A stretch of 64,000 nucleotides of DNA from Paraescarpia echinospica (lineage: Eukaryota; Annelida; Polychaeta; Sabellida; Siboglinidae): positions 27,573,805 to 27,637,804 of the forward strand of contig CM034532.1 of NCBI GenBank assembly GCA_020002185.1, in the 5' to 3' direction. Below the pieces are notes generated by a model. The model was not told the DNA's origin. It ran no database searches and worked only from the letters and a program-made list of their open reading frames with translations. Shown piece after piece: positions 1 through 64,000 of the stretch (position 1 is the stretch's first letter; each line of letters opens with the position of its first letter). A program made the position numbers and the translations under genes.

Positions 1-62
1 AGCCTATTGCTGGTCCGTCTGGGGTGTCAAACCAAGAAAGGAACACTGACGAAGACACATAA

Positions 63-190
63 TGCGTCGTTTGCTGCGATCCTTACGCCAACAGCAAGTC
101 CAGAGAGGTGTGGCTTCAGTGTCTGAGCTGCAAGAAATGGGCACACGCCGCGTGCACTACAGGCGACCCATACCACATCTGTGAATCAAA
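63..190 (+). pseudogene. PHD/zinc-finger-like remnant of a transposon protein
   Basis: One frame reads a cysteine/histidine pattern typical of PHD-like fingers: a CxxC pair near the start, then WLQCLSCKKWAHAAC and a final YHIC. Tails of this kind are common at the C-terminus of invertebrate DDE transposases. The last Cys pair is incomplete (CESN where CxxC is expected), a stop lies directly upstream, and no catalytic domain is in the window. It is read as a decayed transposon tail; a short fragment of a host PHD gene is the alternative. Confidence 0.4.
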
Positions 191-407
191 CTCAAAATCA
201 AATTCAACAGCACGTCGTCATAGCACTTGTCGCTACACTGAAGCCACAAACGAACTGCATTCAGTTTCCTTGGTGCGATATCGTTCTTTGTTCGTGTTTC
301 ATTTGGTTTGTAGGCTACATTTTGTATGTGCATTAAATAGAGTTCTGTATCCTTGTTATTAGATAATCATTGTGTAGCCTACTGATAAAAAATACATGCA
401 ATTCCAC

Positions 408-643
408 ATGGGGCATAGCGCCCATCCCATGTGCGCTTTGCCCCACCTACGGGGCAAAGCGCCCAAATCGGGTGCATGCACATAATTAATCACACTACAA
501 AAACATATTATTCGAATCATGTCAGATTTGCACGACATATACTCAATATAGTTACCGACATATTGTAGATAGTTGTAGGTATATTGCATTAAATAGAGCC
601 AACCGTTATGACGATATTTGTTATCCTGGGCGCTATGCCCCAT
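408..643. mobile_element. MITE-like element with 17-bp inverted ends
   Basis: The 17 bases at 408-424 recur as a perfect inverted copy at 627-643. Inside lies a second perfect hairpin, 433-444 against 451-462, with a 6-base loop. The 236-bp block is AT-rich between the ends and has no coding signal. This fits a small non-autonomous DNA transposon. No clear target-site duplication is visible, so the class is unknown. Confidence 0.4.
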
Positions 644-721
644 CCTACTCTATGTGTAATACTGAGACGAGAATGTGTTATGAAAAATATTGTAATGTTT
701 AGTCTCAGAGAATAAAATTCG

Positions 722-1220
722 ACAGTACAATTGAGCCAATTCACCATGATACACAGGTTAATTCGGGAAAGTCACCAAGATACACAGGTTAATTCCAGAA
801 ATTCACCTAGATACACAGTACAACTCAGCTAATTTCACTGTTTCGACAGTAGAACTCAGCAAATTTCACCTTTTTCACACTAGAACTCAGCAAATTTCAC
901 TGTTTCCACAGTAGAACTCAGCAAATTTCACTGTTTCGACAGTACAATTAAACAATTTATACTGTTTCCACAGTATAACTCAGCAAATTTAACTGTTTCA
1001 ACAGTAGAACTCAGCAAATGTCACTGTTTCGACAGTACAATTCAGGCAATTCACCAAGATACACAGGTTAATTCAGGCAATTCACCAAGATACACAGGTC
1101 AATTCAGGCAAGTCACCTTGATTCACAGATTAATTCAGGCAATTCATCAAGATACAGAGGTCAATTCAGGCAATTTACCAAGATACACAGGTTAATTCAA
1201 GCAATTCACCTAGATACACG
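722..1220. repeat. Degenerate ~30-bp tandem repeat, two variants
   Basis: A unit of about 30-31 bp recurs some 16 times. One variant centres on aactcagcaaatttcactg (about 820-1030), the other on aattcaggcaattcaccaag (ends of the array, about 725-800 and 1035-1215). The variants share the frame and a gacagta/acaggt tail, so both come from one ancestral unit. No coding signal is seen. Confidence 0.8.
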
Positions 1221-1264
1221 CAACACCGGGATACATGCGGACGCCTACCGTCGTGCTGTCAGAG

Positions 1265-1390
1265 GTATGTTTTTGCGCGGGCGTGTGCGCGTGCATATGT
1301 TTGTGTGCGTGTGTGAATGTGCGTGCGTTCACATCCGTGTGCGTAAGTTTGCGTGTGTGTACGTGCATGCCTGTATACATGCGTTGTGTC
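1265..1390. repeat. GT/CG-rich simple repeat
   Basis: Imperfect (GT)n with interspersed GC steps. The open frame across it is a by-product of the dinucleotide pattern. Confidence 0.7.
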
Positions 1391-1619
1391 CAACTGTCAG
1401 TTACTATTTAGTATACACCCAGATAGCACACATACAGCGGGCCGAGAGCGGCAAAGTGATCGACCCGGAAGTAAGGTATTTGAAACAATGCGAATGACAC
1501 AAATACTGTAGACGTTTCAGTGCGTAAAGGGAAGTTTTGTAATACAATACATCTTCTGCAATACAATATTCCCCGCCGATTCCTCATTACGAACTGTCAT
1601 CTCGTGAAGGTATCACGTT

Positions 1620-2040
1620 CATGTGTTACCCCGGCAAACCTATATGGCCTAGAGACGATGGCACTGACAGAGAAACAACAAGAGAGGGTGCAGGTTTGTA
1701 AAAACCACTGAGTAAGAAGAATTGCAGGAGTGAGGAGAATTGACAAGCGAACAATGGAGAAATTGATTGTGGATGTTGGAGTAAAAGAATGCCTTAAGAA
1801 GAAGCTAGTGCGGTGTCGACTGAAGTGGGCTTGGCATGTGGAGACAATGGGAGGAGAACGACTGACAAAGAAAGCAGATGCCCAGAGAGTGGAAGTAACA
1901 TGGAGGCGAGGAAGACATCAACTGAAATGGGAGGACTGCATAAATAGAGACTTGGAAGGATTAGGAGAGGAGTAGTGGAGAACGACAGCAAAATATAGAG
2001 AGGAATGGAGGCAGTTGGTAGAAAGAAAGTAGTGCAAGAT
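1620..2040 (+). pseudogene. LINE reverse-transcriptase C-terminal remnant
   Basis: Translated pieces read NLYGLETMALTEKQQERV, then RRIDKRTMEKL, then KKKLVRCRLKWAWHVETMGG and RRGRHQLKWEDCINRDLEGL. This is the familiar C-terminal end of non-LTR retrotransposon polyproteins after the RT domain (WxGHVxRM ... GRPxxRWxD). In-frame stops at 1709 and 1973 and the lack of RT motifs upstream show a short, 5'-truncated, decayed copy. The clade is not certain, probably RTE or a related group. Confidence 0.7.
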
Positions 2041-2137
2041 AATTGACAGAAAAGAAGAAGAAGAAAAAGAAAACTGAAATCGAGGAACGGAACAAAGGCC
2101 AGCCTCACACCTGACGACAGGGAATCAGGTGGAGAAC

Positions 2138-2195
2138 AACAACATTATTGTTGTTGGTGGTGGTGTTATTATTGTTGTTGTTGTTATTATTAAAC
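2138..2195. repeat. GTT-rich microsatellite
   Basis: Imperfect trinucleotide run (ttg/gtt). It may be the tail region of the preceding LINE remnant, which would normally end in a simple repeat. Confidence 0.6.
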
Positions 2196-2597
2196 AGCGG
2201 TCAACAAGTTCTCGAGGACGCCACTGATGTTCGCTTTCCTGCCGCCATAAAGAAAGGCTGCGAGAAACTGTGTCGGAACGACCGTGTTTTTGATACATCG
2301 GCGACACGTTTGAATGTTGCAGTTTTCTCTGGGACACCATCGTTCTGGTCAGCATTGCGTTGTTCGCCTGGCAGTGCCACAATTTAGAATCGTCACCTCA
2401 AGGAAGACATGATTGCGTCGTACGTTTCTTACATTGTGACACTTGCAGATAGATATCAACTTATATAATTTACAATGATGGTATTGGCAATACTAATAAC
2501 AACAAAAACGTTGGTTATAATAACAGTAATGTATATATATATATATGTGTGTGTGTGCGTGTGTATATATATATATATACACTTGTATATATGTATG

Positions 2598-2633
<36 letters not shown>

Positions 2634-3302
2634 TATATACATATTGATCGTGATTGAGATGAAAACTGTTGACGTCATTCTTAAGTTTGATAACTTTGTA
2701 TTGTGCTATTTATGCGTTGGTGCTTTCTAATAACGTGTTATTGTGACGTTAGTTGCCGGTGGAAGGGGACCCCATGCAGTCACGAAGATTTCAAGTTGAC
2801 CGTTACAGATGCAGGCATTTGTTACACATTAAATGCCTGAATTGGCAAAAACTCCAAACTCAATGCAGCCGGTAGGTAATCGTATCTTCTGCAGCGATTA
2901 CAGTTGACCTGCCGGGTATGTAAACTACTTGATATGAGGACTAGCAAAAAACGAAAAGAAACTTGATAATGATTAGCGTCGACGCGTGGTAATAACAAAT
3001 GAATTGCATAATATTCTGTTATATGTCATCAATAGATACGCAGTATAAACAGCGATAATTATGCTGGAATGAAGACCGGCCTGCAACTGCAACCATTCTG
3101 CACCCGTTGCTGTCCGTAACTGACGGTGAATACTACGATTACGAGTGGGCATCCATAACACCGTCAAATTAATGGATATTCTACACAAATAAGATGTCAT
3201 TTCGTTATATGAAATTTACAATAACTAAAATGACAGTATTTCTAAATATAGCGAATACCATGTCACCGTAAATAACAATTAAGAATGTTCTGATGTTTCT
3301 AG
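2196..3302. other. Non-coding interval with a (TA)n microsatellite
   Basis: A (TA)n/(TG)n tract lies at about 2530-2642. No gene is recognised elsewhere. The last part is probably intron upstream of the first visible DEG/ENaC exon, since the acceptor there ends in a pyrimidine-rich tttctag. Confidence 0.5.
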
Positions 3303-6300
3303 GAGCCAAACACGGCCTGGAGCTGGTGATGAACGTCGAACAGTACGAGTACATGAACGGTCCACATAACGCGGTTTGGTTGAAGCTTCTCCTGCACCGC
3401 CAAGATGATGTACCACTGGTGGAGGAATTTGGTGATAACATCCCAGCAGAAATGCACACATTTGTTCCAGTGACCGTACTAAAAGTACATATCTTCGTGA
3501 CAGCTTTTATTATTGGTCCAAGGTACCATCTAACAAATAAATTTGAAACGATAGTTGATATACATTATACTCGGCTTATATTAGACATTTGAGATATAAT
3601 TGAAGCGTGATAGATAGAAACGTCATAACAGAATAAAGATCAAATTAATCAAACGGCGAGAACCATTAAAAAGTGATATTTATTCAGCACCCACAGTCGC
3701 TCGTCTGTTGTAGGAGACTAACCTGCCTCCTCCATACGGTGATTGTGTGAAACATCAAAAGCTGCGCTGCTTCGATAATTACACGCTGGCGGCCTGCTAC
3801 AGGGAATGCATCACTGACTTCGCTATCAAAACGTGTGGCTGCAGAGATTATTATATGCCGCCTTTCAACACAGTTTAACAGAGTTATTTTCTCCTTGTGT
3901 CTGTGTTGCTATTAATGTTATGCTACAAATTTTCATTGTTTTCATATAAAACCCGATGTTCGTGTTGCGATAAATAGGACATGTGTTAGATTAGTGTTAC
4001 TAGAAGATGCAGGGAGGAGTGTTATAACGCTGGTAAATTTGCAATGAACTGAACGATAATCAATTATTGACTTTTGTTCGTCTCTCCAAATTACGGATAT
4101 GAACACAAACGCGCTAATAAGGTCAGGTGCTGTTTTGAGCCAGTGTGCAGACAGACAAACAAACCGGCAGACAGGCAGACAGACAGACAGACAGTACTTA
4201 TTTAACACTCTATGGTATATCCACTGTCTTTTTTCACGTCCAGTTCCCGTATATCGCTACATATTCTGCATTCTGTCTTGTTAGTACTTAACGAATCAAG
4301 ATGTAGTCAACTACAGATTACTATCTGTTGCATTACTGATTACAGATAACTCCCACGTATCCGGTATACGAGTTGCCTGCTGCCAACGATACGTAATCAC
4401 CTGATTTGCGGTGTGACCTGCCGATCGTAATCGAGAAATATATACTCAAAGCATGCGAAAATGTCGCATTAATTCTTACATAAATAGTGAAACTAATTGA
4501 AAAGTAACGATGCCGAATAACAGATAAACCTCCTAGGAACGGGTGTATTTTCAGAAAGGTGAGTTTGAAATACATATGATCGGCATGAATTGCTAAAAGA
4601 CCTATCGGACGCTTGTTGACAACGGCAGTGATCCAGCGAGGTGTTATGCCAAGGCTGTGATAGTTGAATAAAATGTTTCCATATGATATGTTTTTATTGT
4701 TATCATTACATTTCAGGACTGATGGTTTTGATGCAAATTACCCAAATATTCACGTGATGAACTATACGTAAGAGTCTATACGCCGCTTGCTTTTCAGAGT
4801 CATTGAACAAGAACCTGTCTGCCGAGTGCGTGTGTCCGAAGGCGTGTGATGAGTTGCATTATAAACCTTCGACGAGCTACGCGGCCACCAACCGAAAGAC
4901 CAAGAACGCATTCGATTTGTCAGAGGATTTCCTAACGAGAGCGGGGAAGCGCCTGAACGAATCGCTTGACACCAAGGAGAGCATACAACCAGACAGACGG
5001 CGAGCTAACACTGAGGAAGCTATAAGAGTTCTCCTTGTGCTACCGGAAGTGCCGTCACAAGAACAATATAAAAAAATGCATATCACCAATTCTGGCAGTT
5101 ACTCGATAACAATTATGCATCGTGCAATTTCGATAATTTACTGAAAATGGGCTTACGGAAAATGGAAGACGTCTTACAGAATGCTTTCATTGCTGGTTGG
5201 GAAAATATGAAAATGCATGACTGTATGACTGATTCGTCCGAGCTACACCATTTATTGCGACATTCAGTAGATGTGTTTGACCAAAAACAGTGGCAAGCCG
5301 CAATAGATCTGCGACTGAACGAAAAGCTGATCGCTTCGAAGAGAGCCTTAGATAACTTAGAACTGTCGCGTACCATAATGCCGTCCCGTTGCTGAACGAC
5401 GCAGCTTCGCCGAATGACAGCTACAACTCGTTTTACCTTACCACAACACTGTTGAAGCAAGACGTGAAATAAATAAAACATATACTCGACTGAGGGCACA
5501 AATCAAGAAATATATAGAAAATATCGATGGGTTGTGTCGTATCTACATCAAAGATGGTCACAATATTAAGATAAAAAACAAAATGATCGATATAAAAAAC
5601 AAAACGATCGATTATACCAACGGTTTCTGGGACGCTTCAGTTTAATACGACGGAGAACTAAGACTTTACAAGTCGCTCATTATAAGTCAACCGCTTCAAC
5701 GTATTGCAACAGAAAGAAATAAATTCGAAATTATTGGTGTACTTCATTATATGAGGTTCGACGATGCGTTTATTCGCGCAGACTATTTACGCTATAGTTA
5801 CAAGAAAGAGTTGTACCAGTGGTTTGAGTTCAACAAGACAGACACGACCCGTGCAATTACAGCACACTTAGACGATTTGAAGAGTGGAAAACCCGCCAGC
5901 AAACTACACCTCGTTGGCGAGCTTAAGTTGCACAGAATAACGCAACTGGTTGAACATTATAACGAATTCCTTTCGAGAATACATGAAACGTATCGTAAAA
6001 TTAGCATGTATATATCGGGTATAATTATCACCGATTGTGCGTGTAATGTAATTGCTTCAGAAACCACTTTAGTGGAGGCGTTCTATGCTAAACTGTGCGC
6101 CTACTATCGAAAAGCTTCCGCTTACGAGAAAGCTGATATGGAAGAATATTTCAATTTTATGAACGATAGTTCACTTAATGCGAAGCTAGTACGTGGTCAC
6201 TTCTTATCTGTCAGGAAATGCAATAATATCACAAAATATATTTTGGACGATATGCAACGTACGATTCTAGCGGATAAGAATATGTTGTTACGGAGCCTCA

Positions 6301-6361
6301 GTTTATTTATGAACAGGCTGGATACTTTCCTTCACATGACAGAAAGGGATGGAACTTTTTC
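3303..6361 (+). pseudogene. DEG/ENaC (amiloride-sensitive) sodium-channel gene, decayed
   Basis: Three exon-like blocks carry signatures of the DEG/ENaC extracellular domain. Block 1 (3303-3484, after a tttctag acceptor) includes GLELVMNVEQYEYMNG and the EEFGDNIP region. Block 2 (3714-3865, after ttgtag) reads LPPPYGDC followed by the cysteine-rich run with CYRECITDFAIKTCGC. Block 3 (from 4798, after ttttcag) has ECVCPKACDELHY. Beyond this, open stretches continue to a strong CAG|GTATGT donor at 6361, but the frame changes near 5080 and 5395-5440 and a stop interrupts it at 5642. The family forms trimeric Na+ channels with two membrane helices; neither TM1 nor TM2 is visible here. An intron-bearing pseudogene is most likely; assembly indels are the alternative. 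Confidence 0.7.
4145..4197. repeat. (CAGA)n microsatellite
   Basis: Tetranucleotide cagacagg/cagacaga run inside the intron between the second and third DEG/ENaC blocks. Confidence 0.8.
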
Positions 6362-6382
6362 AGGTATGTTACTTTTGTATTA

Positions 6383-7021
6383 ATCACAGTGCACAAACTT
6401 ATTCACACCTGCAACTATAAAACATACTCGTTTAATACAGCAGCTGGGGAACAAACAACTTTACAAAATGCAGTTGTTCCCATGCTGCCGCACACAAACA
6501 CACAGGCCCAGTAAAATACACTGGTCAAACGAAAATGGATATATTTACTTATAGTTTGTCTTTGTCATCACGCCTTTACGTAATTCCATTGTTATTTAAT
6601 ATTTACTATCAACCCACCATTCCAATACAGAGAGCAACACGTTTCCTAAAATGTCCGAAACATGCACGCATACCCGGACGCGCACGCACAACACACACAC
6701 GCACGCGCGCGCGCGCGCGCACACACGCACTAATGATACTTTCTCAGAACTCGATAGGTAACGATTAAAAATAATAAATTTACGGCGTCAACCAAAAAGA
6801 GGACGGAGACTGAAAAGTGAGCTGTGTGATGAAGAACGGACACAAATGTGTGAATTAATAGCTTTTTATACACACAACGTTTCATGTTTGAGAAAAATGC
6901 CAACTAGCGGGTGTTGCAGAAACATCGTTGTCTCAATATTACGTAACGCGCCAGCATTTCGCCAAGAGTGAAAGTGATCGTGAAACGTTTAAAAAACTGT
7001 GTCTGTAAGCAGCTCGGCGGT
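6383..7021. other. Non-coding interval with a CA/CG microsatellite
   Basis: Probably intron downstream of the 6361 donor. A (CA)n/(CG)n tract lies at about 6685-6728. Nothing else is recognised. Confidence 0.5.
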
Positions 7022-8336
7022 TGTATGTAGCACAGTGTATTTATATAGTACCATGTTTGTCTGTAGCACAGTGTATTTATATAGCACGGTGTTTGTCTAT
7101 AGCACAGTGTATTTATATAGCACGGTGTTTGTCTATAGCACAGTGTATTTATATAGCACGGTGTTTGTATGTAGCACAGTGTATTTATATAGCACGGTGT
7201 TTGTATGTAGCACAGTGTATTTATGTAGCACGGTGTTTGTCTATAGCACAGTGTATTTATATAGCACGGTGTTTGTATGTAGCACAGTGTATTTATGTAG
7301 CACGGTGTTTGTCTATAGCACAGTGTATTTATATAGCACGGTGTTTGTATGTAGCACAGTGTATTTATATAGCACGGTGTTTGTCTATAGCACAGTGTAT
7401 TTATATAGCACGGTGTTTGTATGTAGCACAGTGTATTTATGTAGCACGGTGTTTGTATGTAGCACAGTGTATTTATGTAGCACGGTGTTTGTATGTAGCA
7501 CAGTGTATTTATATAGCACGGTGTTTGTATGTAGCACAGTGTATTTATGTAGCACGGTGTTTGTCTATAGCACAGTGTATTTATATAGCACGGTGTTTGT
7601 ATGTAGCACAGTGTATTTATATAGCACGGTGTTTGTCTATAGCACAGTGTATTTATGTAGCACGGTGTTTGTATGTAGCACAGTGTATTTATATAGCACG
7701 GTGTTTGTCTGTAGCACAGTGTATTTATGTAGCACGGTGTTTGTCTGTAGCACAGTGTATTTATATAGCACGGTGTTTGTCTATAGCACAGTGTATTTAT
7801 ATAGCACGGTGTTTGTATGTAGCACAGTGTATTTATATAGCACGGTGTTTGTCTGTAGCACAGTGTATTTATGTAGCACGGTGTTTGTCTGTAGCACAGT
7901 GTATTTATGTAGCACGGTGTTTGTATGTAGCACAGTGTATTTATGTAGCACGGTGTTTGTCTGTAGCACAGTGTATTTATATAGCACGGTGTTTGTCTGT
8001 AGCACAGTGTATTTATGTAGCACGGTGTTTGTCTGTAGCACAGTGTATTTATATAGCACGGTGTTTGTCTGTAGCACAGTGTATTTATGTAGCACGGTGT
8101 TTGTCTATAGCACAGTGTATTTATGTAGCACGGTGTTTGTATGTAGTACAGTGTATTTATATAGCACGGTGTTTGTCTGTAGCACAGTGTATTTATGTAG
8201 CACGGTGTTTGTCTGTAGCACAGTGTATTTATGTAGCATGGTGTTTGTATGTAGCACAGTGTATTTATATAGCACGGTGTTTGTATGTGTTATTGTGCAT
8301 CTAAGTAGAACGGTGTAGGTATTCAGCACGGTGTGT
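7022..8336. repeat. 36-bp minisatellite, about 36 units
   Basis: The unit is 36 bp and is itself two related 18-mers, one starting tagcacagtg, the other tagcacggtg. About 36 units follow head to tail with nearly no length change. Variation is concentrated at three sites: a/c and a/g in the gt[a/c]t[a/g]tagcac segment, and a/g in ttat[a/g]tagc. As 36 is a multiple of three and the unit lacks stops, two forward frames and parts of the reverse strand stay open for hundreds of codons; this is not evidence of protein coding. The last unit decays over 8290-8336. Confidence 0.95.
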
Positions 8337-8440
8337 GTATGTGTGTTCGCGTGCGTGTGAGTGTGCGTGTGTGTGTGCGTGTGAGCGTGCGCGCGAGCGT
8401 GTATGTGTGTGTGTCGCTCTGTGTGTCAGTATCTAACACT
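8337..8440. repeat. GT/CG-rich microsatellite
   Basis: Imperfect (GT)n with gcgc steps directly after the minisatellite, perhaps grown from the same gtgtgtat motif. Confidence 0.7.
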
Positions 8441-9341
8441 ATAAGTATAGAGGACGTAATCGTTGCGTGATACCTTAAATCGAAACATTATTCTAAACAT
8501 TCCGCTGTTAGTAACAAGTTGGCAAGAACATACGGGATGCAACGTTTTGCTTACATTTATTCGAGTTAAAAAACCGTCTACAAGGCATTCTTCGAGTCTG
8601 TTTTACCGACTGTTAATTATAAACTTTTTCTTTGTGTCAAATGACTTCTGGCGTCGCGTGTAGTGGCTGCAGTGGTGCCACACGGCGGACTGACAACTAA
8701 CCAGATATTCTCCCGTCAAACACTATTTATTGACAAACAATATTTACCTGGGCATATTGTGTGTTTTGTAAAAGGCTATTTTGTATGTTTCTCTGTGTAT
8801 CGTCAACATATTTTTATTTCGAGCATACGTTTCGCATTAATTTCTTAGCAACAATAGAAACAGCTTCGACTGGTGGTGCTCTCTGACGGCAAAAGTCAGA
8901 CATATTAGAGGCCAAACGTTTGCTTTGTTCATTTTGTTGAAGTCTTGGAGTAAGTGATACTAACAAAACACAGAGGTACACAAGCTGCTGTTTTATATGT
9001 TTACTGTATCACCGATATCAAATGTGTTGGAGATACCTTATAACATAATTCATCCTGGACAACTAAAACCTATAGTAGTTATTGTGCAAAGTACAAAACA
9101 ACAACTGCTTTTTTAGGTGGATCGATCAACGATTTTACAAAATGTCAACTGACGGTTTTGTAAGGTCAGACATACGCTCGTCACTATGAAGACAATGTCG
9201 TATGCGAAGTCCGTTTTTTACCAAATATAAATTCACAATTATCTACGTAAACATTTACCAAATGTGCTGGTCTGTGTCTCGGAGTAACAGAGTCAACAAG
9301 GATAAGCTATACCCTATATAACGAAACAACCATGTGTTGGG
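8441..9341. other. Unassigned non-coding DNA
   Basis: Only short open stretches in all frames and no recognisable domain, repeat or RNA. The 5' truncation point of the next LINE lies near its end. Confidence 0.5.
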
Positions 9342-12074
9342 TTGAAACGTGTCTTTGAGAGAGACTTCTTCAGTGTGCCGAGGCAACGCGGCAGAGGTGG
9401 AGGAGTCGGTCTACTCCACCGAGATGTCTACTCGTGCAAGCTACTCGCAATACCACGTTTCAAACATATGGAACTGCTGCGTGCTCGCCTCACAGGAAAC
9501 AGCGTGCTGCCTTTCGATGTGTACGTTCTGTACCACCCACCGGCAGCAAGCAAGAACTCTGGCACAACCTCAGATTTCATTGATGAACTAGAAATATTGT
9601 TCAGTGACATTACCCTCTCCGTTGTGCCAGCACTCATTGTTGGCGACTTCAACATACACTTTGACGATCCATTAAAAGCTATCAAACTGGTAGATCTGTT
9701 GGACACATTTGAACTAATTCAACATGTTAGGGATCCGACACACATACACGGTCATATTCTGGACCTAGTGATCAGTCGCGCTGTGGACCAGTCAGTGACG
9801 TCAGTGACGGTCAAGCCTATGTCAATAGCCGATCATCACTGTATTGACTGTGTGCTGGCGGTGAGCAGGCCATTAACTCTCCCCATCGCCATCCTTGTAC
9901 GTGACTTCCGCCACTTTCAAATTTATCTTTTTCGGGAAGATATCGCCTACCAATGCGAACAAATTCTACTTAGACACCCAGAAAGCACGCCAGACATGGT
10001 TAACATCTACGATACAGTATTGCGTACGGTCTTGGACAGACACGCTCCAATCAAGAACAGAGTGAGGAGAGGGACTAAGCCATGTCCATGGTACAACAGA
10101 AAGGTGAAGGAGGCTAGAGAGAAGAGACGCCAGTGTGAACATCGTTGGAGGACGACCAAACTCGAAGTTCACCGGCAGCTCTATGTCGAAGCCCGCAATG
10201 CTTCTACAGTTTGCATAGCTAAGGCTAAAAGTAACTACTATCAAGACACTCTGCAGAGAGCTGACAACAAATCGATGTTCCGGCTCGTGAGGTCCCTCGG
10301 GACTGAACAGAAGAACATTTATCCGGACTTTGAATCCACTGATGATGGTTGCAGTAAGTTCGCGCAACACTTCACTAACAAAGTGCAACAGATTCGAGCA
10401 GAGTTAGAAACGATGTACCGCTCAAACACACCAGTGAGAGAGAAGGCATGTTTCAATGAACCTCTCGTTTTGCTCGTGCCAACATCGGAAGACGAAATAC
10501 ACAAGATTGTGTCTGGATTAACAAAGAGTTGTCAACTCGATCCCCTGCCAGGCAAACAAATTCAGCAGTGCCTGTCATCATTGGTACCAGTTATTACCGC
10601 CATTACCAACAAGTCATTTGAAGAAGGAACAGTGCCAGCGTCCTTAAAGGAGGCTCGTGTTCGTCCATTATTGAAGAAGCCATCTCTGGACCGTGATGTG
10701 CTACATAACTACAGACCTGTTAGCAGTCTGTCTCATCTGTCCAAGGTTATTGAGAAGATAGTAGCAACGCGATTGTTTGATCATCTTGACTCGCAAGATA
10801 TGAATGAACCTTTTCAGTCGGCATATAAAAAGCTTCACTCTACAGAAACCGCATTGTTGAAAGTCTGCAGTGATGTCCGGGTGGCATTGGATCGTAAAGA
10901 AGGCACCCTGCTCGTGCTTCTTGACCTGAGTTCAGCTTTTGACACGATTGACCACACTACTCTACTCAATCGGCTCAGCAAGCGCTACGGCATTCAAGGT
11001 TACGCCCTCCAGTGGATGGAATCATATCTGCAAGACCGCAAGCAGCGTGTTGTAATTGGCCAGAGTGCATCTGAACATCACATTCTTAAAACAGGAGTGC
11101 CGCAGGGATCCGTCCTCGGGCCTATACTGTTCTCTCTGTATGTCCAACCAGTTGGCGATGTCATCAGAAGGCAGGGTGTAACGTTTCATCATTATGCTGA
11201 TGACATGCAGCTGATGCGTGCGTTTGCGCTTAATCCTACGGCACTACTCGAGGCCCTACATCGTCTTGAAGCCAGCGTCATGGAGATTCGGGAGTGGCTG
11301 ACCTCTAATTACCTCAAACTGAACGACCAGAAAACCGAGTTCCTTCCGATTGTCCCAGTTTCTGCAAAGAAGTTAGTAAACGATCTCAGCATCAATGTTG
11401 GTGGTTCTCTCATCCGAGCTGTGCATCAGATTAAAGACCTTGGTGCCGTCTTAGACTGTCATATGGACATGACTGCCAACACATCAGCGATTATCCGGTC
11501 CTGCTATTTCCACCTACATCACATCAGCCAAATCAACAAGTTCCTGCCAAGACAGACGAGGGAGAGAGTAGTCAACGCATTAGTGACATCAAGGCTCGAC
11601 TACTGCAACTCCCTCCTGTACGGCACCATGGACAAGAACTTTGTACGGTTACAGCGTGTCCAAAACTCTGCAGCCAGAATGATCGTGCGAGTGCCCAAAT
11701 ACGCAAGCATCACGCCAGTGCTCCAAGACCTACATTGGCTGCCGGTACGAGAACGCGTTCGTTTCAAGGTCCTGGTATTCGTGCACAGAGCTGTCAACAA
11801 GTGTGGGCCCGTGTACCTGAGCGAGTTTGTCTGCCTCTACGTGCCCACCAGGTCCCTTCGGTCAACGGGAAATCGTCAACTTGCGAGACCGCGAACAAGA
11901 TGCAAAGTCGGAGACGCGAGTTTTATGGCAGCAGCTCCGGACCTCTGGAACGATTTACCCACATCAATGCGTGAACTAAACAATGAAGCAGCTTTTAAAA
12001 GCGCATTAAAAACACTCTATTTTAATCGATATTTTAACTCCAGCAGCCGCAGCAGTCCCGGATCTGCGGAGTGA
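9342..12074 (+). CDS. Endonuclease-reverse transcriptase polyprotein (partial)
   Basis: Encodes the LINE protein that nicks the target and copies the element RNA by target-primed reverse transcription. About 910 open codons. The N-terminus lacks the first endonuclease motifs, but GDFNIHF (near residue 102) and the late SDH-like motif ADHHCI (near 165) of the exonuclease-endonuclease-phosphatase fold are present. RT motifs follow in order: NYRPVSSLSHLSKVIEKIV, LLDLSSAFDTIDH, GVPQGSVLGPILFSLYV and the catalytic HHYADDMQL. After RT comes the thumb/C-terminal region with SRLDYCNSLLYG and LHWLPVRERVRFKVL, widespread in CR1/L2/Rex-type LINEs. No ATG start can be assigned, because the copy is 5' truncated and the frame is open at its left edge. 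No internal stop is seen. Confidence 0.9.
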   Translation: MKRVFERDFFSVPRQRGRGGGVGLLHRDVYSCKLLAIPRFKHMELLRARLTGNSVLPFDVYVLYHPPAASKNSGTTSDFIDELEILFSDITLSVVPALIVGDFNIHFDDPLKAIKLVDLLDTFELIQHVRDPTHIHGHILDLVISRAVDQSVTSVTVKPMSIADHHCIDCVLAVSRPLTLPIAILVRDFRHFQIYLFREDIAYQCEQILLRHPESTPDMVNIYDTVLRTVLDRHAPIKNRVRRGTKPCPWYNRKVKEAREKRRQCEHRWRTTKLEVHRQLYVEARNASTVCIAKAKSNYYQDTLQRADNKSMFRLVRSLGTEQKNIYPDFESTDDGCSKFAQHFTNKVQQIRAELETMYRSNTPVREKACFNEPLVLLVPTSEDEIHKIVSGLTKSCQLDPLPGKQIQQCLSSLVPVITAITNKSFEEGTVPASLKEARVRPLLKKPSLDRDVLHNYRPVSSLSHLSKVIEKIVATRLFDHLDSQDMNEPFQSAYKKLHSTETALLKVCSDVRVALDRKEGTLLVLLDLSSAFDTIDHTTLLNRLSKRYGIQGYALQWMESYLQDRKQRVVIGQSASEHHILKTGVPQGSVLGPILFSLYVQPVGDVIRRQGVTFHHYADDMQLMRAFALNPTALLEALHRLEASVMEIREWLTSNYLKLNDQKTEFLPIVPVSAKKLVNDLSINVGGSLIRAVHQIKDLGAVLDCHMDMTANTSAIIRSCYFHLHHISQINKFLPRQTRERVVNALVTSRLDYCNSLLYGTMDKNFVRLQRVQNSAARMIVRVPKYASITPVLQDLHWLPVRERVRFKVLVFVHRAVNKCGPVYLSEFVCLYVPTRSLRSTGNRQLARPRTRCKVGDASFMAAAPDLWNDLPTSMRELNNEAAFKSALKTLYFNRYFNSSSRSSPGSAE

Positions 12075-12381
12075 TCTACTTGTTTTCAATGCATGTAATG
12101 AACACTGACACTTTTAAGAGCACTTTTAAACACTCTCTTTTAATCAATATTTTAACTGCAATTGTGACTTTTAGACTTGGCATTAAGCTTTTATCAATTA
12201 TCTTTTGTTTACATAACATGATAATACTAATATTTAAAGATATTTGTTTTTAATATCATTTTTTAAATTTAATTAATAACTTTTTGGATTTATTACTATT
12301 TTACATGTAAAGCGCCTTGAATAGTTTCTAACTAGAGTTGGCGCTATATAAGTATATTTATTTATTTTATTTATTTATTTA
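9342..12381 (+). mobile_element. CR1/L2-group LINE, 5' truncated
   Basis: The element enters part-way through the endonuclease domain, has one long open frame to 12074, a 3' UTR and an (ATTT)n tail at about 12355-12381. Just before the tail, agcgcc (about 12310) can pair with ggcgct (about 12340), a short 3' stem typical of CR1/L2-like elements whose RT recognises the 3' end. The uninterrupted frame suggests a recent insertion. Its 3' part recurs at 28654-29481 after the gap. Confidence 0.85.
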
Positions 12382-12764
12382 TTTGTTGAATCTTGCCTTT
12401 TCCGAACCTTGCTTTTTTTTAATCACACGTTCATTCGTCACCCACACCCCTCATGTTCCACCCATCCACCCATCACTTGCCCGCCTTCTTCATTATTCTC
12501 TTAAATCTACGAGAGCACGTTGTAAAACGACTTCTTCTTGAAGCAATAAAGATTGGGTTACGTGTTATGTTTCTCTCTGAGTTGCCACAAATTACAGCTA
12601 CGTAATGTTCTCTTCACAGCTATTTTCTGGTCTTCGTCGTTTGTTCCCTTTCCCGGGGTTTGTCAGATGATATTTGTTGTTTTTTTGTTTTCCTTTGAAG
12701 GCATCCTAACAAATTAATGTGTCAATAACTTCAACAGCAACAGAATTGGATTCGAACGAAACCG

Positions 12765-12800
<36 letters not shown>

Positions 12801-13009
12801 TGTTACGTGATGTGCGCTGATGTATATTGGCTGTCGTGGGAATGGGTACTTGGCCACATAGTTGATATAAACGTACGTATTAGATCTTCGTTCATATTAG
12901 ACGTTTGTGTTTAGTCGGGACGTTACATTTAGATTTAACAGCTCTGCATTTGGACGTACGCAAGATGCACGACACCAAGCAAACATACACGGACATCAAG
13001 ACACAGAGA
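12382..13009. other. Non-coding interval with (TA)n at 12766-12802
   Basis: AT-rich sequence after the LINE tail, with a near-perfect TA microsatellite. No gene is recognised. Confidence 0.6.
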
Positions 13010-13176
13010 CACAGCACACGCGCACACGCACACACGCGCACACACACACACACCAAGGCACACACACACACACACCCATACACCCACACATCCACACACG
13101 CACACACGTACACACGCGCGCGCACACGTGCGCACACGCGCACACTAAGGCACACACACACCCACACGTGCGCACA

Positions 13177-13214
<38 letters not shown>

Positions 13215-13246
13215 CACATACACACGCACACGCGCACAAGTTAAGT
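13010..13246. repeat. (CA)n microsatellite
   Basis: Long CA/CG dinucleotide tract. The second copy, 30110-30357, has a different arrangement of CA and CG steps. All open frames across it are artefacts of the dinucleotide. Confidence 0.9.
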
Positions 13247-13479
13247 TAACCATATAAGGCTTATTTTGCACTTCCTGCTCGTGGTTGGGCGAAGGCCTCG
13301 GCATGTCGTTTCCAAATCTGCCTGTCTTGCGCTATCCTCTGCCAGATTGTGCCCTTCCCATTACCAGAAATTCCGAGACAAACCAATTACGCATGCGTCA
13401 CCGCTGCACCCTTCCCGCGCGCGGCGGCGATATTAATTTGCATTATGCGCCAAAGACAAACGCGCATGGCGCGCGGGGA

Positions 13480-14420
13480 AAGCACCCAACCACATTTGCC
13501 CACCCCACATCTGATCCGTGGGTATCTTCTGCATATACTGTAAAAAAAGTAATCGAAATGGGAGAAAATATTTTTATTAACATCCTGCATGATTTGCCTC
13601 TGTTTGCAATGTAAAATGGCAGGAAAAGGTCGAATATCTTAAGGAAATAGCACGTTCAAAAGCCTATATATGAAATGCTTGAGAAGACCGGTCACCTGCC
13701 GACACCACATCTGATCCGTAAGTATCTTCAGCATACACTGTGAAAATATAATAGAAGTCGGAGAAATATTTTTTTTAACATCCATGATATTTGGTGTGAA
13801 AACCTGGCTCTCAACATTGGGGACTGTGTATCCCTCGTGACTCGGAGATCACGTTAATTACGGTCCCGTCTCAATTTGGGACGTAAAAGAACCATTGAGG
13901 ATGACAAGCACCCTGGCAGAGACCACCCTCAGTGCCAGCATATAAAGGTCGGTTTGGCGATAATGTTCTGAAAAAGACTGACTAGTTGAACGAGATCTCA
14001 TAAGACCATTACATTTTAACCACAATAATACAGACTAGTCAGTTAATAGAACGTTGCCGAGCGCTTGAAACAACTAGAACTAGAATTACAGCATAAGAAG
14101 CATTTACGTAAACTTTAGTATGAAGGTTTCACATATACGTTCAGAAGTAGGTACATGTATGAATTGTGAAATGCTAGAGCAGACAGGTCATCTGTCGGCC
14201 CGGCGTTCGATCCGTAGGTATCTTCGGCATCTTCGGCATCTTCGGCCTAAAATCTGAAAATATCATCGGAATCGGAGACATTTTTTTGTTAACATCCTAT
14301 GTTTGAAGGATTAGTCCTACGTTGGCAGTGTTGACCCTAAATAGTAATAATAGATTAGATAACTTCAGTAACCAGCATTTTCAAACGCCTATATGAAATG
14401 CTGGCATATGTCGGTCAGTT
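13480..14420. repeat. Dispersed diverged ~120-bp repeats
   Basis: Three blocks (about 13490-13595, 13675-13790, 14160-14310) share the order: gaaatgct...gcagac, a cgccgac/ctgtcgg step, ctgatccgt, ggtatcttc, a gaaaatat...atcg...gtcggaga step, and a T-run followed by aacatcc. A fourth partial copy lies near 14390. No coding signal. They look like remnants of an old tandem repeat or of a short mobile element. Confidence 0.6.
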
Positions 14421-14939
14421 GCCGACATACACACTAGTTTCCAGCACAATGTAATACCAACACATGAAGTTTCAAGGCAGCTGGACAAAAAATGTTGGTT
14501 TCATGGTGATCTGAAAGGTAGGTTGAAATTACGGTAAAGGTACGATATATGTCACTCGTTCATACATTCCATAGGAGTCGGAAGTGGTTATGGGGGTTAA
14601 GCTCACCATTATTTTGAGTGGATGGTTAAGCAACACCTCAAGTATTTTGTGAATTTGGAAATATTTCCACGCTTCGAAAGTAATGCTCGACAGCAGGGAG
14701 TGCTGAAGTTCCGGCTCAGACCCCGATATACAACTCGTTCCGACTACTATGCATTTACTTGCTGTTCTTCTAATAGAATAAATTAGAAGGTTTGCTATCC
14801 GTCAACTGTAGTTTAATAGCCCGAAACATTGTACGCAATTTGTATTTCACCCCACGAAATATTCGATATATCTGTCAACAGTCAGATGTATATGTAGTAA
14901 AATAGTACTCGCTGTTGCCTCTCATTAACATTTATTGCA
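14421..14939. other. Unassigned interval before the 72-bp array
   Basis: No domain recognised. It ends in tttattgcag directly before the array, which resembles a splice acceptor, but the array unit itself contains cttgcag, so the resemblance may be coincidental. Confidence 0.4.
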
Positions 14940-15570
14940 GAGCCAGACGTCCCTACCGTTGATGTGTTTGGTACATACGGTCTTTACACACACGACATGA
15001 CAGGTCTTGCAGAGCTAGACGTCCCTACAGTTGATGAGCTTGGTTCCTACGGTCCTTACACACACGACATGACAGGTCTTGCAGAGCTAGACGTCCCTAC
15101 AGTTGATGAGCTTGGTTCCTACGGTCCTTACACACACGACATGACAGGTCTTGCAGAGCCAGACGTCCCTACCGTTGATGAGCTTGGTTCCTACGGTCCT
15201 TACGCACACGACATGACAGGTCTTGCAGAGCCAGACGTCCCTACCGTTGATGAGCTTGGTTCCTACGGTCCTTACGCACACGACATGACAGGTCTTGCAG
15301 AGCTTGACGTCCCTACCGTTGATGAGCTTGGTTCCTACGGTCTTTATACACACGACATGACAGGTCTTGCAGAGCCAGACATCCCTACAGTTGATGAGCT
15401 TGGTTCCTACGGTCCTTACACACACGACATGACAGGTCTTGCAGAGCTTGACGTCCTTACAGTTGATGAGCTTGGTTCCTACGGTCTTTACACACACGAC
15501 ATGACAGGTCTTGCAGAGCCAGACGTCCCTACCGCTGATGAGCTTGGTTCCTACGGTCCTTACGCACACG
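14940..15570 (+). repeat. 72-bp minisatellite, about 9 units, open reading frame
   Basis: Head-to-tail 72-bp units, each translating to a 24-residue repeat with VPTVDELGSYGPYTHDMTGL as core. Indels are absent within units, substitutions are few (for example ELD/EPD, YT/YA), and the frame stays open for about 210 codons on + and 160 on -. The matching array in the second copy (32058-32548) has two units fewer. Either a repeat-domain exon or a plain minisatellite is possible. The double-strand openness and lack of flanking exons favour the latter. Confidence 0.85.
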
Positions 15571-15608
15571 AAGTCTTGCTAATAAGTATATATAGTAATG
15601 ACTATTAA

Positions 15609-16498
15609 CCGGTAACTGGTCCCGGGTAACGGATATACGACGTTCCTTTAAATGTTCGGGTGCTTCAAAGACTGAGTTAATAAATATTTCTCCTCTCACT
15701 TATGTTACAACATTGGAGCTTAACTTTGCTCTACAAAATGATTACTATACAGCATCACGTTTGTAAAATCTCTCATTTTAAATATATAAGTAGTTTTAAT
15801 TGTGTGTTTAATTTGTCAAATTATAAATGGAGAATATTAATTACAGCAAATTTCTAAAAACGATATACACGATATATTCAAATTACATTGATGTTCATAA
15901 TATACAATAGTTTTTTGTGCACTTTTGATTATGACATTTATTAATAATCTTTAAAAAATGTGTCCTCTTCAAAGCACATAACTAAAAAAAATCTTAAATT
16001 AAGAAAAGGAAACATCTTTATTGGTGGTACTATGTCAATTACTCTGCTATTTTCACTAGATATTTAGAGAAAAATATGGATAGTACATGGCTGTAACATA
16101 GAAAGTTTTACTATATTATCAACTAATTCATTCTGGATTCAAGAACAAATCTAAATACCATAAACATAACGTATTCCACTAATTCCGATATATCAAAGCA
16201 ACAGTAAGGATTATATTACTCATGTCTGATGTAGTAGTGAATTCTGATTAAAAAAAACTCATTGTAAGCGCGGGCGATGAATACATGACTTAAATGTGTC
16301 TTTTATGCGTGTACCGATCGTGCGATGTGCAGGCGACGCTTTATTTGGCCACGTGTTGCCACACAAAAACAATTAGTGCGTTGCGCTGCGACAAAAACAA
16401 TTAGACGATTGGCACGAACCTAGCGTCTACGAAAGCTCGGTGTTTCTGGCAATGCAGTACTCGTCTAGTTCGTCTCTCCACCGTCTCGCCGGTCTTCC
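15609..16498. other. AT-rich non-coding interval
   Basis: Very AT-rich, no open frame of note and no recognised repeat. Confidence 0.6.
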
Positions 16499-17256
16499 TC
16501 TAGAACGTTTCCTTTCGTAACGTTTGCGGGTTGTCAAACGCGATGTCCATCGGGTATCTCGTTGTCAGCTGATGTGCCCTGCCCAGGTCCACTTCTGTCT
16601 TCTGATTTGTTCTATCGCGTCTATGACCTTTGTCTTCTCTCTTACCCAGATGTGTGTTTTTCTCTCCGGAAATGTGGTGTTTAACATACTTCTTTCCATA
16701 TTTGTTAGGGCGGCTGCTAGCTTGTTCTTTCTCTGGATGAATGCGCATGTTTCCTCGCCGTGTGTCATCGCTTGAAATACGCATGAGTTGTAGACTTGTC
16801 TCTTCAAGCAGATTCCAAAGTTACCCTTGGAGATGTCGCGTTGTTTGGCGAATGGTGTCCAGCCGGCGGTGATTCTTCTTTGGATGTCGTTGTCTTGGTT
16901 TTTGTTTCTGATACTGTATCGCTGTCCCAGATAAACGTAGATTTCAACGTTCTCTATGTGCGTGGTGTTGATACATATTATCACTTTTGTCTTCGAAATG
17001 TTCATCTTCAGACGGTAAGTCATCGGTAAGTCTTCGGAATATGATTTGCAGTGTTGCGTTTGCAGTGTTCCGTTTGCTCTTATCGGTTTGTAGTTCTTTC
17101 AGTCTTTCTTATTTCCCTTCTTGAAGATAATCACCATCTGTGCGTTCTTCCATGCGGTGGGTATTAGTTTTTCTGATATCCATGTAGTATACTGCTTAGC
17201 CAGTGTCTTCGAGATTGTATATTCTCCTGCTCTTAGTATTTCAATGTTTACATGGT
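16499..17256 (-). pseudogene. RTE-like LINE, RT C-terminal part
   Basis: Read on -, 17250 to 16500. It begins with an RT-palm segment IPTAWKNAQMVIIFKKGNKK (about 17130), then after a break RLKMNISKTKVIICINTT, IENVEIYVYLGQRYSIRN and RQVYNSCVFQAMTHGEET, and ends with RQKWTWAGHIS and further tail. This order (RT thumb, then a YLGQ step, then KWxWAGH) is characteristic of RTE/BovB-like LINEs. Frame changes occur near 17030 and 16570. The 5' part of the same kind of element resumes at 20640-21440, beyond the CR1-like insertion. Confidence 0.75.
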
Positions 17257-17277
17257 TTAACAAGATTTAACAAGATC

Positions 17278-17305
17278 GCCACCCAGAGGATTAACTCTGG
17301 GTGGC
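17278..17305 (-). other. Perfect 3' hairpin of the CR1-like LINE
   Basis: An 11-bp perfect stem, gccacccagag against ctctgggtggc, with a 6-base loop. It lies immediately before the tail repeat at the element's 3' end, the place where LINE reverse transcriptases bind their RNA. The copy at 34253-34280 is identical. Confidence 0.8.
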
Positions 17306-17573
17306 AAGTGGACAAGGAAGCCCTTTGGCTTATCGAGAGTCCGACCTTTTTATCTATGTGTATCCCGTTCTTCTGAAGTATGTGTCGATTTTATTGTTAA
17401 ACATATTCACGCTACTAGCACCCACACAATCATCAGATAATCTCTTCCATTCATTTACAGTCCTTTGTGAAAATTAGAACTTTCTTATATCTAATCTACA
17501 CTGCTCCTTTGCTAATGTAACTTCATGTACTCTAGTCCTTCTATAATTCTTAACTGAGAAAACAATATTTCTA

Positions 17574-18763
17574 TCAATATCTCCTCTCTATCTCCTGGTC
17601 TCTAATGTTGTTAAGCCGCATTTTTAGGCTCAGTTTTAGTATAATTTTAGTTGCTCTCCTCTGCACTCTTTCTAGCATATATATGTCCTTCCTGCGATAT
17701 GGCCTCCACGATTGAATACAATATTCTAAATGAGGCCTCACTATTGTTTTGTACAGCGGTATTATTAGCTCTTTTTCCTTATACGTTATGTGTCGCCTAA
17801 TTAATCCAAGGATTTGATTTCCCTTTGAAGCTGCAATTCCGCACTGCTCTGAAACCTTCATATTAGCACTAATGGCTAACCCTAAGTACTTTTCTTTTAC
17901 AGTAGTACTTAGTACAGTACCCCCCATTGTATATTCTACCTCTTCGGTCCCATGTCCTGTGTGGAGGCATTTACATTTCCCAAAATTGAATAGCATTTGC
18001 CACTTTTCAGACCATTTGATCAACCTGTCAAGATCATCTTGTAAATGCTGTCTATCTCCATCACTTTTAATCCTTCTAAACACTTTTGTATCATCCGCAA
18101 ATATCAACACCTTGCTTGTTATTTCATCATCCAAATCGTTGATATATATTAAGAATAATATAGGTCCTAGTACTGATCCCTGTGGTACCCCACTCAATAC
18201 CGATTTCCAGTTTGAAGCCTCCCCCATCAACTACTACACGTTGTCTTCTGTCAATCAGCCATTTTTATATCCAGTTTATTATAGCCTTTAGTTTAAGCAG
18301 TAATCTTTGATGTGGTACTTTGTCGAAAGCTTTTTGAAAATCTAAGTAGACGATATCTACTGGTGATCCCTCATCTACCCACCTAGTGATGTCTTCCAAA
18401 AAAACACAACATATTTGACCTCGCTTTAAAAAAACCATGTTAAGATGGGTTCATCAAGTTTTGTTTAACAAGAAAATCCACCAAGTGATCTTTAATTAGT
18501 CTTTCTAATAATTTGCAAATCACTGATGTCAAACTCACTGGTCTGTAATTCTCTGACATGTTTCGCGAATCTTTTTTAAATAACGGTATAATGTTTGCCC
18601 CTTTCCATTCTAAAGGAACCACTCCCTCTTCTAATGACAAATTAAAAACTGTTGCAAGCGGTACACTAATTTGTTCTACAATTTCCAATAGTAGTTTGGG
18701 CGGAATCCCATCCACTCCAGGTGATTTATTATCCTTCAGAGCCCTTATTTTCTTAGCTACCAT
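17574..18763 (-). pseudogene. CR1-like reverse transcriptase, broken
   Basis: Upstream piece (18763-18440): KIRALKDNKSPGVDGIPPKL and NYRPVSLTSVICKLLERLI, the first RT motifs. Downstream piece (18230-17574): VLSGVPQGSVLGPILFLIYI, the catalytic LIFADDTKVF, then GKCKCLHTGH and RPHLEYCIQSWRPYRRKDI. The central motif region (18230-18440) is in another frame with stops. Motif C is FADD. With the endonuclease at 19050-20001 this is one polyprotein, now interrupted at several points. Confidence 0.8.
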
Positions 18764-19049
18764 TTCCGGGGTTACAATTAATTGTCCTAAATAGTCTGAA
18801 TCTGCCCCCTTGAACTTAGCCTCAGGTACTGGCAGATATTAGTATATCTTCTCTGGTAAACACTGAACTTAAGTACTCATTCAGGTCTTCCGCCATTAAG
18901 AATCCCTCTGATATTCTATTTCCAGCACTATCTTCTAGAGGACCGACATTATCTTGAACTTTCTGTTTGCTACGAACATACGCATAAAACTCTTGCTGTC
19001 ATGTTTTATATTACTAGCTAATTGTTGTTCATAGCTTCTCTTTGAATTT

Positions 19050-20001
19050 CTAAGGGTTTCTTTTTGGACCGTTTCCCTTGTTTTTTAAGGGTACAAATTT
19101 ATCGACTATGCACTTAATTTCACTCTTTAATATATTCCAGCATTCTTTTGCTGTCTTATTTTTCAGTGTGTTATTCCAGTCTATCTTTGCTAGATGTTTC
19201 CTCATGTCCTTATAGATTCCTTTGTGGAAATTTCTCCTATACTGCTTTTTAGTATTCCTTTCTGATTTGACTTTGATGGTAAAATGTATCTGGTTGTGAT
19301 CACTACTCCCCAGTGGCTCACATATCTTGACATTGTAAACTAATTCATTATGTGAGGATAAAACTATGTCTAACACATTCTCACCACTGGTTGGTTCTAG
19401 CACATGTTGAGAAAGGAAAGTATCTTGAACTAAAACTAAAAACGTATGGTCCTCACCTCCCATACTCTGTAGAGATTTCCTTGTATATGCCCGTGGTTAA
19501 AATCCCCCATACTAATACTTTGCTTACTTCCCTTATAGCGTTTTGTATTTATCGATAAACTAACCCAACTGTTAACGTTAAGTTTCCTGTAACTATGTTA
19601 CACCAAACAGCTTCTTCGCAATCTGCTTCTCTTTCTAATTTTATTTCATCAGCCTGTATAGATTCTTTAATATATAAAATAACTCCACCTCCCTTTCTTC
19701 CTATTCTATCTTTCCTAAACATTACATATCCTGTCAGTTCCAATTCGGCATCTGATATATCGGTGGTAGTCTAGGATTTGGTTATACCTATTATGTGAGG
19801 GTCAGTATCTTCTACCATAGTTTTTAGTTCATTTCTTTTGTTTACTATACTCCTTGCATTTAAACAAACACATTTATATCCAGCTTCAGAAGAGTTTTCC
19901 AGACTGTTCTTTGCTGATTTATTTGTGCTGTCTTCATCTATACCTCCAGTTTCAGGCTTTTCTGTGAGTCTCCCCTGCGAATCTAGTTTAAATAGATGCA
20001 A
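19050..20001 (-). pseudogene. CR1-like endonuclease, broken
   Basis: Three frame-separated pieces: 20001-19771 with CLNARSIVNKRNELKTMVED and IIGITKS; 19743-19549 with GYVMFRKDRIGRKGGGVILY; 19463-19050 with LDIVLSSHNELV and LGSSDHNQI. These are the start, middle and SDH catalytic end of the LINE EEP endonuclease. Compared with the second copy, 124 bp are missing at the lower end of the last piece (about 19053). Confidence 0.8.
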
Positions 20002-20228
20002 CCTGTCCCACTGTCAACAGATCGCAGCAGTTTCTCTGAGAAAACTGCTGCCCCCTTTCCACTAAGATGGAGGCCATCTCTCATGTACATATCTTCCCTC
20101 CCAACAAAGTATCCCCATAAATCTGTGAATCCCACCCCCTCTTCTTCACACATCTGTGTGACTAGTGCGTTGATCGCTATCCTCTTGCAGTTTCTATACG
20201 TTGCCCCCCTTCCTCCCATTATTGGCAA
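19983..20228 (-). pseudogene. ORF1 SGNH-esterase C-terminal part
   Basis: Eighty-one codons with RDGLHLSGKGAAVFSEKLL, the block V Asp/His motif of SGNH-family esterases, and a preceding GVGFTDLWGYF. CR1 ORF1 proteins are known to carry such an esterase. The N-terminal catalytic Ser block is not visible, so the domain is truncated. The frame ends by overlapping the start of the endonuclease frame. Confidence 0.65.
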
Positions 20229-20639
20229 AATTCCTGACAGAATAACCTTTATGTTACAGATTTCAATTACGCAGCCGACTATTTATCCTGTCACGAACGC
20301 TAACATTACCGGTAGTGACCTAATTTACAATCAATTACGTTACGTTAGGCTGCTTTAGTTATTTAGGTTACGCCGCCCGACTATCGCCCTTGCTTAATTT
20401 TAACAACAATGCCAACTAATCAAAATATCTAGCAAGTACTGGCTTACACAGATATTATATTATGTAAGTAGTTTGATGGTTGTTACTTTGTCTCCTATAT
20501 ATTCCACCACATAATCAGGTTTGTTAAATCTTGTTTACAACTTATCGAAGGCTAAGTTACCCTACTATCACTCACTATACTAAGTCTAAGATGTTCTAAA
20601 ATACTTTAATTAACTAACTTTAAGCACAACTGCTACTCA

Positions 20640-21440
20640 ATATATGTTTACTGCAACTTTATGAATGGTATTAAGGCAAGAATAATACTTTTCAATCAGT
20701 AATTCCACTTGTCTATAAATTTTTCTGCACCACCAATTTCTACGATTTATCTCCGCCAAATATAGCCTCGAATCTTGTTGTTGCCTGATGTCTTCCCATT
20801 CTTCATATCTTTTAGCGCTGCTTCCACCTTCCATGGTGTTATCTCTGATACCTGGTAGGCATAGGGAGAAGGCATATAAGCGATGGTCAGTTGTGTCAAT
20901 TTCAACACTTCTAAAGGTACTGTATGATGTAATACTCGAGAACCAGCGACGGGATATCAGGACGTAATGAAGAGTCTTCCTAGTTACACCGTCGTTGCTG
21001 TACCACGTAGGCTGGTGGATTGGTTTACGGGGAAACCATGAGCTGCCGATGCGAAGGTCTGTTGAGGCACAGAAATCCAGTAGTCGCGACCGTTGTCATT
21101 TGCGGGCCCTGAGCAAACAGAGCCACGAATACCGTGACGAGCGGAGTGGTCGGTGCCGATCGAAGCGTTGAGATCACCACTGATGAGATTAATGTCATGG
21201 CGGTTAATTCCGGATACGGCAAGGGAAAGATTGAGCATTGTATTATTCTATTCACGAGTTTCCGCTTGCACTGAGCTCTCGAACTTGAAGTTCTTCTTCC
21301 ACGAAACAAATATTGAAAACATCCAAGTATTCCTCGCAAATATTTTCGAGACAGATGAGGTCGGTCCCGTGGAGCGAGGCAACGAGAATGACCCTGAGAT
21401 TTTTACTCTGTAGCAACAAAATCATACAAATTAAATGCAC
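20640..21440 (-). pseudogene. RTE-like LINE endonuclease part
   Basis: Read on - in shifting frames: LISGDLNASIGTD (about 21180), NDNGRD, and further on a GSSWFP...PTWYSNDG segment, which is the GDxNAxxG to HxxTWxS part of RTE-like endonucleases. Stops and frameshifts are frequent. It should be the 5' half of the element whose 3' half is at 16499-17256. Confidence 0.6.
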
Positions 21441-23394
21441 ATCAGACTGCGTCGCATTCTACGCCTATACTGGATGATGTGGGTGCGCGGGCCAAATATA
21501 CTGCTAAACAAATAAATGCTGGTGTACAATGCTATTGTTGGTTCGTTAATGTTGTATAAGTAGGGAAACTGGGCGGTATTTCGATAATGATCCACAAACT
21601 TGATTTCTGCCGTAAACGCTACCCCCTAACGATACTGGGCATGCGTTGGTCTACAGGGATTTTATACAACGCGCGCTGTGGCATGGAACTGCTGTCAGAG
21701 CGAGGGGGGTGATGCGCATATCCATGTTAGTGCAAGTGTTGCGCAAACCCGAAGATAGCTCTGTAACTGACCTTGCAGTTTGTGGTTAATGCCGAGCTCA
21801 GACCTATGAAGGTGTGACGTCAGACTGCGGACAGGCAGAGACGATAAGAAACTGGGAGAGTAGACAAGACGAGATGGCGTGAATATTTGGGGGATTGTTA
21901 TCGACATTTAGGCTTCAGCCTATTGTTGTCGCAGGAACAACAAATCACCATCATTCATGCTTCACAAATTCCTGTGCAACAACCTCGTCCCACACGATTT
22001 CTATTTCGTATAATTTTGGTTTAAATATTACCATATAACAATGTTACGAAAACGTTTCGTTTTAGCTGGGAAGCTTAATAAACACAGAAACATTAGGTAT
22101 TTAAACACACATAAAATAACCATCATCACTATGGTTGGACATTGTAGTAACAACTTGCTCCAGGGCCCCAATACCCTAAATCCGCCACTGCCTACAATGA
22201 AGAACCGATATCATTAATTAAAAACATGATATTCATACATTTTTATGCACAATGCAAAATTTTTGGATTTAGTCGCTATAAATAGAGTATGTGAACAGAA
22301 TGCAATAGTTGTGTCAAAAACAGAATGTCGCACATAAATTGGCATGAAATGTCGAATCACTTTACCTGTACTTCAAAAGCAACGACCTTTCAATATCTAA
22401 ATAGTTTATGAATGTAACACTTTCGTGTACGAGCCGGTGACAGTTACGTATCTCATTGTTACACAAAAGCATTCATCCCATAAAAGTGAGGCAGAATGAG
22501 TTAATTTGAACGGGATGTCAATAAAGAAAATGTCCCCTTGCGAGATCGAATAACTCCGCGCGGTGTGATAGACAGCGGCGGTTAACTACTGCAGCAAATC
22601 AGCGGCTCTTGTCCATGACTACGAACAGCGCGTGACTCGTGTTGCTAGCCGATCTTCGAAGTAAGACCCGATTTACGTTTTGGACTACAAGGTAAAACTG
22701 CGTTCGTTACCTTATTGTGAAAAGTAAATGAAGTTGTGAAGTATTGTAATAAGAAATCCTTGGTGACGGTTTTAGGCAAAAGTCATATATTTTGGAATTT
22801 TTTTCATTTACGTCAGCAACCTTTCACCTATACAACTACGACAGGATTGCTTTTGAAAATTGTGTCAGTCGCATAAAGAAATGTTGTCTGAATGAACTGG
22901 AGCAACCCTGATGTGAAACTATACACAAGACGACGCCATAGATATGCCACTATGTTGTTCTTCCAATGCACGCCTCGCTTTGTTTATTTGCCACAATAGA
23001 TGTCCACACCAGTTGTCGCCATAAGTATAACCTGAGAATAGTAGCCATATACAAATTTGTTGTGGCGATGACAGACTGATAAATTTAGTAACGTAGTATC
23101 ACTATTTATGTTAGCTGCCAGGTAAACATATACAATGTGGTGTTCTATTTGATTGTATTAATTGACTAGCGGAGGTTCTTGTGTGAAGTTATTAGCCACC
23201 ATGTTCCCGTCCTGTTGTTATCCCTAGAACTGTATGTGTATTGTCGGTGTTTCACGGAGAGAACAACGTTGACAGACGTAGTTGAGTTGGACTAATGCCG
23301 GTCCTCGACGTGGTATGTTCTTGGAATTGTATGGATAAACTTAGTAAACTAAACTCACGGAGAGGTAAACGTTGACAGAGGTTTTAGCTGAGGT
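21441..23394. other. Unassigned non-coding DNA, about 2 kb
   Basis: No domain, RNA gene or clear repeat found on either strand. It is repeated almost unchanged at 38540-40494, with scattered substitutions and one-base indels. Confidence 0.5.
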
Positions 23395-23495
23395 GTCACA
23401 GCGAACGGTGTAAAGAAGGACAACGTAAACGCTATAAAGACGTCCTCAAATCCACCTTAAAAACAAGAGACATAGATCCGAACACACGGGAATCT
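23395..23495 (+). pseudogene. Truncated LINE polyprotein tail
   Basis: Matches the start of the longer fragment at 40495-40812: GQRKRYKDVLKST followed by RDIDPNTRES. It stops abruptly at 23495, where 1037 bp present in the other copy are missing. Only a few tens of codons remain. Confidence 0.6.
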
Positions 23496-23658
23496 TCGCT
23501 CTGCAGTCTGGAGTCTGGCATACTGGCCCCCGCCCGCCTAACAGTGGAACCAGCCAGAAGCCACATCGATTCAGGTGACGCGGGTTCTTTAAATGTTCTG
23601 CTGGAAGTAACCAAGACCCACGTATCTATTTATAGGTTGGCCACGTGTGGGAAGACGT
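23496..23658 (+). pseudogene. 3' remainder of a coiled-coil open frame
   Basis: This copy keeps only the last ~54 codons of the frame described at 41242-41796 (SLCSLESGILAPARLTVEPA and after). Its coiled-coil part is deleted. Confidence 0.5.
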
Positions 23659-23786
23659 AGATTATACTAAGGGTTCTTGGTAATGCCAATAATTTTAGGT
23701 ACCCCTCTAAAATATGTTGATGGACAATCGAAACATTGCGTATACAGTAGTTATATACATATACTGCCACAATTTATGTGCATAAT

Positions 23787-24078
23787 AGTAGTTATAGTGT
23801 TGTCCACAGTACGGGTCATGACCCGAGATCAAAGAGTTTTTCGTTTTTTATAAGTAGAATTTTTGCGTTTTTTAGCAGTCAGAGCACATTCTGAGTCGAA
23901 TGGAATGTTACTTATAAAAAACTTGGAATGTTACTTATAAAAACTTGATTGACAGGTCCACGGAAGAGAGTGTGCCGACATCTAGTGACTAATTAGGTAA
24001 TTAATTAGGTACTAATTAGCAACAAGTGAGTAGTGCATTCACTGAAGGGCAACACCAGCAATAAGTAAAAATAGTAAT
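23787..24078. repeat. Polinton terminal repeat (left, first copy)
   Basis: Starts agtagttatag and matches 41923-42214. The preceding bases, gtgcataat, are the same in both copies. Confidence 0.8.
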
Positions 24079-26188
24079 TCGACATCTAGTGACTAATTAG
24101 GTAATTAATTAGGTACTAATTAGCAACAAGTGAGTAGTGCAATCACTGGAGGGCAGCACTAGCAATAAGTAAAAAATAGTAATTCCCAACTAATTAGCAT
24201 CAATTAGGTATACGGCGGTGTGTGTGAAGTGGGAAAGCTTCTAGGCGCTTCTAGGCTGCATTGTGGTGCCTGGCGGAGCAAAAGATCAGTGAGGTTAATC
24301 GAGCGGCCTAGTTCACGCGGCTCGCTGCAGTGCGGTGCCTGGCGGAGTAGGAGATCAGCGAGGTTAATCGGGTGGCCTAGTTTACACGACTCACTGCCGA
24401 ATAGGATATCGTATGACGGTATGTGGCTGTGCGTTAAGTCTGTGCGGCACGGTTTAACGATGCTGGAGAATTGTTATGGCAGTGTTATAACGCGCTGGAG
24501 TATGTGCGGTGCAGGCAGTGATTGTTGTTTTTTCTTCTCGTGGCTGGTATTCGCTGTCAGAATAAGCTGGCCTTACGCAAGGATATGCGATGAATGTGTT
24601 TGAGCGTTAAGCTAGCTTGTTGCGCGGTGCATGTGTGGAGACGCTTGGCAGTGTCTGCACATTAGTTGGAATATAGACAAATGCTGCAGTTGTTGGTGTG
24701 TCTGCACAGTAACAGCTGTTACTTGTGAAGTGCACATTAGTTGGAATATACATAAATGCTGCGGTTGTTGGATTATTTCGCTAGGCTGTATTGTGATCGT
24801 GTGCATGAGAAGTAGGGCGCCTGTTGTAACGCTGAAATATTGTGTAGGCGTTTGGTAACAGCTGTTATTTGTGCATTAGTTGGAATGCTGCTGTTATGTG
24901 TGCATGAGTTGGAATGCTGCTGCTGGTGGTGGATATTGCGCGAAAAGACACAAACAAACGGTGAGAAATATATAAACTTTATTATAGGCAGGCGGTCACT
25001 GTGGCGGTGGATTGAATGGATGATGAGGTCGGCTAGAAATCTGGTGGCGGTGTCCCGAATCCGTGGCGTCCGGGAGGTTGTAACGGATATCCGAGGTGAA
25101 CTGATAGATGAGTTGGCACGGGTGGTCTAAATGAAGGGGCTAGAAATCTGGGCGTGAAAGTGTTCGATTCTAGGTATTGGGGTATATCATCCTCTGGTGA
25201 GTCTGGTTCGGCGGCTTCATGTATCGTTGGTTGCACGGTTAATGTCGGGAATGAAGTCGGCGTAGGTGATAATACGATTCGGCGGTGTGGTGGGTCGATG
25301 AAGTGAACGCATACCCCCCGTCCCATGGCGTATGTTCGGTGGTAGAGGTCAGGTGATACGACGTACACGTGATGTTTGAATCTGTAAAGATATATAAAGT
25401 TTTGTCAGTTATTGGTAGCGTCGGTGGCTGCGTCGGTAGTGCCGGGAGTGCGTTGGCGTCCCAAATACACCATGCCACCACGCCGATTCTCTCGAGGGGT
25501 CGTATCCAACACAATGATATCGTTTCGACGGATTATGGGCGGTGGTCCAAAACCGTTCCGTCTAGAGGGGACCATAAGGGTTTATCCCCGACCAACGTGA
25601 AGGGCTTCAAACCCCGCAATGAGGCGTCTGTAATTGTGATATGTGAGTGAGTGACATGGAAGGAAAGCAGCTATAGTTATAGTAATCATCAAAGCCCGTA
25701 ATGAGGCGTCTGTAAATAAAGGTAAGATAAATTGTAGTTATTAGAAGGAAAGCAGTTATAGTTATAGTTTGACGGTTATTGGAAGGAAAGCAGTTATAGT
25801 TATAGTAATCAAACCCCGTAATTAGGCGTCTGTAAATAGAGTTAAGATTATTGGAAGGAAAGCCGTTATAGTAAGGAAGATAATGAAGGAAAGCCGTTAT
25901 TTTAGTTAGTATCGTTGAAGGAGGAAACGTACCTTTTTCCGGATTATAGGGGTTGGGCAGCAGCTGCATTATATGTGGCGTTCGCGGTGTGTGGTCTGTA
26001 AATAAAACAAACAAAAAAATTGTTAGTTAGTGACGTTGACAAAGAAAGCAGTTAGAGTAATTTGCAGCAGAAGCAGCAGCAGAGTGGTGTTCATTGTTCT
26101 GCTGCATTGTGAGAAATGAATTGCGCAGTTGTTTTCGCGGTGACGTGTAGCGGCCTAGACACGTACGCGGTAGCCTTACATAAGCGGC

Positions 26189-26209
26189 TGACGTCACTGG
26201 TTATATAAG
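26189..26209 (+). promoter_or_regulatory. CRE plus TATA promoter (first copy)
   Basis: TGACGTCA at 26189-26196 and TATATAAG at 26202-26209, in the same arrangement as at 44327-44347. Confidence 0.55.
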
Positions 26210-26544
26210 GCGCTTATGTAACTGTCTGTAAGTGCCTAAAACTGTAATAAAGGGTGAAATGCGCGTAAACTAAGCGGCCAATAATACAAAGTAGGGCCTG
26301 GAGAATCGTATGGTAAACTTATATTAGAAAATAAAAGCGGCGTTCTGTTTGTGCACTAAACTGACCGAGAGTTTTTTCAGTTCTAGTAAACTTGTAAGAA
26401 TCGGCTGTTTTTTGGCGCGCGTGCGCGAGCGCACGGTGACCATGCGCGAAGCGATTATAAATAGGGTCGGGCGGAGAACGCCTATGTATTGTCGGTGTGG
26501 TAACGTTGTGTTGTTGCAGTTGCAGAGCGTTGTAGTTGTTGATC

Positions 26545-27255
26545 ATGGTTCCGCCGCCGCCTGTTCACGGAGAGGTCCTGAAGAAAACGAAGTCGAAGGT
26601 GCCAACTGGCGCAGCGGCGTCCTGCGGCAAAATTAAAGCCCCTTCAGCGGCCGCTACGAAGGGGTCGTCGAATCCGGCTCTCGACGCAGAGCCTACTATG
26701 TCGAAGTCGTCTCTCGACGCAGTGGTGAGTGCGGTCGAGCCGACGACCGAGGTAACTCTGAAAGAGTTTGTGCTGGCCCCCGATGGAACGTATCAGATTA
26801 TTACACCCGTACAAATCGTTGGCGTTGCATGGAAAAATAAATGCACGTACGTCGGCTGTCACGCTTGTAAGAGCAAAGTGCGAGGCCTTGAAAGCGGTAG
26901 TATGGTGTGCGCAGTACATGGCGTGCAGGCGAAGCCGAAGACGTATTTTTCGGTTCGCATCCTGTTGGAAGGGCATGGCGGCGACGACGACGACGCTGAG
27001 GCTGGTATCTGGCTTACACTGTTCGACGAAGCGATATCGTCGATCGGCGATTTCGATGCCGACTACGTGGCTAGCATGTTATCAGAGCAGTTGCGCAACA
27101 GTTTTGTAGCTAGCCTGACCGGCACAGTACTGGAGGTGACCGTGCACAAGGTCGTATGGGGCGGAATTCTGGACACGTACACTGTCCGGGATGTGAGGGT
27201 CGTGTCGAAGAAGGCGAGTGAAAATGAAGCGCGCGCGCACGATGTTCACCCTTGA
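26545..27255 (+). CDS. RPA-like ssDNA-binding protein (first copy)
   Basis: Same protein as at 44684-45394, with few changes (last residue Pro instead of Ser). The ATG at 26545 is chosen because the earlier in-frame codons are not ATG. The zinc-ribbon pattern (CTYVGCHACKSKV ... VCAVHG) and following OB-fold-like strands are intact. See the second copy for the full description. Confidence 0.75.
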   Translation: MVPPPPVHGEVLKKTKSKVPTGAAASCGKIKAPSAAATKGSSNPALDAEPTMSKSSLDAVVSAVEPTTEVTLKEFVLAPDGTYQIITPVQIVGVAWKNKCTYVGCHACKSKVRGLESGSMVCAVHGVQAKPKTYFSVRILLEGHGGDDDDAEAGIWLTLFDEAISSIGDFDADYVASMLSEQLRNSFVASLTGTVLEVTVHKVVWGGILDTYTVRDVRVVSKKASENEARAHDVHP

Positions 27256-27288
27256 ATGACTAACGATTGGTGTTTGTTGCGTCTGTAG

Positions 27289-27653
27289 GACGCTGTAATC
27301 GCCGCTGCTTTGCGCAGCATCATTGATGAGAGCTCGCCCCCAGCCGAGAAGCGCGCTAAAACGGAAACGCCGCCGCCGCCTCCTCTTCCGCTCCTCACTG
27401 ATGAAGACACGCAGACCATTCCTCCTCCCTCGCTGGCGAGAGAAGCGTCGATGTATCGGCCTTCGAACACCGCTGAAGCTCCGACGTACGTTACATTGAG
27501 TCCGGTGGTGCCGACAACAACAGCATCACTGCCATCACCACGTCTGGACGTGTTGTCTGTGTCTTCGGACGACTTTATACCGTGGGCCCGCGACAAAAAG
27601 CCAGTGATCGTGGGCACCCTCCAAGCCGACTCGGAGTGGAGCGTCCTCCATTC
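27289..27653 (+). CDS. Second exon of the RPA-like gene, truncated by gap
   Basis: Open from an acceptor (cgtctgtag) at 27288 to the N run. It corresponds to 45428-45792. An in-frame TAG directly before the exon means it can only be reached by splicing. Confidence 0.6.
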
Positions 27654-28653
27654 NNNNNNNNNNNNNNNNNNNNNNNNNNNNNNNNNNNNNNNNNNNNNNN
27701 NNNNNNNNNNNNNNNNNNNNNNNNNNNNNNNNNNNNNNNNNNNNNNNNNNNNNNNNNNNNNNNNNNNNNNNNNNNNNNNNNNNNNNNNNNNNNNNNNNNN
27801 NNNNNNNNNNNNNNNNNNNNNNNNNNNNNNNNNNNNNNNNNNNNNNNNNNNNNNNNNNNNNNNNNNNNNNNNNNNNNNNNNNNNNNNNNNNNNNNNNNNN
27901 NNNNNNNNNNNNNNNNNNNNNNNNNNNNNNNNNNNNNNNNNNNNNNNNNNNNNNNNNNNNNNNNNNNNNNNNNNNNNNNNNNNNNNNNNNNNNNNNNNNN
28001 NNNNNNNNNNNNNNNNNNNNNNNNNNNNNNNNNNNNNNNNNNNNNNNNNNNNNNNNNNNNNNNNNNNNNNNNNNNNNNNNNNNNNNNNNNNNNNNNNNNN
28101 NNNNNNNNNNNNNNNNNNNNNNNNNNNNNNNNNNNNNNNNNNNNNNNNNNNNNNNNNNNNNNNNNNNNNNNNNNNNNNNNNNNNNNNNNNNNNNNNNNNN
28201 NNNNNNNNNNNNNNNNNNNNNNNNNNNNNNNNNNNNNNNNNNNNNNNNNNNNNNNNNNNNNNNNNNNNNNNNNNNNNNNNNNNNNNNNNNNNNNNNNNNN
28301 NNNNNNNNNNNNNNNNNNNNNNNNNNNNNNNNNNNNNNNNNNNNNNNNNNNNNNNNNNNNNNNNNNNNNNNNNNNNNNNNNNNNNNNNNNNNNNNNNNNN
28401 NNNNNNNNNNNNNNNNNNNNNNNNNNNNNNNNNNNNNNNNNNNNNNNNNNNNNNNNNNNNNNNNNNNNNNNNNNNNNNNNNNNNNNNNNNNNNNNNNNNN
28501 NNNNNNNNNNNNNNNNNNNNNNNNNNNNNNNNNNNNNNNNNNNNNNNNNNNNNNNNNNNNNNNNNNNNNNNNNNNNNNNNNNNNNNNNNNNNNNNNNNNN
28601 NNNNNNNNNNNNNNNNNNNNNNNNNNNNNNNNNNNNNNNNNNNNNNNNNNNNN
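27654..28653. other. Assembly gap, exactly 1000 N
   Basis: A round-number N run separating the end of one copy (inside the Polinton) from the start of the next (inside the LINE). Its true length is unknown. Any open frame reported through it is meaningless. Confidence 0.99.
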
Positions 28654-29481
28654 AGACGAGGGAGAGAGTAGTCAACGCATTAGTGACATCAAGGCTCGAC
28701 TACTGCAACTCCCTCCTGTACGGCACCATGGACAAGAACTTTGTACGGTTACAGCGTGTCCAAAACTCTGCAGCCAGAATGATCGTGCGAGTGCCCAAAT
28801 ACGCAAGCATCACGGCGGTGCTCCAAGACCTACATTGGCTGCCGGTACGAGAACGCGTTCGTTTCAAGGTCCTGGTATTCGTGCACAGAGCTGTCAACAA
28901 GTGTGGGCCCGTGTACCTGACCGAGTTTGTCTGCCTCTACGTGCCCACCAGGTCCCTTCGGTCAACGGGAAATCGTCAACTTGCGAGACCGCGAACAAGA
29001 TGCAAAGTCGGAGACGCGAGTTTTATGGCAGCAGCTCCGGACCTCTGGAACGATTTACCCACATCAATGCGTGAACTAAACAATGAAGCAGCTTTTAAAA
29101 GCGCATTAAAAACACTCTATTTTAATCGATATTTTAACTCCACCAGCCGCAGCAGTCCCGGATCTGCGGAGTGATCTACTTGTTTTCAATGCATGTAATG
29201 AACACTGACACTTTTAAGAGCACTTTTAAACACTCTCTTTTAATCAATATTTTAACTGCAATTGTGACTTTTAGACTTGGCATTAAGCTTTTATCAATTA
29301 TCTTTTGTTTACATAACATGATAATACTAATATTTAAAGATATTTGTTTTTAATATCATTTTTTAAATTTAATTAATTACTTTTTGGATTTATTACTATT
29401 TTACATGTAAAGCGCCTTGAATAGTTTCTAACTAGAGTTGACGCTATATAAGTATATTTATTTATTTTATTTATTTATTTA
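28654..29481 (+). mobile_element. CR1/L2-group LINE, 3' part (second copy)
   Basis: Begins in the RT C-terminal region (TRERVVNALVTSRLDYCN), stays open to the stop at 29172-29174, then shows the same 3' UTR, stem and (ATTT)n tail. The 5' portion lies in the gap or is unassembled. Observed changes include PVLQ to AVLQ and SEFV to TEFV. Confidence 0.9.
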
Positions 29482-29864
29482 TTTGTTGAATCTTGCCTTT
29501 TCCGAACCTTGCTTTTTTTTAATCACACGTTCATTCGTCACCCATACCCCTCATGTTCCACCCATCCACCCATCACTTGCCCGCCTTCTTCATTATTCTC
29601 TTAAATCTACGAGAGCACGTTGTAAAACGACTTCTTCTTGAAGCAATAAAGATTGGGTTACGTGTTATGTTTCTCTCTGAGTTGCCACAAATTACAGCTA
29701 CGTAATGTTCTCTTCACAGCTATTTTCTGGTCTTCGTCGTTTGTTCCCTTTCCCGGGGTTTGTCAGGTGATATTTGTTGTTTTTTTGTTTTCCTTTGAAG
29801 GCATCCTAACAAATTAATGTGTCAATAACTTCAACAGCAACAGAATTGGATTCGAACGAAACCG

Positions 29865-29900
<36 letters not shown>

Positions 29901-30109
29901 TGTTACGTGATGTGCGCTGATGTATATTGGCTGTCGTGGGAATGGGTACTTGGCCACATAGTTGATATAAACGTACGTATTAGATCTTCGTTCATATTAG
30001 ACGTTTGTGTTTAGTCGGGACGTTACATTTAGATTTAACAGCTCTGCATTTGGACGTACGCAAGATGCACGACACCAAGCAAACATACACGGACATCAAG
30101 ACACAGAGA
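29482..30109. other. Non-coding interval (second copy of 12382-13009)
   Basis: Collinear with the first copy, including the (TA)n tract at 29866-29902. No gene. Confidence 0.6.
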
Positions 30110-30151
30110 CACAGCACACGCGCACACACGCGCACACACACACACACCAAG

Positions 30152-30195
<44 letters not shown>

Positions 30196-30357
30196 ATACA
30201 CCCACACATCCACACACCCACACACCCACACACGCACACACGTACACACGCACACGTGCGCACACGCGCACACTAAGGCACACACACACCCACACGTGCG
30301 CACACGCGCACACACACACACACACGCACACACACATACACACGCACACGCGCACAA
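30110..30357. repeat. (CA)n microsatellite (second copy)
   Basis: Allelic to 13010-13246 but longer in its first half, with a long pure CA run near 30155-30192 and a rearranged second half. Confidence 0.9.
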
Positions 30358-32057
30358 GTTAAGTTAACCATATAAGGCTTATTTTGCACTTCCTGCTCGT
30401 GGTTGGGCGAAGGCCTCGGCATGTCGTTTCCAAATCTGCCTGTCTTGCGCTATCCTCTGCCAGATTGTGCCCTTCCCATTACCAGAAATTCCGAGACAAA
30501 CCAATTACGCATGCGTCACCGCTGCACCCTTCCCGCGCGCGGCGGCGATATTAATTTGCATTATGCGCCAAAGACAAACGCGCATGGCGCGCGGGGAAAG
30601 CACCCAACCACATTTGCCCACCCCACATCTGATCCGTGGGTATCTTCTGCATATACTGTAAAAAAAGTAATCGAAATGGGAGAAAATATTTTTATTAACA
30701 TCCTATGCATGATTTGCCTCTGTTTGCAATGTAAAATGGCAGGAAAAGGTCGAATATCTTAAGGAAATAGCACGTTCAAAAGCCTATATATGAAATGCTT
30801 GAGCAGACCGGTCACCTGCCGACACCACATCTGATCCGTAAGTATCTTCAGCATACACTGTGAAAATATAATAGAAGTCGGAGAAATATTTTTTTTAACA
30901 TCCATGATATTTGGTGTGAAAACCTGGCTCTCAACATTGGGGACTGTGTATCCCTCGTGACTCGGAGATCACGTTAATTACGGTCCCGTCTCAATTTGGG
31001 ACGTAAAAGAACCATTGAGGATGACAAGCACCCTGGCAGAGACCACCCTCAGTGCCAGCATATAAAGGTCGGTTTGGCGATAATGTTCTGAAAAAGACTG
31101 ACTAGTTGAACGAGATCTCATAAGACCATTACATTTTAACCACAATAATACAGACTAGTCAGTTAATAGAACGTTGCCGAGCGCTTGAAACAACTAGAAC
31201 TAGAATTACAGCATAAGAAGCATTTACGTAAACTTTAGTATGAAGGTTTCACATATACGTTCAGAAGTAGGTACATGTATGAATTGTGAAATGCTAGAGC
31301 AGACAGGTCATCTGTCGGCCCAGCGTTCGATCCGTAGGTATCTTCGGCATCTTCGGCATCTTCGGCCTAAAATCTGAAAATATCATCGGAATCGGAGACA
31401 TTTTTTTGTTAACATCCTATGTTTGAAGGATTAGTCCTATGTTGGCAGTGTTGACCCTAAATAGTAATAATAGATTAGATAACTTCAGTAACCAGCATTT
31501 TCAAACGCCTATATGAAATGCTGGCATATGTCGGTCAGTTGCCGACATACACACTAGTTTCCAGCACAATGTAATACCAACACATGAAGTTTCAAGGCAG
31601 CTGGACGAAAAATGTTGGTTTCATGGTGATCTGAAAGGTAGGTTGAAATTACGGTAAAGGTACGATATATGTCACTCGTTCATACATTCCATAGGAGTCG
31701 GAAGTGGTTATGGGGGTTAAGCTCACCATTATTTTGAGTGGATGGTTAAGCAACACCTCAAGTATTTTGTGAATTTGGAAATATTTCCACGCTTCGAAAG
31801 TAATGCTCGACAGCAGCGAGTGCTGAAGTTCCGGCTCAGACCCCGATATACAACTTGTTCCGACTACTATGCATTTACTTGCTGTTCTTCTAATAGAATA
31901 AATTAGAAGGTTTGCTATCCGTCAACTGTAGTTTAATAGCCCGAAACATTGTACGCAATTTGTATTTCACCCCACGAAATATTCGATATATCTGTCAACA
32001 GTCAGATGTATATGTAGTAAAATAGTACTCGCTGTTGCCTCTCATTAACATTTATTG
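30358..32057. other. Non-coding interval with diverged repeats (second copy)
   Basis: Collinear with 13247-14939, including the ~120-bp dispersed repeats. One small insertion near 30702 and scattered substitutions. No gene. Confidence 0.6.
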
Positions 32058-32548
32058 CAGAGCCAGACGTCCCTACCGTTGATGTGTTTGGTACATACGG
32101 TCTTTACACACACGACATGACAGGTCTTGCAGAGCTAGACGTCCCTACAGTTGATGAGCTTGGTTCCTACGGTCCTTACACACACGACATGACAGGTCTT
32201 GCAGAGCTAGACGTCCCTACAGTTGATGAGCTTGGTTCCTACGGTCCTTACACACACGACATGACAGGTCTTGCAGAGCCAGACGTCCCTACCGTTGATG
32301 AGCTTGGTTCCTACGGTCCTTACGCACACGACATGACAGGTCTTGCAGAGCCAGACGTCCCTACCGTTGATGAGCTTGGTTCCTACGGTCCTTACGCACA
32401 CGACATGACAGGTCTTGCAGAGCTTGACGTCCCTACCGTTGATGAGCTTGGTTCCTACGGTCTTTACACACACGACATGACAGGTCTTGCAGAGCCAGAC
32501 GTCCCTACCGCTGATGAGCTTGGTTCCTACGGTCCTTACGCACACGAA
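32058..32548 (+). repeat. 72-bp minisatellite, about 7 units (second copy)
   Basis: Same unit and register as 14940-15570 but two units shorter (144 bp), still open on + and -. The first units and the last unit (with TADELG) are shared; the missing units are internal. Confidence 0.85.
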
Positions 32549-33474
32549 GTCTTGCTAATAAGTATATATAGTAATGACTATTAACCGGTAACTGGTCCCG
32601 GGTAACGGATATACGACGTTCCTTTAAATGTTCGGGTGCTTCAAAGACTGAGTTAATAAATATTTCTCCTCTCACTTATGTTACAACATTGGAGCTTAAC
32701 TTTGCTCTACAAAATGATTACTATACAGCATCACGTTTGTAAAACCTCTCATTTTAAATATATAAGTAGTTTTAATTGTGTGTTTAATTTGTCAAATTAT
32801 AAATGGAGAATATTAATTACAGCAAATTTCTAAAAACTATATACACGATATATTCAAATTACATTGATGTTCATAATATACAATAGTTTTTTGTGCACTT
32901 TTGATTATGACATTTATTAATAATCTTTAAAAAATGTGTCCTCTTCAAAGCACATAACTAAAAAAAATCTTAAATTAAGAAAAGGAAACATCTTTATTGG
33001 TGGTACTATGTCAATTACTCTGCTATTTTCACTAGATATTTAGAGAAAAATATGGATAGTACATGGCTGTAACATAGAAAGTTTTACTATATTATCAACT
33101 AATTCATTCTGGATTCAAGAACAAATCTAAATACCATAAACATAACGTATTCCACTAATTCCGATATATCAAAGCAACAGTAAGGATTATATTACTCATG
33201 TCTGATGTAGTAGTGAATTCTGATTAAAAAAAACTCATTGTAAGCGCGGGCGATGAATACATGACTTAAATGTGTCTTTTATGCGTGTACCGATCGTGCG
33301 ATGTGCAGGCGACGCTTTATTTGGCCACGTGTTGCCACACAAAAACAATTAGTGCGTTGCGCTGGTAAAAAACAATTAGACGATTGGCACGAACCTAGCG
33401 TCTACGAAAGCTCGGTGTTTCTGGCAATGCAGTACTCGTCTAGTTCGTCTCTCCACCGTCTCGCCGGTCTTCCT
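32549..33474. other. AT-rich non-coding interval (second copy)
   Basis: Collinear with 15571-16498. A small change near 33365 (cgctggtaaaaaac for cgctgcgacaaaaac) opens a spurious 64-codon frame on +. Confidence 0.6.
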
Positions 33475-34231
33475 CTAGAACGTTTCCTTTCGTAACGTTT
33501 GCGGGTTGTCAAACGCGATGTCCATCGGGTATCTCGTTGTCAGCTGATGTGCCCTGCCCAGGTCCACTTCTGTCTTCTGATTTGTTCTATCGCGTCTATG
33601 ACCTTTGTCTTCTCTCTTACCCAGATGTGTGTTTTTCTCTCCGGAAATGTGGTGTTTAACATACTTCTTTCCATATATGTTAGGGCGGCTGCTAGCTTGT
33701 TCTTTCTCTGGATGAATGCCCATGTTTCCTCGCCGTGTGTCATCGCTTGAAATACGCATGAGTTGTAGACTTGTCTCTTCAAGCAGATTCCAAAGTTACC
33801 CTTGGAGATGTCGCGTTGTTTGGCGAATGGTGTCCAGCCGGCGGTGATTCTTCTTTGGATGTCGTTGTCTTGGTTTTTGTTTCTGATACTGTATCGCTGT
33901 CCCAGATAAACGTAGATTTCAACGTTCTCTATGTGCGTGGTGTTGATACATATTATCACTTTTGTCTTCGAAATGTTCATCTTCAGACGGTAAGTCATCG
34001 GTAAGTCTTCGGAATATGATTTGCAGTGTTGCGTTTGCAGTGTTCCGTTTGCTCTTATCGGTTTGTAGTTCTTTCAGTCTTTCTTATTTCCCTTCTTGAA
34101 GATAATCACCATCTGTGCGTTCTTCCATGCGGTGGGTATTAGTTTTTCTGATATCCATGTAGTATACTGCTTAGCCAGTGTCTTCGAGATTGTATATTCT
34201 CCTGCTCTTAGTATTTCAATGTTTACATGGT
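33475..34231 (-). pseudogene. RTE-like LINE, RT C-terminal part (second copy)
   Basis: As 16499-17256, with ETWAFIQRKNK in place of ETCAFIQRKNK in the thumb region. Tryptophan is the usual residue there, so this copy is slightly less decayed. Confidence 0.75.
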
Positions 34232-37200
34232 TTAACAAGATTTAACAAGATCGCCACCCAGAGGATTAACTCTGGGTGGCAAGTGGACAAGGAAGCCCTT
34301 TGGCTTATCGAGAGTCCGACCTTTTTATCGATGTGTATCCCGTTCTTCTGAAGTATGTGTCGATTTTATTGTTAAACATATTCACGCTACTAGCACCCAC
34401 ACAATCATCAGATAATCTCTTCCATTCATTTACAGTCCTTTGTGAAAATTAGAACTTTCTTATATCTAATCTACACTGCTCCTTTGCTAATGTAACTTCA
34501 TGTACTCTAGTCCTTCTATAATTCTTAACTGAGAAAACAATATTTCTATCAATATCTCCTCTCTATCTCCTGGTCTCTAATGTTGTTAAGCCGCATTTTT
34601 AGGCTCAGTTTTGGTATAATTTTAGTTGCTCTCCTCTGCACTCTTTCTAGCATATATATGTCCTTCCTGCGATATGGCCTCCACGATTGAATACAATATT
34701 CTAAATGAGGCCTCACTATTGTTTTGTACAGCGGTATTATTAGCTCTTTTTCCTTATACGTTATGTGTCGCCTAATTAATCCAAGGATTTGATTTCCCTT
34801 TGAAGCTGCAATTCCGCACTGCTCTGAAACCTTCATATTAGCACTAATGGCTAACCCTAAGTACTTTTCTTTCACAGTAGTACTTAGTACAGTACCCCCC
34901 ATTGTATATTCTACCTCTTCGGTCCCATGTCCTGTGTGGAGGCATTTACATTTCCCAAAATTGAATAGCATTTGCCACTTTTCAGACCATTTGATCAACC
35001 TGTCAAGATCATCTTGTAAATGCTGTCTATCTCCATCACTTTTAATCCTTCTAAACACTTTTGTATCATCCGCAAATATCAACACCTTGCTTGTTATTTC
35101 ATCATCCAAATCGTTGATATATATTAAGAATAATATAGGTCCTAGTACTGATCCCTGTGGTACCCCACTCAATACCGATTTCCAGTTTGAAGCCTCCCAC
35201 ATCAACTACTACACGTTGTCTTCTGTCAATCAGCCATTTTTATATCCAGTTTATTATAGCCTTTAGTTTAAGCAGTAATCTTTGATGTGGTACTTTGTCG
35301 AAAGCTTTTTGAAAATCTAAGTAGACGATATCTACTGGTGATCCCTCATCTACCCACCTAGTGATGTCTTCCAAAAAACACAACATATTTGACCTCGCTT
35401 TAAAAAAACCATGTTAAGATGGGTTCATCAAGTTTTGTTTAACAAGAAAATCCACCAAGTGATCTTTAATTAGTCTTTCTAATAATTTGCAAATCACTGA
35501 TGTCAAACTCACTGGTCTGTAATTCTCTGACATGTTTCGCGAATCTTTTTTAAATAACGATATAATGTTTGCCCCTTTCCATTCTAAAGGAACCACTCCC
35601 TCTTCTAATGACAAATTAAAAACTGTTGCAAGCGGTACACTAATTTGTTCTACAATTTCCAATAGTAGTTTGGGCGGAATCCCATCCACTCCAGGTGATT
35701 TATTATCCTTCAGAGCCCTTATTTTCTTAGCTACCATTTCCGGGGTTACAATTAATTGTCCTAAATAGTCTGAATCTGCCCCCTTGAACTTAGCCTCAGG
35801 TACTGGCAGATATTAGTATATCTTCTCTGGTAAACACTGAACTTAAGTACTCATTCAGGTCTTCCGCCATTAAGAATCCCTCTGATATTCTATTTCCAGC
35901 ACTATCTTCTAGAGGACCGACATTATCTTGAACTTTCTGTTTGCTACGAACATACGCATAAAACTCTTGCTGTCATGTTTTATATTACTAGCTAATTGTT
36001 GTTCATAGCTTCTCTTTGAATTTCTAATTTCAGCTGTAGCTTGGTTAAGTACTTCTTTATAAATGTTGTAGTCTTCATCATTTCCAGTACATCTATATGA
36101 CTTCCACATCATTTGTTTATACTTAATTTTTCTAATGGCTTCTTTCGATAAGGGTTTCTTTTTGGACCGTTTCCCTTGTTTTTTAAGGGTACAAATTTAT
36201 CGACTATGCACTTAATTTCACTCTTTAATATATTCCAGCATTCTGTTGCTGTCTTATTTTTCAGTGTGTTATTCCAGTCTATCTTTGCTAGATGTTTCCT
36301 CATGTCCTTATAGATTCCTTTGTGGAAATTTCTCCTATACTGCTTTTTAGTATTCCTTTCTGATTTGACTTTGATGGTAAAATGTATCTGGTTGTGATCA
36401 CTACTCCCCAGTGGCTCACATATCTTGACATTGTAAACTAATTCATTATGTGAGGATAAAACTATGTCTAACACATTCTCACCACTGGTTGGTTCTAGCA
36501 CATGTTGAGAAAGGAAAGTATCTTGAACTAAAACTAAAAACGTATGGTCCTCACCTCCCATACTCTGTAGAGATTTCCTTGTATATGCCCGTGGTTAAAA
36601 TCCCCCATACTAATACTTTGCTTACTTCCCTTATAGCGTTTTGTATTTATCGATAAACTAACCCAACTGTTAACGTTAAGTTTCCTGTAACTATGTTACA
36701 CCAAACAGCTTCTTCGCAATCTGCTTCTCTTTCTAATTTTATTTCATCAGCCTGTATAGATTCTTTAATATATAAAATAACTCCACCTCCCTTTCTTCCT
36801 ATTCTATCTTTCCTAAACATTACATATCCTGTCAGTTCCAATTCGGCATCTGATATATCGGTGGTAGTCTAGGATTTGGTTATACCTATTATGTGAGGGT
36901 CAGTATCTTCTACCATAATTTTTAGTTCATTTCTTTTGTTTACTATACTCCTTGCATTTAAACAAACACATTTATATCCAGCTTCAGAAGAGTTTTCCAG
37001 ACTGTTCTTTGCTGATTTATTTGTGCTGTCTTCATCTATACCTCCAGTTTCAGGCTTTTCTGTGAGTCTCCCCTGCGAATCTAGTTTAAATAGATGCAAC
37101 CTGTCCCACTGTCAACAGATCGCAGCAGTTTCTCTGAGAAAACTGCTGCCCCCTTTCCACTAAGATGGAGGCCATCTCTCATGTACATATCTTCCCTCCC

Positions 37201-37728
37201 AACAAAGTATCCCCATAAATCTGTGAATCCCACCCCCTCTTCTTCACACATCTGTGTGACTAGTGCGTTGATCGCTATCCTCTTGCAGTTTCTATACGTT
37301 GCCCCCCTTCCTCCCATTATTGGCAAAATTCCTGACAGAATAACCTTTATGTTACAGATTTCAATTACGCAGCCGACTATTTATCCTGTCACGAACGCTA
37401 ACATTACCGGTAGTGACCTAATTTACAATCAATTACGTTACGTTAGGCTGCTTTAGTTATTTAGGTTACGCCGCCCGACTATCGCCCTTGCTTAATTTTA
37501 ACAACAATGCCAACTAATCAAAATATCTAGCAAGTACTGGCTTACACAGATATTATCTTATGTAAGTAGTTTGATGGTTGTTACTTTGTCTCCTATATAT
37601 TCCACCACATAATCAGGTTTGTTAAATCTTGTTTACAACTTATCGAAGGCTAAGTTACCCTATTATCACTCACTATACTAAGTCTAAGATGTTCTAAAAT
37701 ACTTTAATTAACTAACTTTAAGCACAAC
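34232..37728 (-). mobile_element. CR1-like LINE (second copy)
   Basis: Allelic to 17257-20630 but longer by 124 bp. RT pieces at 34549-35205 and 35414-35737. An additional piece at 35909-36112 (MMWKSYRCTGNDEDYNIYKE, the endonuclease-RT linker) is complete only in this copy. Endonuclease pieces at 36109-36561, 36647-36841 and 36869-37099; esterase piece at 37081-37326; 3' hairpin at 34253-34280. Still broken in several frames. Confidence 0.75.
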
Positions 37729-37734
37729 TGCTAC

Positions 37735-38540
37735 TCAATATATGTTTACTGCAACTTTATGAATGGTATTAAGGCAAGAATAATACTTATCAATCAGTAA
37801 TTCCACTTGTCTATAAATTTTTCTGCACCACCAATTTCTACGATTTATCTCCGCCAAATATAGCCTCGAATCTTGTTGTTGCCTGATGTCTTCCCATTCT
37901 TCATATCTTTTAGCGCTGCTTCCACCTTCCATGGTGTTATCTCTGATACCTGGTAGGCATAGGGAGAAGGCATATAAGCGATGGTCAGTTGTGTCAATTT
38001 CAACACTTCTAAAGGTACTGTATGATGTAATACTCGAGAACCAGCGACGGGATATCAGGACGTAATGAAGAGTCTTCCTAGTTACACCGTCGTTGCTGTA
38101 CCACGTAGGCTGGTGGATTGGTTTACGGGGAACCCATGAGCTGCCGATGCGAAGGTCTGTTGAGGCACAGAAATCCAGTAGTCGCGACCGTTGTCATTTG
38201 CGGTCCCTGAGCAAACAGAGCCACGAATACCGTGACGAGCGGAGTGGTCGGTGCCGATCGAAGCGTTGAGATCACCACTGATGAGATTAATGTCATGGCG
38301 GTTAATTCCGGATACGGCAAGGGAAAGATTGAGCATTGTATTATTCTATTCACGAGTTTCCGCTTGCACTGAGCTCTCGAACTTGAAGTTCTTCTTCCAC
38401 GAAACAAATATTGAAAACATCCAAGTATTCCTCGCAAATATTTTCGAGACAGATGAGGTCGGTCCCGTGGAGCGAGGCAACGAGAATGACCCTGAGATTT
38501 TTACTCTGTAGCAACAAAATCATACAAATTAAATGCACAT
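37735..38540 (-). pseudogene. RTE-like LINE endonuclease part (second copy)
   Basis: As 20640-21440, with the GDLNASIGTD motif near 38280 and the same pattern of frame breaks. Confidence 0.6.
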
Positions 38541-40494
38541 CAGACTGCGTCGCATTCTACGCCTATACTGGATGATGTGGGTGCGCGGGCCAAATATACT
38601 GCTAAACAAATAAATGCTGGTGTACAATGCTATTGTTGGTTCGTTAATGTTGTATAAGTAGGGAAACTGGGCGGTATTTCGATAATGATCCACAAACTTG
38701 ATTTCTGCCGTAAACGCTACCCCCTAACGATACTGGGCATGCGTTGGTCTACAGGGATTTTATACAACGCGCGCTGTGGCATGGAACTGCTGTCAGAGCG
38801 AGGGGGGTGATGCGCATATCCATGTTAGTGCAAGTGTTGCGCAAACCCGAAGATAGCTCTGCAACTGGCCTTGCAGTTTGTGGTTAATGCCGAGCTCAGA
38901 CCTATGAAGGTGTGACGTCAGACTGCGGACAGGCAGAGACGATAAGAAACTGGGAGAGTAGACAAGACGAGATGGCGTGAATATTTGGGGGATTGTTATC
39001 GACATTTAGGCTTCAGCCTATTGTTGTCGCAGGAACAACAAATCACCATCATTCATGCTTCACAAATTCCTGTGCAACAACCTCGTCCCACACGATTTCT
39101 ATTTCGTATAATTTTGGTTTAAATATTACCATATAACAATGTTACGAAAACGTTTCGTTTTAGCTGGGAAGCTTAATAAATACAGAAACATTAGGTATTT
39201 AAACACACATAAAAATAACCATCATCACCATGGTTGGACATTGTAGTAACAACTTGCTCCAGGGCCCCAATACCCTAAATCCGCCACTGCCTACAATGAA
39301 GAACCGATATCATTAATTAAAAACATGATATTCATACATTTTTATGCACAATGCAAAAATTTTGGATTTAGTCGCTATAAATAGAGTATGTGAACAGAAT
39401 GCAATAGTTGTGTCAAAAACAGAATGTCGCACATAAATTGGCATGAAATGTCGAATCACTTTACCTGTACTTCAAAAGCAACGACCTTTCAATATCTAAA
39501 TAGTTTATGAATGTAACACTTTCGTGTACGAGCCGGTGACAGTTACGTATCTCATTGTTACACAAAAGCATTCATCCCATAAAAGTGAGGCAAAATGAGT
39601 TAATTTGAACGGGATGTCAATAAAGAAAATGTCCCCTTGCGAGATCGAATAACTCCGCGCGGTGTGATAGACAGCGGCGGTTAACTACTGCAGCAAATCA
39701 GCGGCTCTTGTCCATGACTACGAACAGCGCGTGACTCGTGTTGCTAGCCGATCTTCGAAGTAAGACCCGATTTACGTTTTGGACTACAAGGTAAAACTGC
39801 GTTCGTTACCTTATTGTGAAAAGTAAATGAAGTTGTGAAGTATTGTAATAAGAAATCCTTGGTGACGGTTTTAGGCAAAAGTCATATATTTTGGAATTTT
39901 TTTCATTTACGTCAGCAACCTTTCACCTATACAACTACGACAGGATTGCTTTTGAAAATTGTGTCAGTCGCATAAAGAAATGTTGTCTGAATGAACTGGA
40001 GCAACCCTGATGTGAAACTATACACAAGACGACGCCATAGATATGCCACTATGTTGTTCTTCCAATGCACGCCTCGCTTTGTTTATTTGCCACAATAGAT
40101 GTCCACACCAGTTGTCGCCATAAGTATAACCTGAGAATAGTAGCCATATACAAATTTGTTGTGGCGATGACAGACTGATAAATTTAGTAACGTAGTATCA
40201 CTATTTATGTTAGCTGCCAGGTAAACATATACAATGTGGTGTTCTATTTGATTGTATTAATTGACTAGCGGAGGTTCTTGTGTGAAGTTATTGGCCACCA
40301 TGTTCCCGTCCTGTTGTTATCCCTAGAACTGTATGTGTATTGTCGGTGTTTCACGGAGAGAACAACGTTGACAGACGTAGTTGAGTTGGACTAATGCCGG
40401 TCCTCGACGTGGTATGTTCTTGGAATTGTATGGATAAACTTAGTAAACTAAACTCACGGAGAGGTAAACGTTGACAGAGGTTTTAGCTGAGGTG
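38541..40494. other. Unassigned non-coding DNA (second copy)
   Basis: Collinear with 21441-23394. No feature recognised. Confidence 0.5.
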
Positions 40495-40862
40495 TCACAG
40501 CGAACGGTGTAAAGAAGGACAACGTAAACGCTATAAAGACGTCCTCAAATCCACCTTTAAAACAAGAGACATAGATCCGAACACACGGGAATCTGAGGCT
40601 CTATCACGAATTAAATGGCGGTCGACAACACGAACGGCACACAGTCATTCGAAGCGAACAAACTAACAAACATAGCCAAAAAGCGTGTAGCTAGGAATAA
40701 TAGAGCCACAACAAATCTTCAAAATACACTCTCACCACATTCTGGTTATGCGTGTTCGCACTGTGGGAAGATGTGCCGATCAAAGTTTGGTCTCATTGGC
40801 CATTACGAGTAAACACCAAACGACACCGATAATTCATGGAAAGATCATCCTCGCCACGAGGG
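40495..40862 (+). pseudogene. LINE polyprotein C-terminus with CCHH-type finger
   Basis: Shifting frames read GQRKRYKDVLKST, RDIDPNTRESEALSRIKWRS, then in the frame from 40615 FEANKLTNIAKKRVARNN and YACSHCGKMCRSKFGLIGHY. A CSxCxxxCRSKxGLxxH finger at the very end is a well-known tail of several invertebrate LINE polyproteins. The RT domain is missing, so this is a short 5'-truncated copy. The first copy of the region lost most of it by deletion. Confidence 0.7.
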
Positions 40863-40863
40863 A

Positions 40864-40864
<1 letters not shown>

Positions 40865-40932
<68 letters not shown>

Positions 40933-40938
40933 ATGTTG
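40865..40938. repeat. (CTG)n followed by (GAT)n
   Basis: About 15 uninterrupted CTG triplets, then six or more GAT triplets, directly behind the LINE fragment; probably grown from its tail. Absent from the first copy. Confidence 0.9.
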
Positions 40939-41241
40939 GTATTGTTGAGTTAACAGCGGTTCATATTAGAGTGATGGTTACGCATCAGTTAACCCTGGTA
41001 GGACAGGACTGACCCCAGAATGGTATCACCAACAACGATGTAGTGATGGTAGACGTTGACAAAGAATTGCCTGAGATGGTAGGGGACGACCATCGTGTAC
41101 GGTGTTGACTAAACATAGTCCGGGTGGCGGTACGGGTCGATTAACTCTGGTTTGCATGTGAAACGGCAGAGGTCGTCGTATATTCGTACTATATTAACGA
41201 TGTTGATTCATTGTGACACTAACGTGGGTATATCTTACAGG
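40939..41241. other. Unassigned interval
   Basis: No gene recognised. It ends in tatatcttacag, which could be a splice acceptor for the frame that starts at 41242. Confidence 0.4.
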
Positions 41242-41796
41242 ATGCCTCTGACGAAGTAGTCAGGTCAGCCGACGGTCCATGTAACGGAAGCACAGGGCCT
41301 TCCGCCCCAAGCACAAGTCGTGGATCCTGCAGCCGAGCAGATGACTATTGCTGATGCTACCAATGACCTCAGGCGAGAGATGGTGCGGGAGATGAGAGAG
41401 TTGAGGCTAGAGATGAGGCTGGAGATGAATGAGGTACGTGAGGTGCGACGGGAGATGCTCGATAAAGCAGTGCTGTAGGATGCAGCAATGGCAGTCACCG
41501 AAGAGCACTGCCAGGAGGTACAGCGGCAGATTCCAGAAATGCGGAGAGAGATGCGGCGAGAGATGCGTGAGATGCGAGAGATGCTACATGCTTTGCTGCC
41601 GGGTACAGAAAACGTAACAGCAGCGACTCCTTCGCTCTGCAGTCTGGAGTCTGGCATACTGGCCCCCGCCCGCCTAACAGTGGAACCAGCCAGAAGCCAC
41701 ATCGATTCAGGTGACGCGGGTTCTTTAAATGTTCTGCTGGAAGTAACCAAGACCCACGTATCTATTTATAGGTTGGCCACGTGTGGGAAGACGTAG
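41242..41796 (+). pseudogene. Coiled-coil protein frame with two in-frame TAG stops
   Basis: One frame runs from ATG 41242 to 41796 (about 184 codons), broken by TAG at 41257 and at 41476. The middle is a charged coiled coil rich in REM/REMRE triplets (LRREMVREMRELRLEMRLEM; later MRREMRREMREMREML). The N-terminal part is Pro/Gln-rich and the C-terminal part has VEPARSHIDSGDAGSLNVLL. Coiled-coil proteins of this make-up occur in gag-like and LINE ORF1 proteins, but no zinc knuckle or RNA-binding fold is seen, so the function is unknown. The first copy retains only the end. Confidence 0.45.
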
Positions 41797-41922
41797 ATTA
41801 TACTAAGGGTTCTTGGTAATGCCAATAATTTTAGGTACCCCTCTAAAATATGTTGATGGACAATCGAAACATTGCGTATACAGTAGCTATATACATATAC
41901 TGCCACAATTTATGTGCATAAT

Positions 41923-42214
41923 AGTAGTTATAGTGTTGTCCACAGTACGGGTCATGACCCGAGATCAAAGAGTTTTTCGTTTTTTATAAGTAGAATTTTT
42001 GCGTTTTTTAGCAGTCAGAGCACATTCTGAGTCGAATGGAATGTTACTTATAAAAAACTTGGAATGTTACTTATAAAAACTTGATTGACAGGTCCACGGA
42101 AGAGAGTGTGCCGACATCTAGTGACTAATTAGGTAATTAATTAGGTACTAATTAGCAACAAGTGAGTAGTGCATTCACTGAAGGGCAGCACCAGCAATAA
42201 GTAAAAATAGTAAT
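41923..42214. repeat. Left terminal inverted repeat of element A
   Basis: Pairs with 59099-59388 in inverted orientation with few mismatches. Landmarks: a gggtcatgaccc palindrome near 41950, several ttataagtag/ttataaaaac motifs, and an alternating ctaattagg...taattagg stretch. Confidence 0.9.
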
Positions 42215-42322
42215 TCGACATCTAGTGACTAATTAGGTAATTAATTAGGTACTAATTAGCAACAAGTGAGTAGTGCAATCACTGGAGGGCAGCACTAGCA
42301 ATAAGTAAAAAATAGTAATTCC
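42113..42322. repeat. Tandem duplication of the inner TIR segment
   Basis: A 104-bp block starting gacatctagtgac is present twice (42113-42216 and 42217-42322) on the left, once in the right terminal repeat. The duplication is in both copies of the left arm. Confidence 0.85.
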
Positions 42323-42339
42323 CAACTAATTAGCATCAA

Positions 42340-43113
42340 TTAGGTATACGGCGGTGTGTGTGAAGTGGGAAAGCTTCTAGGCGCTTCTAGGCTGCATTGT
42401 GGTGCCTGGCGGAGCAAAAGATCAGTGAGGTTAGTCGAGCGGCCTAGTTCACGCGGCTCGCTGCAGTGAGGTGCCTGGCGGAGTAGGAGATCAGCGAGGT
42501 TAATCGGGTGGCCTAGTTTACACGACTCACTGCCGAATAGGATATCGTATGACGGTATGTGGCTGTGCGTTAAGTCTGTGCGGCACGGTTTAACGATGCT
42601 GGAGAATTGTTATGGCAGTGTTATAACGCGCTGGAGTATGTGCGGTGCAGGCAGTGATTGTTATTTTTTCTTCTCGTGGCTGGTATTCGCTGTCAGAATA
42701 AGCTGGCCGTACGCAAGGATATGCGATGAATGTGTTTGAGCGTTAAGCTGGCTTGTTGCGCTATGCATGTGTGGAGACGCTTGGCAGTGTCTGCACATTA
42801 GTTGGAATATAGACAAATGCTGCAGTTGTTGGTGTGTCTGCACAGTAACAGCTGTTACTTGTGAAGTGCACATTAGTTGGAATATACATAAATGCTGCGG
42901 TTGTTGGATTATTTCGCTAGGCTGTATTGTGATCGTGTGCATGAGAAGTAGGGCGCCTGTTGTAACGCTGAAATATTGTGTAGGCGTTTGGTAACAGCTG
43001 TTATTTGTGCATTAGTTGGAATGCTGCTGTTATGTGTGCATGAGTTGGAATGCTGCTGCTGGTGGTGAATATTGCGCGAAAAGACACAAAAAAACCGTGA
43101 GAAATATATAAAC
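42340..43113. repeat. Left-arm leader with short tandem repeats
   Basis: Two ~85-bp repeats with gtgcctggcggag and gatcag(t/c)gaggtta (about 42398-42535). Then several copies of gcacattagttggaat followed by aatgctgc (about 42793-43060). No convincing reading frame. Confidence 0.6.
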
Positions 43114-43119
43114 TTTATT
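43114..43119 (-). terminator. AATAAA poly(A) signal on -
   Basis: TTTATT on +, 50 bp downstream of the - strand frame that ends at 43169; supports a real - strand transcript in the left arm. Confidence 0.4.
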
Positions 43120-43168
43120 ATAGGCAGGCGGTCACTGTGGCGGTGGATTGAATGGATGATGAGGTCGG

Positions 43169-43530
43169 CTAGAAATCTGGTGGCGGTGTCCCGAATCCGT
43201 GGCGTCCGGGAGGTTGTAACGGATATCCGAGGTGAACTGATAGATGAGCTGGCACGGGTGGTCTAAATGAAGGGGCTAGAAATCTGGGCGTGAAAGTGTT
43301 CGATTCTAGGTATTGGGGTATATCATCCTCTGGTGAGTCTGGTTCGGCGGCTTCATGTATCGTTGGTTGCACGGTTAATGTCGGGAATGAAGTCGGCGTA
43401 GGTGATAATACGATTCGGCGGTGTGGTGGGTCGATGAAGTGAACGCATACCCCCCGTCCCATGGCGTATGTTCGGTGGTAGAGGTCAGGTGATACGACGT
43501 ACACGTGATGTTTGAATCTGTAAAGATATA
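43169..43530 (-). CDS. Possible last exon of a left-arm - strand gene
   Basis: Open on - from an acceptor-like tatatctttacag (near 43530) to a stop at 43169. Reads HHVYVVSPDLYHRTYAMGRG, then a Pro/Ser/Thr-rich part and a P-rich end. A poly(A) signal follows. Upstream on -, an ATG near 43712 opens a basic frame (MVPSRRNGFGPPPIIRRNDI) ending before the acceptor, which could be the previous exon, but the phase cannot be fixed from sequence. No family recognised. The open frame is kept in both copies. Confidence 0.35.
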
Positions 43531-43739
43531 TAAAGTTTTGTCAGTTATTGGTAGCGTCGGTGGCTGCGTCGGTAGTGCCGGGAGTGCGTTGGCGTCCCAA
43601 ATACACCATGCCACCACGCCGATTCTCTCGAGGGGTCGTATCCAACACAATGATATCGTTTCGACGGATTATGGGCGGTGGTCCAAAACCGTTCCGTCTA
43701 GAGGGGACCATAAGGGTTTATCCCCGACCAACGTGAAGG

Positions 43740-44150
43740 GCTTCAAACCCCGCAATGAGGCGTCTGTAAATGTGAAATGTGAGTGAGTGACATGGAAGGA
43801 AAGCAGCTATAGTTATAGTAATCATCAAAGCCCGTAATGAGGCGTCTGTAAATAAAGGTAAGATAAATTGTAGTTATTAGAAGGAAAGCAGTTATAGTTA
43901 TAGTTTGACGGTTATTGGAAGGAAAGCAGTTATAGTTATAGTAATCAAACCCCGTAATTAGGCGTCTGTAAATAGAGTTAAGATTATTGGAAGGAAAGCC
44001 GTTATAGTAAGGAAGATAATGAAGGAAAGCCGTTATTTTAGTTAGTATCGTTGAAGGAGGAAACGTACCTTTCTCCGGATTATAGGGGTTGGGCAGCAGC
44101 TGCATTATATGTGGCGTTCGCGGTGTGTGGTCTGTAAATAAAACAAACAA
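43740..44150 (-). repeat. Tandem repeats carrying splice-acceptor-like motifs
   Basis: On -, three diverged units each contain atttacag followed by acgcct(c/a)att(g/a)cgg, then a Tyr-rich ataactata...gctttcctt stretch. A fourth acceptor-like site (ttatttacag) starts a short exon candidate with ATG and a strong aaag|gtacgt donor near 44070. This looks like a leader with alternative 3' splice sites. The 135-codon frame through it is repetitive and may be non-coding. Confidence 0.4.
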
Positions 44151-44313
44151 ACAAAAATTGTTAGTTAGTGACGTTGAAAAAGAAAGCAGTTAGAGTAATT
44201 TGCAGCAGAAACAGCAGCAGAGTGGTGTTCATTGTTCTGCTGCATTGTGAGAAATGAATTGCGCAGTTGTTTTCGCGGTGACGTGTAGCGGCCTAGACAC
44301 GTACGCGGTAGCC

Positions 44314-44359
44314 TTACATAAGCGGCTGACGTCACTGGTTATATAAGGCGCTTATGTAA
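44314..44359 (+). promoter_or_regulatory. Promoter: CRE and TATA inside an 11-bp inverted repeat
   Basis: TTACATAAGCG (44314-44324) and its perfect inverse CGCTTATGTAA (44349-44359) enclose TGACGTCA (44327-44334) and TATATAAG (44340-44347). The arms resemble PAR/C/EBP-type bZIP sites and the centre is a consensus CRE. Orientation of the TATA box points to + transcription toward the RPA-like gene. Confidence 0.6.
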
Positions 44360-44594
44360 CTGTCTGTAAGTGCCTAAAACTGTAATAAAGGGTGAAATGC
44401 GCGTAAACTAAGCGGCCAATAATACAAAGTAGGGCCTGGAGAATCGTATGGTAAACTTATATTAAAAAATAAAAGCGGCGTTCTGTTTGTGCACTAAACT
44501 GACCGAGAGTTTTTTTCAGTTCTAGTAAACTTGTAAGAATCGGCTGTTTTTTGGCGCGCGTGCGCGAGCGCACGGTGACCATGCGCGAAGCGAT

Positions 44595-44603
44595 TATAAA
44601 TAG
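44595..44603 (+). promoter_or_regulatory. TATA box upstream of the RPA-like gene
   Basis: TATAAATAG about 90 bp before the ATG at 44684; a second, closer promoter candidate. Conserved in the first copy. Confidence 0.5.
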
Positions 44604-44683
44604 GGTCGGGCGGAGAACGCCTATGTATTGTCGGTGTGGTAACGTTGTGTTGTTGCCGTTGCAGAGCGTTGTAGTTGTTGATC

Positions 44684-45394
44684 ATGGTTCCGCCGCCGCC
44701 TGTTCACGGAGAGGTCCTGAAGAAAACGAAGTCGAAGGTGCCAACTGGCGCAGCGGCGTCCTGCGGCAAAATTAAAGCCCCTTCAGCGGCCGCTACGAAG
44801 GGGTCGTCGAATCCGGCTCTCGACGCAGAGCCTACTATGTCGAAGTCGTCTCTCGACGCAGTGGTGAGTGCGGTCGAGCCGACGACCGAGGTTACTCTGA
44901 AAGAGTTTGTGCTGGCCCCCGATGGAACGTATCAGATTATTACACCCGTACAAATCGTTGGCGTTGCATGGAAAAATAAATGCACGTACGTCGGCTGTCA
45001 CGCTTGTAAGAGCAAAGTGCGAGGCCTTGAAAGCGGTAGTATGGTGTGCGCAGTACATGGCGTGCAGGCGAAGCCGAAGACGTATTTTTCGGTTCGCATC
45101 CTGTTGGAAGGGCATGGCGGCGACGACGACGACGCTGAGGCTGGTATCTGGCTTACACTGTTCGACGAAGCGATATCGTCGATCGGCGATTTCGATGCCG
45201 ACTACGTGGCCAGCATGTTATCAGAGCAGTTGCGCAACAGTTTTGTAGCTAGCCTGACCGGCACAGTACTGGAGGTGACCGTGCACAAGGTCGTATGGGG
45301 CGGAATTCTGGACACGTACACTGTCCGGGATGTGAGGGTCGTGTCGAAGAAGGCGAGTGAAAATGAAGCGCGCGCGCACGATGTTCACTCTTGA
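44684..45394 (+). CDS. RPA-like zinc-ribbon/OB-fold protein (first exon or short form)
   Basis: Likely binds single-stranded DNA during protein-primed replication of the element. About 236 aa from ATG 44684 (atcATGg context; codons before it are not ATG). The N-terminal ~75 residues are low-complexity, rich in Pro, Ser, Ala and Lys. From about residue 100 the pattern KCTYVGCHACKSKVRGLESG ... MVCAVHG is a Cys-rich ribbon like that in the C-terminal DNA-binding domain of RPA large subunit, followed by the typical YFSVRILLEG, IWLTLFDEAISSIG, and later LEVTVHKVVWG strands. Such RPA-like genes are known from Helitrons; I do not know one as standard Polinton equipment. The frame ends at TGA 45394, but splicing into 45428 is likely. 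Intact in both copies. Confidence 0.7.
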   Translation: MVPPPPVHGEVLKKTKSKVPTGAAASCGKIKAPSAAATKGSSNPALDAEPTMSKSSLDAVVSAVEPTTEVTLKEFVLAPDGTYQIITPVQIVGVAWKNKCTYVGCHACKSKVRGLESGSMVCAVHGVQAKPKTYFSVRILLEGHGGDDDDAEAGIWLTLFDEAISSIGDFDADYVASMLSEQLRNSFVASLTGTVLEVTVHKVVWGGILDTYTVRDVRVVSKKASENEARAHDVHS

Positions 45395-45427
45395 ATGACT
45401 AACGATTGGTGTTTGTTTCGTCTGTAG
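45322..45427 (+). other. Short intron, alternative donors
   Basis: 3' end: an ACTAAC branch-point consensus at about 45398-45403, then a T-rich stretch and TAG at 45425-45427. Possible donors are GTGAGG at about 45328 and a GC-type AAG|GCGAGT near 45353; both leave phase 0, which fits the next exon. An in-frame TAG at the acceptor rules out read-through from upstream. Confidence 0.55.
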
Positions 45428-46228
45428 GACGCTGTAATCGCCGCTGCTTTGCGCAGCATCATTGATGAGAGCTCGCCCCCAGCCGAGAAGCGCGCTAAAT
45501 CGGAAACGCCGCCGCCGCCTCCTCTTCCGCTCCTCACTGATGAAGACACGCAGACCATTCCTCCTCCCTCGCTGGCGAGAGAAGCGTCGATGTATCGGCC
45601 TTCAAACACCGCTGAAGCTCCGACGTACGTTACATTGAGTCCGGTGGTGCCGACAACAACAGCATCACTGCCATCACCACGTCTGGACGTGTTGTCTGTG
45701 CTTTCGGACAACTTTATACCGTGGGCCCGCGACAAAAAGCCAGTGATCGTGGGCACCCTCCAAGCCGACTCGGAGTGGAGCGTCCTCCATTCGTACGCCG
45801 GACGGCAAAGATGCATGATGGCCACCTTCGCCGAAATAGTCGGCGAAAGGGTAATGGAAAGTGCGCGTCAAGAATGCGGTGAGTGCCCGCCCGAGGAGGG
45901 CTGTCCCTTCGTACATATGTACGGCTATCGAGGAAGGAAGCCGAGCCGACGGTACAGGCTTGTGTACGAAAACGTGGCGGCCATAAATGTGTGGTTTTTT
46001 TCATTGGCGATCGACAGCTTTCTGCAGCAGACGTTGTTACCCGCTATTCGATTGAACGCGGTGCTAGAAGAACGATGCGTGCGCGTCGATCGATTTTCGG
46101 AACGTGCACTCATGCGCCAAGTGGCCGACTGGCTCATGGGCACGGACTGGACGACTCCGTTTGATCGTTCGCTCTTGGAACTGGCCGTACAGCATTATCT
46201 GTTGAAAAGAGCGTGTCTCGCCGACTAA
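45428..46228 (+). CDS. Second exon of the RPA-like gene, C-terminal domain of unknown fold
   Basis: About 266 residues. The first ~110 are Pro/Ser/Thr-rich with charged patches (EKRAKSETPPPPPLPLL), probably disordered. The rest is compact: HSYAGRQRCMMATFAEIVGE, a Cys cluster CGECPPEEGC, VWFFSLAIDSFLQQTLLPAI, and a C-terminal DWTTPFDRSLLELAVQHYLL. No ATG occurs early in the frame, so it depends on the upstream exon. I do not recognise the family. A poly(A) signal follows at 46850. Confidence 0.55.
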   Translation, partial: DAVIAAALRSIIDESSPPAEKRAKSETPPPPPLPLLTDEDTQTIPPPSLAREASMYRPSNTAEAPTYVTLSPVVPTTTASLPSPRLDVLSVLSDNFIPWARDKKPVIVGTLQADSEWSVLHSYAGRQRCMMATFAEIVGERVMESARQECGECPPEEGCPFVHMYGYRGRKPSRRYRLVYENVAAINVWFFSLAIDSFLQQTLLPAIRLNAVLEERCVRVDRFSERALMRQVADWLMGTDWTTPFDRSLLELAVQHYLLKRACLAD

Positions 46229-46261
46229 TATGCTGTGGCGACGTTTATACTGCCGAATTGT

Positions 46262-46840
46262 TGAACGTATTGCGCGCTTAAGTGGCACCCGCATAATTAT
46301 GTATTATCCTGCTGTAGCAGTGCTGACTATATAGCGCTGTTTAGTTGCATCGACATATTTACCCTGCTGTAGCAGTGCCGAATTGAACATTATTTGCGCG
46401 GTTTATTTACACCGATGAACATTAACCTGTGGCGTCGTTTATACGGCCGAACATTATATTTGCATCCTGCTGTGGCAGTGCCGAATTGAACATTAATTGC
46501 GCGGTTTATTTACACCGATGAACATTAACCTACGGCGTCGTTTATACTGCCGAACATTATATTTGCATCCTGCTGTAGCAGTGCCGCATTGAACATTGCG
46601 CGGTTTATTTACACCGACATATTTACCCTGCTGAGGCATAAAGCCTTATTAATCTGCTGTGGCATAAAGCCCTTACTGTGTATAACATGTAGCGCGGCTT
46701 ATTTACCCTGCTGTGGCATAAAGCCTTATTACCCTGCTGTGGCATAAAGCCTTACTGTAACATGTAGTAGCGCGGTTTATTTACACCGACATAATCCGCT
46801 GTGGCATAAAGCCTTACTGTGGTGATGTATGATGATGATT
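46262..46840. repeat. Degenerate repeats between early gene and polymerase
   Basis: Motifs alternate: cctgctgt(a/g)gcagtgccgaattgaacatt, gcgcggtttatttacaccga, and later cctgctgtggcataaagcctta. About ten imperfect units of 40-75 bp. No open frame. Position in the middle of the element suggests 3' UTR, enhancer or origin-like function, which is inference. Confidence 0.7.
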
Positions 46841-46849
46841 ATGATGCTT

Positions 46850-46855
46850 AATAAA
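46850..46855 (+). terminator. AATAAA poly(A) signal of the RPA-like gene
   Basis: Canonical hexamer followed by an A-rich stretch, 620 bp after the exon-2 stop. Confidence 0.5.
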
Positions 46856-46869
46856 ACGTATGAACAAAA

Positions 46870-47540
46870 AAAGCCCGCCTCCTGTTGTCGACACGTCCAA
46901 CTCTGCGTCAACATTCCACTACAAACAAACTGACGACGTCCCAGTACAAACAAAATCGCTGCCATCCAGTGCGTCGATACTACGAACTGACGACGGGTGG
47001 TAAGACAGCTTCCTCCTCCGCTGCTGCTGCTGCGCCGCCATCCCAGTGTAACAAACAACTGTAGAGTAGCGCCAAAACAATTCGCTTCCATCCAGCTAAC
47101 GGACGGGGTAGCCGACAGCGCTGCCACCTGAAGGCTATCCCAGTGCAAACAAACTTGACGGTAGCGCGCTGTCATCCAGCGCTTCGATACTACGAACCGA
47201 CGACGGGCAGTAAGACAGCCAGCCTCCGCCGCACCGTCATCCCAGTGAAACAAACAGAGTAGCGCGGGCGGTAAGACAGCCCAGTGAAACTGTACAGTAG
47301 CGCCAAAAACAAATAAAACACTGCCATCCAGACATACCCAGCGAGCCCCTGCTAACGGACGGGGTAGTCAGTCGACAGCGCTGACACCTGACGGCTATAC
47401 CAGTGCAAACAAACAAACAAACGTGACGGTAGTGCTGCCAACTGACGGGGCGGTGATTTCGCTGACAAGCTGCGAACAAACCGTACGGCGCGCGAGAAAA
47501 ATTCTCCCCGCCGTCCAGAAAATGGCGTCTGTCACCACCA
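46870..47540. repeat. Repeats upstream of the polymerase gene
   Basis: Recurring pieces: cagtgcaaacaaac / cagtgaaacaaac, gctgccatccag, cgacggg(t/c)(g/a)gtaagacagc and ctaacggacggggtag, three to five times each in shuffled order. No protein domain seen on either strand. Probably promoter or leader of the polymerase gene. Confidence 0.6.
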
Positions 47541-47657
47541 CCACCACCTAGCGGTCGTTCCGCGCAGACTTATAGTCGGTGTCGGTAATTCGTCGTAGTT
47601 AATATCGTTCCGGGCTCGACAAGGTCGAACGTGCGTTCCGCGCCGCTGTCACCGACG

Positions 47658-50600
47658 ATGCACGCATACCCGAAATACGATCGAACGTTCGCCCGTCGCC
47701 TCAATATGGTGCGGCATCTAAAAAGCTGCGGCGGCGGCGGCGCCGGTAAACACGCGTGTCCGAAATGCAATCGATCGTTCGCCAAGCGCGACCATATATT
47801 GAGACATTTAAGAGTCTGCGGTACGCCGCCGCCGCCGGCGCGCAATGACGACGACGACCTACGGCGTGCCGTTCGTGAACACTGGTCGAGCATCCGTACG
47901 TCTATAGTGCGTGGTCCCGTCCAGTCTAGATATAATTTCGATATGTCCGACTGTTCGGACACGTCCGCGCACGACGCCCGACTACGACCGATGTTCGAGG
48001 CGCAGACTCGAGCTTTTAAAATAAATTTATCGTACGGGTTTATCTTGCGTCACAGGGAGACGGGCCGACTCAGGTACTACCATTCTTCGTGTAAATGTTG
48101 CGGACGCTATCTCGAGTCGCCCGTCCTCGTTACCGAAGCCGCGACATTCGAACGTTTCCTCGACGCCGCCCGACAGCCCAACGTTCTGCAGTACGTGATC
48201 GCGCAGCGACCCGACTCGGGGTGGATCGCCGAGTTGGTGACGAACATTACGTACTTCCTCAACGCCATCATCAACCATCCTATCGGGTGCGCGCGCCAGC
48301 AGCGACTCCCCGACTACCAGCGCAACAACAAGGCGCAAATCGGCCTAGCGAAAGATCGCCACAATCAACCGTACACCGACAACCTGTGCCTCTTCCGCGT
48401 AAACGATTTGACGAATTCGGCCTTAAGGCTCTACGCCGACTACAGCGCCGCCGGCGGCGGCCAACCTTACTACGCGTTCGCCGGCGTCCCGCTGAACGAA
48501 CTCGACCGGGTGGAGACGGTCGTCGAAACGAATGTGACCGTGTATCGACTGACGGAGTAGGGCACCACCGCTTAAGTAGTCCGCCGAACCCTCCACCGCT
48601 ACCCGACTACCATGAGCGTCAATCTGTGCGAGACGCACTATTCCTACATAACCGACGTCTCGCTGTTCTGTCGCTCGTACCTATGCGGTAAGTGCGGCAA
48701 GGCGCTGTGGCCGACCGTCCATCGACTGCGGCGTCACGAGGCGACGTGCGAGGGCGGCGTTCGCAACGTCTTTCCCAGCGGCGTCTACCATCTGACGCCG
48801 TCCGTGTTTCAACAGCTGGAGGACGAGGGCGTCTACGTGAACGAACGCCTGCGCTACTACCCGTACAGGGCGACGTACGACTTCGAGTGCTACTTCGACG
48901 ATCGCGACCTGCCGGCGGACAGCGCCAAATGTCGGTGGATAGCGCGACACGAGATACTCAGCGTGAACGTCGCCTCGAACGTCCCCGGGCACGAGACAGC
49001 GCGTCACGTCCGGCGATTCGGGCGAGCTCGCGAAGCGCCTGATCGACGCCCTGGAGGCCATGAGTGAGGCGGCGTGCGCGGCTCTGCGACCGTCGTTCGA
49101 CGCGATCTTCGAGGCGATCGCCACGCTCGACGATGAATGGCGAGCTCGCGCGAAGGAGAAGGAGGCGTCGCGCGATAAGAGCCCGTACACGGTGCTCGGC
49201 GACCGCCTGTGGACGCACCTGCGCCGCCTCCCCGTCCTCGGCTTCAATTCGGGCAAGTACGACTTCAACGTCGTCAAGAAATAACTGACGCCCCTGTTCG
49301 TGACCAGCGAGGCGCAGAGCGTCTCGTCGGCGTTTACGATCAAGCGTCAGAACAACTTCATGTGCCTAACGACGGCGATGCTCAAGTTCCTGGACATCAC
49401 CAACTACCTGGCCCCCGGCGTCAGCTACGACAGGTTTCTGAAGGCCTACGACTGCGAGGCGACGAAGAGCCACTTTCCCTACGAGTACCTCGACGACCTC
49501 CAAAAACTGAACGAGACCAAGCTACCGCCGCGCGAGGCCTTCTACAACCACCTGAAGCGCGAAGGCATCTCCGCCGCCGAGTATGAGGGTTGCGCGAAGG
49601 TATGGCGAGACGAAGGGATGACGACGCTGCGGGACTACCTCGTGTGGTATAACAATAGGGACGTGGTGCCTTTCCTGAAGGCCGTCGACAAGCTGTTCGC
49701 CTTCTATCGGCAGCGCCTCATCGACATGTTCAAGTACGCCATCAGCGTACCGGGCCTGACGCTGCTGTACCTGTTCAACGATCTGCCGTCGACGCTCCAC
49801 TTTACGCTCTTCAACGAAAAGAACAAGGACCTGCACCGGCTCCTACAATCGCAGATCGTCGGCGGCCCCTCGATCATTTTCGCGCGCTATCACGAGGCCG
49901 ACGTGACCGCTCTTCGGCGCGAAGAGTACGGCGAGTCGGCGCGGCCGTGCCGCTCGATTGTCGGCTTCGACGCAAACGGCCTCTACCTATGGGCGATCAC
50001 GCAGGAGATGCCGACGGGGTGGTACACGCGCCGTCGCGTGGAGAACGCCTTTCGGCCGGAACGCGTGCACCGCTACGGCCGCCTGGCCGTGGAGTGGTTG
50101 ACGTGGATGGCGGCGCGGACGGGGGCGCGCATACGACACCAGCTCAACGGGCGCGAGAAGCGCGTCGGCATGTACTGGGTCGACGGCTGCTGTCGCGAGA
50201 CGTGGACGGCGTACCAGTTCCAATGGTGCTTCTTCCAAGGCTGCCCGTGCACGGGGAAGGAGACGAACGCGGTGAACTGTACGCCGAGACGGCCTCCGTC
50301 ACGGCCTCCCTTCGCCGATTCGTCACCATCGTCGAGATGTGGGAGTGCCGGTGGTGCGCGACGAGACCGCCTCCGCGGAGCTGCACCGGCGACGCCGCCG
50401 TTACGCGGTCGACGATCCTGAAGGCCGTGCTCGACGGCACGCTGTTCGGCCTCGTCGATTCCGACATCGCCGTTCCGGCCGACGTGGTGGTACACATACA
50501 GCCGATCTTCAAGAACGCCTACATCGCGCGCGACGATCTCAGCCCGTTCATGCGTCGCTACGCCGAAACGCACGAGCTCCTCGCCCGGCCTCAGCGCACG

Positions 50601-51613
50601 CTCGTGGGGGAGCTTCTTCGGCGCCAAGATTCTGCTCGCGACGCCGCTACTGCGGTGGTATCTGCGGCAAGGACTCATCGTCGAGCGCGTCTACCAGATC
50701 GTCGAGTACGAGCCGGTCGCGTGCTTTCGTCCCTTCGTCGACACTGTCTCCGCCGCGCGACGCGGGGGCGACGCCGACCCCGACAAGGCCATCATCGCCG
50801 ATACGTTCAAACTTCTCGGCAACAGTTCCTACGAGAAAACGATCACGCGGGTCGACCTGCACCGCGACATCAAGTTCTGCACGTCCGCCGGCGCCGGCGC
50901 CGGCGCCGCGATGCTGATCAACGATCGTCGCTTCCGTCAGCTCGACGTCGTCGTTCCCGACGGCCTGTACGAGGTGGCGCTGAACAAGCGAACCATCCGG
51001 TACGCGCTGCCCATCCAGATCGGCTACAAGCTGGAATTTTACTACGATTTCATCGCCGCTTACATTCCGCGCCCCCTGTTCCAATACTGCGCGATGGACA
51101 CGGACTCGGCGTATTTGAGCCTCGCGGGACGCGACCTCGACGAACTCGTAGCGACGGCTAAGCGCGAACACTACTTTCGGCACCGCGGCGAGTGGTTCCC
51201 GTCGAAACACTATGACGCACACGCGGAGGCGTACGTGCGGCGCCGTATCGCCGCCTGACGAGTGTTGCGCGAGACGGCGCAGGTACAAAAAGCGAACGCC
51301 GGGCCTCTTCAAAGAGGAGTGGTCCGGTCGCGGAATCGTCGCGCTCTGCAGCAAGACGTACTACTGTTTCGGCGGCGACGGCGGCCACAAGTACAGTACG
51401 AAGGGCCTGAGCAAGCGTCAGAACGACGTCGACAAGGTCGTCTTCCTCGGTGTGCTGCGCGGCCGACGGAGCGCCGGCGGCTGGAACCGCGGCTTCCAAG
51501 TGAAGGAATCGTCCGTGCTGACGTACATTCAGGAGCGCGCGGCGTTAAGCTACTTTTACGCCAAACGTCGCGTGCTTGACGAAGGCGTCACGACGGCGCC
51601 GATACTCGTATAA
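47658..51613 (+). pseudogene. Protein-primed family-B DNA polymerase (Polinton type), decayed
   Basis: Would replicate the element from protein-primed ends. Roughly 1300 codons from ATG 47658 to a stop at 51613. N-terminus: two finger-like units, the first with both Cys changed to Tyr (YPKYDRTF), the second intact (CPKCNRSF...HLRVC). Then a domain with AFKINLSYGFILRHRETG and RYYHSSCKCC. The exonuclease motif TYDFECYF is near 48880 and FNSGKYDFNV near 49255. Polymerase motifs: FDANGLYLW near 49970, LLGNSSYEKT near 50815 (Glu where the family usually has Gly), and MDTDSAYL near 51100. Breaks: in-frame stops at 48558, 48573 and 49282; frame changes near 49005, between 50040 and 50800, and near 51230. 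The GC-rich codon use differs from flanking DNA. Confidence 0.9.
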
Positions 51614-51745
51614 GGGGGGACTCACTCACTAGAAGTAGGGATCCTACCTAGGGACCACTAGTTAGGACCTATCCCTAGGGGTAGGGACCCTACCTACCTA
51701 GGGACCCCTAGATAGGACCTACCCCTAGGGTATGTATGTATGTAT
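51614..51745. repeat. Palindromic CCTAGG-rich block between convergent genes
   Basis: Repeated cctaggga, accctacct and ccctagggg steps in both orientations form several possible hairpins, followed by (gtat)n. It lies just past the polymerase stop and before the poly(A) signal of the opposite gene cluster, so it may end transcription from both sides. Confidence 0.55.
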
Positions 51746-51793
51746 GTACGAACTTAAAAAATGAGTAAACACGCGGTACAGTTTTCATCGTTT

Positions 51794-51799
51794 TTTATT
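51794..51799 (-). terminator. AATAAA poly(A) signal of the virion-gene strand
   Basis: TTTATT on +, downstream of the protease gene on -; the only good signal at the end of the virion cluster. Confidence 0.5.
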
Positions 51800-51974
51800 T
51801 ACTTGAACAACCTCACTATTTCGGTCTTGCCTGCGTAGCGCGGCAAGGAGCCCGCGACCGACGGGTCCGACAAAGTCGGTTCGGAAACTCGGTCGTCTAA
51901 TAACAAGCGATAAGCGTTCAATGCGGCTTTAGCCAGTCGAATACGAGACAGTCGTTGGCCACCCTATTGGGGCC

Positions 51975-52367
51975 GAACAGTCACTGGAAGCCGCTTACCG
52001 GCATACCGCGGCATCGTATGAACAAGTAGGCGACGCAATATTATCCGCACACGTTAGATATACCGCTCTGCAGTCTCTTGTCGTTGTACGTCCACGAGTC
52101 GCAGTTGCGACGAAGGAAGGCGCGGAAGTCGGTGTGCCGCGGCGGCCGGCCGTACGAATCGAAGTACTCGCTTCGCCGGTCGGCGTCCACGTAGACGGCC
52201 ACCCAGTGCTCCCCCGGTTCGTCGCAGTCGTCGGTGTTGCACACGAACGCCGTCGGGGAGGCGGTGAGCCGCCGTACCGGTAGCTCGTCTTTAGGCACGA
52301 CGCCAACGACGATGTTTTTAGTGTACGCGTCGACCGCCAGGCGACGTATCAGCTGAAACGTGTCCAT
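51975..52367 (-). pseudogene. Adenain-like cysteine protease, interrupted at the active site
   Basis: Family role: maturation of virion proteins. From ATG 52367 the frame reads MDTFQLIRRLAVDAY, then GEHWVAVYVD with the catalytic His, SEYFDSYG with the acidic residue, and LQSGISNVCG. A TAA stop (52041-52043) falls between the conserved CG and the YC that holds the catalytic Cys; the frame continues with recognisable sequence to about 51975. The start overlaps the end of the capsid gene by about 50 bp in another frame. Confidence 0.8.
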
Positions 52368-53669
52368 CTGAGTAGTCGTACACGACGTTCCGGTTCTTGT
52401 CGATTTCGAGCACCGTCTCGAACTCCCCATACACGACGACGTTCACCGTCCGGGGGAGCGCGTGCGCGAAGTGGATCTCGGCGCGCAGGTTCCCCTTACG
52501 CACGACGTTGAAGTGTTCGCCGTCGCAGCAGTCGGGCGACAGGTCGAAGCCGAAGACGGTGTAGCCGTCGCCGAATTCGGCGCGCGTCAGGTCGAACCCC
52601 ACGTCCTCGTACGCCTTCCCCGTCGCGGCGAACAGGTTCATGTAGCTTCGGATGTAGCGCCGATGCGCGAAGTCCGGCTGCAGCGGCTTGCTCGGCACCT
52701 GGCGTCCGTCGACGTAGAGGGCGAGGAAGTTTATGTCGTTGTGCTTCGCGTTGAACGGGTTTTTATCGTAGGCCCCGTTGTAGGAGTCGTTGTCGATCAG
52801 GCACATGAACACGCGTCTCAGGAGTGTGCCCAGGTAGACGTTCTCGTGCGAATGAGACATCGTGCCCTGCGGTATCGAGAACACCTTGCAGTCGACGCGA
52901 CGCATCGGGTACTTGGCCGCCCCCGCGTCAACGCTTTGATGTGACCGAGCTGGACGGCCGGGTTCACCTTGGCCTTTCGCACCTGCAGGTAGGTCTCCAG
53001 CAGGACGATCTTGAACCCCGGATCGACGACGTCGACAAGGAGCGCGAAGGCGTCCTTGCTTCGCACCAGTCACACCTTTTCGTCGACGCCGTTCAGCAGG
53101 TACCGGTTTTGCCTGAACACGTCGACGTGCAGGCGTCCCATTATGTCGAACTCGCGGCTGCCGTGAATATAGTGGTGCCGATGCGCGTACCTGCCGTTGT
53201 TGTTCCCCGCCGTCTCCACGCGCCCGGCTGTGTCCTTGCACCACAGGTCGGCCTCGAGCTGCGAACTTTTTGCGTCGGACCCGTAACTGAGCAGGGTCTC
53301 GATGTAGGCACGGTACGGGTACGTATTGGTCGACGACGTCACGAGCGTGCCGTTCAGCGACAAGTCGACCTGACTCAACATCGAATGCAGGAAATTGTTG
53401 ACCGGAGCTACGACGCTGTCGTTCGCGAGATCGGTGCCGTCCCCCTTCACCACCTTGACGCGCACGTACAGTCTAACGGTCGCCAGGTCCAGATAGTCGT
53501 CTCCGGTGCCCGGAATGAGAAACTCGATAGGGCCGCCAGCGTAGAGGGCCGTCAGCGGCTGGAGATCGATCGTCTGGCCGCTATCGATGCTCGTCTCCGT
53601 CGTCGGGACGCTGAACAGGTCCAGTTCGCTCTTTACGCCCTCGCACGACTGTCGATGCATGAACGCCAT
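52318..53669 (-). pseudogene. Major capsid protein (double jelly roll), broken
   Basis: Forms the hexameric capsomers in Polintons and adintoviruses. From ATG 53669: SELDLFSVPTTETSID, GGPIEFLIPGTGDDYLDL, APVNNFLHSMLSQVDLSLNG and YPYRAYIETLLSYG of the first jelly roll. An in-frame TGA at 53070 is followed in the same frame by RSKDAFALL...VRKAKVNPAVQL. A frameshift near 52935 leads to AKYPMRRVDCKVFSIPQG, DINFLALYVDGRQVPSKPLQ and the C-terminal VNVVVYGEFETVLEIDKNRN. Two lesions in about 445 codons, otherwise well preserved. Confidence 0.88.
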
Positions 53670-53676
53670 TCTTCTT

Positions 53677-54105
53677 CTACGCGGGGAATACGTCGTCGCT
53701 CGACGTGTGCTCCTTTCGACGGCGCTTCTTCTTACTGGTCGTCGCCGGCGTGCCGGGCGGTTTTATGCGTCGTCGTCGTCGTCGTTTTTTCGGCGGTGGC
53801 GGAGGCGAGTTCAACAGCCCGTCGAGAAGGTCGGCGCCCGCCTCCTTCGCGCGTCGCTTTACCGACTGTTTCAAATTGCCGCCGGCGACGACGTTCCGCG
53901 CCACGCGCACGCCCGTATTGAGAGCGCGCTTGCCCAGCGCCACGGCCCCTCTCTTGATGAGCGGCATGGCGCTTCGAAACAAGCTGCCGAAGAGATTACC
54001 CAGGCCGTGTCCCCTCTGCGATCGGCCGCCGACGAACACCGGCAGGCCTCCGCCGACCTGCCGTGTGTAGTAGTCCTCGTACACGTTGCGCCCGCTTCTC
54101 GTCAT
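53677..54105 (-). CDS. pVI-like minor virion protein
   Basis: 142 aa, intact, starting at ATG 54105 and ending 8 bp before the capsid start. N-terminal half: GGGLPVFVGGRSQRGHGLGN and a glycine/arginine-rich amphipathic part (AVALGKRALNTGVRVARNVV). C-terminal half very basic, with PPPPPKKRRRRRR and a KKKRRRKE cluster. The GLPVF...RGHGLGN pattern recurs in Polinton/adintovirus proteins likened to adenovirus pVI, which sit under the capsid. DNA binding of the basic tail is inference. Confidence 0.75.
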   Translation of the reverse strand: MTRSGRNVYEDYYTRQVGGGLPVFVGGRSQRGHGLGNLFGSLFRSAMPLIKRGAVALGKRALNTGVRVARNVVAGGNLKQSVKRRAKEAGADLLDGLLNSPPPPPKKRRRRRRIKPPGTPATTSKKKRRRKEHTSSDDVFPA

Positions 54106-54107
54106 CG

Positions 54108-54953
54108 TCAGAACAGTTTTGACTTGCAGCGTCTCACGTGAAGCGTCGTCACGAATTTTCCGTGCTCGAATGGTATCGGCTGACCGATGTCGTCTCTTAT
54201 ATCTATCTCGATCGAATCGAATTGGCGACGCAGGAGCGGCGCGTATTGGACGCGGTCGAAGACGTTCGATACGATGTACCCGTTCGAACCGTAGGCGGGC
54301 ACGGATCGGAGGAGGGGGGCGAATACGTCGCCGACGATGCGCGGCTCCACGATGTCCGTGTACACGTACATGGTGTCGACGCCGCCGTTCATGTCCACCG
54401 TGTGGTCCCCCTCGAACTCGAAGGTATACCCTACGGGCAGGCCGTCATAGTCGCTCGACGGCGGCACGTAACTTGCGATACGGTCCGACTCTAAGCCTAG
54501 TATCTTTTTCAGGTGGCTCCGCGGGGGCATGTTAAATTCGACGCCCGCCGATAGACGCATCGTCATCCGATTAGAGACGGGGCTGTACTCCAGGCGCGCC
54601 TTGACTCTATCGGTGCTCAGTCTCGTCAGTGTCTCGTTAATTTTGTGCATCAGCTCGAAGGCGCTGTTGTAAAAGCCGTGCGGGATGGTGCCCTGCCGGA
54701 GAATTTTACTCTCGTCCGCGGTGGTATTCAGGCCTTCCTCCCCCGTCTTGCAAGCCAAGAAGAAGTAGGCGTCCTCTTCTCTCACGTTGTACCAGCTATG
54801 CGTGTACTGTAGCGACACCAGCCCGCATTCCCACCGCCCCGACAGGCCGACGCATTGCGGCAGATTCGTTGTGTAGTGTGTCAACGTGTTTTCGGGGTGC
54901 GTCTTCATAGACGCGTTGCTCGGCAACGTCACGAAAAAGTCAGACGACGCCAT
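54108..54953 (-). CDS. Minor capsid (penton-like) protein
   Basis: 281 aa, intact from ATG 54953 to a stop directly ahead of the pVI-like gene. It opens with SSDFFVTLPSNASMKTHPEN, then LTHYTTNLPQCVGLSGRWEC and GLVSLQYTHSWYNVREEDAY; near the end IEIDIRDDIGQPIPFEHGKF is followed by VTTLHVRR. This start-to-end pattern is conserved in Polinton/adintovirus minor capsid (penton, single jelly roll) proteins. No frame lesions, unlike the neighbouring major capsid gene. Confidence 0.75.
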   Translation of the reverse strand: MASSDFFVTLPSNASMKTHPENTLTHYTTNLPQCVGLSGRWECGLVSLQYTHSWYNVREEDAYFFLACKTGEEGLNTTADESKILRQGTIPHGFYNSAFELMHKINETLTRLSTDRVKARLEYSPVSNRMTMRLSAGVEFNMPPRSHLKKILGLESDRIASYVPPSSDYDGLPVGYTFEFEGDHTVDMNGGVDTMYVYTDIVEPRIVGDVFAPLLRSVPAYGSNGYIVSNVFDRVQYAPLLRRQFDSIEIDIRDDIGQPIPFEHGKFVTTLHVRRCKSKLF

Positions 54954-54962
54954 CGCGTCTAA

Positions 54963-55249
54963 TAGACGGACTCGGTAGTAGGTAGCCGAGGCAACTACTC
55001 AGCAGCGCCGTCCACATGTTGGAGTCGCGTTAGATTGTATATACTGACGACGATCACCGTGTACAGGACGACGATCTGGCACAGGAAGATGATCTCGGCT
55101 TTAGGGCATTCTTTACCGCAGAGACGCCACGGAACGTTCGTGACGGAGGAGTCGTCGACAGCATCGGGCGCATCCACAGAGACGCATGAGTCGACAGCGG
55201 GTTCTTCGACAAACACGCCTGAGTCGACGGCGGTATTCAGCTGCTGCAT
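54963..55249 (-). pseudogene. Small membrane virion protein, frameshifted
   Basis: From ATG 55249: an acidic Val/Asp/Ser-rich N-terminus, then GKECPKAEIIFLCQIVVLYT followed by VIVVSIYNLT, a hydrophobic transmembrane helix. This frame stops near 54995, while a second frame over the same region carries MWTALLSSCLGYLLPSPSIR, which belongs to the same conserved Polinton protein family as I recognise it. A frame break near 55025 separates the two. The gene lies 10-40 bp before the penton-like gene. Confidence 0.65.
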
Positions 55250-55528
55250 TGGCTGCTGCTGCTGTCGTCTCGACGGTGCACATCACGCGACTGCCGTCCG
55301 ACGCTACGGCGTCCTTCCTTTATCGCGTACGGGAGGCGGCCTTATCGCGCAGCAACGCCATAGATCGAGTTCGCCAACGGGTCCGTCTGGTACGAACGTG
55401 GCGCGGCGACCGCGGTCTTCTAATCTGCAGTCTACTAATACAGCACGGTCCCGTAATAAAGAACGAAAAGCCGTTGCACAGCCCCGCCTCGTGCAGTCGC
55501 CAGCATCCCGCATGTAGCATCCAACGCG
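55250..55528. other. Interval between membrane gene and integrase
   Basis: The only open frame of note on - is a 70-codon Arg/Cys-rich one (55320-55532) without recognisable pattern. It may be a remnant of the membrane gene's leader. Nothing supported. Confidence 0.4.
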
Positions 55529-56652
55529 TCATCCCTTATAGTCCACGAGCGCCTTGGCGTCGATCCAGCTATTGAACGAAGCCGGATAGCCGGACCATTT
55601 GACGAGCACCTCTTCACCCTTACCGCGTCGTCGACGACGTCTCCGTAGAACGACCTCCACCCGATATATTTTATCCTTCGAGACGATTATTTTTGTACCT
55701 CCGGTTCGTAGAAGGTGCCGTCCAGTATCGTGCCTGCGTCGTCCATCAATCGGTAATCGGGAGGGTCGGACGGGTGCAATTCTACGACGGTGAAGAGCTC
55801 TTCGCTCCAATTAGCCATGTACCCCTTCTTGAAACGTCCCTTCGCCTTGCTGATGCGTACGCGGTCCCCCTCTCGCAGTTTCGGCTTGTTTTTTTGACAC
55901 CCGACGCCGCCGTACAGCCGCTGCCACACGCTCTCCCGATTCGCTGCGTCGACGCTAGCCGGCGTCCTACCGATGCTTCGATGGTAGGCGTTGTTGTACG
56001 ACCGCATGAAGTCCTGCAACGGCTCCACGTACCTCAGCGTCTGATGCTTCGTGAAGTACCTCCACATGCGTGTCTTCAGCGTACGATTGAATCGCTCCAC
56101 GACACTCCCTTTGGTCTCCTCGTTGTGCGACACGAAATGGTGGACGCCGCGCGCCTTCAAACGCGTCTGAAGGGGCCTGTTGAGAAACTCCGTCCCCTTG
56201 TCGGTCTGCAGGGCGTTCGGCGGCTGTTGCGGCGACGACAGCAGGCCCTCGAAGGCCGCAACGAGCGCCGGACCGGATTTACTCTTCAACGGGACGCACC
56301 ACGCCCGCTTCGAGAAGACGTCGATGACAGTCAATAGGAACGCTATACCGTCGTTGTGTTTTTTCAGTTTAGCCACGTCGACGAGATCGGCTTGCCACTG
56401 CTGGTTTCGACCGCCCACGATAACGCAACGTCGCTTGAAACGGCGTCTGACCAGCTTGTGAAGCGTATAGGCGTCCTGCTCCGATAGCCACCGCCCGACG
56501 ATCGGCTTGGGTACCGCGGTCGCCCGGTGCAACGCATCGACGCCGCCGTAACTGCCCGCCCGTTTCGGGTCGAAGTAGGCGCGCTTCAGTCGGTCGTCAC
56601 GTTGTTGGCGCTTTCGTTGCGCACTACGAGACCGCCGGGACACCACCGCCAT
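55529..56652 (-). pseudogene. Integrase (DDE) with C-terminal chromodomain, frameshifted
   Basis: Retrovirus-like integrase that inserts the element. The first ATG of the frame is at 56652 (MAVVSRRSRSAQRK); codons before it are open but start with non-ATG. A LHKLVRRRFKRR segment precedes the catalytic core: WQADLVDVAKLKKHN (first Asp), LQTDKGTEFLNR (second Asp) and, 35 residues on, GSVVERFNRTLK (Glu). Then YNNAYHRSIGRTPASVDAAN, and an SH3-like LREGDRVRISKAKGRFKKGY. The frame ends at 55687 in a run of A; a shifted frame continues as the chromodomain (KIYRVEVVLRRR, EEVLVKWSGYPASFNSWID) to 55529. All catalytic residues are present; only the chromodomain is cut off. Confidence 0.9.
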
Positions 56653-56753
56653 GGCTCTTGCGACGATACGGCGAACAAGAGGGCGGCGACGAAGGCCGCC
56701 GTGATTACGCCGGCGACGACGACGACGACGAGTACTGATCTTCGGGCGGGCAT
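56586..56753 (-). CDS. Possible small membrane protein overlapping the integrase start
   Basis: 55 codons from ATG 56753, 13 bp after the preceding gene's stop. MPARRSVL leads into a strongly hydrophobic stretch of about 22 residues (VVVVVAGVITAAFVAALLFAV), then a short tail with two N-glycosylation-type sites (NES, NVT). It overlaps the integrase start in another frame. The tight spacing supports it; the GTC-repeat origin of the poly-Val speaks against it. Confidence 0.35.
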   Translation of the reverse strand: MPARRSVLVVVVVAGVITAAFVAALLFAVSSQEPWRWCPGGLVVRNESANNVTTD

Positions 56754-56765
56754 CCTCTACGGGCG

Positions 56766-57422
56766 CTAAAAGCTGGCCCACGGTATGCGTTCGACAGATC
56801 GAGTGCGGCCCTTTCGCTTCTGCGCGCGCTGTATGTACGCTCGACGCTGGGGATTACCGACGAGCTCCATATGGACGTTCAGCCGCTTTATATGATCCCC
56901 AAACGCTTCCCAGCCAACCGGCGCGGGGATCTTCCTCTTTCGCATGAGATCGTGCACTAGATCTACCATGTTGCTTCCGGCGATAGGCGCACCGTCGTAC
57001 ACGAGCTCCGCTCGATCGTTCCAGCGAATCAGCGGGTCGGCTTTCAGTCTCGCCATCAGGAGGCGGGCCTTTTCTTTCAAAACTTTCGGTACGCTCTTCA
57101 CGATCTCGCTCTCCGTATCGTCCGGCGATTGGTCGGGCGGCGGCGGCTGGTCGAGCGTCATCGGCGACTCGTTCTTCACTACGGACACTCGCATCGGTTG
57201 CTGCGCGCGAGACGTCTCCATGGCGTTGTAACGACTAAGCAGTTGATTGTACACCGCTACCTTTTCTCGTTCGGATAAATCCGTACGCTCGAGAACGGCT
57301 TTCATGTCGTTGTCCAGGCTACTCATCACACGCAACGTGGTCGTGGTCGGTTGCGATAGTAACGGGAGTAGACGCTCCACCATCCGGGGGTCTACCAACG
57401 CCATCTTCTTTGCGTACTGCAT
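56766..57422 (-). CDS. Conserved 218-aa Polinton protein, unknown role
   Basis: Intact. ATG 57422 overlaps the previous gene's stop as TGATG. It starts MQYAKKMALVDPRMVERLL, has a central Pro/Asp-rich linker (DQPPPPDQSPDD), and a C-terminal part with PLIRWNDRAELVYDGAPIAG, DLVHDLMRKRKIPAPVGWEA and MELVGNPQRRAYI, ending in a basic tail. Proteins with this C-terminal pattern sit next to the integrase in other invertebrate Polinton-like elements. No enzyme fold is recognised. Confidence 0.65.
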   Translation of the reverse strand: MQYAKKMALVDPRMVERLLPLLSQPTTTTLRVMSSLDNDMKAVLERTDLSEREKVAVYNQLLSRYNAMETSRAQQPMRVSVVKNESPMTLDQPPPPDQSPDDTESEIVKSVPKVLKEKARLLMARLKADPLIRWNDRAELVYDGAPIAGSNMVDLVHDLMRKRKIPAPVGWEAFGDHIKRLNVHMELVGNPQRRAYIQRAQKRKGRTRSVERIPWASF

Positions 57423-57766
57423 CAACCAATAGCCTGTCTGAGGAGGGGCAGAAAGGTGCTCGCCAACGGTGCCAGCAGTGCCGTCAGAAACGCGCCCGAC
57501 CCCGTCTGCAGGACGGCCCTCTTCCGTTTGATGGGTACTTTTTTCGACGCTAGCTTGCGCAGATTGTTCCTGTACTTTGTCAGCACTTTTTTGTTGTTAG
57601 GCGTCAATTTCACGTTCCTTCTCAGAATGTTATACGCGCAGTCGCACAGACTACAGATGAGGTCGGCATCCGCGTGGGCGATTACCGCTTTTCTCAGATT
57701 CGTATTCCGATGGTATCTACGCAACAGCTGCAAGGCCAGGATGTGCCTCTTCACGCGATCTGTCAT
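57422..57766 (-). CDS. Small basic/hydrophobic Polinton protein (114 aa)
   Basis: Intact from ATG 57766. N-terminal helix-rich basic part (MTDRVKRHILALQLLRRYHR), a Cys pair in LICSLCDCAYNIL, then LTKYRNNLRKLASKKVPIKR and KRAVLQTGSGAFLTALLAPL with a hydrophobic end. The KRK...L...G.GAFL..LL.PL ending is a recurrent signature of small Polinton/adintovirus proteins, perhaps a virion core or membrane-active peptide; the role is inferred. A truncated homologue is at 59389-59490. Confidence 0.65.
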   Translation of the reverse strand: MTDRVKRHILALQLLRRYHRNTNLRKAVIAHADADLICSLCDCAYNILRRNVKLTPNNKKVLTKYRNNLRKLASKKVPIKRKRAVLQTGSGAFLTALLAPLASTFLPLLRQAIG

Positions 57767-57804
57767 CCTGTCGAATGACGTCGGCCGCGACGCGCTCCGC
57801 TTTT

Positions 57805-58430
57805 TTATACTCTCGTCGGCGCGTATACGTACTGAATGCGATCGTCGGAAAAAATGGCCGTACGCAGGCGCATGGTTTCCGGCGTTTCCTGTTTCAAGTC
57901 CACCAGGAGGTAACCGTAGGCTGCTGACGTGGCATCTTTGAACGCCTCCACCATGTAGTTGGTTCTACCCGGATACGTCTGTTTCGCCAGGTGACCTACT
58001 TGCCCCGCGTCCCGGGGACTCTTGAAGAGGACCATATACTGCGCGTTTAGGCTGATTGTGCGATTTTCTTTCCCTTTCTGAAAGAGATTCTGCAAAAGCT
58101 GTACGACGGACACGTTGCAGTGATGACTTTTTTTAGTAAACAACGTCGTGACCCTACTATCGGTCTCCGACATAAGGTCATCGAGTACTAGAAACGTCCT
58201 CGTTTTCGCGTCCAAAAGCTTCGGATCCGGCAAACCGTCTACACAGAGTCGTAGGCTGTCACAGAGTCGTAGGCGGTTTGCCACTGGCCGTAACACCACA
58301 GAATTTTTTCCGGCGGCGGCTCAATCATACACGAGGCAAACTTTAGCAGGCGTGCAACGAAAGTAGTCTTACCGCACCCCGTAGGACCGGACACTATACA
58401 CGTAAAAGGATGCTTCCACTTTCCGTCCAT
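57805..58430 (-). pseudogene. Genome-packaging ATPase (FtsK/HerA-A32 type), broken
   Basis: Would pump DNA into capsids. The frame is open upstream on a non-ATG codon; the first ATG is at 58430, which corresponds to a Met also present in element B. Walker A GPTGCGKTTFVARLL near 58370, then PPPEKILWCYGQWQTAYDS. There a short tandem duplication near 58250-58285 (agtcgtaggc twice) breaks the frame. The second frame gives VDGLPDPKLLDAKTRTFLVL with Walker B LVLDDLM, SVVQLLQNLFQKGKENRT, and a C-terminal AAYGYLLVDLKQETPETM. Both nucleotide-binding motifs are preserved in sequence but not in one frame. Confidence 0.85.
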
Positions 58431-58467
58431 ATCGACGACTGGTGCGCATACAACGTTACGAAGACTT

Positions 58468-58920
58468 TTATTCGTTTCTTCTATACTCACGACGCACCTC
58501 CATCAACAATTTGCCGAGCATGTTCTGACCTTCTTTATACCCGTACTCGCAACCCCAAAAGGCTTCTTTCGACGGCACCCACTCCACCAATTCGGCGTCC
58601 CCGGTAGCCAATACGGCGTCTTTCAACTTTTTCGACGCCCCGAACTTACTCATCAACAGGCTCTTGATACACTCGACTCTATCGCCGTCCCATTCGGCAC
58701 TCGTTCTCGCTTTCGTGATCCCGTAACCTCGTCGCGTCGCTATATAGCCCGACCACGCCGATTTGATGTACTCCGCGCTTGCTTCGTCTGCGTAAAACAT
58801 CGCTTTTCTAAACTGGTAGGCGTGCTCGACGGATTTGAAACCCCGACCGTACGCCGCAATTCTACACGGATAAAAATTCGACAGGTACGACATGGACCCT
58901 CCGAAACGTATAGGCTCCAT
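58468..58920 (-). CDS. NADAR-domain protein (YbiA/DUF1768 type), element A
   Basis: 150 aa, intact, ATG 58920; first gene of the virion strand. Motifs of the NADAR family in order: SYLSNFYPCRIAAYG, FKSVEHAYQFRKAMF with the conserved Glu, ECIKSLLMSKFGASKKLKDA, ATGDAELVEW, and EAFWGCEYGYKEGQNMLGKL followed by LMEVR. NADAR proteins act on NAD/ADP-ribose-like N-glycosidic bonds; members remove ADP-ribose from guanine bases or process riboflavin intermediates. The family's usual WGD is WGC here. The stop overlaps the upstream end of the ATPase frame. The domain fills the entire protein; bacterial members have a similar length. A role against host ADP-ribosylation is inference. Confidence 0.85.
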   Translation of the reverse strand: MEPIRFGGSMSYLSNFYPCRIAAYGRGFKSVEHAYQFRKAMFYADEASAEYIKSAWSGYIATRRGYGITKARTSAEWDGDRVECIKSLLMSKFGASKKLKDAVLATGDAELVEWVPSKEAFWGCEYGYKEGQNMLGKLLMEVRREYRRNE

Positions 58921-58973
58921 ATCTAGACACGGACGACGACGACGACGCTATTGACTACATCACCTCACACGTA

Positions 58974-58986
58974 ACCACTATATAAC
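58974..58986 (-). promoter_or_regulatory. TATA box of the virion-gene strand, element A
   Basis: On - the sequence ggttatatagtgg lies about 60 bp before the NADAR ATG, inside a C-rich, repeat-poor spacer. Confidence 0.45.
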
Positions 58987-59098
58987 CTTACACATACGTG
59001 TCTGCTTTCTTTTTCAGTCACTAGATGGCAGCGCACATGCTTAACCATTACGCACACGTGACTCACATATAACCATTATATATCCTTACGCACACGTC

Positions 59099-59388
59099 AT
59101 TACTATTTTACTTATTGCTAGTGCTGCCCTCCAGTGAATGCACTACTCATTTGTTGCTAATTAGTACCTAATTAATTACCTAATTAGTCACTAGATGTCG
59201 GCACACTCTCTTCCGTGGACCTGTCAATCAAGTTTTTATAAGTAACATTCCAAGTTTTTATAAGTAACATTCCATTCGACTCAGAATGTGCTCTGGCTGC
59301 TAAAAAACGCAAAAATTCTACTTATAAAAAACGAAAAACCCTTTGATCTCGGGTCATGACCCGTATTGTGGAGAACACCATAACTACT
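59099..59388. repeat. Right terminal inverted repeat of element A
   Basis: Inverted copy of 41923-42214, ending ...ccataactact. A handful of substitutions and one-base indels separate the two arms, so the element is not very recent or its ends have not been homogenised. Confidence 0.9.
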
Positions 59389-59490
59389 GTCGGAATCTGC
59401 GTGGGCGAGTACGGCTTTTCTCAGATCTGTATTCTTGTATCTACGCAACATATGCAGGGCTAGGATGTGCCTCTTGACGCGATCTGTCAT
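59389..59490 (-). pseudogene. N-terminal fragment of the 114-aa protein, element B
   Basis: Reads MTDRVKRHILALHMLRRYKN and on to AHADSD, homologous to the start of 57422-57766, and stops exactly where element A's terminal repeat begins. Confidence 0.85.
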
Positions 59491-59528
59491 CCTGACACAA
59501 GTAACGTCTGCTGCGACGCGTTCCCCTT

Positions 59529-60137
59529 TTACACTCTCGGCACGTAGACGTACTGAACGTTGTCGTCAGGAAATATGTCAGTGCGCAGGCGCGCGATTTC
59601 CGACGTCTCCTGTTTCATGTCCACCAGGAGATAACCGTAGGCTTCTGACGTGGCGTCTTCGAAGGCTTCCATCATGTATTTAAGTCTACCCTGGTACATC
59701 TGCTTCGCCAGGTGACCCACCTGTCCAGCATCCCGGGGGCTCTTGAACAGCACCATATATTGCGCATTTAGGCTGATGGTGCGGCTTTCTTTCCCTTTTG
59801 GAAAGAGGTTCTGCAGAAGCTGCACGACTGACGCGTTCCTGCGGTGACTTTTTTAGTGAACAAGTCCTGTTTCTTCCATAAGGTCATCGAGTACGATGAG
59901 CGTCCTAGTTTTGGCGTCTAGGGTCTTCGGATCCGGCAAACCGTCTACGAACTCTACGTCGGTCGTTATAGAGTCGTAGGCGGTTTGCCACTGTCCGTAA
60001 CACCAAAGGATTTTCTCCGGAGGCGGTTCGATCATCGACGAGGCGAAACGCAGGAGACGAGTGACGAAAGTGGTCTTACTACACCCCGTAGGTCCGGCTA
60101 CTACACACGTAAAAGGGAGCTTCAACGACATGTGCAT
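59529..60137 (-). pseudogene. Packaging ATPase, element B, broken
   Basis: Homologous to 57805-58430. ATG candidates at 60137 and 60131. The Walker A motif reads GPTGCSKTTF, with Ser where a conserved Gly is expected before Lys, so ATP binding would probably be impaired. Walker B LIVLDDLM is kept. The frame breaks after EETGLVH (near 59853) with a small deletion relative to A; the second frame (LLQNLFPKGKESRT ... YVPRV) runs to 59529. Confidence 0.85.
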
Positions 60138-60174
60138 AGCGACGACTGGTGCCCGGCCGACGAATGTGGTATTT

Positions 60175-60681
60175 TTAATTGTTTCTTCTACATAAGGCAC
60201 GCACCTTCATCAGCAGCTTTCCCAGCATGTTTTGACCTTCTTGACCCCCGTAACCACAACCCCAAAACCCCTCTTTCGACAGTACCCACTCCACCAGTTC
60301 GACATTCCCGCTAGCCAACAGGTAGTCTCTCAACTTTTTCGACGCCCCGAACTTGGCCATTAACAGAGCCTTCATACATTCGACCCTAACGGTGTCCCAT
60401 TCGTCCCCCGTTCTCGTTTTCCTGATGAGGTAGCTTCTTTGTTTCGCTATATCAGCCGACCATGCCTCTTTGATATACTCCGCCCCTTCTTGGTCTTCAT
60501 TAAACATTGCCTTTCTAAACTGATAGGCGTGCTTGACCGACCTGAACACCCGACCGTACGCCGCGACTCGACACGTGTAGAAATTCGACATGATCGAGGC
60601 CGCTCCACGGAAACGTATAGGCGTATCCTCGTTTCCGGCTTCATACACGCGACTGGCCATTTCGTACATAAGTTTCTCCAT
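60175..60681 (-). CDS. NADAR-domain protein, element B
   Basis: 168 aa, intact, ATG 60681, with an N-terminal extension of about 20 residues compared with A. Family motifs: SIMSNFYTCRVAAYG, FRSVKHAYQFRKAMF, ECMKALLMAKFGASKKLRDY, EGFWGCGYGGQEGQNMLGKL, LMKVR. Roughly 60% identical to A by eye. The highly conserved Glu of SVEH is Lys here, so catalysis is doubtful. The frame is nevertheless free of stops while the ATPase next to it is broken. Confidence 0.8.
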   Translation of the reverse strand: MEKLMYEMASRVYEAGNEDTPIRFRGAASIMSNFYTCRVAAYGRVFRSVKHAYQFRKAMFNEDQEGAEYIKEAWSADIAKQRSYLIRKTRTGDEWDTVRVECMKALLMAKFGASKKLRDYLLASGNVELVEWVLSKEGFWGCGYGGQEGQNMLGKLLMKVRALCRRNN

Positions 60682-60721
60682 CGTCTGTCACTCTCCTTTA
60701 AACGAGGATACCGCTAGCAAT

Positions 60722-60733
60722 GGTTTATATACC
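60722..60733 (-). promoter_or_regulatory. TATA box of element B NADAR gene
   Basis: On - gtatataaacc lies about 45 bp before the NADAR ATG, the same arrangement as in element A. Confidence 0.5.
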
Positions 60734-60739
60734 ACTAGA

Positions 60740-61213
60740 TATGACAGGTCATTAATCACAGCCACAAGAGTTCATCACTACACATACATGACATGTCATT
60801 AATCATATATGACAGGCCATTAATCACACTTCACAGGTCATTATTCATACTAGTTTTATAAGTAGGACTTGTTCTTACAAGTAGAAGATTTTTCAAATAG
60901 AAGTTTTACAGGTAGAACTTGTTTTTTCAAATAGGAGTTTTTACAAGTAGAACTTGTTTTTTCAAGTAGAAGTTTTTACAAGTAGGACTTGTTTTTACAA
61001 GTAGAATTTTTTTAAAGTAGAAGTTTTTACAGGTAGAACTTGTTTTTTCACCTAGGAGTTTTTACAAGTAGAACTTGTCTTTTTCAAGTAGTTTTTATAA
61101 GTAGGCCTTGTATTTATAAATATAGTTTTTTTACAAGTAGACCTTGTTTACACAAGTAGTTGTTTTTATAAGTAAAACTTGTTTTATAAGTAGGTGTTTT
61201 TATAAGTAGGAAT
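60740..61213. repeat. Terminal repeat arrays of element B
   Basis: First four copies of gacaggtcattaatca (about 60745-60845). Then about 15 imperfect units built on acaagtagaacttgttttt (60848-61213), which share the ttataagtag motif with the terminal repeats of A. Probably the outer end of B. Confidence 0.75.
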
Positions 61214-62399
61214 CCAAATGTATGACTGATCCACTGCCCTTTGATGTATGGATAGTGAGGAGCACACTACCAGCATCCCCTATTGAATGCAAACAACAGT
61301 GCATGGGAGGTTGCACCAGTCAATTTTGGCATTCATGAACCGACTCATCGGACACCGCACTGACTGGCTCATGGGTGCCTGATTACAGATTTACATGCAA
61401 AACGAGTTTTATCAAAAAATTACAAAAGCATATGTCAAAAACTGTGTCACGCATTAATAGAACATGTGTCCCCTATTGCATATATGCCACTAACAACTAC
61501 ATTGCATTACCTATAGTATATGTATAAAGAAAAGAACAAAACAATAAATATTTACTCAAAACATATTTTACCTTTAAAAACGCATGCAATCGTGATTTTG
61601 CGCGCCGTTAGTCGTCCGTAATTATTCAAATGGCAATGATGTTGTCAATAGCATGACCTGCTTCTACAGAATTCAGAAAATTTATGATCATGGGTCTCAA
61701 CCATCCCCTACAGGAATCATTGGGCAAAATCGTTAACATTGACAAGCAAAAATACGTTCTTTTAACATAAGCATAACATTTAATAAGCTCATTTTAAAAA
61801 TTCATTCGGTCTTACTCTGAAATATCGATGTAAATATTGTTGCCGCGTTCACTAGTTCAGAGCAAAGAAGGCAGCCAGGATGAGCCTGGTCAACCCTCAC
61901 CTTACGCCACGAATACCTTACACTTGGCCAAGCGGGCAGGTAGCATAAGGGCTCAATGAACACGTCACGAAACGACACGATACGTTTGCACGCGGCGTAA
62001 GCCTTATGGTAGAAGCCAAGCCCAGACTTTAATCCGAGATCGCAATTGTACAACTGCATAGGGCCAGGCCCTGTATGCTACGAGCCTGTCTAAATTGTGG
62101 TACATTAATACATGCATAATTATAACGAATGAAATTATATGTTCAGTGATACAGTCTGTATCTAACGTACTGAATACAAAACACAAATAGGACAATGTTA
62201 TAGAAGAACATAACGTGATGACATATAAACAGAATATTGTTAATGTCAAACTTAAATGTTCAATGCTTAATGTTCATGTGACCACGACGCCGCGTGGCGA
62301 TCGATCACTAAACATTACAGTTTCCTTCTCCATAAAGAGTACATAATTTCGGAGAATGACTATTCTCGAAGCCGGCGTGACGTGATCACTTAAACTTCC
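61214..62399. other. Unassigned non-coding DNA
   Basis: No domain, RNA gene or repeat recognised on either strand. Confidence 0.5.
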
Positions 62400-62580
62400 G
62401 AATACGACGAATGATTCTGACTAGCACCGACGAATTTTTTCAAGTTTTAGTCATAATGACGTCACGTCAGCTTCGAGTATAGCAATCGGTGTAGAGTATG
62501 TGGAATTCTGTGTTAGTTGACCCTTTTTCATAATTTTTACTTTTGACTTTTACCACAACATTATACCAGTCTCAGTCAAG
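62400..62580. repeat. Direct repeat flanking the zinc-finger array (distal copy)
   Basis: Matches 63620-63770 and 63960-64000: ctgact(a/g)g(c/n)ccgac, tcaa(g/a)ttttagtcataatg, acgtcacgtcagcttcgagt, atagcaatcggtgtag, ttttaccacaacattaca/tacc. Contains a TGACGTCA-like CRE core. A (TA)n tract follows at about 62601-62619. Confidence 0.75.
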
Positions 62581-62599
62581 CAAAGGATACGACCACTGA

Positions 62600-62863
62600 T
62601 CTATATATATATATATATCGTGAACAGAGATGAGCAGGCACTGGTCAAATACAAGTATAAACATTGTGTATATATGGCCACAGCTGAGAAAGTGACATTC
62701 AGACTGGTCGTGACTCATGACCCGGCTCTCAGAAACATTTAATGCGCCACGCCAACATCACAATACCATTTAATCAAGTGTTACAATCATTTCTTAACGT
62801 TGCATGTGTGCATATTTTAAAGTACCAGTACTACTGTTTTTGAAATGTGACCCACGGACTACA
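62600..62863. other. Interval below the zinc-finger frame
   Basis: Downstream (3') of the - strand zinc-finger frame. No AATAAA is evident and nothing else is recognised. Confidence 0.4.
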
Positions 62864-63619
<756 letters not shown>

Positions 63620-63644
<25 letters not shown>

Positions 63645-64000
63645 AGTACAAAGTTTTCAAATTTTAGTCATAATGACGTCACGTCAGCTTCGAGTATAGC
63701 AATCGGTGTAGTGTATGTGGAATTCTGTGTTAGTTGACCCATTTTTCAAGATTTTTACTATCTACTACAAAAATACTAAGTCAAAATGTGTTTACTCACA
63801 CATAAACTACAATAAAAATACTATTGTTTCCATAGTGGCGGCCCTGCTCTACATAGCATGGAGCCAAAGATGCTCTACACAACATGGAGCCAAAGATGCT
63901 CTACAAAGCATGGAGCCAAATATGCTCTAAATAGCATGGAGCCAAAGACAATACGTTTTTTTACTTTTACCACAACATTACACCAGTCTCAGTCAAGCAA
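63620..64000. repeat. Direct repeat flanking the zinc-finger array (proximal copy) with tandem insert
   Basis: Second copy of 62400-62580, interrupted by about 170 bp that include four ~28-bp tandem units (ctctacatagcatggagccaaagatg) at 63845-63950. The repeat resumes at 63960 and continues to the window edge. Confidence 0.75.

What the first reader, a model, noticed from the sequence alone, without database searches (positions are those of the whole stretch)
58468..60681. NADAR-domain gene is part of Polinton gene order in two diverged elements
Seen: two intact reading frames with the complete NADAR motif series, each first on the virion strand, each with its own TATA box, each followed by the packaging ATPase and the 114-aa gene, in elements whose proteins are only about 60% identical. 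Known: NADAR proteins act on ADP-ribose/NAD-type glycosidic bonds; some reverse DNA or nucleotide ADP-ribosylation. Inference: these Polintons carry a counter-measure to host ADP-ribosylation or NAD-based defence, or a nucleotide-metabolism enzyme tied to packaging. I know of no standard Polinton gene set that includes it.
Basis: partly seen in the sequence, partly recalled or inferred. Interest (0 to 1): 0.88.

Follow-up and report, generated by a model that had tools for sequence, protein, structure and literature searches.

The report
NADAR enzyme gene in Polintons
Several lineages of a virus-like mobile element in this genome carry a gene of an enzyme family known to strip ADP-ribose from DNA bases, and its sequence looks kept by selection, which suggests that the elements use it to undo a host defence or DNA lesion.

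Summary
Both frames are NADAR genes; copy A folds as one. Gene A is first inside the right end of a degraded 17.5-kb Polinton (41923-59388). Gene B lies in a fragment cut by A's end: 34 codons of its 114-aa gene remain and its active-site Glu is Lys. So 'two elements with complete motifs' is half true. In the 1.08-Gb host genome 30 of 30 close copies and 6 of 6 of a diverged lineage have NADAR beside the ATPase; of 20 fetched from the 30 best PF08719 rows, 19 have another Polinton gene within 6 kb but only 5 the ATPase, and order varies. Active-site residues are mostly kept; dN/dS is below 1. A high-copy relative lacks NADAR in that slot (0 of 5 opened). Best reading: an accessory Polinton gene, inherited and sometimes lost. 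Likeliest role, untested: removing ADP-ribose attached by host enzymes. Four paper searches pairing NADAR names with Polinton names found nothing.

The parts
58468..58920 (-). NADAR gene of element A, 150 aa, open
   Evidence: PF08719 E 1.5e-24; AF2 pLDDT 94.8; PDB matches YbiA and Phytophthora NADAR
60175..60681 (-). NADAR gene of fragment B, 168 aa, open, active-site Glu is Lys
   Evidence: PF08719 E 5.1e-24; codon check
57805..58490 (-). Packaging-ATPase region of A, split over two frames (58239-58490 and 57805-58299)
   Evidence: Adeno_IVa2 26.2 bits on the first piece; tblastn
59529..60200 (-). Packaging-ATPase region of B, split over frames
   Evidence: Adeno_IVa2 21.7 bits on the first piece; 72-76% to A
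57422..57766 (-). 114-aa gene of A
   Evidence: open frame; matched in 29 of 30 loci of A-type copies, A included
59389..59490 (-). Remnant of the 114-aa gene of B (34 codons), cut by A's terminus
   Evidence: tblastn 80%
59099..59388 (.). Right terminal inverted repeat of A, ends ...ACT
   Evidence: 96.6% over 292 columns to the left TIR
41923..42214 (.). Left terminal inverted repeat of A, begins AGT
56766..57425 (-). 219-aa gene of A, unknown
   Evidence: open frame; no Pfam match over cut-off; recurs at NADAR loci
55687..56781 (-). rve integrase of A, 364 aa
   Evidence: PF00665 E 2.8e-12; 4309 proteins at E 0.001 or less among 7994 scored, many of the 120 listed with a chromodomain
54108..54953 (-). 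281-aa gene of A in the capsid region (role recalled, not tested)
   Evidence: open frame; no Pfam match; recurs at NADAR loci
52318..53669 (-). Capsid-like region in two frames (name recalled)
   Evidence: open frames; no Pfam match, no convincing PDB match; first part recurs at 60-63%
52044..52442 (-). Cysteine-protease-like frame
   Evidence: weak match to S273R protease, E 0.018
49285..51610 (+). DNA polymerase B region, several frames
   Evidence: DNA_pol_B_2 E 0.0016 on one piece, under cut-off
44684..45391 (+). RPA-C-like frame of A
   Evidence: PF08646 E 0.0031, under cut-off; a relative lies upstream of NADAR in L049, L053, L058

Best explanation
Shown: the gene is a YbiA-type NADAR gene carried by several lineages of Polintons (Mavericks) in this genome; in element A it fills the slot between terminal repeat and packaging ATPase, in B-like copies it stands directly before the ATPase, and its sequence shows purifying selection. 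Inferred: the protein binds ADP-ribose and cleaves its N-glycosidic bond to guanine (or a related acceptor), and so removes ADP-ribose that host transferases put on the element's DNA or RNA during replication or virion production: an accessory counter-defence or self-repair function. Loss of the gene in a high-copy relative is inferred from a weak tree. Likelihood: accessory Polinton gene under selection 0.93; ADP-ribosyl hydrolase activity 0.75; counter-defence or lesion reversal as its use 0.55.
Against: No activity, expression or infection data. A high-copy family has no NADAR before its ATPase (5 of 5 opened), so the gene is not needed for copy number. Order is not fixed: 15 of 20 fetched loci have no ATPase match within the 6 kb and one has no other Polinton match at all. 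E113, the YbiA-class Glu, is Ala or Thr in 7 of 59 matches; B has lost E32; about 60 of the 150 best genome matches to A carry stops (counted by eye). YbiA enzymes also act on riboflavin intermediates (PMC11543638), so the fold does not fix the substrate. Within-lineage dN/dS used stop-free copies only, which biases it down. The P0003-type relatives could not be placed in any element.
Confidence: 0.6

Rival explanations
1. The enzyme clears low-molecular ADP-ribose signals or NAD breakdown products made by host immune NADases, rather than adducts on nucleic acid.
For: PMC9503650 (passages) proposes this for viral NADARs, phage ones above all; the ADP-ribose site is mostly kept.
Against: Tested NADAR and YbiA enzymes act on guanine-ADP-ribose in DNA (PMC11543638, PMC11125620, passages); PMC9503650 itself favours macromolecular targets for the NADARs of eukaryotic RNA viruses.
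Confidence: 0.2
2. It is a housekeeping N-glycosidase (riboflavin-intermediate or damaged-nucleotide clean-up) of no special use against the host.
For: Bacterial and plant NADARs have such an activity (PMC11543638 passage); the protein is YbiA-like.
Against: Element genes under selection in several lineages more likely serve replication or conflict (inference); animals get riboflavin from food (recalled).
Confidence: 0.12
3. NADAR is a structural or regulatory partner of the packaging ATPase.
For: The reading frames overlap at the same offset in A and B (coordinates); 30 of 30 A-type loci and 6 of 6 B-like loci are adjacent.
Against: 15 of 20 fetched loci have no ATPase match in the 6 kb; a relative has the ATPase without NADAR before it.
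Confidence: 0.06
4. The frames are host or foreign passenger genes caught by chance, without use to the element.
For: Many copies are decayed; NADAR genes occur in animals (PMC11125620 passage).
Against: dN/dS well below 1 between diverged element lineages, trees that agree in outline, active site mostly kept.
Confidence: 0.05

Closest known systems
YbiA-family NADAR enzymes (E. coli YbiA, PDB 2b3w; Phytophthora nicotianae NADAR, PDB 8bau)
   Same: Fold, ADP-ribose-site residues, Glu of the YbiA class
   Different: Carried by Polintons. A, B and B-like copies have an EWVxSxExFWG-type stretch, shared with P0003-type proteins, where other NADARs have EGNxWxDxFWG; the 51% class of this genome has neither
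NADAR domains of NCLDVs and of invertebrate RNA viruses
   Same: Eukaryotic virus-borne NADAR, same fold; conflict role proposed (PMC9503650 passages)
   Different: A word search of that survey's main text finds no Polinton, Maverick or adintovirus
NADAR domains in retrotransposons: Gypsy Pol of Ectocarpus, Tx1 LINE ORF1 of Crassostrea gigas (PMC12477816 passages)
   Same: NADAR carried by mobile elements of eukaryotes
   Different: Those are domains of retrotransposon proteins; here a stand-alone gene of a DNA element with integrase, polymerase and ATPase regions
Polinton/Maverick elements
   Same: TIRs beginning AGT, rve integrase, IVa2-like ATPase, polymerase B region
   Different: The gene list in a figure legend of PMC10328495 (passages) names pPolB, MCP, mCP, integrase, protease, ATPase and TIRs, no NADAR
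DarT1-NADAR toxin-antitoxin and phage NADARs
   Same: Enzyme family

Membership tests
NADAR (PF08719) | Profile match over the curated cut-off | tested here: met
   87.5 and 85.8 bits, cut-off 35.1
NADAR (PF08719) | NADAR/YbiA fold | tested here: met
NADAR (PF08719) | Active-site Glu and Lys (E43, K50 of the Phytophthora enzyme) | tested here: met
   A has both, as do 59 of 59 genome matches; B has Lys in place of the Glu, so B itself fails
YbiA subfamily | Glu at the E125 position | tested here: met
   E113 in A and B; 52 of 59 genome matches
Guanine-ADP-ribose hydrolase | Hydrolysis of ADP-ribosylated guanine | not testable with these tools
   needs an enzyme assay
Polinton/Maverick | Terminal inverted repeats beginning AGT (mark recalled) | tested here: met
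   292 columns, 96.6%
Polinton/Maverick | rve integrase | tested here: met
   PF00665 47.2 bits, cut-off 32.6
Polinton/Maverick | Packaging ATPase | tested here: met
   Adeno_IVa2 26.2 and 21.7 bits, cut-off 21, on the first piece of a split frame
Polinton/Maverick | Protein-primed DNA polymerase B | tested here: inconclusive
   17.8 bits, cut-off 25.8, on one of several frames; no PDB match
Polinton/Maverick | Jelly-roll capsid proteins | tested here: inconclusive
   no Pfam match, no convincing PDB match
Polinton/Maverick | Target-site duplication (6 bp, recalled) | tested here: not met
   flanks CATAAT and GTCGGA differ; a rearranged or misassembled left end would explain it, since that part is duplicated in the window
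LINE ORF1 NADAR (Tx1 type) | Reverse transcriptase frame next to NADAR | tested here: inconclusive
   1 of 20 loci has a LINE-like match, short and upstream; only one LINE query was used, over 6 kb

The most novel reading that the evidence does not exclude
Polintons have carried an inherited ADP-ribosyl hydrolase since the ancestor of the lineages sampled here, as an anti-defence gene needed for the virus-like, virion-making part of their life; a branch that dropped it became a high-copy, purely genome-bound transposon. That would make host ADP-ribosylation of nucleic acids a defence against DNA transposon-viruses of eukaryotes.
Probability: 0.18. Interest if true: 0.85.

Novelty: new variant of a known kind. 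Interest (0 to 1): 0.66.

Why it matters
What NADARs do in eukaryotes is an open question (stated in PMC11125620, passage). A NADAR gene that is selected, many-copied and sometimes missing in a virus-like transposon gives a natural comparison of lineages with and without it in one genome, and a 150-aa protein that can be assayed. If the activity holds, it points to ADP-ribosylation of nucleic acids or related NAD chemistry as a pressure on DNA mobile elements of eukaryotes.

Tried and rejected
Viral contigs (IMG/VR): NADAR A, ATPase of B, alignment A1, integrase, the 281-aa protein and a DNA motif gave no relative, so that collection says nothing about spread. Prokaryote genome contigs: the EWVxSxExFWG DNA motif hit twice; neither frame is a NADAR.

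P0003-type proteins (many copies in unnamed sources) first looked like further Polinton NADARs: of 70 NADAR rows that I took from the 120 listed (those on large contigs of one source), 3 share an exact contig length with the 118 of 120 integrase rows used; 0.007 expected with shifted lengths. A shared contig is not a shared element, and PMC12477816 reports NADAR in oyster Tx1 LINEs, so this family stays unassigned; the search of the own genome with P0247 did not complete.

Full report

Elements. Copy A lies in a Polinton with ends AGT...ACT at 41923 and 59388 and TIRs of 292 columns at 96.6%. Flanking hexamers differ (CATAAT and GTCGGA), and a 17-18-kb stretch to the left, which includes the left end of A, is present twice at 98-99.6%, so the left end may be rearranged or misassembled. 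Integrase, 281-, 219- and 114-aa genes and NADAR are open; polymerase, capsid-like and ATPase regions fall in several frames. Copy B is a fragment whose 114-aa gene stops exactly at A's terminus; A's proteins match nothing else of B in the window. B's NADAR carries Lys for the active-site Glu. In E. coli C7 NADAR, substitutions of that Glu abolish rescue from DarT1, E88Q is inactive, and E88A has only a minor effect in vitro (PMC11543638, section 12), so B is probably inactive or weak; I saw no test of Lys there.

How common. The host genome (1.08 Gb, 3111 contigs) gave 2556 first-look PF08719 candidates, of which 150 were scored, all 150 over the cut-off. Copy A's protein gave 2978 candidates, 150 scored, at 79-100% identity; about 90 of these have no internal stop (counted by eye). 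In the 30 best (L011-L040, copy A itself included) NADAR is beside ATPase sequence in 30 of 30 and the 114-aa gene is matched in 29 of 30 (not in L029). Six loci picked for frame length (L061-L066, 59-64% identity to A) have NADAR-ATPase-p114 in 6 of 6. Of the 30 best rows I fetched 20, with frames of 188-291 aa (L041-L060): 19 hold another gene of element A's kind within the 6 kb, 5 hold the ATPase, one (L051) holds none; elsewhere NADAR lies near the 219-aa gene with the polymerase, near protease, capsid-like or integrase genes, or after an RPA-like gene. In 19 of these 20 NADAR is 50-52% identical to A; where present beside it, ATPase pieces are 63-67% and integrase about 61% identical. So NADAR is widespread, but its place is not fixed, and nesting of elements was not excluded.

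Absence. Many of the 150 best ATPase matches, by eye the larger part, belong to a near-identical family with a 226-227-aa frame. Five of these were opened (L067-L071): homology among them starts at or near an AGTAGTGG terminus, and the ATPase ATG follows after 381-455 bp with no NADAR (one 21-residue match at E 0.96 in L070), against 958 bp in A with NADAR between. A sixth locus, L072, is A-like and has a broken NADAR. In a midpoint-rooted tree of 67 ATPase columns the NADAR-less copies group with A (81/88, weak), the 51% class lies apart (100/99), and the other NADAR-bearing rows are unresolved between; the simplest reading is loss. Whether that family keeps a NADAR elsewhere in the element was not tested.

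Selection and history. A against B: dN 0.195, dS 0.696, dN/dS 0.28 (bootstrap 0.17-0.48), beside 0.25 and 0.13 for the ATPase pieces and 0.26 for the p114 remnant (B is a decayed fragment, which may raise its value). Stop-free copies: medians 0.43 (19 A), 0.65 (6 B-like), 0.38 (19 of the 51% class); A to B-like mean dN 0.27, dS 1.16; comparisons with the 51% class gave no dS (saturated). In the NADAR tree the element NADARs of this genome with P0001, P0002 and P0271 form one group (20 rows, 92/87), and with the unassigned P0003 type a larger one (25 rows, 100/99), apart from 13 other NADARs, mostly unnamed.

Mechanism. Residues contacting ADP-ribose in the Phytophthora enzyme (E43, K50, W89, R93, E125, W133; PMC11543638, section 12) map to E32, K39, W77, R81, E113 and W122 of A by the alignments, taking the 8bau chain to carry two extra residues; counts over 59 matches are, where eight loci appear twice. 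Shown: family, fold, site, linkage, selection. Inferred: hydrolysis of ADP-ribose from guanine or a like acceptor, and its use against host ADP-ribosylation.

Known work. NADARs are reported in NCLDVs and invertebrate RNA viruses (PMC9503650, passages), in animals including molluscs (PMC11125620, passages), and in Ectocarpus Gypsy and oyster Tx1 retrotransposons (PMC12477816, passages). Searches for NADAR with Polinton, DUF1768 with Polinton, NADAR with adintovirus and YbiA with Polinton returned 0 papers each in an open-licence library; Polinton with ADP-ribos returned 5, seen as a listing only, none on this subject by title. Most subscription papers are not held there, so a report may exist.

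Noticed in passing
window 11554-27653 and 28654-45792: A 17-18-kb tandem near-identical duplication (98-99.6%) that includes the left end and first genes of element A; real or an assembly artefact.
   Followed up: partly
window 58468-58490 and 60175-60200: NADAR and ATPase frames overlap at the same +1 offset in A and B, and the first possible start of the ATPase frame is GTG, with no ATG before or in the overlap.
   Followed up: partly
L044 643-1612: Two NADAR copies in tandem before one ATPase, the second in two frames.
   Followed up: no
L046, L052, L059: Two matches to the 281-aa protein in a row behind the integrase, suggesting a duplicated gene in that lineage.
   Followed up: no
window 9342-12074: A 910-aa LINE-like frame with reverse transcriptase and a weak endonuclease match.
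   Followed up: no
window 62864-63644: C2H2 zinc-finger array in 84-bp repeats beyond fragment B.
   Followed up: no
P0003 and most of P0241-P0298: A many-copy NADAR family (clusters of up to 74 members) in unnamed large contigs, mostly with the EWVxSxExFWG stretch, element unknown.
   Followed up: partly
window 60854-61209: Degenerate tandem array of ACAAGTAG-type units upstream of NADAR B, perhaps part of B's terminal repeat.
   Followed up: no
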